64,000 bases of DNA, taken from NCBI RefSeq assembly GCF_001625215.2, contig NC_030383.2, positions 12,784,779 to 12,848,778 of the forward strand, written 5' to 3'. The notes beneath the pieces are model-generated. The model was not told the origin of the DNA. It saw only the letters and a program-made list of their open reading frames with translations, and did no database searches. The DNA is from Daucus carota subsp. sativus. Its lineage: Eukaryota > Streptophyta > Magnoliopsida > Apiales > Apiaceae. Below are positions 1 to 64,000 of the stretch, one piece after another (positions within the stretch are counted from its first letter, which is position 1; the number at the start of each line of letters is the position of its first letter). The translations under genes were made by a program, and so were the position numbers.

Positions 1-633
1 TTCTAACTTCTACTCCATTTTATTTTAAATAAGAAACACTTATTTTAAACTCACCCAGACGGCTCCTTAGTTTCAAAATACGCTAGATTTCTTAATTTTA
101 ATATAAGTGCTTTTTCAAACTGGTCGAACACAGCCACATAAGCAATGTGAGATGGCTTTTATATCAAAAAAGCCCACTTTGTGTTGGTTTTGAACTTAAT
201 TCAGATCAATTTTACATAGGAGCCCACTTTTATCTCCGGATCTTTTAATTAGTGTCGAGGAACTCAAATTTGAAAATTCTAACAAAAACTCGTCATCCGG
301 TAGTCTGTATAATTTCTTTATGTTCCTGCACGATCATTCAGGGGCATTCAAAACAGGCATTCCCGAATTTTTCCAGATGGGCGTTCTTATTTTTAATTTT
401 TTTAAATTTAATGATAATTAAACCTTAAATTTCTATCAAATGAAATAATTTATGAATCTTGCAACTAAACAACCGCGAGGGAGAGGGAGTATAATTTTGG
501 GCACTTATCTACCCAAAATCTAAAAATAACGAGTGCACAGGATTGTCCACCACACTGCGCCAATGCAGCAGCTTCCAGTGCCTCATATCCCTTCAATCCT
601 AAACTATATTCACAACACACACAATATCTTCAA
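1..633 (+). other. 5' flank of the PPR gene
   Basis: AT-rich non-coding DNA upstream of the PPR gene. I see no clear TATA box close to the start codon. An upstream ATG at 563 opens a 28-codon reading frame that ends at about 646 and so overlaps the PPR start at 634 in another frame. It matters only if transcription starts before 563. No repeat or second gene was recognised. Confidence 0.5.
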
Positions 634-3282
634 ATGCAGACTCTAACCCTGCCAATCAAGTCCACAGCAATTCCCAAAAATGATACATTTTCTGAATTCC
701 CGTTAAAGCCCAACAAGAATACAGTTTCTTTTAGCAATGCCCCTAACTCTGTTGCTTCAACTGATGCCCATTTGATCAATCTTTGCTCAAATGGCCGCCT
801 TAGTGAAGCTATTCATGCTCTTGACTCTATTTCCCAGTCCGGGTTCAAGGTAAAGCCGAATACTTTTAATCGTTTGATTAATTCTTGTATTGAATGTAAT
901 TCGATTGTACTGGGACGAAAGCTTCATGAGAATATTCATGTGTTGGGTGATGTTGACCCTTTTGTTGAGACTAAGTTGGTTGGTATGTATGCGAAATGTG
1001 GGTCTGTTGATGATGCACGCAAGGTGTTTGATGAAATGCGTGAGAGGGATTTGTTTACTTGGTCGGCTATGATTGGTGGGTGTTCGAGGGATAAGAGGTG
1101 GGGTGAAGTTGTGGAGCTTTTCTTTTTGATGATGGAGGAGGGTGTTGTTCCCGATGAGTTTTTGTTTCCCAAGATTTTGCATGCGTGTGGGAATTGTGCT
1201 GATTTAAGGACTGTGAGGTTGATTCATTCGATAGTGGTGAAATGTGGGTTAGGGATGAATATTCGTGTTAACAATACAATGTTGGCTGCTTTTGCAAAAT
1301 GCAGAGAGTTGGTTTGTTTGAGGAAGTATTTTAGGAATATGGAAGTTAAGGATTTAGTTTCGTGGAATTCGGTCATATCTGGGTATTGTCAGAAAGGTGA
1401 AATGGAGGAGGCACATAGGTTGTTTGACATGATGCATGATGAAGGTTTTGAACCGGGATTGGTAACTTGGAATACAATGATTTCGACTTATAACCAGTTG
1501 GGTAAGTGTGATGTTGCATTGGAAATGATGAAAGAGATGACAAGTTTAGGCATAATTCCCGACGTTTTCACTTGGTCTTCTATGGTTTCAGGTTTTGCCA
1601 AAAGTAATAGGATAGGTAAAGCATTGGAGCTATTTTGGGACATGCTTGTGGAAGGGGTCGAACCAAATGGGATCACACTTGCAAGTGCAATCTCTGCATG
1701 TGCATCACTTAAAGATATAAATAAAGGGAAGGAGCTCCATTGCATTGCAATAAAGGTTGGATATGCTGATTCAGTAATAGTTGGAAATTCGCTTATTGGT
1801 ATGTACTCCAAGTGTGACAAACTTGAGGCTGCTGAAGAAGTTTTTGATAAAATCATAACAAAAGATGTCTACACGTACAACTCAATGATTGGAGGGTATA
1901 TACATGCTGGATACTGTGGAAATGCTCATGATCTTATTATAAAAATGCGCGAATCAGGTGTGCAACCAAATGTTGTTACGTGGAATGTGATGATTGCAGG
2001 ATATATCCAAAATGAAGGTGAAGATCAAGCCATGGATCTTTTCTATAAGATGGAGAAGGACGGGATCATTAGGCGGGATACTGCAACATGGAATGCTTTA
2101 ATTTCTGGGCTCATACAGAATGGGCAGAAGAATAAGGCACTAAGTATTTTTCGCCAAATGCAGTCCTCTTGTGTTAGACTGAATGCTGTTACCGTTTTGA
2201 GTATTCTACCCGCTTGTGCAAATGTGATTTCTGCGAAGAAAGTGAAAGAGATCCATGGTTGCATATTGCGTAGGAACTTGAAATCTGAGCTCTCTGTTGC
2301 AAACTCTTTTATAGACACTTACGCAAAATCAGGAAACTTGGTTTATTCTAGAGCCATCTTCGATGAGATTCCAATTAAAGATATTATCAGCTGGAACACA
2401 ATAATGGCTGGTTCGGTATTACATGGTTGTTCAAATGATGCACTTGATCTTTTTAATCAAATGAGAAAAGAGGGCCTGGAACCCAACAGAGGGACGTTTG
2501 TCAGTATACTTTCTGCTTATGGCCTAGCCAAAATGGTTGATGAGGGGGAATGTGCTTTCTCTAGCATGATTCATGATTTTAACATTTTACCAAGTTTAGA
2601 CCATTGTAAAGCTATGATAAGCCTATATGGGCGCTCAGGTAAGCTTGAAGAAGCAGTAAAGTTTATTGAAGATATGATTATGCAGCCTGATACTTCCATC
2701 TGGAGTACTTTGCTAACTGCGTGCAGGAATCATGGTAATGCCAGATGGGCACTGCATGCAGGGGAAAGATTACTGAAATTGGATCCTGGGAATGCTCTAA
2801 CACAGCGTTTGGTTTTACAACTATATGCATTTTGTGGGATTGATGATGGGTATACGAAGTTAAAAATACCTGAGATTAAGGAATCCACCGGACGAAGCTG
2901 GGTAGAAGTAAGAAATACAGTGCACTGCTTTGTCAAAGGCGACAAGTGTCAGCCAAATGCTGATGTTTTGCTCTTATGGACAAAAGCCGTAGCAGGAGCA
3001 GTGGAGAGACCTTATACGCAGAACGTGCTGTGCTGTGGGGAAGAGGACGATGAAACAGCTGGTGGGGTTCACAGCGAAAAACTTTCCCTTGCGTTCTCAC
3101 TAGTGGGTTCTGCTCACACCTGCCAGCCCATTCGGATTTTAAAGAGCTTGAGAATGTGTGAAGATTGCCATGCAACAATCAAGTATGTTTCTAAAGCTTA
3201 TGAAAGGGAAATCTATATCTGTGATTCAAACTGTTTGCATCATTTTAAAGATGGTTCTTGCTCTTGTGGTGACTACTGGTAA
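634..3282 (+). CDS. PPR protein of the PLS-DYW class (organelle RNA editing factor)
   Basis: An uninterrupted 882-codon gene, intronless as most PPR genes are. The first ~55 residues are rich in Ser, Thr, Asn and Lys and could be an organelle transit peptide. Residues ~75-760 are a long array of ~31-36-residue PPR motifs, recognisable by repeated patterns such as TWNTMIS, SWNSVISGY and VVTWNVMIAGY. They are followed by an E-like region and a PG-box-like GRSWVEV near 756-762. The C-terminal DYW domain keeps HSEK (about 813-816, the zinc-binding His and catalytic Glu of the cytidine deaminase fold), CEDCH (842-846) and the terminal Asp-Tyr-Trp. The family binds specific organelle transcripts and converts C to U. 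The overall pattern resembles Arabidopsis At1g19720, which is inference. The target transcript cannot be read from the sequence. The start is the first in-frame ATG. Confidence 0.95.
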   Translation: MQTLTLPIKSTAIPKNDTFSEFPLKPNKNTVSFSNAPNSVASTDAHLINLCSNGRLSEAIHALDSISQSGFKVKPNTFNRLINSCIECNSIVLGRKLHENIHVLGDVDPFVETKLVGMYAKCGSVDDARKVFDEMRERDLFTWSAMIGGCSRDKRWGEVVELFFLMMEEGVVPDEFLFPKILHACGNCADLRTVRLIHSIVVKCGLGMNIRVNNTMLAAFAKCRELVCLRKYFRNMEVKDLVSWNSVISGYCQKGEMEEAHRLFDMMHDEGFEPGLVTWNTMISTYNQLGKCDVALEMMKEMTSLGIIPDVFTWSSMVSGFAKSNRIGKALELFWDMLVEGVEPNGITLASAISACASLKDINKGKELHCIAIKVGYADSVIVGNSLIGMYSKCDKLEAAEEVFDKIITKDVYTYNSMIGGYIHAGYCGNAHDLIIKMRESGVQPNVVTWNVMIAGYIQNEGEDQAMDLFYKMEKDGIIRRDTATWNALISGLIQNGQKNKALSIFRQMQSSCVRLNAVTVLSILPACANVISAKKVKEIHGCILRRNLKSELSVANSFIDTYAKSGNLVYSRAIFDEIPIKDIISWNTIMAGSVLHGCSNDALDLFNQMRKEGLEPNRGTFVSILSAYGLAKMVDEGECAFSSMIHDFNILPSLDHCKAMISLYGRSGKLEEAVKFIEDMIMQPDTSIWSTLLTACRNHGNARWALHAGERLLKLDPGNALTQRLVLQLYAFCGIDDGYTKLKIPEIKESTGRSWVEVRNTVHCFVKGDKCQPNADVLLLWTKAVAGAVERPYTQNVLCCGEEDDETAGGVHSEKLSLAFSLVGSAHTCQPIRILKSLRMCEDCHATIKYVSKAYEREIYICDSNCLHHFKDGSCSCGDYW

Positions 3283-4463
3283 ATACAAAAATCTGCAGTA
3301 AATTTGTTGTAAATGGATGAATAGTCATAACATAAATTGGAAATTCTTTTTTCAAGGAAGCAAGGGAGCATTAGACTTTTTCTATAAACCAACCTTTATA
3401 TATATTTATTCATCTTGCAAATTCAGTAATTGGACAAAATTAGAGATCTAGTAAACTTAGTAATCAGGCCCTTATTATTAGATGTATGCAATATTGCAAT
3501 ATAGTATCAGTAGAAATGTATAACAGTTGTCTTATTATAATCCAATTCTTTTCTTGAAAGGTACAAATGATGATTTCTGTACATTAAAGAAAAGGGTCAT
3601 TAACACATCGACCCTTTAAGTTGTCAAGATAGACATATAGAACGTCAAAAATAATTTCATAGCTTCTGTTCCTTTTAAGTCGTCTTTTGTGCATTCTGAC
3701 CTCTTTTTTTTTTTTTTTTTTTTTTTTCTAGTTTATTCAGTTTTTTCACCCACCTGATTGATGAATTTTGGTTGGCTTTTGTCTGGAAAACTTAGAATTT
3801 GCAGTTCTTGTGTTTAATAGTAGCTTTGCACGATAGTCAATATGAGTCGAGTAATTACTCATCTGATTTGAAAAAACTTACCAATTTAGTCATATTTTGT
3901 AAATCAGCAAGGATATTATGGGTATAATTTTTTTCTATAAGGCTGTGATTGTACAGAAGTACAAATGCAAATGGCAGTGAGATAATTTCTTTATTTAAAA
4001 AAATAATAATAATTTAGGATCATGTGTCCAAATGCAGATATTTAAAGAGTCAAAGTGTTGATAATCCTAAAGAAATTAACTAGATAGAACTGTAACCATA
4101 GGTGGAAGTTGATTATGTTTAAAATAATATAAGAAGCATAGATGCTATTTATTTTAGCAATTGTGCTATATGGTTTTGTATTCTAGTTGTCTGTTACTTT
4201 ATCTTGTATAACCTTGTGTCTCTATTATACCTTTAGAATCAAAGCTAGTGACACATTGGAAATGAAAAGTCTCTTCATTTATAATAGTATTATACAGTTG
4301 TATCAAATTTGGATCGTTAATTTTGATTTTTTTCAAAAGAAGAGCACAATATAAAGTGGTCTGAATTTTGTCATTAGGAATCTAATTCTATGATCATGGA
4401 CTGTCAGATAGCATATGTTGATTCTAATCTTTCACCTCACATTCTCTATAGACTTTTAAGCAC
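3283..4463. other. Intergenic, 3' flank of PPR gene
   Basis: AT-rich DNA holding the PPR 3' UTR and the distal promoter of the lectin gene. It contains a poly-T run at about 3703-3727. No coding frame, structured RNA or clear mobile element was recognised. Confidence 0.5.
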
Positions 4464-4472
4464 TATATATAG
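4464..4472 (+). promoter_or_regulatory. TATA box of the lectin gene
   Basis: TATATATAG lies about 110 bp before the lectin ATG at 4584. This would put the transcription start near 4495 and give a leader of roughly 90 nt. It is the only strong TATA match in the stretch just before the gene. Confidence 0.5.
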
Positions 4473-4583
4473 CTCTATTTTGTACGAAACTCCATCATTC
4501 CTCTTGTCCTTGTACACGATTGGCTTGGCTGTTTGTTACTTTACTACCATCCTATAGATTAGGAGTAACTAAGCTATTTGAAA

Positions 4584-7350
4584 ATGGAGAATTACATGGG
4601 GAAGAGCACAGTAAAGTTGGGGCCATGGGGAGGTCAAGATGGAATTCACTGGGATGACGGAGTTTACTCGACAGTCAGGCAAGTTGAGATTGCTCATGGA
4701 ACTGGTATCGACTCTATTAGAGTAGAGTATGATTCAAGTGGGGTCTCCATCTGGTCCGAAAAACATGGTGGTCAAGGAGGCAATATTACTGACAAGGTTA
4801 GTTATATTAATATCTTCTACAAAGTTACAAGCAGTGTTTATGATTTTTAGTTTGTAGAAAAATAACTGAAAATGAGTTGAATGAAAAATATTTCATGTGT
4901 TAGCGTCAGTTTTATTAAAAGAAAAGAAAAGACCTTTCTATGAGGAACTGTAAGACAATCTAAATTAGACACTTTTGGTATGTTATGTAGAGTATGTTTT
5001 AAACCTGTAAATTTTGAAATTATGTAACTACTTGATTGCTTCATAATATTTTAGGTAAAACTAGAGTACCCAGAGGAGTTTTTAACTTCAATGCACGGAC
5101 ATTATGGTAGTTTGAAGGGATGGGGACCTGCCTTAATAAAATCTCTTACACTGATTAGTAACAAAAGAAGCTATGGACCTTATGGTACTGAAGAAGGAAC
5201 ATATTTTTCACTGCCAATGACTGGCGGAAAGATTGTAGGCTTCCATGGAAAGGGTGGATGGTATCTTGATGCTATTGGGGTTCATTTTGAGCCTACTTAT
5301 AAACAAAATCCTCAAAATTCTGTTGCTCAATTTTCTCAAAATGCTTATTCCACTAATGACAATTTTGGTTACTCGATGATACAAGGAAGCCTGAACAAGC
5401 AATATGATGTAGTCATTGCAGTCAAACAAAAAGACAGCAATGCTAATTTTCTGCCCAACTACTTTAGCAAGAAAAACCAGTTCACCATCACCGATTACCC
5501 GACTCCAAAACCAGCAACTGATAGCAGAAATCAGTTCACCATCACGGATTATCCGACTCCAAAACCAGCAACTGATAGCAGGAAAAACCAATTTACTGTT
5601 ACTGATAATCCATATCCAAAGCAGGTAATTGATACAATATATTGAGTACAAAAACATAGTTTTCTTTTTCACTATAGCTGATATTAGCTGTTCAGTAATG
5701 CTACGCGATGTGACTTGGTAATTCTTTTTCAGACTAAGGTAGTTGTTCCTCCTACTGTGCCAAGAGTTCCCTCTAAGGATGTGAAAGACGTATATACATA
5801 TGGACCCTGGGGTGGTGCTGGAGGAACAGTGTTCGATGATTCAACCTATGATGGTATTAGGCAAATCAGAGTAAAACGAAATGTGGCTATTGTTTCCATT
5901 AAAGTCTGCTATGATTTCAAAGGTGAAGCAGTTTGGGGAAGTAAAAATGGAGGAAGTGGAAGTTTTAAGAAAGATTTGGTAAGCAGAAATAATTTTGTAG
6001 TCCCGCCTACTTTTTCTCTGTTTATTTTGCTTAGGTATATATGTTCATGTTCTGCTTTTCTATATCTTATAATTTGCAGATAGTGTTTGATTATCCCTCA
6101 GAAGTCTTGACACATATAACGGGATACTATGGGCCAACGATGGTCATGGGACCTAATGTTATTAAGTCTCTCACTTTCCATACCACGAAGTCATACTATG
6201 GTCCTTACGGTGAAGAACAAGGACAGCCATTTTCTAGCAACTTAAAAGAAGGAAGGATTGTAGGATTTCATGGTAGAAAGGGGTTATTTCTTGATGCAAT
6301 TGGTGTCCATGTCATAGAAGGTAAAGTTTTGCCAAAATTACACTCCCCAAGTAAAGCTCTGCCTGCAGATATAGCCTCCTCAGGAAAACCTGTGCCACCA
6401 GTAAGCTCCTCAAACCAAGTTTTACACCCTAAAAATCCCCCAACCACACTTTCCATCAAACCAGCAATTAAAGTGACACTTCCGACAGATTCTCCGGCCA
6501 AAGTTTTGCCACCAGCAATATCACCAAAAAAGCCCACTAAGCAACAAAATGAATTAGCCATTAAACAGCCAGGTTCTCCGAAATGGTCGTTTATAACAGG
6601 AAGGCGAGGAGCATCTGAAGAGGTACCAAATTTTCTAATCATTCAACCTGTGTAAATCATGCAAAAAGCAAAAACGCAATTATGTATATTTCTCATTTGA
6701 ATAACTTGAGGACGAAAATGAACTATAGGATCACACATATCAGGGCGTGCAACGAGTTATTAAAGATCCAGCTCCACATGGAACAGGTCCATGGGGAGGT
6801 GAAGGTGGTAAACCATGGGATGATGGAGTATTTACCGGAATCAGACAGATTATCTTGACAATGTCTCCCCATGCCATTTGTGCCATAGAAATTGAGTATG
6901 ACCGAAATGGACAATCTGTCTGGTCTGTGGCCCACGGAGCAAATCGTGGCGGACAGACATCTGAAAGGGTAATGTAACTGCTACTTACACACTACTACAA
7001 TAGTTTATGTCCATTCTGCGGGACAAGTTAATATTGGGTTGTGTTTGCAGGTGAAACTGGAGTTTCCACATGAAGTGCTGACTTGCATTAGTGGATATTA
7101 TGGAGCTATAAGTAAAGATGAAGCGATGAAAGTAATAAAATCACTCACATTGTATACAAGCAGAAAAAAATATGGACCTTTCGGTGAAGAAAAAGGTACG
7201 TTTTTCACATCAGCAAAAACAGAAGGAAAAGTGGTTGGACTGCACGGGAGAAGCAGCATGTACTTGGATGCCATAGGAGTTCACATGCAGCATTGGCTAG
7301 GGAATCAAAAGCCAAAGCAATCATCAACAATTATGAAACTATTCTCTTGA
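4584..7350 (+). CDS. Triple-domain jacalin-related (mannose-type) lectin
   Basis: Six exons join in one frame, all introns in phase 0: 4584-4796, 5055-5624, 5733-5978, 6080-6622, 6744-6968, 7051-7350, for 698 aa. Each pair of exons encodes one jacalin beta-prism domain. Each domain starts with the Gly-rich GPWGG type motif and ends with a YLDAIGVH or FLDAIGVH strand; the Asp there and the first Gly form the sugar site in this family. Proline-, Thr- and Lys-rich linkers separate the domains (about residues 180-265 and 425-530). No signal peptide is visible, as expected for nucleo-cytoplasmic mannose-binding plant jacalins. Such proteins bind mannose or glucose glycans and often respond to stress. 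All three domains keep the sugar-binding residues I can see, so a trivalent lectin is likely. The start is the ATG in MENYMGKS; the TTG six bases upstream is not a normal start. Confidence 0.92.
5475..5621 (+). repeat. In-frame tandem repeat in lectin linker
   Basis: Two 54-bp units (5475-5528, 5529-5582) encode the same 18 residues, starting NQFTITDYPTP. A third, diverged and shortened unit follows at 5586-5621. The repeat lengthens the Pro/Thr-rich linker between lectin domains 1 and 2. Confidence 0.9.
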
Positions 7351-8631
7351 TCAGTTTCATTCCATGTACGGTCTTAAGTTGATATAAAAGGTGCTTTAAA
7401 TAAGAACAAGTTACATATATCATATGTAAACTGAAGTCCAACCACAGGTTGGAAAACTGTAACTTAAAAACGTTGTTAGCGTGTGGTGTGATTTTTAATA
7501 CGAATAAAAGTTGATGGTTTTACATGTGATTTTAGCCTTCTAACTATTTAGTGCTTCTTTTTTATTTACCTGCAAAATAAAGGAGAAACGCATGATCTTC
7601 AGCCACGGATCATGCCAAAGGAGAAATGCATTCTATTCAAAATCCTTTTTAATATGGCCTAAACGTCAGTCGTTTTTAGGAAGCCAAATTTCTCCCCGAG
7701 AACACCTTAATGTGACATTTGCTGTTGGAGTTGCCTCCACGAAACAATCGAGAGAAGACAAACTTTGCTGCTAACCATTTTTTTCATTTTTCAGAAATAA
7801 GGAATTATATCTGGAGAAAAAACAAGAACTAAGAGCATCTCCAACAGCGTTGGCTATAATCGTTGACTAAATTGGACCTGTAAGACATTATGTAAAATTT
7901 GCTGAACCTGTAAAACATTTTGCTTCAATGGTACTGGCTATATTGGTTGTCTATAATTTAAAAATAGTATGTTATTAATATTTTAAATTGTTAAAATAGA
8001 ATATATCAGTTCAATATGGTAGTAAATGATGTATAATTTTTTTACAGATTTTCTCACAAACCTATAGAGGTTCGACAAATTTAGCCATCCATAGGAGATT
8101 GGCTAAATTTATAGACAACAGCTGAGCATGGTTGGAGTTGAGTTTTTGGAGATGTTGGCTAAATTTTTTTTATTTTAAGTATGCCAACTCACTTTTTGGC
8201 TAAAGGTTTTAGATGGTTGGAGATGCTCTAATAGGAAAGGCTTTTGATTCAATTGCTTAAAACAACGACGCATTTAAATGGAAAGTCCTTTTATATATTC
8301 CCAGCCTAGAATGACTTTCTAGTTTGAATAGGAGATACATACAACAATAATTGTTGAGAACATTTTAAAAATTTATATTATGTGCTATCCCTCCCACCCA
8401 TGGGTATATATATATACTTGTTTTGCATGCGAAATTTCCGAGCATTTCGTTCAGGTAAAGATTTCCATTTTCGGTTTAGTAAATTATATAAGGTGCAGGC
8501 AATAATTATTGCTAGTTCTGTCCTACTTGCACACATAATTGGATGATAAAAGTCGCAAATTACAAGTTGATAGGTCAACGTCTTGACGACCGGTTAACCG
8601 AACTAATTTAATTAAACCAATTATTTTGGTT
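7351..8631. other. Intergenic between lectin gene and Sirevirus
   Basis: AT-rich flank that contains the lectin 3' UTR and one Harbinger-like MITE (7833-8228). A short AT repeat lies at 8404-8415. Short open frames here look accidental; none resembles a known family. Confidence 0.5.
7833..8228. mobile_element. Harbinger/Tourist-like MITE, copy 1
   Basis: A 396-bp non-coding element with perfect 13-bp terminal inverted repeats (GAGCATCTCCAAC at the left, its complement at the right), flanked on both sides by TAA (7830-7832 and 8229-8231). A 3-bp TWA duplication is the mark of PIF/Harbinger elements. The interior carries motifs such as TTCGACAAATTTAGCC that recur in reverse orientation at 40300-40678. 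Confidence 0.85.
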
Positions 8632-8668
8632 ACATAATTGTGTACAAAATTTGTACATAATGACATGT
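8632..8668. repeat. Left arm of an inverted repeat flanking the Sirevirus
   Basis: About 37 bp that match, in reverse complement and with a few differences, bases 26045-26082 on the other side of the Copia element. The core (GTACAAAATTTGTAC) is itself palindromic. It may be the end of an older element into which the retrotransposon jumped. Confidence 0.45.
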
Positions 8669-9001
8669 GATGAGTTTTGTTAGGTCCAATCATACGTAGA
8701 AGGAGGGCTGAATACGTCTATATCAATTTCTTCGATTTAATTTAATTGCGGAATAAATCTGTTTCAGTCCATGTTAAATCAATCGTAAATAAACAACTCT
8801 AGCAAGTCGGGGAATATTCTTTGTATTAGAAATAATAATCCTCGGGTGCTACAAATTCCAACACAAGTGTCGGCTGCAGAGACTACAATCACTCTAGTAC
8901 AAACTCTCGATAAAATCGATATTATAATTTAGCTCTCGAGAATGTGTATAGTGTGTGCACTTACAAAGTGTGTAGTTGTTTTCAAATGAAAACACAAAAC
9001 T

Positions 9002-9010
9002 CTATTTATA
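9002..9010 (-). promoter_or_regulatory. TATA box of the Sirevirus LTR
   Basis: Minus-strand TATAAATAG inside the LTR, about 325 bp before the LTR end. Transcription would start near 8975. The 5' LTR copy has lost this region, so only the 3' LTR keeps a promoter, which would point out of the element toward the lectin gene. Confidence 0.55.
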
Positions 9011-9127
9011 GGCTTTCAAAATCTAACCATGGTTAACGAGTTCGTCCTGGACGACTTGAGCTCGTCCTGGACGAATTAAATTGTCCAGAAATAAACTAAC
9101 TCCCAAGAATGCATGAAGTGGCGCCAG

Positions 9128-9135
9128 TTATATAT

Positions 9136-9169
<34 letters not shown>

Positions 9170-9205
9170 CACAAAGTTGCGCTTGGAGATATATATGTAT
9201 ATATA
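9128..9205. repeat. AT-rich microsatellite in the LTR
   Basis: Runs of TA and CA dinucleotides lie within the LTR and are split by a short unique piece. This is simple sequence without coding potential. Confidence 0.7.
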
Positions 9206-9280
9206 TAAAAGGTCAAAGGTGGCGCCAGTCAATCCTTGCGCCTCAATACTCCTTCACTGTGTTGCCTTGTTGCTTCAGTA

Positions 9281-9600
9281 CTTGGAGAAATTCCAAGTGA
9301 AGAAAGTTGCGCCAGTCAGACATTGCGCTTGACTCATCAGTGTATCACAGTGATAACAGACTTAGAAAATTTCTAAGTAGAGGACACTCTTGGAGGCGCA
9401 AACTTTGACTTGGTCAAAGTTTGCGCTCCAAAAGAGTTACACAGAGTTATCTACTTAGTCAATATTCCAGTGAGACGAACTTGGCGCAGGTTTTGACTTT
9501 TAGTCAAACCTTGCGCCACCCTTTGTTTACAGAGTAGATGACTTTGAAAATATCCTAAGTGTAGGAACAAGTTTTGACTTTGGTCAAAACTTGCGCCTCA
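9281..9600. repeat. Cluster of GGCGCAA/TTTGAC palindromes in the LTR
   Basis: At least three near-perfect hairpins follow one another: 9391-9430, 9482-9518 and 9566-9600. Each reads GGCGCAA or a variant, then TTTGAC, a 2-5 base loop, GTCAAA and TTGCGCC. Between them lie smaller dyads of the form ACTTAGAAAATTTCTAAGT (about 9359-9378) and ACTTGGAGAAATTCCAAGT (about 9281-9299). The same motifs recur at 19169-19500 inside the element. Confidence 0.8.
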
Positions 9601-10029
9601 CAACACTGGTATGTGTTGTGACTTAGATAAATTTAAGTCCTTCCATTCCTTGCACTAATAATTAAATATATATGTATATCTATACTATACTATTAAAGCC
9701 GAAACATTAAAAGTTTGGTCGGTCGGTCGGTACTTGGGCCAAAATACGGCCTATCTATATAACCAATTATTCTGGGCCTATTTATATAAATAATTATTCT
9801 TTTTAATTTGGGCCAAAATACGGGCCTATATATATAACCAATTAATAATAATCCTTTTAAAACTGAAATATTAAAAGTTTGGTAGGTCAGTACTTGGGTC
9901 AAAATACGGGCCTATCTATATAACCAATTATTCTGGGTCTATCTATATAACCGATTATTCTTTTTAATTTGGGCCATAGTACGTGCCTATCTATATAACC
10001 AGATAATCCTTTTAATTGAAATATATTAC

Positions 10030-11390
10030 TGATAAGCGTGCATTTTATCTTAATATTGTCCCTATATTTTAGTTATTTTGTATTTAATTGGATTTTTATT
10101 TAATAAATATTAATGTTTTATTGTAGGATGCAAGGAATTCTAATTAAATATGGATTGGAGTTTAAATAGCAAGACTTGGAGTTTAATTCGAATAAAATTC
10201 GGATTTTAAAGCTAGCTGCGCAGCATTCACTGTTTGGGCCATATCTGGAGTTCTAGAAGTCCAAATCAAGTGATTCAAGAGCCCACGCGAAGCTTAGAAC
10301 AAGGCCTTTAATTCAGAAGTGGTCTTGCAATTTTATCCCAGTCTAATCAGCCCAGAATCAGAGTCAAAAAGTCAACTGCGAATTTCCTCTTTTGGAATTC
10401 TATTCTGATTCGGAAATCTCCTTGTATTTTCATTAATTCATTAAAAATACTTTTAATAGAGATATTAGGTTTTAGTATTGAGACCTAATTAGAGAGAGAG
10501 ACATCGTACGAGATAGAGAGTGGAGGCTCGAGCAAGAAGAAAAAAGTAGAAGCAAGACGGAAGAGATTTCGGCCATTGAAGACATTCAGTGGATTTGTTC
10601 CTTCATCTCTTTGTTTAGAATTCTCTCCTTTACTCTTATTCTTATGAGCATGTTCTCTTCGTCTTTGGTTGATTTTGAGATTTTGAGTATGAACTAATTG
10701 TATAAAGTTGGGATTTTTATGGAACCCTAGCATGAGGATTTTGGTGTTTTGTTAAGAATATTGTATGCGATTTTGTGGTTTACTCATTCGAGTGTTTTTC
10801 ATGTTAATACTTGCTATTGTCTGATCAACTCTAGTGGGTTATCGAGTTAATCATAATACTGAGAGGGTTATGATTAATTAACACAAACTTGAATGGTGCA
10901 TGATTATATCTCTTGATTATAATATAGTTGCGGTATAGACATATATTGTGACCATGCATAGCTTTGTGAATTGATGCTTATTTGGATTCCGAATATTAAA
11001 TTGGCATAGACATATGTTGGTTTAATTGTAGGAATTATATCATAGTGATTTCGAGAGAAACCTGTGACCATTGAATTCTAGCTAGTAAATTGTGATTTGC
11101 TGCAATATTTCGCGACTCTTTTACCGATATTCTTGTGTTAGGGGGAAGTAATTATCCTGACTTATCTTCTCATATTTGAAACTCGTTAAGCTCTTTAGTA
11201 TAATTTAGTTGGTTAATTTAGTTTTAGTATAAAAATCATCACCAATTTATTGTGTGTTCGATAACCGGATTGTTAGAGATTATTTGCGATTAATACGTAT
11301 AGATAGTCCTTGAGGAACGATATCTGGTATTTATTACTATATTACTTGTTTGCGATTGTGTACACTTGCACATTAGTATTTTACGCAACA
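10030..11390. mobile_element. Solo LTR inside the Helitron
   Basis: A 1,361-bp block that begins TGATAAGCGTGC, ends ACGCAACA and is flanked by a perfect 5-bp duplication ATTAC (10025-10029 and 11391-11395). It has no internal coding region. These are the marks of a solo LTR left by recombination between the two LTRs of a full element. Its 3' part, GTCCTTGAGGAACGATATC followed by AT-rich DNA, resembles the usual end of long plant LTRs, but I cannot assign the family. The short minus-strand frame at 10485-10733 is not a gene I recognise. Confidence 0.85.
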
Positions 11391-12767
11391 ATTACTTTTT
11401 TATATTTTTGACTAAAAAACTTAATCTTCTAAAATAACATTGAGAAACATGGTAATTACTTTTTTAACTAAAATATATTATCTTTTTATAAATTTTCCAA
11501 CTAAAAAATTAATCTTTTACAATTAATACGGACATGGGCGACATATTTATACGTAAAGATGTGTGCCAAAAGTCTAAAAGTCAAATAATAAAAAATAGAG
11601 GGAGTATTATTATATTGGTCGGGCGGTCGGTACTTGGGCCGAAGTACGGGCCTATCTATATATATAACCAATTATTTTTTTTAACTAAAATAAATTATCT
11701 TTTATATATTTTTTAGATAAAAAAATCAATCTTCTAAAATAATATCGAGCAACATAGTAATTGTCTTTTTAATCAAAACGCTTTATCTTTTTTAGATTTT
11801 CTAACTAAAAAAATCGAGTTTTTACAATCAACACGGGTGCCATATATATAAAAATATAATATCATTAAATATAATTATTAATAAATAACATGTGATATTA
11901 TTCAACCAAAATACATTAATAACATTATTTTTAAATACTCTAATGATCTCATATTAAAATAAATATTACAAATCTGTCATATACTATATATTATTACACT
12001 ATTATTAAAGCCAAAAATAAAAATTCACTTGGTTGGTCAGTTAGTTGAGTTTGGTGAATCGTTTGGTATTCGACCCACGGAGCTCTTAAATTTATAAAAT
12101 GTTATAGTATATTTTTTATTATCAATTAAACCAAAACATTAAATTTAGGTTAGTATGATGGGGAGGTATTTGGTTCATGCGTATGTTTTATACCATATTA
12201 TTAATTATTAATAACTAAATATCAAAGGTTGATTGGTTAGTTTATATCTGAGTTTATAGGCCACCTTAAATTATAACATGTAAAAGAAAATATTTTAACA
12301 TTCTCATTAAAATATATATGTTCGACCTAATTTTCAATTAGCCATTTGACGGACTTAACTATGAAGAATTTATCCAACTGTTAAGTAAAAAATTTATTAA
12401 ACCATGTTATTCTATCATAATTTTATTTTTACAATAAAATTAGGTAACTTTAAAATATATATAATAAAATAACAAATATTTTTTTTTTTAAACGCCAAAT
12501 ATTATAACTAAACGGGGCAAAATTTGCCCTAGAGCTTACACCAACTTGCTCCAGGGCCTCCTTCAACAATCCAAACCACAGAAATATACTTAGGACATAC
12601 CCTAGGGTATGAACAGGATGAAACTACCAATCAAAACACTTAAACGAACTAAACAAACACTTAAAACATACTAACTTAAACTTAATAACCTAATAGCTTA
12701 TATTAATCACAGATTAAAAACCCATCCAGATTAAATGATTGGGCCTTCAAATCTGCAGCATAGCTCC
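11391..12767. other. Helitron interior, non-coding
   Basis: Very AT-rich DNA with diverged repeats of the Helitron 5' module (near 11610-11680 and 11998-12070) and a piece ending GAGGGAGTATTA near 11605 that looks like a broken Stowaway end. The last part (12480-12767) precedes the RNase H-like gene on its 3' side and may include its 3' UTR. No other gene was recognised. Confidence 0.5.
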
Positions 12768-13460
12768 TCACTGGCGTCCCCCCATCCCAGGCTGACCCAC
12801 TCCATCCATAAGCATAGCGACAGCCTCTTCATCTTCATCATCAGTTATCTCAATCACCCCAGCCTCTTGGTCTTCCTCCTCCTCATCTTCCCACAACCAG
12901 TTTTCATACTCCTCCTCCGACATGGCTTCGAAATTACCTTTTGTGGTGCCTAAGCCCATGTCCAAGCTCCACAATTCCTTAACCTCCCCGAAGAGCCTCC
13001 TGATGATTACCAGCCTGGTCCTCTGGAGTGAACCCATGTGAGCGAGATATCGAGCAAGAGCATTCTGGGATGGTTCCACAGCACGAACCACCAGCGATAG
13101 ATTTGGGTCAGTCTTCCTCTGGTTGAGTTGCTGGATCACATTCTCATGGTTTCGATCATAGTCCCACATCCACTCCTCCCATTCCTTAACAGCACCAGCA
13201 TTATCAGACTCAAGCTCCACTTTCTCCTCTCCTTCCAGAAACGCCATCTTCAGACCAGCCAAAATGGCCCAGAGCTCATTAGCCCTCTCAGTCAAGTTCC
13301 TAATAGTACCATAAACCATAACAATGATGGTGCCCTTGTGGTCCCTTATCATTATTCTAATACATGAGTCGTTGCCATTCGGGTAGGGTTCTGGCAAGGT
13401 AAATGCATGAACATTCACCTTGACAAAACCTTTGGTAGGAAAGACCCAGGTTTTCTGCAT
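12768..13460 (-). CDS. RNase H-like (RVT_3 type) protein captured by Helitron
   Basis: A 230-aa open frame that starts MQKTWVFPTKGFVKVNVH. Residues ~10-150 resemble the plant RNase H-like domain found at the end of LINE reverse transcriptases and in many stand-alone plant proteins: KGFVKVNVHAF strand, IRDHKGTIIVMVYG, ANELWAILAGLKMA helix, and ELESDNAGAV. The usual first Asp (in VNxDGS) is Asn-Val-His here; Glu in NELWA and Asp in ESDNA remain. Catalysis is therefore unlikely. The C-terminal ~50 residues are acidic and novel (runs of Glu and Asp). It lies inside the Helitron, so it is probably a captured fragment. The frame is open for 230 codons and has a TATA-like signal upstream, so it could be expressed. 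Confidence 0.6.
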   Translation of the reverse strand: MQKTWVFPTKGFVKVNVHAFTLPEPYPNGNDSCIRIMIRDHKGTIIVMVYGTIRNLTERANELWAILAGLKMAFLEGEEKVELESDNAGAVKEWEEWMWDYDRNHENVIQQLNQRKTDPNLSLVVRAVEPSQNALARYLAHMGSLQRTRLVIIRRLFGEVKELWSLDMGLGTTKGNFEAMSEEEYENWLWEDEEEEDQEAGVIEITDDEDEEAVAMLMDGVGQPGMGGRQ

Positions 13461-13555
13461 ATTGAAATGAAGAGAAAGAGTCGAGAGGGTTTAGAGATAG
13501 GAGGGATTATGAGAGATGTATTAAGAAAAATGCATGCAACTGTGAGAGGCTGGGG

Positions 13556-13562
13556 TTAAATA
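13556..13562 (-). promoter_or_regulatory. TATA-like box of the captured gene
   Basis: Minus-strand TATTTAA lies about 95 bp before the ATG at 13460. Spacing suits a plant promoter, but the match is common in AT-rich DNA. Confidence 0.3.
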
Positions 13563-13832
13563 GAGGGTTTGCATGCCTCTTGAATTGCCCTGGAGTAATG
13601 ATGATAGCTATACTCTACCACTATTACTCTCCCAGCCACGCTCTTCACTGCCCGAAGTGATAAGTCCCGATGAGAGCTTTCCCGTTTTTTCACACGCCAC
13701 TGCTACAGGGATTTTAATTGGCCACTTAGACCTAGTGGAATATCTAGTCAGCAAAGCTTGCAGCTCTTCCAAATTCTACTCAGACCCTCTTAGAATTAAA
13801 AATAAAAATAAAAATAACAAATATGTTAACCG

Positions 13833-13849
13833 CCCGTGCATTGCACGGG
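13833..13849 (+). other. Helitron 3' terminal hairpin
   Basis: A 17-bp palindrome with an 8-base stem (CCCGTGCA) and almost no loop, 7 bases before the terminal CTAG. This form of hairpin is common at the 3' ends of plant Helitrons. Confidence 0.88.
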
Positions 13850-13859
13850 TGATAAGCTA

Positions 13860-13860
<1 letters not shown>

Positions 13861-13913
<53 letters not shown>
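13861..13913. repeat. (TA)n microsatellite
   Basis: About 26 uninterrupted TA units mark the Helitron insertion point inside the LTR. A second TA run follows at 13973-13992. The array joins LTR DNA that continues from 9678. Confidence 0.95.
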
Positions 13914-13916
<3 letters not shown>

Positions 13917-14507
13917 TAATTGTGTTTTAGTTAATTTCTTGAATTATTTATATCCAAGAAATTCACAATTAATATATATATATATATATATACACACATA
14001 CATGTTAATTAATATCTTTTGGCAATACATTCTGGAGCAGCTCGATTGACTTGATCAATTAATTCGTTGATCGAATTCACTGAATACTTTCGTACGTTCT
14101 GACGTCCTGTGCACTGGTCTGGTTCACGAACGACTCGAACTGAAATAATTTCTTGAATTCTTTTGCTTGATAATATTCTTGATCAGTCATTCCGGGTTAG
14201 ATGTTGCTTCGATAAATTTGATTATAAATAATCAAATTAAATATACTGGAACCTTCTGGTCTTTGATACTTAATCTTCAGGCAATCTTGATAACAGAAAC
14301 TGATTCTGCTTTATTCTTCACTGAGGCTTGAACATGTAAATGAACTTCTTCCAGTGGACTAATGCTCGTCTCAGATATCTTGATTGTCTTTGTCTGTTCG
14401 TATCGAATCTCCAACCTGTAGATTCCTGTATTATACTTACGTATTGTTTCCTGTCTTTTGTTGTGTTGAGTTATCGTAATTACATTTACGTTACATTGTG
14501 CTTTACA

Positions 14508-14522
14508 GTATCCCCCTATTTG
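14508..14522 (-). other. Polypurine tract of the Sirevirus
   Basis: Minus-strand CAAATAGGGGGATAC sits directly before the LTR start TGTAAAG. This is where plus-strand DNA synthesis would be primed, and it fixes the inner edge of the 3' LTR. Confidence 0.75.
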
Positions 14523-14689
14523 TTTGTTAGAGTTCGACAAGCAAATCCTTTAAGAGGATAACTCAACTGACACAATGAAAAAGCACACCAATTTAAACAG
14601 GAAATAATACTAAGTACAGTCTGGATTATATCTTAAAATTTCCAGAATTCAAAAGTAAATACAAGTAGGCATTGTTCCTCTAAACTGAA

Positions 14690-17600
14690 CTAAACTTTCC
14701 TTGCTTTCTTGGCTCTTGCATTTATAAGATTCTGCTCAGCTCTTCTTTTAGCAACATCTTCTTCTTTTTTCTGAGTGAGTTTGTTTTCTATCTCTTCAAT
14801 CCTGGCAGTTATAGTGCTTAGTGCCACTTGCTCCAAAGTATTCTCAGGTGGTGGTTGCTCCAGATTCTTCTTCATCTTCTCTAAGGTTTGTAGATGGACC
14901 ATTTTCTTCAGTTTCTTGAATGTGATATTAAGCTCCATTCCTTCAATTTTCATGATGACCCTTGATGGATGAGCACGAACCCTTGAAGTGTTGTGAACAG
15001 TCTCTACAGCTTTCCTTATTTCCAGAAGATCAATCAGATCTTTGAGCACACTTTTGTCTTCTTTTACCACTGACCACTTAACTGCACCAACTGCACGAGC
15101 AATTCTTTTAGATGAGAATTTTCTAATATCTGCAAGTGGCATGGCAGTGGCCTCAGAATCTTTCTTCTTTTTGAATATAATGGGGGTTGGATTGTAAGTG
15201 ACAACGGGTGCATTGGGATTCTCAGGAACTTCAGGGTTGAGTGGAGGCAGTGGATATGGTGGTTGACGATTGATCGCTGACAAGTCCAAGTCTCTAACAG
15301 CAGCAAAGTTCAGACGATAAGCATATAGCAATTCAGCAGTTAGTCTTCCCTTGCTGGTCCTCGAGCACTTCTCTCTCACTTGAGCTTCCAGATACTTCAG
15401 TATTCTAGGAGAGTAGGTTGATAATGCTTCATCAGTGAGTCCAATACTCTGAATCATACCATCCTTGAAATACTTGATAACTGAAGGCTTGTCGTGAATT
15501 TCAACTCCAATATCAGTGATCCATTCTTCCACCATATCTCTGAATACTTCATTATGCTTTCTGCCGGTTGAGATGATCTTGTTCCTTACCACAAACAGCT
15601 CAGTTAGAGAGAGATCTCTGAGAAACTGACTTGACACATGCTTGAGTCCATGGCCTTCTCTCTGTAGCTCAAATGATATGTTTACCATCCATCCTCTCCT
15701 GGGAAGAACAACAACAGACACAGTAGAAATGATATCATTTAACACCTCATGATAGTCATGTAGATCCTTGTAGTTGTTCCCGAAGGAGTCAAAGATATCT
15801 TTCACTTCATCATCATTGTTTTCTTGAATGACCTCTGGAAAATCAAACACTGCCCTGGCAGCATCCCATTCTTCTCCTTCCTTATGCAAGTTAGCAAGTC
15901 TCCTTTCCCGACGAATCCGTCTTTGATTTTCTAACTTCTCCCTCGCTCTCCTTTGCTCAGCAAAATCTCTAGAAACATCAGCAATGTCTTGAGGATTTGT
16001 AATTTCATACTCTTCAGGAGGGAAGATGTCATTATGATATGCAAGTTCATCAGCAAAGACTTCAGTGTCAGGGATTTCTCCTTCTTCCAGATCATCATCA
16101 TCAGCACCAACCATCCTTATTACCCTGTCATCAACAAACTCAGGGATGTACTCATCATGACTGTAACTGAATTGACCTCTAAGAGCAGAGTCAATTAATT
16201 CTTCTGACACCAGTGTGATCACCTTTTTTCCTCGTGCTTTTTCTGCTGCTTCTGCTGCTCTCTCCCCCTCAGTTGAGTAATCCTCTCTGGAAGATTGAGA
16301 TGCCAGCAACTTAGCCTCGAGAGCAGCCAACCTTTGCTCCATTGTAGATTTAATCTCCACTAACTCCTCCCGTAGAACAAGATTTTCAGCTTCAAGATGT
16401 TGAACTTTGAACTTCAGAGCTTCAAATTCTGTCACAGATACAGTTGGAATTGTAGATTCAATTGTAGGTTGGGTTGTTGGGTTCTCACTTGTTCGTTCTG
16501 TAGGTGTTTCTCTCGTTTCACTCATAGCTTGAACACTCAGTGGGTTAGAGGGTTTCTGTATAGCAAGTTCTGTAGGTGTTTCCCTCTCACTCAAAGAAGT
16601 GCCAGCATCCATAGAAGTTGTACCTGCAGAAGAAATCTTCTTAGCCTCTTCTAGAGAGGTCACAGAAGGTGCAATGAAGGTTCGTGAGCCTTCGTCCTCA
16701 GTTTCCTCGTCAGATGAATCTGAGTCATAGGAAATAAGTTGCCAACTACTCGAAGGTAGTGAGTCCTTAAGTGGATCCTGAGTTGGAATCTCAGAGTGGG
16801 TAGACACAGGGCTCGAAGGATGTGATCCTTGAATTGGCGAAGCGCCCTGGTTTCCCACAACTGCCTTTGACGGCGAATGACTTTGTGACAAGTCCTCTGT
16901 GACTGGCACACTTCCTGATATGAAGGGCTCAGAAACAGATTGTCGTTCACCTTCGAGAGGTGAAGAGTCCCTTAAGGGATCTGGGAATGTTCCTCCCAGG
17001 GGGGTAGACAAGGGTGGAGATTGTGGCAAATCACCCAAGTTTCCCCCAGAAGCCTGTGAAGGCACTTGATCCTGAATTGGATCAGAAACAACAGTGTCTA
17101 TCCCTGACATGGACGACAAAGTGTTGGCAACCGTCAATTCTTCAAACGTGTGTGCAACCTCACTGTGCAATGAAATATCATGTGGTTGAGGTGGTGAAGA
17201 AATAGACATGTCTGCAGTTGTCTCAGGTTCTATTCTCCTTTCCAGACTAGGAGACAGAGCTGCAGTTTCAGAAACATTCTCCTTATGTGGTGCACTTAAG
17301 GCACTTTCTCCCTCGCGCTCAGAAATTACAAATGGTTGGCTGAGGGGTTGAGAAGTTTCTGCTTCAGGAATTTGTGAATTGGTGCCTTGGTTATGAATTT
17401 GTGGGATTTCAAATTCATTGGCACGTGTGAGAGGTGAAGATAATGGATTGGAATCCAGTAAATTCTGAACCCAATCCTCAGGTGCACTGAAAGACAAGTT
17501 GTCAGGATCAAAAGGGATACCTGACTGAAGCATTGGATTGTAGGTGTTGGTGAAGAGTTCATCAATATCCACCATGACATCATTATTAGGTGCAACTGCA

Positions 17601-18652
17601 GTGGATTGGACAGGACTATCCACTTCATCTTCAGAATCAGTGGAATTATCCTGTAGGGAATCCTCTCCTTCAGATTGAGCATTACTCTCAGAGGAGTTCT
17701 CTGCAGCATCCTCCACTATCACTTCTTCCTCTACTTGAGTAGTCTGAGCCTCAGGAATATTGACTTGTGTGATTGGCTCAGGTTCTGGCTCAGCTTGCTA
17801 CACTGGAACCTCTTCAGCAACTACAGGAACAGCAACATGTTGAACATGAGGTGGAGGAAAGTTCTGGTTGTTGAGAAAATCTTGCATTGCCTCAGGAAGC
17901 ACTACATGTTCAATGTTGGAGTAGTTTTGATGATTCTCCAGCATTGAGATCACCCTTGTAGTCATGAAGGAACAGATGACATTGTCTATATTTGGATAGA
18001 CAGCACGTTCAGCAGGGGTCAACATCTGATTCAGCACAATCTGGAAGAATCGAGGGTATAGGAGCACATGATTGTTCTTCCTCAGAGAATCCTGAAAAGC
18101 TCCCATAATCAGATGACCCAGGTTGATCCTTGTGTTCTGAGCAATGGCAATTCCAATTTCTTGATTGAAAGTTGTAATCCCATGGAATCCACCAGTCTTG
18201 GGTGCAAACACATGAGAAATGGAATTAAAGAAGAAATTCCATTCCCGAGGCAAGTGTTTGACATATAACTTTGCTGGAAGTTCTCCGTCTGTTTCCTTTT
18301 GATAGTGGATAGCATAGAAGAAGTTAATCCTTTCTGCTCTGTCAGGTACTGCTTCAAAATCTTATGTTGGTAGTTGTAGAGCAGTATTCAGGGTGTTCTC
18401 AGTGAAAGACAATGTACGTCCCTGAATAGTGCAAGTAAGTCCAAGTACCTGTCCTGCATTTACAACAGAAACAGAAGACAAGAAATCTCGAAGAAGAGAT
18501 TTGTTAAGCATAACAGACTCTGTCATAGCAAATCTGGCAAAAGAAAATTCAGACATATATCGAACCCAGCGTCGATAATTTGCTTGCGTAATTAAATTAT
18601 TATTTTCAACAATTGTGAAATTTGTCTTCGGAATATCAAAATTTGCAGCCAT
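14690..18652 (-). pseudogene. Sirevirus third ORF (env-like position), two in-frame stops
   Basis: One frame of 1,321 codons runs from the ATG at 18652 to the stop at 14690, interrupted only by TAA at 18362-18364 and TAG at 17798-17800. All three open parts are in the same frame, so substitutions are enough to explain the breaks. The first ~290 residues look globular (MAANFDIPKTNFTIVENNNL start; later EWNFFFNSISHVFAPKTGG) and resemble a conserved plant transposon protein domain. A long Ser/Pro/Glu-rich low-complexity region follows, then a coiled coil with regular Leu/Glu heptads (HLEAENLVLREELVEI), then a Lys/Glu-rich C-terminal part ending in AKKARKV. I see no signal peptide or clear membrane segment, so an envelope role is not supported. 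The position after pol matches the Sirevirus third gene. Confidence 0.72.
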
Positions 18653-19957
18653 TTTTAATTAAAATTAAAAATGATTAAAAATTTCGTTTCACGAATAATC
18701 ACAAACAAATATTCACTTATGTTACAAAAATAATTAATTAATAACGCTCCGAAAAACCCTAAATCCAAGAATTTTAGATTTCGATGAAATTACTATATGT
18801 TGTTCCTCTCGAAATTCTAAGATGAATGGGATCGGTTATGCAAATTTTCGACCCTTAGATCACATTGAAAACTAGCCTAGAAGTTGAAAAGTTTCGAAAA
18901 CCCCCTCCGAAAAATAACGATGGATCGTTGAAAAACTGGTATGTATAGAAAGCTTGTAATGAGGGGATCACGAAACTGGTTTCAAATCGAAAAATGGGCA
19001 AGATCTTAGGCAAGTTTTGTTTGATTAAAGGCAATGGCGATTTCGAGTTCTTGAAACAGTGGAGAGTATTTGCATGTGTATGTATATGCGTGTATAGTTA
19101 ACCGAGAGAGTGGATTTTGAAAAACAACTAACTACACACAATATACACATATAGGGCACAGACAAGTTGAGGCGCAACTTGGTTAAAGACCAAGTTGCCC
19201 TCTATAGTATGTACCGGGAATATGGGTAAGCGCAAGTCTTGAAATGACAAAGATGCCCTCTATACATATGAGTATAGAGGCGCAACTTTCCGGGACTTAG
19301 AAAGAAAAACTAAGTCGAGGTATTGGTATATACACATACATGAACCAGAGGCGCAACATTTGACTGGTCAAATGTTGCGCTTGGTTTATAACAGTGTAGT
19401 GCCACTACTTAGAAAACTCTAAGTAAAAAACCTGTATTTAACATACACACAGCAGAGGGGGCGCAACATTTGACTTAAAAAGTCAAAGGTTGAGCTCGGT
19501 GATCAAAATTCACTTAGAATTGATCAAGTAAAAATTTAAATAGAATAAGCTTTAATGTTTAACTAATAGTTATCAGTTAAATATAATTAGAATAATTGTG
19601 CTGCAAATATTTTAATTAAGATTTAATTAATGAACAACTTAAAATAATTTGAATTGCTTCAAAACCATTAATCAAATATAATTAAAATATGAATCAAATA
19701 AACACTTAATATTCATTAATTGAATATAAGCACTTAAATAATTCAAGAAAATTAATTCTAAATATCTAGCACTTAGCAAATAATCACATAATCACATAAA
19801 ATCATGCAAATCATATAGATCATGGCAAATAATTAAAACCAATTATCAGATAAATATGTAAAATACTGGATGCTCTTTGTAAATTCACAAGTCCTGAAAA
19901 TATGTGCATTTTAAAACTTGTGAACTTACGAACAAATTGCAGTTATTTATTGTCTAA
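18653..19957 (-). other. Non-coding block between pol and ORF3
   Basis: No gene is seen here. The block is AT-rich with a cluster of palindromes at 19169-19500 and an A/T-rich stretch (19500-19900) without structure I recognise. It probably serves as leader or control DNA for ORF3. Confidence 0.6.
19169..19500. repeat. Internal cluster of GGCGCAA/TTTGAC palindromes
   Basis: Hairpins at about 19169-19203, 19343-19387 and 19459-19497 repeat the LTR pattern: GAGGCGCAAC, TTTGAC, short loop, GTCAAA, GTTGCGC. The middle one pairs over about 20 bases per arm. The dyad ACTTAGAAAACTCTAAGTA at about 19401-19420 also matches one in the LTR. Confidence 0.8.
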
Positions 19958-22900
19958 TTAATTAGACATATTTAACATCCCAAGTTCACCAACCAGTCTA
20001 GAGAAAGTGGATTCGTCTAGTGGTTTAGTGAAGATGTCTGCAATTTGTTGATCAGTAGGTACGAAGTGTAACTCTACTGTTCCATTCATGACATGCTCGC
20101 GAAGGAAATGATACCTGATATCAATGTGCTTTGTCCTGGTGTGTTGAACAGGATTGTTGGCAATGGCAATGGCACTCGTGTTACCACACAGAATCGGAAT
20201 TTTATCCAACATGAGTCCATAATCTTGTAGTTGATTCCTCATCCACAAGATTTGAGCGCAGCAACTTCCAGCAGCTATGTATTCAGCTTCCGCTGTAGAC
20301 GTAGATACGGAGTGTTGCTTCTTGCTATACCATGACACCAACCTTCGTCCAAGAAACTGACAGCTTCCTGAAGTACTTTTCCTATCAATCTTACATCTTG
20401 CAAAGTCAGAATCTGTATAGCCAATCAGATTAAAACCTGTATCTTTAGGGTACCAAATCCCTAGATTGGGGGTTCCCTTTAGATACCTAAAAATACGCTT
20501 AACAGCTATAAGATGAGACTCTTTAGGATCAGCCTGAAATCTAGCACATAAAGTTGCGAACATGAAATCTGGCCTACTAGCAGTTAAGTACAAGAGAGAG
20601 TCAATCATACCTCGATACTTCGTGATGTCAACTGACTTACCAGATTTGTCCTGATCAAGTTTGACAGCAGTTGGCATAGGGGTTTTGGCAGGAGATGCTT
20701 CCTCCATTCCATATTTCTTCAGAAGATCCTTGATGTATTTAGATTGGCAGATAAAAATATCGTTAGGCTTCTGAATAACTTGAAGTCCTAGGAAGAAGGA
20801 CAATTCTCCCATCATGCTCATCTCATACTTGCTCTGCATCAGCTTAGCAAATCTTTCGCACAAAATATCATTAGTAGAACCAAATATAATGTCGTCGACA
20901 TATACTTGTACAAGAATTATATCATCCTTATGCTTTTTATGGAAAAGAGTTTTATCGATGATACCTCTGGTGAAACCATTAGAAACTTCGAAAGAGTGTC
21001 ATACCAGGTTCGAGGGGCTTGCTTCAGGCCATAAAGTGCTTTGAAGAGAAAGTATACGAAGTCTTCAAATTCCTTGTCTTCAAACCCAGGGGGTTGTTCA
21101 ACATAGACTTCCTCTTCCAGATCACCATTCAGGAATGCACTTTTCACATCCATCTGATATACTTTGAAGTTGGAGTGTGCAGCAAATGCTAAGAACATCC
21201 TGATTGCTTCAAGCCTGGCAACTGGAGCATAGGTTTCATCATAATCGATTCCTTCTTCTTGCGAATAATTCTTTGCAACCAGTCTTGCCTTATTCCTCGT
21301 AACAATACCATCTTCATCCAGTTTGTTTCTAAAAACCCATCCAGTGCCAGTTATAGATTTTCCTTTAGGTCTTGGCACCAGCTTCCAAACTTTCTGCCTT
21401 TCGAATTGATTGAGTTCTTCTTGCATTGCAGATACCCAATCTGGATCACTTAGAGCCTCTTCAACTTTCTTTGGTTCTGTCTGAGACAAGAATCCAGCAA
21501 AGTTGCATTCATTCTGAGTTGCTCTTCTAGTCTGCACTCCTGTGTCTGGATCACCAATGATTTGTTCAACAGGATGGGCTCTACTCCATACCCTTTGTCT
21601 TGGCAGATTCAATCTTAATGATTCACCATAATCATAGTTGTGTTGAGTGTGATGACTAGTAGATCCATTTTGACTTGCTCCCCCTGAGCTGATGCTAGTT
21701 CTATTTGATGATCCTCCACTTTGACCACTGTGACCATGATGATCATTTGTATTGTTGCCAATACTTCCTCCAGATGGTTCAGGATCAGCAGTTCCTTCAT
21801 TTGCATTAGGTTCCCTAGTATCAGCTTCAGGTTCATCTTCTCCTTTATAGATGTCTTCTAAATTCTCAAATTCCAGAGAATCAGATTCATTTTCCTTTTG
21901 AAGACTTGGGAGCTTGGTTTCATCAAATCTTACATTGATGCTTTTAATCAGCTTGTCGTCATTGATCAGATACACCCTGTAGGCCTTAGACTCCAAAGAA
22001 TAACCCAGAAAAATGCCTTCTTCAGCTTTGGCATCAAACTTTCCTAAATGCTCTTCTTTTAACACAAAGCATTTTGCACCAAACACATGAAAGTAACTCA
22101 GTGATGGTTTTCTGTTGGCCATTACTTCATAAGGAGTCTTATCCAAATCCTTGTTTATCAGGGTACGATTTTGAGTATAGCAAGCAGTACTCACAGCTTC
22201 AGCCCAGAAATAGATTGGAAGTCTTGATTGACTAATCATTGTCCTTGCTGCTTCAATCAAGGTTCTGTTCATCCTTTCTACGACACCATTTTGTTGTGGA
22301 GTCCTTGGAGCTGAATACTGACGAGAGATGCCCTTATCAGTACAGAACTCATTAAGAACAGCATTACGAAATTCTGTTCCATTATCTGATCTGATTGCCC
22401 TTACTGGCAAATCTGCTTCCTTTTCAATCTTTTTGATATGATCAATGATGACTTGTGCTGCTTCATCCTTTGAATGTAAGAATAATACCCATGTGTATTT
22501 TGAGTAGTCATCGACGATCACAAGAGCATATCTTTTTCTTGATATAGAAGGAATGTTGACTGGTCCAAACAGATCCATATGAATCAGTTGAAGGGGTGAA
22601 CCAATGTCAGTCATGCCTTTGCTCCTGTGTGATGCTTTCTTTGACTTCCCTTTTTCACATGCATCACAGAGTCCTTCTTGACAGAATTCTTTCTGTGGCA
22701 GACCTCTCACAAGTTCTCTTTTGACTAAAGAATTCATAGTCTTAAAGTTCAAGTGTGAGAGCTTCCGATGCCATAACCAACTATCATCAGCAGAGGCCTT
22801 GCTGTAGAAACACTTGACCTCCCCCTTACTTGCTGAATCTATGTCGGCTATAAACAAACTTGATTTTCTTACACCACGGAGTGTAAGATCCTTGTTCTTC

Positions 22901-23202
22901 CGGTTCTGGATTAAGCAAACTTCCTTCTGAAAGATTACGTCGTATCCTTTGTCACAGAACTGACTGATACTCAGTAAATTGTGCTTGAGTCCTTCTACCA
23001 GAGAGATATCTTCAATGATGACATTTCCAACTTTCAGCTTACCATATCCCGTTGTAAATCCTTTGCTGTCATCTCTAAAGATTACAATTGGGCCGGTTCT
23101 CATCACCACATCTATGAGCAGGGACTTTTCTCCAGTCATGTGTCTTGAACAACCACTATCAAGAACCCACACAACTTTGCTTTTCTTTCCTGTGCCCTGC
23201 AT
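19958..23202 (-). pseudogene. Sirevirus pol polyprotein, frameshifted
   Basis: Copia-type pol. In order: aspartic protease with the active-site [13 protein letters not shown]-pre-integrase region ([10 protein letters not shown]), integrase core with the [14 protein letters not shown] and GVVERMNR motifs, then reverse transcriptase ([34 protein letters not shown]). A frameshift near 20985 breaks the RT. The RT continues in another frame with the YVDD active site (about 20894-20905), then FFLGLQV and the RNase H part (DSDFARCKIDRKSTSG, EAEYIAAGSC, KHIDIRYHFLRE) to the stop at 19958. Apart from the shift the chain is nearly complete, which suggests modest age. Confidence 0.85.
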
Positions 23203-23213
23203 TCACAAATGGA

Positions 23214-25793
23214 TTAAACTTTCTTTGGTACCCAGACCCTCTTGGGTCCAGGTGGTTTAGTTGAAAAAGGAGTATCAACAGAATCTGTTTTAACATGTGC
23301 TTGTTCAGGGGTGACTGGACTCTTCTCCTTTTTAGTCTTAGCAGATGTGCTTTTAGACTTGGAGTTTGGAGTTTCCTTCTTCTTAGAAGGACTAGCAGTC
23401 TTTGCCACAGGAGCAATAGAAGGTGCAGGCAAATTCATATTTATTGCAGGTGATGCAGAAAAAGATGCATTTAACATGGTAAAACATGCAGACATCATAT
23501 TCATAGCACATTGCATGCAACCTACTTTAACACATGGCAAATGAACAACATTCATGTTAACAGTATTAGGCATGCTAGTGACAGGAGTATCTATTTTAAT
23601 CATTTTACAAGCATGAGTAAGATGATTGGTAGAAATGCAATTGTTACAAACCTTTCTAGCACTGGGAGTCCTTGAGTTGGTTTTCTTAGCATCTAGCTTA
23701 CCATTCCTGTTGTTCTTCTTTTTGTTGGAACTAGTACTTCCTAATCCAGTTTTATCAGAATCTTCTCTAACTTGGGGATTAGAAGGTACGTCTTGTGTTT
23801 CCTGTTTTATTTGAGGCTTAACAACTTCCTCATTTTTCAACTCTTCCTTGATGACAAGGTCTTCTTCTATCAGAGGTTCTGTTTGTGCCTTTCTAAAGAT
23901 AGGGGTCTTGGCGTTCTTTTAGAATTTTAGGTACATTTGTTCCTTTAGGAGCATTCTCAGTTCTTGCTGAAACAAATATGCCTTCATTTTCTTTTCTCTT
24001 CTTTCTTTTAGAACTTTCTAAAGAACTATAGTCAAGGCGAATAGCAACCTTCTTATCGACCCTTTGACTATCCAAGATCTCTTTCTGTAGAAAATCAGAT
24101 GTCTGATAGGCCTTAAGCTTAGTTTCTAGGTCAGCTATCTGGGACCTAAGGGATTCTTCAATTTCTGCATTACACTTCTCCTTATTCTCTAGATATTCAA
24201 TTCTATCTTTAAGGTTAGTGTTCATGAGTTTCTCTAAAGCTAATTCGTCTATGCGTTCTTCAAGTTTAGCTATCTTTAGAGAAAGACTACAGTTATCTGA
24301 TTCTGAAGCTAATAAACTAGTGTGCAAGTTGTACATCTCTTGACCTAGTTCATTTATAGTCTTTTTATAATCAGCAGTAGTCATGTCATCAACAGAAATT
24401 TCAGGAGATACCTGAGATGGAGATTCCTCGACAGTGTCAGCCATTAATGCAAATGCATAATTGCTCTGAACAAGTTCATCATCAGAATCCGTGTCATCCC
24501 AGCTTTTTCCCTCAGCAATGTAAGCCCTTCCTTTATGCTTGGCTACCATTGCTTCCAACTTAGCTTTCAGCTTTTCATTCTCTTTCTTCAGATCCTCATA
24601 AGAATTTTTCTTATCATATGAGTTGCTTCTTTCTTTGACAGGAGCCGCCTTGGGTTTCCTGCACTCTGTTGCAAAGTGACCTAAGTCATTGCAGTTGTAG
24701 CATCTGACCTTACTCTTGTCGTACATGTTTGGTTTGTAACTGCCAGTACTTCTAGACCCTGACCTTGAGTATCCTCCTTTACTTTGAAACTTGTTTCCTG
24801 AAGTTTTCTTGTACCGGGGGTTCATCCTAAACTTGATGTGCTTGAACCTTGCAGCCATATAAGCCATGGACTTATCTTCCAGCTGCTCCAGCTCTTCCTG
24901 AGTATAGAACTCATCCTCCGGTTCACTAGAAACTTCATCAATTTCAGCTTCTACAATCTCAGACTTGGTAGAAGGATAATCAGCTTTGTCAGATGAACAA
25001 TCACTCTGAGCAACAGTGTGATCATTAATACCATATTCAACTACTTGCTGATAACCAAAGTACGGTTGATCAGCAATAAGTGCAGTGGTCTTTTGTAAGG
25101 CCATACTCTTGGCTTCAGATGATCCACTACCATATATAATCTTTCTTTGTTCGAGTTCCATCTCAAACGTCTTCAGTTTCCCAAACAGCTTTTCCAAAGT
25201 CATAGTTCTGAAGTTGCTTCTTTCACGGATGGTCTCAGTCTTCACAACTAGATGGGGTGGCATCACAAATGAGAACTTTCTGTTAATCTCTTTCTGTGGA
25301 TAAGTCTTTCCATGCAGGGTAAGTTCATTCAACAGCAACATGAACCTTTCGTAGATTTGAGAAATGTTCTCTTCAGGTATTGCCTGAAATGCTTCATATC
25401 TGGCAATTAGCATATCGTATCTGTTTTTCCTGACTTCTTCAGATCCCTCCATCAATGCCTCTATAGTATCCCACATCTGCTTTGAAGTGGATGTGTCATA
25501 GTCTTGGTCATTGATTCAACAATTATGAGTTGCAGATTATGATCATGTGCGATATATTCCTTGTCAGTCTCAGTGTATTCGCTTTTCTCTTTAGGAACAG
25601 ACTTCTGTGGAATGCGAACACCATTTTCAACAGATTCAGGAATAATCTTCATAGGCACAAACGGACCATTTTCCAGAATCCCAATGTACATGGGATTAAC
25701 AACTCTGATGTACAGCAACATCTTCATTTTCCAGTTGTTGTAGTCATTCTTGTCAAATGGAGGTACTTTGATTCCTAACTTGTGTGTCGACAT
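23214..25793 (-). pseudogene. Sirevirus gag, two frameshifts
   Basis: One gag of about 860 codons is spread over three frames: 25793-25461, 25476-23893 and 23840-23214. Breaks lie near 25485 and 23905, where the neighbouring frame continues the protein without loss. Order: capsid region (NDYNNWKMKMLLYI start; UBN2-type helices), a classic CCHC zinc knuckle in CYNCNDLGHFATEC (near 24690), a long coiled-coil region, and a second knuckle-like motif in CNNCISTNHLTHAC (CX2CX4HX4C, near 23610-23650). The C-terminal Pro/Lys-rich tail ends in PKRVWVPKKV. Gag packages element RNA. The long C-terminal extension after the first knuckle is typical of Sirevirus gag. Confidence 0.82.
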
Positions 25794-25877
25794 TGTTATC
25801 AGATAAAATTACGATTGTACGGACATCTAGCTTTTCAGATTGGTAACGGATCTCAGATATGTATATCGATCAACGTA

Positions 25878-25889
25878 GCTCTGATACCA
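25878..25889 (-). other. Primer binding site (initiator Met tRNA)
   Basis: Minus-strand TGGTATCAGAGC, the complement of the 3' end of plant initiator methionine tRNA, lies two bases inside the 5' LTR border. Confidence 0.9.
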
Positions 25890-25891
25890 AT

Positions 25892-25978
25892 TGTTAGGTC
25901 TAATCAGACGTAGAGGGGGGGGTTGAATACGTCTATACCAATTTCTTCGATTTAATTTAATTGCGGAATAATTCTGTT
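25892..25978 (-). repeat. Remnant of the Sirevirus 5' LTR
   Basis: Only ~87 bp of U5 remain. They match the first bases of the 3' LTR at 8678 with a few substitutions, then similarity stops abruptly at about 25978. About 1.56 kb of LTR, with the promoter, has been lost. Confidence 0.85.
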
Positions 25979-26145
25979 TTTTAATTAGAATGAGTCTCCC
26001 GTATTCACATCAACAACCCCAATTAAAACCTTCACATCAATTGTCATGTCATTATGTATAAATTTTTTGTATACAATTATGTGCAACTATCACTACTGAT
26101 TTTAACGTTTGTTCGTCACTTGTATATTATGCTCTCTCTCTCTCT
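25979..26145. other. Junction between Sirevirus and CKX fragment
   Basis: Short AT-rich stretch with the right arm of the flanking inverted repeat (26045-26082) and a CT run at 26130-26143 like the one in CKX intron 1. No gene is present. Confidence 0.5.
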
Positions 26146-26710
26146 GTTTTTTAAGATCTCTATCTGCGTATGTATCGTCTGGATCTGACGTTTGAGAGGG
26201 GGAATCTGACAAACAGGAAAGGGAGAGTTGAGGAGGACATGCTCAGAGGAACATGACTCTGAATTGTTTCATGCTCTTCTAGGTGGGCTAGGCCAATTTG
26301 GGATAATCAGCGGAACTAGAATTGCACTTGATCAGCCCCACAAAGGGTAAGTTTGTTATGCAGTTGCGTGCGTTACTGCGTTTAATTTACTTTAATGAGT
26401 TTTGAGTTAACATGTTTTATGAGTACCATTTAAAAAGTAAAGCTTTCTAGCAAATGTGCATTTAATTACCTTAAACATAAGATTGGGTCCATCGGGTAGG
26501 CTTTTTTACCTCATGATACAAACGGCTCCTCAAAAGCTGGCATTAATACTGACACAACTTCTACGCATATAATGTATAAGGTCCCATTCTCTATCTCTAA
26601 TGGTCTTTTTGGTTTTTGTTATTTTATATAGGTAAGGTGGATCCGGCTACTGTATTCAAACTTTTCTAGATTTACACATGACCAAGAGTACCTGATTTCA
26701 CTACATATGC
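26146..26710 (+). pseudogene. CKX pseudogene fragment (exon 2, intron 2, start of exon 3)
   Basis: This stretch matches 31945-32498 of the intact CKX gene almost base for base, introns included. Exon 2 (about 26217-26347) has a 3-base insertion (an extra AGG) and a lost base near its end that breaks the frame (GATCAGCC where the gene has GAATCAGCC). Exon 3 starts at about 26632 and the similarity ends near 26710 after TTCACTACATATGC. No matching exon 1, 4 or 5 is seen nearby. It is a partial segmental duplicate and not a processed copy. Confidence 0.9.
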
Positions 26711-28190
26711 AAGGAGGACTTCTTGTAGAGTCCAGGTGAAGTCTTTTGATATCAAATCCACCAACACATGCCTCAACTTGCTAAGAATGTACTTCCATCG
26801 CTGCTCAAATGCTGGCGGAGAGCAGATTAAAGTCCTATATAAAAAAAAAGGAACAAATTTGAGAATATATGTTTACAAAAACAGAACTGATTACTACGAA
26901 AACTCAAATATACAAAAAGAATTATTACGAAACAATTATAAAAATAATAGTCGAAGAATAATTGGAGTGGAGAATTATATGTCATCGCATTAATACCCCA
27001 CCCAGGGACGTATGCACACTGGGGCAGTGGGGGTACTTACCCCCGGTGAGCTGCATAGTATTTAGTAATTTATAGTATACATATTTCACAAATCGAGGAC
27101 TTGCCCCCATGGTTCGAGCAGGGGACTTTGGTGGAATCAACCATAGTTCGACTCTGGCTGCGGCAGTTTCTTTGAAATCCTGGATACGTCCCTGCGGCCC
27201 CACCCCTCTTGTTGTTTACTTGTTTCTGGAGGAACAACTACAACACAAGTTAACATGTGTTCAGGAATAATTAGAATGACCCTCCCTGTTGTTAAAAGTT
27301 TATGTAAGTTTTCTGATTTTGGTCCAGTTGCCTACATAATTGGTTCCATATTTGTGATCTTGATATGTTATTTTTTAAGTGCAGTCTATTCAGCTGATTC
27401 CAATAAAAATTAGGGACCAAGTTTATATCAGTCTAAGGAAATACTAGTAGCAAGTAACAAATGAGATTGGTATTGATTTGATGTACGTTACAAAATGATG
27501 ATGTGATGATGTTTATATTGGAGTGTGCAAGTAGAGCTGTAAATTCGTTTGTACTGTATATTTTCGTGTCAGTGCACTTAAAAATCAAACCGACACTACA
27601 TCTCAGTCATGTACTTCGTATATTTATTATAAATATACATATTTATAATTAAATATTAATATTTAATTATAAACTTATATTTATTTCGTGTACATCGTGT
27701 CGTGTCGTGTAACTAAGGGTAAACACAAAACCGACACTACATCTCAGTCATGTACTTCGTGTTCATGTATTTTTTGTGTTGTGTACTAAAAATACAAACA
27801 CAAACACTAAATTTTCATATCGTTTTTGTGCTGTGTTTTCGTGTCGAATGAAAAATTGTCTGAGTGCATGTGTAGGTGGTTATGAGTATGAGATAATTCA
27901 TCAGAAGTGGTGTGGTGGGATTGTTTAAAATATACTCTATTCGATGAACCCTGTAAAGTTTTTTTAATCAGTTTATTAATTATATTTTTATTTGTAAATC
28001 CTCTTTTTGATAAACTCCTGATAAATCATGTTTCGTTGAAGATCTCTGTATTAAAGCAAAAAAATTTGGAATGATGGCACGCATCATGCATGTGATATGC
28101 ATACACATAAAATCTTTTTCTGCGTATATGTAACATGATGATCAGAGCTGGTTGAGCCAATGCATGCTTCTCTTGGTCGGTAATAATATA
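26711..28190. other. Intergenic, repeat-rich
   Basis: Non-coding AT-rich DNA. It holds a hAT-like MITE candidate (27003-27194) and, at about 27535-27860, a repeat with GTGTCGTGTCGTGT and related words that resembles low-order plant intergenic repeats. No gene was recognised. Confidence 0.5.
27003..27194. mobile_element. hAT-like MITE candidate
   Basis: The ends are inverted: CAGGGACGTAT at the left and ATACGTCCCTG at the right. Similar words (CCCCACC) lie on both sides and may be a degraded 8-bp target duplication. It carries no coding sequence. Confidence 0.5.
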
Positions 28191-28436
28191 TTCCGTCCCA
28201 CTTAATTGATTACATCTGAAAGACGGAGCTCAACACATATTTTAATATTTTCATAAAATTTAATCTAATATATTGTTTTAGTTTTTTTCTTTTTGAATAA
28301 AAATTTTATGCTTAAAATTTTATTCAAAAACAAAACTTTTTTAAGAATTAATTATGAAATTATATTTTATAAACGTCTTAAAAATGTGTGTTAAGTAATA
28401 TTAAAAAATTGCAAAAAGATGAGAGGATCATGGGAG
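28191..28436. mobile_element. Stowaway-like MITE, decayed
   Basis: The left end reads TTCCGTCCCACTTAATTGAT and the right end TCATGGGAG followed by TA. These are worn versions of the CTCCCTCCGTCCC terminal repeat of plant Stowaway elements. Confidence 0.5.
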
Positions 28437-29664
28437 TATATTTTGCTGGTTCTTGTTTTCTGAGTGTAGTTTTATTTACAGATAACAGAATCAAATAATC
28501 GAAAGATGACTTGACTGTTTCCTGCATTACATACTGGCCTACTCGGTGAGCTGTGATCTTGTAGCTGGGTGAGTCTTGATAAATTTGCATATTGGGAAAT
28601 CCTCTTTTTTTTTTTAATTGGATATCTACGTCCACAGCATATACTCTATAACGGTAGTGTTGGGTTAAATTTAAAGTTATTTATTACTTAACGTAAAAAA
28701 TAGATTATATATGATATTTTTTTATATTATTTAAAATAGAAATTAAATTATAAGTGATGTAATTTAGGATTTATAAGTTACTAATTATTATATAATATGA
28801 ATTATAAATTATTGATGTGGTTCAATAATTTTAAAATATTAATTAATTTAGAGAAGAGGAGTGTTACTAGAAAGAAAATAAAGAAAAATGTTAAAAAAAA
28901 GACTATCTTTTCTAATTTCCATCTCACTCTAAGAGTTCTTAAAAACAAGGGATAAAAAAGCAGAATTCCGGTTCCCTACCGATGTTTTAATTAGATTTAT
29001 TATAGTAGTAGGGATATTTATTCTTAGTTTAGACTTTAGACTAGTGGCAGGGCAGTAATTTAAAGATGGTCAGGGGTAGGCACCACATGAATGTTAATCT
29101 ACAGTATTCTGCACGAGTCCCTACACAGATCCTCCGTATCACATTGTTTTGCTTTTAGTGTAAGGGATTTTCTATGGGGCTAAAGGGCACACAATATTCC
29201 CTAACTGTTAACTCCAATAAAAATAATTTTTTTTGATTGGTGGATGAATAATAAATGAAAATGGACTTCCTGCATTCACATCAACTCCACCAATCAAGAT
29301 AGGCCATTTTTATAGAATTTAGTGATTATTGTGTGCCAACCCTAAACACATTAGAAAGACCGTTAATGTAAAAGGGTTTGTCTGCTGTCGAAATTTAGTA
29401 TGTTTAGAAAATTTTGATTGGTGTGATGGTTTTCCCTAAGAGAGCCAACAAAACTGAGACAAACTACGGATTTTCTAGGGCACATATTAACAATGATTTT
29501 TTGAGTTAGATGATTTTTATGGGTCAAAATCTCATTAATAATCATGGCACGAGTATGTGCATAAAAACCCGTTGTTTTTGTTTACACTGCCTGCAACATG
29601 TACTGCCCCAATCAGTCTTGAACAATGAACCCTACTCTCTGCGCTCTATATTTTATTATTTTTA
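28437..29664. other. Intergenic between MITEs
   Basis: AT-rich DNA with the inverted-repeat element at 29175-29345 and nothing else that I can name. Confidence 0.5.
29175..29345. mobile_element. Small inverted-repeat element (MITE candidate)
   Basis: GGCACACAATA near 29189 pairs with TATTGTGTGCC near 29327. Inside, TTGATTGGTGGA pairs with TCCACCAATCAA. The structure is a foldback element of ~170 bp; its superfamily is unclear because no target duplication was found. Confidence 0.45.
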
Positions 29665-29970
29665 CTCCCTCCTTCTAAATTTATAGGTCCATTTTAGAAA
29701 AAAAAATTATCTCAAAATATTTGTCCCTCTATTCTTTCAATACAAATTTATCTCTATATTAATTATGAATTTTTTAAAACTCAACATTATTCTCATTTCT
29801 CAATGCACTAAATCTCTATATTTATTGTGATTTTTTTGAAAATCAACTCTTTCTTCCTTATCAATGTACAAATTAATAATATATGAGATAAAATTATATC
29901 CAACCAACTATTTTTTTAATGCGCGTGTTTATTCTAAAAAGGACTTATAAATTGAGACGCAGAGAGGGAG
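29665..29970. mobile_element. Stowaway-like MITE
   Basis: CTCCCTCCTTCTAAATTTAT at the left mirrors ATAAATTGAGACGCAGAGAGGGAG-type DNA at the right, with TA on each side (29663-29664, 29971-29972). It is about 306 bp and non-coding. Confidence 0.75.
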
Positions 29971-30337
29971 TATATGTTAACGACTTAACCTAGTTTAATC
30001 TTTTCATCTTTCGTGCAAAATTGGTTATCATACTCATACCGACGACCTTCTGAATGAGTTTAAAGTTTAATTTATAATTTAACATAATTTAAGATGATAA
30101 ATTTAAAATTTAAATATCTTTTTTAGAAAATTTTAATTTATTAACGATTTATGAATTATTAAAAATATAAAAATAAATTTGTGAGTAATTTTTGACTTAT
30201 GATAATGTTTATCAAAAATTATAAAAATTTATAATGTCTTCGTCACTGTCCTAGTACTTGATAGCATATATCAAATCTAAGTATCTAACCCAACTTTAAC
30301 GTACTCCAACGAGAATGCTCTTCCCGTCTCTCAAATA
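29971..30337. other. AT-rich spacer
   Basis: Spacer between two MITEs. No coding or structural signal seen. Confidence 0.45.
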
Positions 30338-30613
30338 CTCCTGTTACATTCCTCGATAATAACCTCTCATTTTAATTGTCTCATTTCTATTTTTGTTGAT
30401 CAAATTAATTAATTTTTGACCAAAAATTATAAGTCATTTTTTCATTACTTTAAAAAACTGAAAATCACATCTTAGAGTAGATTAAAAATTATTTTCGTTG
30501 ACATATTTTTCTATTTTTTTTCACTTGATAAAATATTAATAAATTTCAGTCAAACTTCAGTCAATTTAACTGGCACAAACCCAAAGGTGATAACTAAAAT
30601 GGGACGAAGGGAG
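30338..30613. mobile_element. Stowaway-like MITE
   Basis: The right end GGGACGAAGGGAG is followed by TA. The left end is worn (CTCCTGTTACATTCC). The interior (GTTGATCAAATTAATT, CTTGATAAAATATT) is shared with the element at 63363-63613, which lies in the same family. Confidence 0.7.
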
Positions 30614-30625
30614 TATTACAACATA

Positions 30626-30845
30626 CTCCCTCTGTCCCTCTAATTTGTTTACAGTTTTTTTAAACTGCTTGACACGCATTTTAACGCGCATATAAAACAT
30701 AGTTTTATAATGTATTTTTAATTATTTTTTATAAAAATATAAATATCAAATTTTTATTCAAAAGAAATAAAAATTCAAAATAATTTATCAAATTATGTTC
30801 TACGAGAGCATTAAAATACGTGCCGAGCATCTTGGACGGAGGGAG
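30626..30845. mobile_element. Stowaway-like MITE
   Basis: CTCCCTCTGTCCCTC at the left and TGGACGGAGGGAG at the right, both next to TA (30624-30625, 30846-30847). The length is 220 bp. It lies about 160 bp before the CKX TATA box, so it is part of the CKX promoter region. Confidence 0.85.
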
Positions 30846-31004
30846 TAACACACTGATCTGTAATACCCCAATGGTGAATTAGTGGCCGACTGCTTACTAA
30901 GCCTGTCACGTGAATCTCTTAAATCTTAATCTCACTCTTGTAGTCTTGTGTAGAGAACTTTTCTCTATGAATTGACTCCATCCCATCCTATCCCAGCCTT
31001 GTCC

Positions 31005-31011
31005 TATAAAT
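31005..31011 (+). promoter_or_regulatory. TATA box of the CKX gene
   Basis: TATAAAT lies ~340 bp before the chosen ATG at 31346. Transcription would start near 31035 and leave a leader of about 310 nt. That leader contains in-frame upstream codons from 31154. Confidence 0.5.
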
Positions 31012-31345
31012 TCAGAACCTCTTTCTTGTATGCCACACATTATCCCAGCAATTCTTTAAAATCAAAGGCCTCGAAGAAGACTCAGTGTCCTCACAGACCA
31101 CACAATCTCTTTTCTTCCTTGCCATCTCACTCAACGTCAGCTAAATCTGTGCTGTGCATGTTTGTGCAGTAAGTGAATCTCCAGGGCATAATCCGGCTTA
31201 CGTTAGCAAAATCCTCTCGATCCCCACGCCCCTGCCACCAGATCTTAACCGGCTGCTGCTGCGCACATTTACTTATCCTTCACCTCTTAAATTTCCCCTT
31301 CTGTACAATATTTTTAACGTAGCAAACATTTCAGTTCTTGATATT

Positions 31346-35215
<3,870 letters not shown>

Positions 35216-35405
35216 TATGGGCCAACAACACATGCTAACCCAATTGAGTTATGTACATATTCATGGAAATCCTTTTCTTATTAACATGTCAGTGAAATCT
35301 ACTAGGTAGAATTGCCGTATATACATTATCTACTAGTTTCTTCTGAATTGTATGATTTTATCTTCAATAGTAAAAAAACATCTAATAGACATTTTTACAT
35401 AAAAC

Positions 35406-35860
35406 CAATGTTCTAAAAGTCGACGATTAATCGCTGTTCGGTCGGCCACCGTCTCGATTAAGCATTAATCGGTTCTTCCTAGAATATCGATCAAAGACAG
35501 GATTAATCGGTCAAAAGACGGTAAAATCGGCAAAAATCGGTAAAATTAAAAAAAATTAAAAATCATAGTAAAGAAATTTAAAATTTAAAAATTAATTTAA
35601 AGACACATTTTACTATAGTCTTATGAATTGGCCTAAATATTTAGAAAATAGATATTTTGTAGATAAGATCATTGATTTTTTTTAATTTATAGAATTATAT
35701 GATTATAAATCTATTGTAAATATAAATATAAATATAAATATATTTATATTTTTCTTTAAATTGATTCCGATTAATCACTCCGATTAATCCCCGATTATCC
35801 GATTAATCGCTAGACGGTGCCTTTGCCGACTAAGTCTGATTCCCGTTTTTTACAACACTG
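35406..35860. mobile_element. hAT-like MITE with 8-bp duplication
   Basis: 455 bp flanked by the perfect duplication CATAAAAC (35398-35405 and 35861-35868). The ends are imperfectly inverted (CAATGTTCTAAAA and TTTTACAACACTG). The interior is full of CGATTAATCG palindromes. An 8-bp duplication is the mark of hAT transposition. Confidence 0.85.
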
Positions 35861-36627
35861 CATAAAACTGGATGACCTAAATCAAAATTTCAGGAATGTC
35901 GGTGGCGATGGGAAAAATCATTTTATTGTCAAGAATATTTATATTTTGTTTGTTAAGCAATTTGAAAATAAAATGACAAATTATTTATTTCATTTTTATT
36001 TTCCAATTAGATTGTGTTGTCGATTCGGAGATTTGTCTTCACTGTGTTTTAGTGTTTTAATGAATACATTTTGTCAGAAAAAATATCAAAATTTTCAATT
36101 GATAGATGTAATGATGGAAACTTATCTGTTTTTATATTAATTAAATAATAATAAAACAATACTTTAAACATTTTTCATCATATATATATATATACCTGAA
36201 TTTTGACGCTTTACAATTACTTGGCGGAAGACATATACGCCATGTGACGGAGTTTAAAATAACGACTTATGATTTAACATGATTTAATGATAAATTGATA
36301 ATTTAAAATATCTGTTTAGTTAATTCCAATTTATTAATGATTTATGAATTATTAATAAAAATAATAAATAAAAATAATTTACGAATGACTTATCATTTGA
36401 GGATTTTTTTCATCAAGAACAAGAATTTTAAATAATTAAGACAAAACGATGAATTTTACTCTCACTATTTTTTTTTAAATATGAGATAATATATATTATT
36501 ATCTTTTTCTTATATTATCTTCAAATTTTTCCAAAACACTTATTTATTTTATTACAGACTACTCATTTTTGTTTTAAAATTCATCTTGTCTAAATTCTTT
36601 TTCCACTAACTACGTCTTTAGCTTAAA

Positions 36628-36840
36628 CCCTGCTCCCGAGTTATAACTAGGGAGGGAAATAAGTGAAAAAAGAAGTAAAGTTATGTAACTTTCACTTCTG
36701 TTTATTTGTGCTTCAGAGTTTTTTTAAAGGAGGAAAACAAGTGAAAGTGGAAATATATCATACTCACACTCGAAAAGTGGGACGAAATGCTTTCACGTTC
36801 ATTCATTTGTTTTCCCTCCCACAAAGACCCAGGAGCAGGG
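36628..36840. mobile_element. Foldback MITE candidate
   Basis: CCCTGCTCC at the left end pairs with GGAGCAGGG at the right end. Inside, GGGAGGGAAATAAGTGAAA pairs with the TTTGTTTTCCCTCCC region. No convincing target duplication was found. Confidence 0.55.
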
Positions 36841-37009
36841 CCTTGTCTTAATTCCAATAAAACTCTCACAGACTCTTTATCGATTTACCTATTAATTTAT
36901 CTTTATCTTTTTTTTCTTTTCCTAGTTCATATATCAATATAATATAATATAAATGACAAAGACTAGTGAGTACAAAGACTAGTTTGGGGTTGACATTCTT
37001 AAAAATATA

Positions 37010-37517
37010 CTCCCTCCGTCCCTCTGATTTTTATACACTTTTCTTCTCTGGATGTCTCACTCAATTCTATACATTACAAAACTTTCTCAAAATGGTAACT
37101 TTTTATAATATAAAAATCCCAACCATCCACTATTTTCATCCACTTTTACAAATCTATCAGTTATATATTGATGGGTCCCACCACTTTACTCACTTTTCCT
37201 TCTTTTTCCTCTCACTTTATATTACTTTATACATTTTTGAGAGTACTAATTTTCAAAATATCTCATTTATTTTATGTTATATTTATTAACTGAAAGTTTC
37301 CTCTAAAGATGTTTTAAGAAGATTTGAATAGATAGGACTTGGAATACTATGATATACGAATTTTATCGAGAAAGGTAGAATGTTCGGGGATAGTTGTAGA
37401 ATAGACTTTGGGGAGGATGAGAACGGTGGGCAGTGCTTTACCAAATTATTCTACACTTTTTGCTGAGGATCTGATCCCGCACTCAGAAATTCTTAAAATA
37501 AAACAAATGGGATGGAG
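37010..37517. mobile_element. Stowaway-like MITE
   Basis: CTCCCTCCGTCCCTCTGATT at the left and GGGATGGAG followed by TA at the right. The left ~260 bp match the element at 62529-62887 (shared ACTTTTTATAATATAAAA and CCACTATTTTC). The right part (37320-37500) is unlike that family, so an insertion or a chance right border is possible. Confidence 0.6.
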
Positions 37518-37834
37518 TATTGATAAAAATAAATAAAAGAACGGTTTTTTATGGTGTGTCCATGGACACATAACAAACATAAAATTTGATATTTTTTCAT
37601 ATTTTAATTAGCTTACATTCTTTTAATCCATACCAATAAAAACACATCAAATTTATGAGTTTTCGTACTTAGCATGTACTCATATACAATTCACATCAAG
37701 CACACCAATAAAAACACATCAAATTTAAGTTTTCGTACTTAGCATGTAGTAATATACAATGCCATAAAAGAAATGAACAAATCAGTCTAACAGTTGCAAC
37801 AAAACCAAGGGACCAAGACCTCTTCCCTGCGCTG

Positions 37835-37844
37835 TATATTTAAA
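37835..37844 (+). promoter_or_regulatory. TATA box of the UBC gene
   Basis: TATATTTAAA lies about 50 bp before the ATG at 37889, giving a short leader of some 20 nt. Confidence 0.45.
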
Positions 37845-37888
37845 CACATCTGTCTGTATCTCTATATGTACCTGTATATCAAAAAGCC

Positions 37889-40800
37889 ATGACCAGCCCT
37901 TCAGCTTCTACTCCCAAGGTTTTCAATCATTCTCACTTATTACTTGCTACCTTTACTTTTCTGATTCCCTGATTCTATACTCATACACATATTGTTTGAT
38001 TATCTTCAGGCTTTGAGCAAGATCGCTTGCAATCGTTTACAGAAGGAGCTAGTTGAATGGCAAGTTAATCCGCCTGTTGGCTTTAAGCACAAAGTTACTG
38101 ATGATCTTCAAAGGTTCTTTCTTTCTTTATTTCATCTTATATTTTTCGATTATTTTGTTTACTTTTGTTCACTTGATTATTGTTTTGATGAATTTAATAT
38201 TATTATACTGTGTTATGGAGTAAAGATGGGTAATTGAAGTGAATGGTGCACCTGGGACTTTGTATGCTAATGAAACCTTCCAGCTTCAAGTTGATTTTCC
38301 TGAGCATTATCCCATGGAAGCTCCACAGGTTGATTTTTTCTTTCTTTGAGTTTTATTAGTTTTCGTGTTTTGTTTGTGCTCTGCTATTATATGACCACTA
38401 TGGAATTTAGCAGGGGTTGGAAAAGGCTCGAAGTTTAGTGTTTCATTTACGTTTGATCTATCTACGGTGTCTAAATAATAGTCTAGATTGTTTATAGTGT
38501 TGCTATTCCGTGTAAATTGAATTACTTGAGGTCTTTTTCCTACTAGATGAACTTGTAAGAAGTTATTCTGAATTAGATTTGGGTATTTGCAATAAAAGCA
38601 CTATATATTTTGAGCTTGAAGATTTTGACAATTTTGTCGTTACATGGATTACATCTCTGTCTGTTATCACATAACTAGAGGAATCAAGATAGATACCATA
38701 GCTTCACTAATGATGACTTAAACAGTACTTTAGGCTTGAACTAGAACATCAATTCTCTCGCTTAATCGTTGACTTATGAATCGTGTCAAATTTGATAATG
38801 TTCATGGTGAAGAAAAATATTTGTATATGGACATTAGTTTACTTATATTGGGGCAACCAGACAGAGAACCCTGGACAAGTCATAGAATTCTAGAATTGAC
38901 AAATTTAATAATTTTTCTAGCTCAGTTAAATTACAATTTCATTAGAATTGCATTAGTTTGCAATCTAGCATGTTAATATAAGCCATCCTATTTTCCATTT
39001 TCTAGAGTTAGTAAGGCGTTATGTAATGGATCTTTAATGTTAAATTTGGACAGGTTGTTTTTATCCCTCCGGCTCCACTTCATCCTCACATATATAGCAA
39101 TGGTCACATCTGTTTAGGTTCGTTTCTCCACTGTTTTGAGTAACATAATTTTATTACTTTGGTTATATATGCAAATTATGTTGGCCAAGTAAGTTTGTGG
39201 TTGATTTAATATTCTTTGCTTGCTGTGTATACTGAGCACCTTAAGTATTATAATGACTTGGTGAAGTGCAGACACACATACACAATTAACTTATTTTGTG
39301 GGATTATGCTTTTCCATATGTTTCAAATTAAATAGCATTGCCAGCATGATACATCAGTCTTTATGGTGTGTGTTATATACTTCATGTCTTGTGGGCCTGT
39401 GACACCATAAAATGAGGAAGACAAAATGGCAGAGTTCCAGAGGGCTTAGATCCAAGGGCCATTTGAAGTTTATAACCACATTCCATATTTACATATTACT
39501 ATTCGGGCTTGAACCCATTCTTCCTTCTAAGTTATGACCTGAGCCCAATCTACTTGTGTTCTACCATTAAGGCTAACTTCATTTCATGGTCCACCCAAAT
39601 GGGCCTAATCATGTTTGTCACGATGTTTGACTAGTTTAGGTATTACGTCGACCGGGAGAAAACCCATATTTCGGGTGACTAGACTGACTGGTCGACTGGA
39701 CCCAAACTCGTTTAAAACTTGGTCAAAACAAAAAAAAAACAATCACCCAGCCGTAATTTCCAGATAGAGCAACATGTAAGAAGAGAAACGGTTACGAGTT
39801 CATCAGTTAAGGCTTCTTCAACGATTCCAGATCTTCTTCTGCCGAACTGCTCCTCTGTTTTCTTCATAGTTCATGACATCCTGCTATGTTTTTACTTGAC
39901 ATCCGGCTATGTTCTTACACATTAAACTTGCTATCTCTTTTTTTTTTTTGCTAATAAAATTGCATAAATTATGTTCATAAATTCAAGTTACTTTGTTAAT
40001 TACTTGTTGGTTGTCACATAATTAAAAAAATACAAGATTTTAGTAGATGTTGGAAACTTGGATTAGAAGCCTAAATTATATAATATGTGTGTGTGTGTGT
40101 GTGTGTATTAATATTATATTTAATTATAACTATATTTTTTGTCAACCAGTCTAGGACTAGTCAACTAGCCAGAGGTTCATCGACTCGCCTCGACTTAGTG
40201 CTGTGACAACCATGGCCCTAGACGGACCTCAGCCTTCACTTCTCCTTGAGCCCCATTAAGAAACTGGCCCAAGGACAATTCCTCAGATACGTTGTCTAAG
40301 ACAATCTCTAATCATATAGAGTCCTTAGCTTAAAGTAGTTAAAAGATACTATAAATAAAAATATAGAAATCGTGTAAAAAAATTCAACTCCAGTGAGATA
40401 TTTCCTTTATCTATAAATTTTAAGTTAACCTCTGAATGTTGTTGGCTATATTTGTCGAACCTCTAGACACTTGTAAGAAGAATCCACATCATCTATTGCC
40501 ATATTAAAATGATATATTCTATTTATAACAACTTAAATAATATTACAAACTATTTTAAAATATTGCTAATCAATATAGCCAGTACCGTCGAAGCATAACG
40601 CTTTTCAATTTTTTTTATATAATCAGTATTTAATATTATTTTAGCGAATTATGTTAGCCAACCCTAATGGAAATGCTCTAATTGAGCTAATGAATCATTA
40701 AATTTCTACTGATATTCCGAAACTCTCCCCTCCTGACTATGGTCTAGCCACTGTTCTTGCAAAGTACTAGCGGCGTACGATATGAATTGCTTTTGGGGAA

Positions 40801-42641
40801 GTGATTTTACCTGATCCCCACATTCAATCGCCGGCGTCGATGCTCCCCACATTCATCAATTGAGGGCTCTGATGCCATATTTGCAATGGATTGAAATAAA
40901 ACACAATATAAAGACAACTGATTTAACACATTTGAGAATTTTAAAGTATTTGGGAAAATAAAAGTGAACTGTATTTGAAAGATAAGAACAAAATATGACT
41001 CCTCTTGATGCACAACCAACGGTAAACACCAATGTGTTTTAGCCAATATTTTGAGAGAATTGCACTCTCCCACAAGACAGTTACCAAAAAGCATGCCCTC
41101 CTGAATCCATTTTTGTCAATGTATATCTACTTTGCTTTGTTTCTATTTTTCTTGTTAATTAGCTCTTTTTCCCATGGTTTTGCTTTATATTCCCTTGCCT
41201 CGTCCTTATACCCCCTCCTAGAAAATGTGGACAGCACAGGTGGCTTCTGTGCGGGTCCCTGCACACTTGTCCTAGCATCTGTGCTGAGAGTGGCAGGGTG
41301 TTTTTCCTATTGCTAATAGTGTTGAAATGACTTGTCATTTATGTTGAGTAGTGCTGGTGTATGGTATATGCTTCATGGCTTGTGGGCCTGTGACCCCATA
41401 AAATGTGGAGAAGACAAACATAGTTGAGTTCCATAGGGCTTAGATCGAAGGACCAAGGTCAAGTTTAAAGCCACATTCAGTGTTTATATGTGTGGTCCAA
41501 TTTCTATAATGTTTTTAAATAACTAATAGTAAGAGCAACTCCAACATTGCCCTAGCAAATGCATTATAAATATAATAAAATATAATGTTGTAGTGATTTA
41601 GGATAATATATACATGCATCAACTCCAACAACATGCCAGATCCTCATGTCCTATTATTAAAAAAATAATATATATGAATTACAAGAAGGGAAAGAAGTGT
41701 AAAAGGAGGAAAAGGAAGTGTAAAGAGGAGGGAATGAATTTTTTATTGATAGAAAGTGGTGCATTAAAAATAAGCCATGTGATGGTTGTCCTAGTTTTTT
41801 AAGGCCCCAATAGGACATTGTTGGAGCATTCATTTTCTCTAAAGCCCTAATTTTTACCTAAAGGACGTCATTTAGAGGCATTGTTGGAGTTGCTCTAAGC
41901 AACAGTTGGAATACTGCAAAACCATCATACATCATTCAATTGTTTGTGCTTCAGGTTTTCTATATTTGTCGAAAGATATGTAGGGATTCATAGATCTGTC
42001 TCTGTATTTGAGTACTCAAAATATGATTACTTTCATATGTTAACAGCCTTGACATAATTTCTATGAATAGTCCTAGATGTTACTTGTCCTATTGGCTTAA
42101 ATTTTTATTCTTGAGCTTGTATATTTTACTGAAGTATTAGATTTCTATCTAAGACCTATGATGCGCCTCTATGAACTGATATCTTTTACTTTGTCTAATT
42201 GCTAGAATTCATGGTGTAAAAGGGAGTACTCCTTTTTAATTTGCAGATGTAGTCCTTTAGTAACTTACTAGCCAAGTGCCTAAATTGTACCTAAATAATG
42301 CTGCCACTTGACTAATGTTTTTCATACAGATATATTGTATGATTCATGGTCTCCAGCGATGACAGTAAGTTCTGTCTGCATCAGCATTCTCTCCATGTTG
42401 TCAAGCTCCACAGAGAAGGTTTGGTTCAAAATTAATCAGATTTCATTTATTTGCCTCCCCTAATATCTTTTAGCAAATACTGGACTCGTGTGTACTGTGT
42501 AGTATAAAAAATATACTAACGTGTATTCTCTTTGTTAATGTGCAGCAACGGCCAGCTGACAACGATCGTTATGTGAAAAAATGTAGGAACGGTAGATCTC
42601 CAAAAGAAACAAGGTGGTGGTTTCATGATGATAAAGTGTGA
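37889..42641 (+). CDS. Ubiquitin-conjugating enzyme E2, UBE2W-like (UBC15-18 group)
   Basis: Six exons, 37889-37918, 38010-38113, 38226-38328, 39054-39117, 42330-42418 and 42546-42641, encode 161 aa. This equals the length of the Arabidopsis UBC15-18 proteins. The UBC fold is complete: RLQKELVEWQVNPPVGF helix 1, NGAPGTLYANETFQL, FPEHYPMEAPQVVF, and HPHIYSNGHICLDIL with the catalytic Cys at residue 99. The HPH in place of the usual HPN and the short C-terminus ending in RWWFHDDKV are features of the UBE2W family, which ubiquitinates protein N-termini. The enzyme takes ubiquitin from E1 and works with RING E3s. Intron 4 (39118-42329) is 3.2 kb and filled with transposons, but the splice sites join in frame. 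Confidence 0.93.
39366..39490. repeat. Direct repeat in UBC intron 4, left copy
   Basis: About 125 bp with CTTGTGGGCCTGTGACACCA and GGGCTTAGATC match 41353-41482 in the same orientation with many substitutions. The origin (LTR or other element remains) is not clear. Confidence 0.7.
40088..40107. repeat. (GT)n microsatellite
   Basis: About ten GT units in UBC intron 4. Confidence 0.9.
40300..40678. mobile_element. Harbinger/Tourist-like MITE, copy 2 (reverse orientation)
   Basis: 379 bp flanked by TAA (40297-40299 and 40679-40681). Internal DNA is the reverse complement of the MITE at 7833-8228, for example GGCTATATTTGTCGAACCTC and TAGCCAGTACCGTCGAAGC. The terminal repeats are more worn than those of copy 1. 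Confidence 0.8.
40807..41094 (-). other. Possible LTR/primer-site remnant
   Basis: Minus-strand TGGCATCAGAGCC (about 40866-40879) looks like a methionine-tRNA primer site, preceded by ~200 bp of unassigned DNA and followed by a short Arg-rich frame that could be the start of a lost gag. No partner LTR was found, so the call is weak. Confidence 0.3.
41353..41482. repeat. Direct repeat in UBC intron 4, right copy
   Basis: Partner of 39366-39490, spaced by about 2 kb. Shared words include GCTTGTGGGCCTGTGACCCC and GGGCTTAGATCGAAGG. Confidence 0.7.
41533..41895. mobile_element. Harbinger/Tourist-like MITE, related family
   Basis: 363 bp with perfect 13-bp ends (GAGCAACTCCAAC and complement) and TAA on both sides (41530-41532, 41896-41898). 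The ends differ by two bases from the MITE at 7833, and the interior is different, so it is a sister family. Confidence 0.85.
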
Positions 42642-43434
42642 TTGGGTTCAAACCTTCCTAACAACTCATTCCTGTGCAATATATTAAAAAAAAAAAAAAA
42701 GAGGGTATTAAAGGAAGTAGTTGAAGTAGAAGAAACTTTATTGCTTCAATTCTCCTGTTTTCTCAGATTCAATTACATTAAGCTTGATATGTGCTCACAT
42801 TTCTTGTAAATTAAGAAGCTGCCTCTGTGGCTTTTCTGGTCAACCAGTATGGAATTGTTTCGAGTAAGAGCATGGCCGTTGGATGTTATATCCTGTGCTA
42901 TTATGCTATACCTATACTATAGAACAAACTAAAATACATTGTTATGTGCGCTAAGCCCCGTGCAAGCATGGCCAATCGGGTCTTATATCTTGTGCTAATA
43001 TGCTATACCTGTATTATAGAGTACAACATAAAATATAAACTTCAAACTAAAAGACCAAACTTAAAAAAACGGCAGTATGACCAGTTGGGTACTTGGGTGT
43101 TATATCTTATATCTTCTGCTATACATATGAATATATGATATGAAACTAAAACACACAGTCTGAAGTATTTTTTAGTTACTAATTTATAATCCTAAACTAT
43201 AGTAGTAGTTCCAATTATTTATTTATTTTGCTAAATAACTCAGGTTTATTTTAACATTAATGGTCTTGTTATATTATTCTTTTTGTTTCGAAAAGTGTAA
43301 TTATCGGTCGTGATCTATTATTTTTATTGTTACGACATATTGAGTTATGTGTCATATCTTGTCATGAATGAAAGTAACAAAAATAAAAATTAAATAGAAA
43401 TTAATAGAGGCATCTTTTATAAGACATCATTCGC
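42642..43434. other. 3' flank of UBC gene
   Basis: AT-rich non-coding DNA with the UBC 3' UTR and a poly-A run at 42686-42700. Two copies of a ~70-bp piece with CTATAC and TTATATCTTGTGC lie near 42870-43020. No gene is seen. Confidence 0.5.
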
Positions 43435-44111
43435 TAGGGCTGTAAATGAGTTGATACGCTCGATAACCGCTCGGTGTTCGGTTCGAAAAAAGCTCGGTTC
43501 GACCTCGGTTCGATCATAAACGAGTCGATCTTGAGCACAATTTTAAGGTTCGTTTTAGAAACGAGCTGAACTTGAGCACAGTAGAGTTCGACTCGATAGT
43601 TCGCGAACAAGTTCGAATTATGAGTTCGTGAACTTGGCTCGTGAACATGGCTCGTGGATGTGGGAGTTTTATTAATGGATGATTTATTATGAATTTATGA
43701 TTCCTAAGAGCATAAATTAATATATTGTTAGAATTTTAATTTTTTTAAATTGAATTAAATAACAAACAAGCTCGTAAATAAATTTATGAGTATAAACTAG
43801 CTCGTTTGCAAAGTTTATTAAACAAGCTCGTGAACAAAATTAATGAGTGGTTGGTGAGCAAAAATTTGTGAGACACATTCGTGAGCGTAACTTAATTAGC
43901 GGTTCGTGAGCAAAAACTCGTGAGACACCTCGTGAGACATGTTCGTGAGCGGTTCACGAGCCGTTCGTGAATAGAGTAATTCCTTAATGAGTCGATACTC
44001 AAACAGTATTTTTGGCTCGATCCAAGCTCGAGCTCGAGTTCGAATTCGCTAATTTTTTAACAAACGATACACGAGCACTCTAGAGTTCCGCTCGGCTCAT
44101 TTACACCCCTA
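43435..44111. mobile_element. hAT-like non-autonomous element
   Basis: 677 bp with ends TAGGGCTGTAAATGAG and CTCATTTACACCCCTA, flanked by a perfect 8-bp duplication TCATTCGC (43427-43434 and 44112-44119). The interior repeats words such as GCTCGTGAAC and TTCGTGAGC. It has no coding frame. Confidence 0.92.
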
Positions 44112-45012
44112 TCATTCGCCTTGTTCATGGCAATATCTTGTCCAAATTTACTTAGAGATCAACTAACAGGACGTCAAATGTTTCGGATATGAGTTTTGAT
44201 TTTATATACACGAAGATAAACGATATAGATATAAAATATATTTTTTGATATAATACACACACATATATTACATAATATAAATCTACAAATTCTACATATG
44301 ATTATGTTAATATTAAATTTCAACATATATATATACACATATAAAATACTACATAAAAATATAAGTTTAGAATATATATTAGTTAGATTTTATTAATATA
44401 TTTATATTATACACACACGAAAGTGACATAAAAAATATTCGACATATTTTAAAACCGATATAAATTAAATTACACATACAAATTTTGAGATTTAAAGAAT
44501 TGAACATGACTTCCATGTTCAATACATAAAATACAAATCCACACAACAAAATATTATTGACAAATCTCCTCACTGAGTTTTCATATGAAACTCGTGTAAT
44601 TTTTAGTTTATTAAAAACTGAATTATTTATAGAGTTATTAATCTCAAATATCACTATTTTGTAGGAAAAGATTTTTCTTTAATCATTTTCTAAATAATGT
44701 TATTTCAAATACAATTTGTATGTTGTGTTTATAATATCGGACAAAAATATAATTTAAATTATAATTTCAGGTGAAAATACAACTTCAAATCATATTTTTT
44801 CTCAAAAAAAATTAAATACTAACACCAAATTACGTTTTGAAATAACTATTGAGACTATTTTCCTGAAAATGACATTGACACGCCTGGGCCTTTTCTCTTT
44901 TCAGGGTACATTAGTTTTTTTTTTTTTTACAAACAAAATAAAAAGAAGAAACATGAAGGTCACCTGGAGGTTGGATAGATGTTAGCTACACAGCCCGTTT
45001 AGTTGAATGGCA
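44112..45012. other. Displaced promoter region of the RsmI-type gene
   Basis: Before the Gypsy insertion this DNA lay directly upstream of the methyltransferase ORF. The original ATG is at 45007-45009, followed by GCA. The stretch is AT-rich (44200-44850) and then more balanced (44870-45006), as expected for promoter and leader. It is now separated from the coding exons by 5.6 kb. Confidence 0.8.
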
Positions 45013-45315
45013 TGTAAGCAGTCAAGATCTACTTCTAGGCAATTGCCATTTACGGAAGAAGAATAAGATGAGAAATAAGAGAGAAGAAGAGAAGGAGAAG
45101 ACAACAATAATAAAACAACTGATATCAATATTCATGCTTTTTCCCTTCCACTTCATGGTACATATACCAGCGTACCAGCTGCAGGACCACTGCCAGCTGT
45201 CCCAATTAGTACTCAGCATAACGGTAATATAAACCAGAATATAAAATAAACCAAACTACTCAAAACGACAGTGTTCCACTAATTCTACTACTTATCTATC
45301 CAGCCATATGTGACA
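45013..45315 (-). repeat. 3' LTR of the Gypsy element
   Basis: Starts TGTAAGCAGTC on the plus strand and ends GTGACA. It reads the same as the copy at 50316-50618 over all 303 bases by eye. Confidence 0.96.
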
Positions 45316-45329
45316 ATACCCTTTCCTTG
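45316..45329 (-). other. Polypurine tract of the Gypsy element
   Basis: Minus-strand CAAGGAAAGGGTAT lies directly before the 3' LTR. Confidence 0.75.
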
Positions 45330-45345
45330 AAAAAAAACCTTGACC

Positions 45346-48300
45346 TCAAGGTTTAAAGTCTGGGAATTTCTTGATCAGTTTTTCATACTCTTCCCAAGTA
45401 GAGTCTTCAGGCAATGAATCTGTCCACTTGACCAGTACCAATGCAGCAGGTCTGTTATTTTTCTTAATCAACCGCCTTTCCAAAATTGCTTCTGGCTTCC
45501 TGTCCCTTTTCTCTTCTTCAGCTCCTGGGGGTTTAGTTTGAAGGAAGTTCCCAGTCCCCAGCTTCTTCTTCAATTGTGATACATGGAAAGTATCGTGTAT
45601 CCTTGCTGTACTAGGCAGGTTTAACTTATAAGCTACTTTCCCCACCTTTTTGGTGATCGTATAAGGTCCATAGAATCTCGCTGCCAGCTTTTCAACTCTG
45701 GAATCTTTGAGGGAGTGCTGTTTGTATGGTTGCAACTTCAGAAATACCTCCTCTCCTTCATTGAATTCTCTTTCACTTCTCTTCTTATCGGCATAGTGCT
45801 TCATACGCTCTTGAGCTTTAACAAGATTTCGCTTCAACAAAGTCTGTAATTCTGCCCTGTTCCTCATGAATTCATCTATGCTCGCAATAGAAGACTTCTG
45901 TGCTTGATGATAGTTCATACTAGGAGGATCTTTACCATACAGAGCCTTATATGGGGACATTTGGATTGCTGAATGGTGTGAAGTGTTGTACCACCATTCA
46001 GCCATGCTGAGCCACTTATGCCACTGATTGGGTTTCTGATTTGCCAAGCACCTTAAGTACATTTCAACACACTGATTAAGTCTTTCACTTTGCCCATCTG
46101 TTTGGGGGTGATAGGCTGTAGAATAATTAGAACTTGTACCCATCTTATTGAATAGTTCGGCCCAAAATCTGCTTGTAAATATTTTGTCCCGATCAGTGAT
46201 TATGCTTTTAGGAGGTCCATACAATTTAATGACAACATCCAGTAATTTCTGGGCTACCTGAGTGGCTGAAAAAGGGTGTTGGAAAGATAGTAGGTGGCAA
46301 TACTTAGTGAACTTATCGATGACCACCATAATAGTGTCCCTGTTTTCTGATCTTGGCAACCCCTCTATGAAGTCCATGGTTATAACCTCCCATGCTTGGT
46401 TCGGAATAGGAATAGGCTGCAACAATCCTGGAGATTTAACATGTTCAGATTTGAACCTTTGACAAATTTCACACTCTTGCACCCACTTTACAACGTCCTG
46501 GCTCATCTTTGGCCACCAAAACAAATTAGCGATCCTTTTGTGGGTCGCATTTACTCCTGAGTGTCCTCCTTCTCCAGTATCATGCAAGTTCTGGATAATT
46601 TCTCTCCTCACCCCATTGCTAGCTCCTACATAAAGCTTCCCTCTTTTTCTTAAGTCACCATCCACCATAGTGAATTCTGGCTCAGCTGAGGGGTCTATAG
46701 CCAATGTTGTCAAAATCTGTTGGACCTCTTCATCATTCTCTAGGGATTTCACAATATCCTCCTTCCATTTAGGTACCACCAAACTGATTCCAGCAAGTGC
46801 CCCTTGTTTTTCTTCCCCCGTCACTGTTTGTTGACCATGCAACCTAGACAAAGGGTCTGCAACAACATTGTCTTTCCCCTTGTTGTAGACTATGCTGTAA
46901 TCAAATCCAAGTAGCCTGGAGAGCCATTTTTGTTGGGCAACAGTACTGATTTTTTGGTTTAGAAAGTACTTAATGGATTGTTGATCTGTTTTAATGACAA
47001 AATGCCTGCCCATTAAGTATCCTCTCCATTTTTGCACTGCCAAAACTACCGCCATGAGTTCTTTCTCATAGGTTGATAAACCTATGTTCTTAGGTGACAA
47101 AGCCTGACTAAGGAAGGCTATAGGTCTTCCTTCCTGCATTAGCACAGCACCAATACCAGATTTACTTGCGTCTGTCTCCACTACAAAGGTTTTTGTGAAA
47201 TCTGGCATCCGGAGAACTGGGGTTTCACTCATGATCTGTTTAAGATGATTAAAAGCTCTGTCAGCCTCCTCATTCCATTGAAAAGCCCCCTTTTTAAGTA
47301 GATCTGTGAGTGGTTTACTCAGCATTCCATACCCTCTCACAAATCGCCTATAATACCCTGTGAGTCCGAGAAATCCTCTCAGGGATTTGATATTTTGCGG
47401 TACTGGCCAGCTTCTCATAGCTTCCACTTTTTGAGTATCAGCTGCCACTCCTTGGCCACTAATGATGTGACCAAGGTACTCAACTTGTTCTTGTGCAAAG
47501 GCACACTTGCTTTTCTTTACAAAAAGATGGTTTTGCTTAAGAATTTCAAACACTTTTCGCAAGTGCTCCATATGTGACTTCATATCAGGGCTGTAAACTA
47601 GAATATCATCAAAGAAAACAAGGACAAACTGCCGTAAATGCTTGGAAAATACCTCATTCATCACACACTGAAATGTGGCAGGAGCATTGGTGAGGCCGAA
47701 AGGCATAACTAAGAATTCATAATGCCCGAAGTGGGTTTTGAATGCAGTTTTGTGTACGTCTTTGTCCTGCACTCTGATCTGATGGTAACCGCTTCGAAGA
47801 TCTAACTTGGTAAAATACTTGCTGCCATGCAATTCATCCAAGAGCTCCTCTATTATGGGTATAGGGAATCGATTTTTGATCGTGATAGCATTTAGGGCTC
47901 TATAATCGACACAGAACCTCCAGGTGTTGTCCTTCTTACGTACAAGCAATACTGGTGAGGCATAAGGAGAGCTGCTATGCTGGATGATGCCGTGCTCTAA
48001 CATTTCCCTTACTAAACGTTCTATTTCAGTTTTCTGCAGATATGGGCATCTGTAAGGGTTGGCATTGACAGGTTTGCTACCCTCTATTATGGGGATGAAG
48101 TGATCCTGTGCCCTGAGGGGAGGAAGCCCTTTCGGAGTGTCAAAAATCTGCTCAAACTCTTGTATTAGCCCTTGAACTTCTGTTGGAATTTCACCTGATT
48201 TTTGTTCCGTATTGGCGTCAACATTGGTAAGTTGCACCAAAAAATATGATTCCTCTTTCTTGAGCCACCTGCCATCATCCTCTAATTGTACCCTGACTTC

Positions 48301-50301
48301 CTTCGGGGGTGTTAGATTTTGCTTGAGCTGCACCATCTTACCCTTCCATTTTATTTGGACCTCCCTTTTATCAAAATCAAACCATACAGGGCTGACTTGT
48401 CTTAGCCACTGCACCCCCAGCACCAAATCATAACCTCCCAAGGGTATAGCATGAAAATTTGAAGTGAAGTCAACTCCTCCCATAGTCCACTTCATGTTAA
48501 TAATTTTCCGTCCACAATTACGAGTGGTTCCATCAGCCAAAGTGACTTTCATATCGCTACAAATTTCAGTATTCAGATTCATGTTCTTAGCGAGATTTTG
48601 TGATACAAAATTGTGAGTGGATCCAGTGTCTAGTAATATCTCCACCTTTCTACCCTTCATCGTCCCTTGAAATTTTAATGTATGTAATCCATGAGTGCCA
48701 CTAAGAGCATGTATGGATACCCCACAGTCATCTTCACCATCTTTACAACCATCATCTTCGGAGGATGACAGAACATGTTCTTCATCAGGTGTGTTTCCTC
48801 CTTCATTGTCTGTGTTCTCATCTCCCACCACATAAAACAACTGCTGCTTGACACACTTGTGACCTGGTACAAAAGCTTCATCACAATTATAACATAGTCC
48901 CTTCTCCCTTCTAATTGCCATCTCAGCTGGAGTTATTCTTTTTATTGATGGGTATTTGGTAGAAGAGGATTTGCTTTTTTGAGTATATTGGGAGCCGCCA
49001 ACTGGTTTATGGCCAGAATAAGTACCCTTTCCCATAATCAGGGAGTTCCCACCCTTGTAACCAGATTTTTGTGTGCTTTCCACTCTTTTTTCTAATAAAG
49101 CAACCAAAAGTTCCTGCTCTTTGGCCTTGTCCATAGCATCTTGTAAAGTAGGAGGCTTATATACATATAACGCCTGCTGAATGTCTTTTCGCAGCCCACT
49201 CAAGAAACTCGATAAATAGAATTCCTCCGTATGAAATCGGTTTCGTGAAATCATATAACCTCTCAGATCTTCAAACTCAGCTATGTAGTCATCAACACTA
49301 CCCTTCTGAGTGAGCTTATTAAACTGGCCAATCAAGTTCTCTTGGCTACCTGTCGAAAACCTCTGCAAAAGAAGAGCTACAAAATTGTCCCAAGAAATGT
49401 AAGGATGTATTTCCTGGACCGTTTGATACCACCTGTCAGCTTCACCTTCTAAATAGAGAGCAGCGTAAACCACCTTTGTGTGTGGTTCCATGAGAGGGTT
49501 CAACATGAAGAATTTCTCAGCTTTCTTGACCCAACTCCTCACCTCTTTGCCATTAAAAGGCGGGAAGTCCATTTTTGGGAATTTATAATGTGGTTGGAGG
49601 GTGGTTTGGGGTCTGAAGGTGGTGTGGTCTGAATATGGGGGTCGAAGAGGCTGAGTGACAGAGTGAGGCACTGTATAATGAGTGGACATGGAGTGTGGGA
49701 GTGGCGGAGTAGGATAAGTATAAGACTGGGGTATCGTAGTGAGGGGAACAGAGTGGTCGGAGAGACGAAACCCTGGGAGCAAAGGGGTGACGATGTTTTG
49801 GGTGGTGTTGGTGAAGAGTTGATGGCCATCGTTGGGTCGAGGATTGTGGGTGGAAGCTATAGTATGTGGAATTGACCCAAAGGACAGAGCTCCAAGCTCA
49901 TGTGTAATATCATGGAGGGGTTGAGAGACATTATTCCCAAACTGAATGTAAGAGTGAGCACTAGGTGGGTGTGTGACAGTTTGGGGTGTAGACAAGAGGG
50001 GAAGAGATTGTGTACCTGGAGGGCCATAGTTATTCAAAGATCTGGTTGAGGTTTCATGTAGCTGATTTTTGAGGACACCCATTAACTCCGAAAACTTCAG
50101 GGAGATATCTTGATTTGCGGACTGAATCTGAGTTGTGAGAGTAGACATGTGGTCTCCCATCAGATTAAGTCTTTCATTAATTTGAGAGATCTGCAACTGA
50201 GTTTCTTCTTGATTCTCTGTAAGGTTTTGATGAATCTCATCCACAGTAGTCGCTAACGTACGTAACTCTTTATCAACTTGTTGTATCGTCGGCCCAGTCA
50301 T
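45346..50301 (-). CDS. Gag-pol polyprotein of the Gypsy chromovirus
   Basis: A single frame of 1,651 codons from MTGPTIQQ. The frame is open a further 9 codons into the LTR, but those lie over the primer site, so I chose the ATG just inside it. Order: coiled coil (residues ~10-85), gag (FPKMDFPPFNGKEVRSWVKK; WYQTVQEIHPYISWDNF), zinc knuckle-like CYNCDEAFVPGHKC, protease LLDTGSTHNFVS, reverse transcriptase with DLRSGYHQIRV, MPFGLTNAPATFQ and the active site in FFDDILVYS, RNase H with VETDASKSGIGAVL, integrase with an HHCC finger ending CEICQRFK, the core motifs TMDFIEGLP, TDRDKIFTS and HPQTDGQSERLN, and a C-terminal chromodomain-like segment (VKWTDSLPEDSTWEEYE). No stop or shift is present. 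Confidence 0.95.
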   Translation of the reverse strand: MTGPTIQQVDKELRTLATTVDEIHQNLTENQEETQLQISQINERLNLMGDHMSTLTTQIQSANQDISLKFSELMGVLKNQLHETSTRSLNNYGPPGTQSLPLLSTPQTVTHPPSAHSYIQFGNNVSQPLHDITHELGALSFGSIPHTIASTHNPRPNDGHQLFTNTTQNIVTPLLPGFRLSDHSVPLTTIPQSYTYPTPPLPHSMSTHYTVPHSVTQPLRPPYSDHTTFRPQTTLQPHYKFPKMDFPPFNGKEVRSWVKKAEKFFMLNPLMEPHTKVVYAALYLEGEADRWYQTVQEIHPYISWDNFVALLLQRFSTGSQENLIGQFNKLTQKGSVDDYIAEFEDLRGYMISRNRFHTEEFYLSSFLSGLRKDIQQALYVYKPPTLQDAMDKAKEQELLVALLEKRVESTQKSGYKGGNSLIMGKGTYSGHKPVGGSQYTQKSKSSSTKYPSIKRITPAEMAIRREKGLCYNCDEAFVPGHKCVKQQLFYVVGDENTDNEGGNTPDEEHVLSSSEDDGCKDGEDDCGVSIHALSGTHGLHTLKFQGTMKGRKVEILLDTGSTHNFVSQNLAKNMNLNTEICSDMKVTLADGTTRNCGRKIINMKWTMGGVDFTSNFHAIPLGGYDLVLGVQWLRQVSPVWFDFDKREVQIKWKGKMVQLKQNLTPPKEVRVQLEDDGRWLKKEESYFLVQLTNVDANTEQKSGEIPTEVQGLIQEFEQIFDTPKGLPPLRAQDHFIPIIEGSKPVNANPYRCPYLQKTEIERLVREMLEHGIIQHSSSPYASPVLLVRKKDNTWRFCVDYRALNAITIKNRFPIPIIEELLDELHGSKYFTKLDLRSGYHQIRVQDKDVHKTAFKTHFGHYEFLVMPFGLTNAPATFQCVMNEVFSKHLRQFVLVFFDDILVYSPDMKSHMEHLRKVFEILKQNHLFVKKSKCAFAQEQVEYLGHIISGQGVAADTQKVEAMRSWPVPQNIKSLRGFLGLTGYYRRFVRGYGMLSKPLTDLLKKGAFQWNEEADRAFNHLKQIMSETPVLRMPDFTKTFVVETDASKSGIGAVLMQEGRPIAFLSQALSPKNIGLSTYEKELMAVVLAVQKWRGYLMGRHFVIKTDQQSIKYFLNQKISTVAQQKWLSRLLGFDYSIVYNKGKDNVVADPLSRLHGQQTVTGEEKQGALAGISLVVPKWKEDIVKSLENDEEVQQILTTLAIDPSAEPEFTMVDGDLRKRGKLYVGASNGVRREIIQNLHDTGEGGHSGVNATHKRIANLFWWPKMSQDVVKWVQECEICQRFKSEHVKSPGLLQPIPIPNQAWEVITMDFIEGLPRSENRDTIMVVIDKFTKYCHLLSFQHPFSATQVAQKLLDVVIKLYGPPKSIITDRDKIFTSRFWAELFNKMGTSSNYSTAYHPQTDGQSERLNQCVEMYLRCLANQKPNQWHKWLSMAEWWYNTSHHSAIQMSPYKALYGKDPPSMNYHQAQKSSIASIDEFMRNRAELQTLLKRNLVKAQERMKHYADKKRSEREFNEGEEVFLKLQPYKQHSLKDSRVEKLAARFYGPYTITKKVGKVAYKLNLPSTARIHDTFHVSQLKKKLGTGNFLQTKPPGAEEEKRDRKPEAILERRLIKKNNRPAALVLVKWTDSLPEDSTWEEYEKLIKKFPDFKP

Positions 50302-50302
50302 G

Positions 50303-50314
50303 GCTCTGATGCCA
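50303..50314 (-). other. Primer binding site of the Gypsy element
   Basis: Minus-strand TGGCATCAGAGC lies one base from the 5' LTR. It pairs with the 3' end of initiator-type methionine tRNA with one change from the usual TGGTATCAGAGC. Confidence 0.85.
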
Positions 50315-50315
50315 C

Positions 50316-50618
50316 TGTAAGCAGTCAAGATCTACTTCTAGGCAATTGCCATTTACGGAAGAAGAATAAGATGAGAAATAAGAGAGAAGAAGAGAAGGAG
50401 AAGACAACAATAATAAAACAACTGATATCAATATTCATGCTTTTTCCCTTCCACTTCATGGTACATATACCAGCGTACCAGCTGCAGGACCACTGCCAGC
50501 TGTCCCAATTAGTACTCAGCATAACGGTAATATAAACCAGAATATAAAATAAACCAAACTACTCAAAACGACAGTGTTCCACTAATTCTACTACTTATCT
50601 ATCCAGCCATATGTGACA
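50316..50618 (-). repeat. 5' LTR of the Gypsy element
   Basis: 303 bp, same as 45013-45315. Its outer end supplies the A of the downstream gene's ATG. Because the element reads leftward, its own promoter points away from that gene. Confidence 0.96.
50611..50616 (+). promoter_or_regulatory. Start-stop upstream ORF at the LTR end
   Basis: ATGTGA: an ATG directly followed by a stop codon, one base before the methyltransferase ATG at 50618. If transcripts enter from the LTR, ribosomes would meet this minimal uORF first. Such start-stop elements are known to hold back translation of the next ORF; the effect here is inferred. Confidence 0.6.
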
Positions 50619-53403
50619 TGGCAGCTTCAGCAGTTATGTCGAGTAAAGCCCTTGTGCTTATGCGTTCTTCTTCTTGTATTGCCCCTCGAAATTTCATCTT
50701 CCTCATCCCAAAACTAAAGCCAACTCCCACCCTTTATCATATCAATACTCTCTCATTTTTCTGTTCCACTCCTCAAAACCCTAAAGAACACCCTCACCTT
50801 ACTGCCCAAGAACAACAATCCCCATCTAAAAAGGTGAACATTTCATAACCCTCTTTTTATTGTTATAATTATAATGGTTTTAGCATAATTTGTTGTTTTT
50901 GTGATATGGGTCGTTCATTTTATAGGGAATTTTGAAGCCTGGTTTGTATCTTGTAGGCACCCCTATTGGCAATCTTGAAGATATTACTCTTCGGTTAGTG
51001 CCAAATACTACCTCTTTACTTTAAAAATTAATTTCTTTTATGCTTGCCTGCAAACTCGTAAATGTAGTACTAGGGTGTCCTGGTGCCAATTTCGAGTTTC
51101 GGGTTGTGATGGTTTAATAATGCTTATTGCAATGTGATTAAAATCAATGTTCTTTAAGGGATAAATCTTTAGTGACCGAGTACTAGTAATTGGATTAATC
51201 GATTAATGTCGTGTTGCATTTGCATTTGGTGGGGTCATTAATTGATATGATTTAATGGTTGTATTTTTGCTAGTGCTCTGAGGGTCTTAAAATCAGCAGA
51301 TGTAATACTTTCTGAAGATACAAGGCATTCAGGGAAGTTGCTTCAACACTATGATATCAAAACCCCCCTTGTATGTCCTATTTGCTTCCTTGTGTAAAAT
51401 GTTGTAGTAGAATTGTATTATTTGTTTAACTGTATATTTAATCGTAAGCTTTAGAATTTCAGCTGAGTTATCACAAATTTAATGAGTCTCAAAGGGAACA
51501 AGTGGTGTTGAAGAGGTTGCAAGAAGGTGAGATTGTCGCTTTGATCAGTGATGCTGGAACACCTGGCATTAGTGATCCTGGAATGGATTTGGTAAGAAAG
51601 CTTATCTTTACTGAACTGATGGTTTTCCTTTCCTTTTTTTATCACATGAAAATTAACTTGGTATCTCTAGTCTCTACGGCTCTGACCAAAACTAGAATAT
51701 TCTTATATAACTTGGTATCTCTAGTCTCTACGGCTCTGACCGAAACTAGAACTATTCTTTTTCGTAATATAATTCCTTTGGTTTAGGTCTCATGACAACC
51801 CAAAATATGTTATAAATTCATTTCTTGTATATAGGTGTGCATACTTTCTGTTAGCATCAGTCTTTATGCTTAGTATAACTCTTCATGTTTAGCAAATAGT
51901 CTTGCTTTAATAAACTCATCATAGCTAAATGGAGTAGGCTTTTGTACCTTCTGCTGCATCCATTCACAAGCCTTCTTTTACATCTTTTTAATCTTGATGC
52001 AGGCCAAGTTATGTACGGATAATAATATACTCGTTACACCCATTCCTGGTCCGTCTGCTTTAGTAGCTGCTGTTTCAGCCTCTGGATTGCCGACTAATGA
52101 GTTCACATTTGGTAATTTTCTTACACATTCAGTGCACTTTTACTAGCGTAAAAAGCTTTGAGTTGTTATTGCTAAGATTCAGCATGTATGCAGTTGGATT
52201 TCTTCCTAAGCATGCGGGAACAAGGAAAGAGAGGTTGTCAGTTTCTGCAAATGAAGCAACTACCCAGATATTTTTTGTTCCTCCACACAAGCTTTGCCAG
52301 TTTCTTGAAGAGACTTCTTTAGTATTTGGAGACTCTAGGTAAAAATCTGTATCAGATTCATTACGACAGTAATTATTTAAAACCTGGTGTAATTGCACAA
52401 AGTGTAAAAATTCTTTGAAAAATTTATTTTAAAGAATATTCTTCTCATGACAAATAGTACAATCATGATTAAATCTGGATTTGCTTTAGGAGATGTGTCA
52501 TGGCTAGGGAGCTTACTAAGATACACGAAGAGGTGAATTTCAATATTTAATCTAAACGTACATGTTACTAATGATAATTGTGTCACTTGATTTACTAATC
52601 AAATGATAACTTCTCATTAGTTCTGGCGTGGAACCCTAGGTGATGCAAAAATAGTGTTCTCAACTCGCATGCCAAAGGGGGAGATAACATTCTTGATTGA
52701 AGGAAAGGCGGTATGCATTGCTGAAACTCCATCTGAATCTCAGTTAGAAAATGAACTTGGAGAATTGATATCCAACGGCCATAGTCTTTCGGAGGTATAA
52801 TTTGCTTCTTTCTGCCGTTCATTGTTCTAATCTGTAAATATATGAATGCCTCGGATTATACTTTGTAGATGCTTGATACATGGTGTGCGTGTAGTTTATA
52901 GATCTTCGATAATAAATTGTCAGAGTTTGGAGGTTGAATGATATATGTGATAATATTGTATTTTGTTACCAATTTTAGTATCCTACCATCATTCATTGAG
53001 TTTTAGTTCTATATCTTGGTTTGATTATTCTAGATCTAATTATTACATGCTATCTACAATTTGTTGCACATTGCAATGAAAATATCTTACAAAGTGATAA
53101 TTTAGTCCATAATGAAAGCTGTATTTTTACTTTTAGAGTTAAACATTTTCTCTGGAAAGTAGATCCATCTATGTGCTAATCCTTCTCGATAGATAATACT
53201 ATAGAGTATAAACCCTGCTTCCAGTTGATTGTGTGTTGTTGCTGTTTAATCAGGCCGTCAAAGTTGTGGCTGCCGGAACATCTACAAGACGAAAAACAAT
53301 ATATTCACTTGCACTTAGAAAGTTTGGGAAGCAAGTTGAGGCAGAAGACGATGTTCTGAGGACTCTCTGTAAGTGGCTAAATGCTGTCGATGGTTTGTTA
53401 TAG
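50618..53403 (+). CDS. rsmI-like: RsmI-type 16S rRNA (cytidine-2'-O)-methyltransferase, likely organellar
   Basis: Nine exons: 50618-50833, 50926-50993, 51274-51370, 51463-51591, 52003-52111, 52194-52338, 52490-52532, 52621-52794, 53254-53403. Together 376 codons plus stop. The first ~70 residues are Ser/basic-rich (MAASAVMSSK start) and fit a plastid transit peptide. The rest is a complete tetrapyrrole-methylase-fold enzyme: LYLVGTPIGNLEDITLRALR, SEDTRHSGKLLQHY, LISDAGTPGISDPG, TPIPGPSALVAAVSASGLP, VGFLPKHAG, RELTKIHEEFWRGTLG, and the C-terminal LRKFGKQVEAED. In bacteria RsmI 2'-O-methylates C1402 of 16S rRNA; a plastid-type role is inference. The 3' end is unsure: read-through ends at 53403, while splicing from 53368 to 53504 would give a TGA at once. 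The ATG is partly LTR-derived (see the Gypsy element). Confidence 0.85.
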
Positions 53404-53503
53404 ACTAAGCATCTTCTACTCATGTTATGTTTTTTCTTGTGCTTCTCTCTGCTTGATCAGGAATTCACCTAAATCGTCTTCTTGCTTATTTGTTTCTGTT
53501 TAG

Positions 53504-53684
53504 GAATCACATAACCAGACATGTCACATCTGGGACTGGGACAACAACTTTACTACTTGATGATTGTGCACACCCCTTTGAGCTCTGGACCTTCTGTCCA
53601 CAAGACCATGCAGACATATTCAACTCTGTGAAAGAGGAGTTAAGCATTCTCCGTAGGCTGACTGAAATTGATTTCAACTTATAG
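53504..53684 (+). other. Open stretch after the RsmI-type gene, possible 3' exon or UTR
   Basis: About 60 protein-like codons (HPFELWTFCPQDHADIF in the middle) end in TAG at 53684, after a good splice acceptor (GTTTAG). The frame does not fit the upstream exon: joining 53368 to 53504 makes TGA. I do not recognise the peptide. It may be 3' UTR of the methyltransferase, an exon of an alternative transcript, or the remains of another gene. Confidence 0.35.
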
Positions 53685-55679
53685 TTCCTAGTTCCTACAG
53701 AGGAAAACTCTGCATATTTAGGTAAAATATTGTGCGTAATATAAGGGTTGATGTATCTTCTGTTTCTAGATCAAAATGCAGCCCTGTAATTATGAAAATA
53801 GTCATTAGTCGAATCTTTGAAACCTTGTGCTGAAAGTGGATTGTAGTTGATTTTTTTATTTTTTTTTGGGTAATAGAGTTTTATCCTTTCTCTAATCCTG
53901 AGTAAACTTTATTGAGTGTTCCGGGATGGGTAATACTCCTGTCCGAGCAGATTTTTTACATTATTTTTGGCACGCATTTTGAAGCTCTTATCAAGTGTAG
54001 TTCCATAATATTTTTTTTTTAAAATTTTTTTCCCTGAATAAAAGTTTGATGTTTAAACTTTTATTCGAAAAAAGAAAAAAATTAAAAAATGTTATGGAAC
54101 TATACTTTGTAGGAGTCTTAAAATACGTGCATGTTTTCAAACAAGTGTTGGTCATTTAAGCTATTTTAGTTTCTAAAGGACAGATATACTCTTTCATGCA
54201 AAGAAAAGGTGTAACAAACATAATAAGTTACATATTTAAATGCAAAGGAAAGGTGTAACAAACAAAAAAACATGAAAAAGAAGTTTATGTGCGTTCAAAG
54301 TATAATCTTTACTTTAAGGCGATAGCAAAAGACTCGAGAGTTGCCGCCAATGGAATAAGTTTGGCAGCAATTAAAAAAATATCAAGGCCACGTCTGTAAC
54401 GTACCAATTTGCCACTCCTTCACCAACTCCTTCCAAAATCCAAACATAAAATTTATTTCATTGTTGAAAAAACAGACAAAGCTTTAGGTAGCTTGCTTTG
54501 TTTTTGTGATATCATCCTATTATACTATTCTTTTATACAACTATACACACAACTACAAGTATGCTTTAGATGAAGGTTTAAGGTGTACCAACTGGTGGTT
54601 ACTGGTCTCAAAACCTCCCTCACCCTTGAAGCAAACACTATTAACATCAACAGTAATACCAACTACAATATTTCTTATTTTATATGATAATTGTGAAATT
54701 CATATCATTGCAAGTTCTTGAAATAGCCTTGTGGCCAAGTTTATGCTTCTTCTTTTGTCCCCACCTCAGAAAGGTAGGATCTTTGACATATTACAAACCT
54801 TTTTTATTCAAGAATTTCAAGTTTTTGGGCAATCATGTTTTTTTTAATAATTTTGCATATTATATTGTTTTTATCATTGTCATTGTTGAATGATAAGTAG
54901 GGTTGTTTATTTGAATTTCTTGGCCATTTCTCTTGTCTCCCTGTTAGGAAGAATTGGTTTACTAAGGCCATTGTGTTCTTTCAGGACCTTCTCAATTCAT
55001 TATCTACAGGCACAAACTCTGCAGCTCCTCTCTCAGTTTCTTGTAAATATCAGGTATCCTCAGTTCTTTACCTTTTCAAGTTTCATCACTCGTCGAAAAA
55101 TTCAGTATTTATTAATAGGTTTATAATCTGTGTATTGAATTGTAGTGCAATTTTGCAGTCTGCAATTGTGTCGACTTCATTTCTTCGTGATTTCGTGTTC
55201 TGTTAATTTGTTATTTGTTGCATGTTGTATCATCAATAACCTCCAGTGTTGTCTACAATTGGCATATCACAATTTCAGATTATATCCAAACTACACAAGG
55301 TCTCGTGTTTATCTTGTTGTGTATTGTTTTTTCCTTGAAGCTTTATGTTTTCTTAGCATAGTTCCATCTAATATCATGTTCTCCGGAACAGAAACTCACT
55401 TCCAACTGATTAAGATTTAATATCTACTAATCATCCACAGGCTACTCAGGTGGTGCTTCTTCAGTAAAACATATGTCCTTGCAATCATGTAACGATAGTG
55501 TATATGTTACTTGATCTTGATCAATCATGCAGGGGCAACTGAAACTCGAAATTGAACTTAAAGCTCCTTATACGAGCTTGTTGTTTATCACCCCTTTTTT
55601 AAACAATTATTATTAGTAAGAGGATAAAAAGTGCTGTTCTTAACTTTTTTTCCTGCATATTTACAGGTTCCGGGAAAGT
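53685..55679. other. Upstream region and 5' UTR of first BELL gene
   Basis: Intergenic DNA with a decayed MITE (53935-54133). The last part probably includes 5' UTR exons: a good acceptor TTTACAG ends at 55666, just 13 bases before the ATG, so a leader intron is likely. No coding gene is seen. Confidence 0.55.
53935..54133. mobile_element. Stowaway-like MITE, decayed
   Basis: The left end reads CTCCTGTCCGAGCAG after TA. The middle forms an inverted repeat (TAGTTCCATAA and TTATGGAACTA). The right end (TAAAATACGTGCATG) has lost the final GGGAG part. It is related to the element at 30626-30845 (GCACGCATTTT shared). Confidence 0.55.
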
Positions 55680-58172
55680 ATGGATACATATTATCCTAAT
55701 TCAAGCAACCAAGAAAGCCATGTCTTGAGAGCTCCCTATGTGCCCATCCAAAAGCTTGATTCTTATAATGAATTATCTCGCTTACCTGATAACATGTTCT
55801 ACTTGAACCAAACATCTGCTGATGATTCCTACCCAGAGCTGAAGTCTGGAAGTTCTCTATCTCCAAAAAGTTGTGATGGAGTTCCTTATGTTGGGGGCAC
55901 TGATAGGGGTGTGTTTGTTCCGTTTATGAGCGACTGTGTGAGTCCATTATTACCTCAGCAGGTAAATATGGCGGAGAGGGTACAAAATAACAGGCTTAGT
56001 AAGCAGCATATTCTGTCAAGAACATCAAGAGAATGCGAAGATTTACATGAGCAAAGATTATCTCTTAGCCTCGGTGCAGAATTAACGTCTTCCAGGCAGT
56101 TACCTTCGATTCAGTACCAGTTTGGCAACTCAGATCCCTTGCAACTAATTAATTTCCTTACTAAAGATTCAGGGAAGGTTGGCTCTCAGAATGAAGAATC
56201 AAACACTGGCGAGTTTTTATCATTTGGTTTAAATGGAAACGCTGAAGATGTAACCAACTTCCGGGATTTTAACAACTCTGATAGCTCTAGACAAATGCAG
56301 TATGCTTATTCATTTGAAGGATCACAATATTCATTTGAAAACTCTAACTATCTCAAGGGGGCCCAACAATTACTTGATGAAGTGGTAAATGTTTATGATG
56401 CTCTTAAGAAACCGAAGTTCAAATGTATTGGTCAGGTTGATAAATGTGAAGGGAGTAACTCGTATATCAAGTCTGACCCCGGGCTTCGATTAGATAGTGG
56501 AAAATTTTCTGGACTTGAAGAGTCTGCAATGAATTCCTCCGTTGCACTTCCGAATGCAGAACGGCTGGATCAAGAAAGCAAGCTGACGAAACTATTGTCC
56601 TTGTTAAAGGAGGTAATTTTTTTTCCTCAGCGACAAATATCTGTTTATCTACATTTTTTTCTGAATTATGTTTCATGATGTTTTTGTTTGTAGGTTGATA
56701 CAAGATATAAACAGTATTACCATCAGATGAGGATTGTAGAAACATCATTTGAAAAGATTGCGGGATGTGGGGCTGCTAAACGATACACATCACTTGCACT
56801 CCAAACAATTTCTTGTCAATTTCGATGCTTGCGTGATGCAATTAACAGGCAGATCCAAGTCTGCCGTCAAAGCTTAGGGGAGCAAGATGATGAACCAAAT
56901 AGTTCATTATTGCCTCGCCTTAGCTATGTCGATAAGCATATTAGGCAACAAAGAACCCTCCAGCAGCTTGGTGTCATGCGACATTCATGGAGGCCACAAA
57001 AAGGATTGCCGGAAAGCTCTGTTTCTGTCCTCCGTGCTTGGTTGTTTGAGCATTTTCTGAATCCGTATGTTTCCTGAAGCTACTTTTCATATGTATATTC
57101 TGATACTTTATATGTATGGTCTGATTATATTTTTTGGCGTCAATCAGTTATCCAAAAGATTCAGAGAAATCTATGCTTGCGAGGAAGGCAGGTCTCACTA
57201 GAAGCCAGGTATATCATCTGATTTTGAATTCACTTGCCTGCACAGTGAGCAATTTGTTATCAAGACTTCACTTGATTAGGCATTACTAGAGTTATCGCAT
57301 ATTTGTAACTTAGAGTTCAAGTGTCGCATTGTTTAGGACTGCAACCAGACACAGATACATGAAATTCTGGTTTTCTCATACAGCAGACATGCAAGGGTAA
57401 CAAGAGTTTCTTGCACAGTGAGCAATTTATAATCAAGATTTCACGTAACCAGGAATTACTAGAGTAATGACATATTTATAACTTATAGTTCAAGCGTCAC
57501 GTTGTTTAGGACAGATGCACCAGACACTTATATATGAAATTCTGGTTTTGTCATACTGAAGACATGCAAGGGGAAAAAGAGTTCTTTTAATCACCAGTAC
57601 TTGCTAATTACTAGTTAATATCATTTCTGTTTCGGGGAGGCTGAAAGCTAATTTATGAAGTAAAATAGTTCTTTTAATCACTAGTACTTGCTAATTACTC
57701 CTAAGTATCAGTTTATGTTTGGGGGCAGGTTGCAAACTGGTTTATAAATGCCCGAGTGCGTCTCTGGAAACCTATGGTTGAAGATATGTACAAAGAGGAG
57801 TTCGGAGATTTAGAGTCAGACAAGAAGGAAGAGGTGAAGGAAAGTGTAATGTCCGGAGCTACTTATGATGACCATTTGAGGCAATTCAGTGGCCCAGGGG
57901 CTGATCCCAGATATGATCTAAATATGAAAGAGTCAACAAGACCAGATTACAAGAATCTCTCTCAGGGAGATGGTGCCATTGATGGTGAGGTGATAAGTTT
58001 GCATGGTGACAATTGGTCAGGTGTAGATGAGCATTACATATGTCCGCAAAAGTTTATCACCTCCAATCAAACAGACGGGAGTCTAAATGCAATTGCCTCA
58101 CCGTATGATCTCTCTTCTTTCGGTGATTTCACAATCAACAGTCAAGTGTCAAATTTTGTATTGCAGTGCTAA
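55680..58172 (+). CDS. BEL1-like homeodomain (TALE) transcription factor 1
   Basis: Four exons, 55680-56612, 56694-57064, 57148-57208 and 57729-58172, encode 602 aa. The N-terminal part has [10 protein letters not shown] (~residues 150). The SKY-type box [17 protein letters not shown] lies at about 222-238. The BELL domain ([22 protein letters not shown] ...) lies at about 302-370, followed by the TALE homeodomain at about 408-470 with the three-residue loop PYPKDSEK and helix 3 [15 protein letters not shown], which is intact. The family works in the nucleus as heterodimers with KNOX proteins and controls meristem and organ patterning. The exon layout (BELL split after LLKE; 61-nt exon 3) is the standard one. 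A tandem relative follows at 60285. The exact subgroup is not assigned. Confidence 0.95.
57238..57590. repeat. Tandem duplication in BELL intron 3
   Basis: Two copies of a ~175-bp unit follow each other. Shared words include GCACAGTGAGCAATTT, ATTACTAGAGT, TTGTTTAGGAC, ATGAAATTCTGGTTTT and GACATGCAAGGG. The intron still splices in frame. Confidence 0.85.
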
Positions 58173-59890
58173 TACTAAAGATCAGCTCGACTTGGGCATC
58201 AAGCCATGACTAATACATGGCTAAAATGTTCCAGTTTGCTATCCCCCAAATGTTGCTCCTGGCATTTGACAAGATAAACCATGGTTTTATTTCCATATGT
58301 TTGGTTGTGTATATTAGAAGGGGGATATATGAAGAATAAGAGCAATGTTGCGTACATCAGGACCTTATGAGGAATAAGGGTAAGGTTGTGTATATCGAGA
58401 CCTTCACAAATAGTGTGAGAGCCTTGTGCACCGGATAACATGCACCTGCGTAGTGATAAATTTAAGAGACAGGTACGGATTTTGCAGTGTAGCCAATAAT
58501 GAAAATGAAGTTTAGCTTGCCGCATGTAAAGATGTAAAATAAATATTTTTTGTGGCATCTCTGGAACAGTTGTACAAATTCTGTAGAAATGTGACGCTGA
58601 TGTATCAAGTCTTTTGTAATTAGAAGAGTTATTTTGGTGGTACATTGATTCCCTTTGTAAAAAGAAACAAATCTTTTTTCAATTATTAAAGCGTCTCTAC
58701 AGCAATTCCTGGATGTAAGACATATTTTAACAATCATGTACTATCTACTTTTGCTTCTTGTGATATGTGCTCAAGCAACCAATGGTTCTCAGAACGCTAG
58801 TTTGCAGGTCATAGACTTCATTGAATATGTACTATATATCCGTATTTATCTCTACCCAAGTATAACTCCATAAGGTATATTTTGGATTTAGTAATGTGAA
58901 TAGTGAATGGAGAGAGGAGAAGAATATAGGTGAAATTGATATAGGGTACAGGTAAAACAGAGACATTGATATGGTACAGATTTGTAGCAGTCAGTTTGTG
59001 CAGCAACTTTAATCACAAGAAAAGTTTTGAGTTATTGTATAAATTACAAACCAGTCTCAGGGATGACAATTGTGTTGGGTGTTTCCGGCATCTTCTGACC
59101 GCTACATTATAAAAATTATAGTTGCGTCATCTCCAAGAAGTAGCTGATTTTCGTATAGTGGTTAGTTTTTGGATCCTAAAAAGTGTTATCAGAGCAGCAG
59201 GTCTCGATTAAAACCATAATTCACTAAAATCATATATTACATTCTCATGAAAACCAACAATAAAATCATATAAGTATTATTGTTAATTGTGTTGGTATAA
59301 ATTTTTGGAAGAGAAAGTTTAGTAGAGTGTCCTATCAACATCCTTTAATTATGTGATGGCAACATGTAAGAGGTAAAGTTAAGATATTCCTCTATGATTA
59401 CAGATTCACAAGCAGCAGACAATCTTAAAACTGGGAGTGTGTGTGCAAAAGACAGCCCACTTTCTTTCGTTCTTTTGCATTCGGACGACAGAATCCCAAT
59501 CAGCAGAACAATCTAGTTTTGGGTTCTTTCTTTGGTCACAAGGCCATATAAATATACACAAACACCCGTATGCATACAGAGAGAGGAGACGAGGCTGAGG
59601 ACTCTGCTGAGACAACTTTTTTAGTGTTCCAACGAAATGTAAGAATAGGCATTAAAGTTGAAAGCTTGGTGATTTTGGCTGTAGTTTTTTGTAGTCAGGA
59701 AAGATAGGACCACCTCTTTGTCATTTTCAACATTTTCACTTGGCTGTTTGTTTTCTTTTCTTTTGCTTTGTAGATTTTGCAGGGGTCTATGTCTCTAGGT
59801 TTACAGCTCCAGCTGCTCCCTAATACATGTAGCTAGGTCGACCTTATCTGCTACCTTTCCTCACTTCTGAGTGTGTAAAATATATAATGC
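58173..59890. other. Intergenic between the two BELL genes
   Basis: 3' UTR of the first BELL gene and distal upstream DNA of the second. I see no second gene or mobile element with clear ends. A GA-rich piece lies at 59578-59600. Confidence 0.5.
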
Positions 59891-59955
59891 TGGAGGGAGA
59901 GAGAGTTAGGAGGGAGGTAGAGAGACAGAGAGAGAAAGAGGGAGGGAGGGAGAGA
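59891..59955 (+). promoter_or_regulatory. GA-rich tract before second BELL gene
   Basis: About 65 bp of nearly pure GA/GGGA repeats, 330 bp before the ATG. Such tracts bind BASIC PENTACYSTEINE proteins in plants, which are known regulators of homeobox genes; the link here is inference. It may lie in the 5' UTR or core promoter. Confidence 0.5.
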
Positions 59956-60230
59956 ATCTTTGCTTTGTTCTGCAAATGAACAAATAACAAGCGTAGGGAT
60001 CAGTGTGTGCACTCGAAGACACTTATATCACTTAAAATTGGGTACTCAAATCTTGATAGTTGCTTGTCTTTATCTGCTTAAGGACTCAAAAATCTTATTG
60101 TATCCATGGATTTCTTTACAGACTTCCACTTTGTTGATTGCTTTGTCTTTCACTCTTTGAAACTCACCAAATCATACAGTACATAGTAGTAATAGATTTG
60201 CTGCCACTTCATAATTTTCACTTTCCAAGC

Positions 60231-60240
60231 CTATATATAA
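60231..60240 (+). promoter_or_regulatory. TATA-like box of second BELL gene
   Basis: CTATATATAA lies 45 bp before the ATG. If used, the leader would be very short; a start further upstream near the GA tract is also possible. Confidence 0.35.
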
Positions 60241-60284
60241 TATATCAACAACATTCTCTCCCACAGTCCCACACTACTATAGTC

Positions 60285-61878
60285 ATGGCTGATCAAGATT
60301 CACCCCCAACATCAAACACCCTTCACCAGTTCCTTAATCTAGACTACATTTCAAACCAAACCCAATATGCAAACCAAAGTTTAAACGCTTTTGCAGCTGA
60401 TTTAAGAGGCAATGCATATCATCACTCTCTTCCTACCATTCAAGAGAGAATGTCTAGATCAACTAACCTTCTTCAAGTTCATTCAAAAGCCAATGAGGCC
60501 GACTCAAACCAAGGCAAACACTTGCCAAATCTTGTTGAAACATCGAATGAACCCGGTGCTCCCACGCAGAAATTATCGCTTTCTCTAGGCTCTTGGATGC
60601 AAAGACCCTTAACTTCAAATCTCATGAATCCCATTTACTCATGTAATCCTGAGTATGCGATATCGGATAGCTGTTTCCCTTCCTCTTCAGCATCACAATA
60701 TCAATTATCTTCCAATTTCTTTGGAACAGAGTCTTATATGATTGCTATCGGGGAATCAAAATATCTAAAACCAGCTCAGGCCCTTCTTGAAGAAGCAGTT
60801 AGTGTTGGTGAAAAAGCAGTCTACTTGAACAATGAAAAAAATATCAGAAAATTATCTCCCACTGATAAGAAAGGATCTATAGGACTCTGCTCAGAGCTAA
60901 GATCAGAATTGTTCAACAGTGTTTTATCCTTGGAGAAACAGGAACTTGAAGCTCAACTATCAAAGCTCATTTCTCTGTTAGAGGAGGTGTGTAATAATGT
61001 AATAAAACAGTAAGATAAGTATTCGAGAAAATATTTCATATAAGTTTGTTTGTTTTAAGTTGTTTTTTTTTTTCTTAATTTTTTTTTCAGGTTGAGAGAA
61101 GATTCGAGCAATATTATCACCATCTGGAAGAGGTGGTTTCTTCGTTTGAGCTCATAGCTGGTGCAGAAGCAGGCAAGTCTTACACGGCTCTTGCACTTCA
61201 AGCTATGTCAAGACATTTTTGCAGCTTAAAAGATGCCATCATACATCAAATATGTGTTGCAAGAAGAAAACATATGCCAAGAATCAACATGGGTTTGTCG
61301 CAACTTAGCTTGATTGATCAAGAAAATCGCGTGTCGCTTCAGCAGCTAGGAATGATTCATAACACACGCCAAACATGGAGGCCTATTAGAGGATTGCCTG
61401 AGAACTCAGTTACAATCCTCCGTTCGTGGCTTTTCGAACACTTTCTGCATCCGTAAGTTATTTTCACTTTTATTCTACTGAAAATCCCAGGTGATTAAGG
61501 GTTTATTCTCTGTTGTCCCGATACTCAATATTATTACTATTTATTTTCTTTTTGAAGATATCCGAATGACTCTGAAAAGCTTGTACTGGCATCACAAACA
61601 GGCTTGTCTAAGAACCAAGTAATTCAATTTTTCACCTTCATTTTCTGTATAGATTTTCGCTTAAACTGAATATTGACATGTACACGATTTTATTTTAATT
61701 TTGTCAACATTTGAAGGTTTCGAATTGGTTTATAAATGCGCGAGTCCGACTATGGAAACCAATGATCGAAGAAATGTACAAAGAAGAGTTCGGAGATGAT
61801 TCGGTGGATCCAGCACTGGATAGCAACTCTATTTCGAATGAAAGAATCACAGATGATGTAGATGAACCAAGTGTGTAA
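60285..61878 (+). CDS. BEL1-like homeodomain (TALE) transcription factor 2
   Basis: Four exons, 60285-60986, 61091-61452, 61558-61618 and 61717-61878, encode 428 aa, much shorter than its neighbour. It has [10 protein letters not shown] near residue 100, the SKY box [17 protein letters not shown] at about 157-173, the BELL domain ([21 protein letters not shown] ...) at about 223-290 and the TALE homeodomain at about 330-395 (PYPNDSEK loop; [15 protein letters not shown] helix 3). Intron positions and phases equal those of the first gene, and both share MYKEEFGD after the homeodomain, so the pair arose by tandem duplication. The C-terminal tail is cut to ~30 residues where the neighbour has ~125. 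The start is the ATG of MADQDSPP; the frame is open upstream but that part looks like leader. Nuclear, partner of KNOX proteins by family. Confidence 0.95.
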
Positions 61879-62528
61879 ATGTATCTGGTTAACCGGTGCT
61901 GGATTTCTATCTAAAGTTGTGTAGGAGTATTTAAATAGCTTGGTTATTTAGTCAAGTTAACTGATGTAGTTCTAAATTAGCTGCTTGCTGTGAATTGAAA
62001 TGTTTGTAGCTCATGTTGTCAGATGCTGAAAGTAAATTTGTCAATTATGTTAAATTATCATTTTTTTAAGCGATAGGCTCTGATCCATAAGCCATAATTA
62101 CAAATTCTCCTCCTCTTGGGGATCGAACCCGTAACCAAGAGAATACAAAATTCTCTCTTTAATCAGCTGCTCTCTTCATTTTTTATTTTTCTTATCAATA
62201 AAGATTACTTCACAATCTTATGTAGAAATGTTTCGATAGTTGGTAACTTAAAGGGTTACATGCTGAACTAAAAAAATATAAATATTTTTTTTGAACAAAA
62301 AAAAAATGAATCTAGAAATAGAAGATAAATATTCTACTATATGTTTTTTTAAAACAAAATTATATATTTTTAAACAAAATCGAGATTTGCTCTTGCCTAA
62401 CTTTCGGCACATAGATCCTCCTGCCTCATTTTGTTGATCGATATTACCTGAGGCCTGAGGGAGCCAGCAAACAAATTAGAAGCGCCAACTTTTAAAAAAA
62501 AAAAGTAATTTAAAGATGGAAATGCATA
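61879..62528. other. 3' flank of second BELL gene
   Basis: 3' UTR followed by AT-rich DNA and a SINE remnant at 62058-62180. No gene seen. Confidence 0.5.
62058..62180 (-). mobile_element. tRNA-derived SINE remnant
   Basis: On the minus strand a Pol III B box GGTTCGATCC (62120-62129) is followed by ~55 bp and an A-rich end (AAAAAAA near 62061-62067). The A box is not clear. This is the layout of a plant SINE. Confidence 0.55.
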
Positions 62529-62887
62529 CTCCATTTCAGGTGTTATAAAAAACGTGTGGAATGTGGATGCATCGACTTTGTATAAAATCCAAAAAGCTAG
62601 ACCTCTTCTCTCTCAGTCAATTTTATACCGTTTCTTTTTTGGAATATCTCATCATTTCTGTACATTCCCAAAATAGCAATTTTTTATAATATAAAACACT
62701 ATTACACCCACTATTTTCTTTCACTATCTTCATTCTATAATAATATAAACACTATTACACCCACTAATTTTTTCCACTATCTCAAATCTATTATTAAAAA
62801 TAAATGAATCCCATCATTTAACATCTTACATTTTTATTGGTCTCCGTGTCCAATTCCAATATATAGTATTCATCGGGATGGAGGGAG
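62529..62887. mobile_element. Stowaway-like MITE
   Basis: CTCCATTTCAGG at the left and GGGATGGAGGGAG at the right with TA at both sides (62527-62528, 62888-62889). 359 bp, non-coding. The interior has a ~60-bp direct repeat (AACACTATTACACCCACTA twice). Confidence 0.75.
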
Positions 62888-63362
62888 TAATATTTAAAAA
62901 ACTATAAGAAATATCAGCATACATTAGATGTAATATATATTAGTATTTGAGAAGACTGAAAGCATTAACAATTTTTTATGCAAACACAAATGAAGATAAG
63001 GATACTTTCGAGGGAGGTCTTGGAGGACCCCGTGCCCCCGTCTAAATTCCTTTATGATGTTACAGTTGAATTTATATTATTATTAAAAAGGTTGGCAGAA
63101 GACAATTCGAACTTTTTCTTGCCAAGAAGACAATTCGAACTTGAATTCGTATGAAACATCTGAATAAAGCGGACAAATGTAAAATTTTCGGTGACCCAAA
63201 AGCAATTTTTGGTGAATGAGTATAATTTTAAGTGGGCCTACTGGCCCAACGATGCCGAATCCAAGAAGAAAATCAGGTTGGTGAGCGCAATATTATAATT
63301 TCCAGCTAAATCAAGCATTAAAACAATAAAACGCATATAACCTTTATATGAAAAAACGAATA
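62888..63362. other. Intergenic spacer
   Basis: AT-rich DNA between two MITEs. A short direct repeat (GAAGACAATTCGAACTT twice near 63098 and 63127) is the only structure seen. Confidence 0.5.
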
Positions 63363-63613
63363 CTCCCTCCGTTATTTTTAATTGTCACATTTGGTTTTGT
63401 GTCGATCAAATTGATCAAAGTTTAACTGAAGTTTGTTAAAATTTTATCAATTGATAAAATAAAAAATACATCGAAAATAACTTTTAATCTATTTTAGAAT
63501 GTAATTTTTAGTTTTGTTAAATAATGAAAAGATGACTTATAATCTTTAGTCAAAGATTAGTCAATTTGATCAATATAAATAGAAATGTGATAACTAAAAA
63601 AGGACAGAGGGAG
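63363..63613. mobile_element. Stowaway-like MITE
   Basis: CTCCCTCCGTTATTTTTAAT at the left, AAAGGACAGAGGGAG at the right, TA on both sides. 251 bp. The two halves are inverted copies (GATCAAATTGATCAAAG against AGTCAATTTGATC). Same family as 30338-30613. Confidence 0.85.
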
Positions 63614-64000
63614 TATTATCTGAGTTCTATGATAAAATATAATCTTTTTCGAAAAATGAAATTATGGATCATATTTATTCTATTACAATATATATTTTCG
63701 ACATCCATGATCCATAAATCATAAACTTACTATAAATAAGTGGAATAATATTCGAAAGAAATAATAAATTATAACAACGTCAATTAAATCACCATCATAA
63801 GTTTATTGGAAAAATTCATCATCCCTATTTTCTGTAATCCTTATCAAAATTCACCGCAAGACACTGCAACAAACACACTAAAGAAACTACTATTGTAAAA
63901 TGAAACTCGACAGATCAATAATGCAAGGCTAATAATACAGTTCTAATATATGAAAGCACAGAGGGCAGAGGCCACTTGCATATACAGCCATACATACATT
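63614..64000. other. Right edge of the window
   Basis: AT-rich non-coding DNA. No gene, repeat border or regulatory site could be supported. Confidence 0.45.

Follow-up and report, generated by a model that had tools for sequence, protein, structure and literature searches.

The window, by which we mean the whole 64,000-nucleotide stretch of carrot DNA that was analysed, contains an RsmI-type rRNA methyltransferase gene with a complete 5,606-bp Ty3/Gypsy chromovirus lying antisense in its codons 1-2 (Table 1). RsmI is the 16S rRNA C1402 2′-O-methyltransferase. The gene corresponds to carrot protein record LOC108215278 isoform X1 (P0001), whose residues 4-365 are reproduced exactly by the exon chain of the window. 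PF00590 (TP_methylase) is listed for P0001 and its relatives, whose names are those of the source records, and similarity extends over the full length, which places the protein in the RsmI type with a predicted activity.

A chromovirus in the start codon

The two LTRs of the element are 303 bp each with 0 mismatches, and their + strand ends read TGTAAGCA...ATGTGACA. Termini of the form TG...CA and a 5-bp target duplication are those of a Ty3/Gypsy chromovirus, as is the domain order gag, protease, RT, RNase H and integrase with a C-terminal chromodomain, obtained by searching the ORF in five pieces. Pfam matched the Chromo domain in this ORF (E=1.2e-06) and gave no match in its N-terminal 300 aa. 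The first ATG of gag-pol (50301-50299) directly abuts the primer binding site, which is of the tRNA-Met type and is one base off TGGTATCAGAGCC, the form found in 14 of 19 relatives. Reina elements are small and have short LTRs. Elements of the Reina clade have been described in carrot as DcReina (PMC9324142).

The left flank of the insertion ends TTGA-A-TGGCA. On the other side, the last base of the right LTR is A50618 and TGGCAGCTTCAGCAG comes next, which makes an ATG legible at the right-hand junction as well. Much of what the earlier note had claimed for this site is borne out: a retrotransposon inserted at the start codon (both copies of TGGCA), it reads opposite to the gene, and an ATG was rebuilt from the last A of the LTR plus the duplication. 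By construction, an LTR with a terminal CA puts the A back before the duplication. Identical 303-bp repeats, an exact 5-bp duplication, a primer binding site, a polypurine tract and an open gag-pol frame put the insertion far beyond chance and, judged by its sequence, the element is young. Two features had been passed over in the earlier reading, namely the original ATG with its native leader and a splice-donor-like GT at LTR bases 2-3.

Table 1. Features of the insertion and its host gene (window coordinates).
Feature	Position	Strand	Remarks
Chromovirus	45013..50618	-	LTRs, duplication, PBS, PPT; gag/capsid, protease, RT, RNase H, integrase, chromodomain
Left target duplication, TGGCA	45008..45012	+	5 bp
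Right target duplication, TGGCA	50619..50623	+	exact match to left copy
3′ LTR in element orientation (left)	45013..45315	-	303 bp
5′ LTR in element orientation (right)	50316..50618	-	303 bp, identical to left LTR
Polypurine tract, AAGGAAAGGGTAT	45316..45328	-	adjoins 3′ LTR
Primer binding site, TGGCATCAGAGCC	50302..50314	-	
gag-pol ORF, open	45346..50301	-	opposite to host gene
Original ATG	45007..45009	+	still joined to native leader; only enumerated start yielding the P0001 N-terminus
Rebuilt ATG	50618..50620	+	last A of LTR + TG of duplication; inside intron on preferred reading
Putative 5′ splice site, CAT/GTAAGC	45014..45019	+	LTR bases 2-7
Branch-point-like CTAAT	50582..50586	+	A at 50585; 21 nt before AG 50606, 39 nt before AG 50624
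Competing in-LTR 3′ splice site, TATCCAG/CC	50605..50606	+	in frame, would give MASICDMAAS...
Inferred 3′ splice site, TGGCAG/CT	50623..50624	+	A of duplication + next G of target
Inferred new intron	45014..50624	+	5,611 nt; phase 1 (inside codon 3); donor 45014 + acceptor 50624
Coding exon 1, remainder	50625..50833	+	RsmI-type methyltransferase gene
Further coding exons	50926-50993, 51274-51370, 51463-51591, 52003-52111	+	exon chain
Further coding exons	52194-52338, 52490-52532, 52621-52794, 53254-53368	+	exon chain
Last exon	from 53461	+	completes stop codon

Putative splice sites and the N-terminus of the protein record

P0001 begins MASSAV, with Ser at residue 3, whereas the rebuilt frame of the window begins MAASAV, with Ala at this residue; the Heracleum relative P0002 likewise begins MAAS. 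We enumerated 31 GT/GC donors (44900-45329) and 31 AG acceptors (50300-50699) in combination with ATGs from 44700 onwards, and a single combination, ATG 45007 with donor 45014 and acceptor 50624, gave the first 30 residues of P0001. Joining these sites creates ATG GCA TCT TCA (MASSAV), and Ser3 is thus exactly what the left ATG and splicing of the whole element would yield, which argues for the element being an intron. Read straight through, the original ATG meets a stop after 19 codons, inside the LTR. The spliced sequence differs from the empty-site sequence by one base and equals it in length; insertion adds 5,611 nt and splicing would remove 5,611 nt, so the mRNA would keep its old length with one base changed. 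The predicted junction is ...ATGGCAT joined to CTTCAGCAG or, in longer form, TTGAATGGCAT + CTTCAGCAGTTATG. Among the 120 matches listed of 267 for N-terminal fragments none was carrot-like, and the best showed 56% over 99% of the query.

Exon 1 would end in the first + strand base of the LTR (T), with the donor GT at LTR bases 2-3 (ATGGCAT/GTAAGC). This donor matches the consensus CAG/GTAAGT at 7 of 9 positions, compared with 5-6 for the nine donors of the host gene itself, and at least 7 matches occur at 44 of the 3,500 + strand GTs of the window, the LTR donor included. With a matrix made from the gene's nine donors it scored 6.0, below eight of the nine (4.8-9.4); when these donors were scored leave-one-out, it ranked above six of them.

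From the sequence and the protein record, which may be a computed gene model, we consider it probable that some or all transcripts begin at the native start and lose the element as an intron. The chromovirus inserted antisense into codons 1-2 and, we propose, the gene tolerates it by treating it as a spliceosomal intron. Transcription would start at the native promoter and lead into the original ATG GCA, exon 1 would end at the first T of the LTR, and GTAAGC would serve as 5′ splice site. Both a pyrimidine-rich stretch and the branch-point-like CTAAT may come from the antisense right LTR, and the AG of the target behind the second duplication (GCAG/CT) would be the 3′ splice site. Codon 3 would change from GCT to TCT, and Ala3 to Ser3, as the only alteration of the mRNA, while the rebuilt ATG would be intronic and the gene would still use its native promoter and leader. 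The DNA anatomy, the letters of the splice sites, the match to P0001 and the size of its contig were read directly; the splicing itself, its efficiency and a working native promoter are what we infer. The statement of the earlier note that the methyltransferase protein is unchanged is not supported, given Ser3 in P0001 against Ala3 in the rebuilt frame. Its view that promoter and leader were separated from the gene and regulation broken is probably wrong, since the original ATG keeps its leader and Ser3 fits splicing.

The choice of acceptor leaves some room for a variant, possible if rather unlikely, in which the element is spliced out mainly via the LTR's own AG 50606, so that the mRNA keeps 18 additional nt (MASICDMAASAV...). 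Its left exon TTGAATGGCAT would be joined to CCATATGTGACATGGCAG, which begins CCATATG. The two AGs were scored with a small home-made matrix, by which 78.7% of all AGs score as well as the weak context of AG 50624, but only 11.8% as well as the good context of AG 50606 (TCTACTACTTATCTATCCAG). AG 50606 is also in frame and at a short distance behind CTAAT, yet the six extra residues that it would add are absent from P0001. This variant overlaps the removal of the element via AG 50624, the main acceptor being the sole difference.

We regard as improbable that the gene was cut off from its promoter and that translation, if any, begins at the rebuilt ATG, on transcripts whose 5′ ends lie within or close to the right LTR. 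This ATG does exist and would give MAASAV; its last upstream in-frame stop lies 30 codons before it, with no in-frame ATG between, and an LTR acting as bidirectional promoter has been raised for the Evelknievel element (PMC6238269). However, this explanation predicts Ala3, and P0001, whose contig equals the window's chromosome in size, has Ser3. Moreover, the right LTR's own promoter, to go by its orientation, should face away from the gene, and the left ATG and leader are intact.

Ser3 could also have come from an insertion-free carrot with a G-to-T change in codon 3, for which we see very little chance. One substitution would suffice for TCT, and P0001 represents 9 member sequences, so that its letters could in principle stem from a member off the window's chromosome (C3). 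Against this, the one contig of P0001 and C3 are identical in size to the base (64,558,952 bp each), and the six other contigs looked at had unlike sizes. All 8 matches of P0001 in the 441-Mb genome (E <= 0.001) fall at the window locus, a single gene locus, which leaves no empty paralogue from which the record could have come. Residues 4-365 show no other difference, and the change required is exactly that predicted by splicing. An assembly artefact at the junction can, on the assembled sequence, be practically discounted: the exact duplication, identical LTRs, primer binding site, polypurine tract and open ORF are marks of a real insertion.

The donor in related elements, and its bearing on intron gain

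For comparison we took 20 relatives from the carrot genome, the best 19 after the element itself and a C6 copy whose frame spans 1,622 aa, reached by skipping three rows that lay on C3, C4 and C1, one on each. LTRs with TG...CA and a 5-bp duplication were resolved in 19 of the 20, all except rel18. The window's own element served as script control and was not resolved, its alignment overrunning the LTR ends, which are known from direct reading. None of the 19 resolved relatives had GTAAG at the antisense LTR end, and the closest of them (82% in the RT piece) reads TGTAACA at the donor position. With the donor absent from all 19, it looks like an accident confined, among the copies compared, to this one, and not a family trait. 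The antisense LTR of this copy combines AG 50606 with a donor, a branch-like motif and a pyrimidine-rich stretch; that such a splice cassette is shared by the whole family was mostly rejected on the same count. In 441 Mb the LTR was found only at this element, the LTR pattern was absent from viral contigs, and we did not find the many similar introns from one element family that characterize introners.

Splicing via the LTR's own AG would retain 1+12+5 = 18 nt, which is divisible by three wherever the element lands, and of 180 exon-1 positions tried 120 kept an open frame. When the acceptor was taken as the first AG found at the junction or beyond it, only 4 of the 180 were length-neutral. The following proposition is a tentative and rather unlikely one: an LTR ending TGTAAG, together with a 5-bp duplication whose last base is the A of a target AG, may create a length-neutral intron in one step with one mRNA base changed, here as a 5.6-kb case in a coding exon of a crop. 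On the intron reading favoured above, what had appeared as a gene cut off from its promoter would be intron gain caught early, at a stage still legible in identical LTRs, an open frame, two readable splice sites and a single changed mRNA base. The case bears on the origin of plant introns, judged still an open question, and supplies a simple rule for scanning plant genomes (a TGTAAG-ended LTR, a duplication ending inside AG). Were the tentative rule to hold in many genomes, plants would regularly gain introns from LTR elements that are complete and perhaps still mobile, and LTR bases would already have helped to write residues of reference proteomes, as may be so for Ser3 here. A further caution is that an insertion which looks gene-breaking when only DNA is read may be made silent by splicing.

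Comparison with known systems

Our searches, confined to the open literature, found no papers on LOC108215278 and no prior report of retrotransposon intronization in carrot. The 412 element in Drosophila vermilion is reportedly a precedent. Arabidopsis is reported to splice introns that exceed 5 kb and consist mainly of transposons (PMC5575664). Its annotation lists only 16 introns above this length (PMC5575664). Introners resemble the carrot case in that a transposable element makes the intron with mRNA length mostly unchanged, and in that some families carry one splice site and take the other from the target (PMC9860276). They are, however, families of similar introns with 5 to over 2,000 copies per genome, whereas the carrot intron would be one 5.6-kb LTR element, and the introner survey detected no such families among land plants (PMC9860276).

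In SfCHS2 of Spodoptera frugiperda, the Yaoer insertion forms a GT from the end of the duplication and the first T of the LTR, and element-free transcripts were found; unlike the carrot case, it concerns an insect and an existing exon-intron border, with the acceptor of the old intron being used (PMC11249258). After an induced burst of ONSEN in Arabidopsis, full-length LTR retrotransposons became new introns, an exonic insertion included (PMC12112155). ONSEN is a different element and its insertions were experimental (PMC12112155).

The closest parallel is Evelknievel, an LTR retroelement in exon 13 of Arabidopsis CMT1 that is described as spliced out whole; in one splice variant seen by RT-PCR, the penultimate base of its 3′ LTR, the upstream one, serves as donor (PMC6238269). 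As in carrot, this is LTR base 2 in the direction of the gene, if we infer the orientation correctly, and the AG of another variant consists of the LTR end and the first base of the duplication (PMC6238269). The Evelknievel variant with the LTR donor (58%) shifts the frame, whereas in carrot the LTR donor and target AG would be in frame and length-neutral; the frame-restoring variant (25%) uses a non-canonical GC donor, whereas the GT form in carrot is that of the protein record (PMC6238269). The Evelknievel study also suggests that read-through depends on the element being silent (PMC6238269). Evelknievel rests on RT-PCR (PMC6238269) and the carrot case on sequence and a protein record, by which splice sites at or near the element ends would likewise remove the whole element. 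Evelknievel and ONSEN are thus precedents for the proposed removal of the carrot chromovirus.

The insertion and the two start codons

The 5,606-bp element in the first codons of the methyltransferase gene is a complete Ty3/Gypsy chromovirus, antisense to that gene. Its LTRs, 303 bp each with 0 mismatches, have a copy of TGGCA on either side. Between them lie a PBS, a PPT and a minus-strand open frame that encodes gag/capsid, protease, RT, RNase H, integrase and chromodomain. With 1.3e-8 substitutions per site per year, a commonly used rate, 0 differences in 303-bp LTRs mean that the insertion is probably younger than about 0.4 million years. The gag ATG directly adjoins the PBS (TGGCATCAGAGCCATG), so that the coding sequence follows it without a leader, and the PBS has C at one position where 19/19 resolved relatives have T.

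Two copies of ATG GCA are now present. The original persists with its leader and, read without splicing, continues for 19 codons into the LTR before a stop. The second was described in an earlier note as rebuilt from the LTR's last base plus the duplication, and this is borne out: A50618 + TGGCA spells ATG GCA. Such a restored ATG needs no special cause, because it follows from the CA end and the duplication. The native leader contains two short upstream ORFs (read by eye), which count only if transcription begins upstream of them.

Features of the window and its left neighbor
Feature	Position	Strand	Remark
Left LTR	45013-45315	-	
Right LTR	50316-50618	-	
PBS	50302-50314 (gag ATG adjoining at 50299-50301)	-	
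Original ATG GCA	45007-45012	+	
Upstream ORFs	44953-44985; 44979-45002	+	
Candidate intron	45014-50624	+	
Methyltransferase gene	50.6-53.5 kb	+	
Near-tandem repeat, methyltransferase intron	51654-51751		54-bp spacing (44 nt aligned, 98%)
PPR-DYW protein	634-3282		
Direct repeat, 99 nt	9748-10007		two copies, 161 bp start to start, 89% alike
RVT_3 ORF	12768-13460		
Copia-type element	14690-25476	-	
1,010-aa ORF of Copia-type element	14690-17722	-	no Pfam match at E 0.001
Integrase + RVT_2	19958-23202	-	
Zinc knuckle	23893-25476	-	
Related chromovirus, ~15 kb left of window	C3:12769033-12769929		RT piece 54%; open frame 1,654 aa

Residue 3 and a candidate intron

When the exon chain starts at the rebuilt ATG, the protein begins MAASAVMSSK; the nearest relative, from Heracleum, reads MAASVVAMSSK. 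The carrot record P0001 (Daucus carota subsp. sativus; LOC108215278 isoform X1, an RsmI-type rRNA methyltransferase) reads MASSAVMSSK; residues 4-365 are otherwise identical to the window's exon chain, and the match extends to the stop codon, which the last intron interrupts. We combined 31 GT/GC donors (44900-45329) with 31 AG acceptors (50300-50699), using ATGs from 44700. Seventy-five combinations kept the frame open as far as the protein, including 9 that start at ATG 45007, and one alone produced the first 30 residues of P0001: ATG GCA T/GTAAGC ... GGCAG/CT TCA, where the T ahead of the donor is the first base of the LTR.

The lengths balance. The insertion added 5,606 + 5 = 5,611 bp and the candidate intron measures 5,611 nt, so that spliced and empty-site sequences would be equally long, with a single G-to-T difference that changes codon 3 from GCT to TCT. 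Splicing would be length-neutral here since the last base of the duplication is the A, and the next base the G, of a target AG. Of 180 exon-1 positions tried as insertion points, 4 are length-neutral when the first AG from the junction onward is taken.

P0001, which stands for 9 member sequences, matches the methyltransferase gene at 100% over 97% of the query. Its single contig is 64,558,952 bp long, as is C3, which holds the window; six other contigs compared (C1, C2, C4, C6, C7, C9) differ in size. The PPR-DYW protein is identical to its record at 882/882 residues and shares the 64,558,952-bp contig, but adds little because that record is flagged as belonging to the window itself. When the genome (441-Mb assembly, 11 contigs; window at C3:12784779-12848778) was searched with P0001 and all 10 candidates were scored, 8/8 matches (E up to 0.001) fell within C3:12835396-12838145, the window's locus, so the search revealed no second locus that might lack the element.

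The putative donor, CAT/GTAAGC, agrees with CAG/GTAAGT at 7 of 9 positions, a level reached by 44 of 3,500 plus-strand GTs (itself included); the gene's own nine donors have 5 or 6 matches. By a matrix from those nine it is less outstanding, scoring 6.0, below 8 of them; in leave-one-out it exceeds 6 of 9, and 4.2% of all GTs reach its score. In the opposite orientation the LTR end would read GTCACA, with 3/6 consensus matches versus 5/6 as inserted. The end of the right LTR carries a CTAAT motif (A50585) and TCTACTACTTATCTATCCAG. The acceptor scores count against an intron ending at AG 50624: this site is poor (78.7% of all AGs score at least as high with a matrix built on just nine acceptors from the gene), whereas AG 50606, within the right LTR, is good (11.8% by the same matrix). 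One of the gene's nine acceptors scores below AG 50624 in leave-one-out. Because both AGs are in frame, isoforms from both may exist. That P0001 shows the weaker site may hint at transcript evidence behind the record.

The earlier note also held that the protein is unchanged and its promoter cut off. Its interpretation is partly supported overall, but not on these points, where Ser3 of P0001 fits splicing from the original ATG instead. Judged from sequence, the retrotransposon most likely acts as an intron, with the rebuilt ATG a bystander inside it.

Relatives and neighboring repeats

Identical LTRs indicate a recent insertion, yet neither a 35-base pattern (up to 3 mismatches) nor a 303-bp DNA search found the LTR elsewhere in the assembly; the copy from which it came may have disappeared, may lie in sequence missing from the assembly, or may be carried by another carrot lineage. 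The RT piece has at least 132 genome matches, counting its own; the best of the others listed is 82% identical and the one after that 65%. Twenty relatives were compared by their LTR sides only. Nineteen have LTRs of 246-342 bp, TG...CA ends and a 5-bp duplication; one was not resolved, nor was the window's element, run as a control, by the LTR script. The group is young, because the best LTR alignment is 100% in 8 of the 19. GTAAG at the antisense LTR end occurs in 0/19 resolved relatives, and the element's putative splice donor looks like a private accident. Carrot DcReina has 146 intact copies, on average 0.64 Myr old, a lower mean than in any other listed row of the paper's table, and this lineage is described as more often near genes (PMC9324142). 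The element fits DcReina by size.

For the Copia-type element, the interval from 9 to 32 kb yielded no direct repeat pair of at least 80 nt fitting the role of LTRs; the RVT_3 ORF is a possible part of it. Its long ORF after pol recalls SIRE elements.

Retroelements removed as introns

Removal of the element as an intron would be of a known kind, given the following precedents. Evelknievel is removed entire from Arabidopsis CMT1 transcripts by three alternative splicing events. The donor of one is the next-to-last base of the 3′ LTR, where the carrot element has its putative donor, but that variant shifts the frame (PMC6238269). ONSEN insertions are reported as removed as introns, at least one of them exonic (PMC12112155), and for Yaoer in an insect gene the GT is formed by duplication plus LTR (PMC11249258). 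Introners can pair one carried splice site with one derived from the target and mostly keep mRNA length; that survey detected none in land plants (PMC9860276). Arabidopsis introns > 5 kb, mainly transposon, are described as really spliced (PMC5575664). Beside these, the carrot case would add one that is length-neutral, sits at a start codon and has already entered a public protein record.
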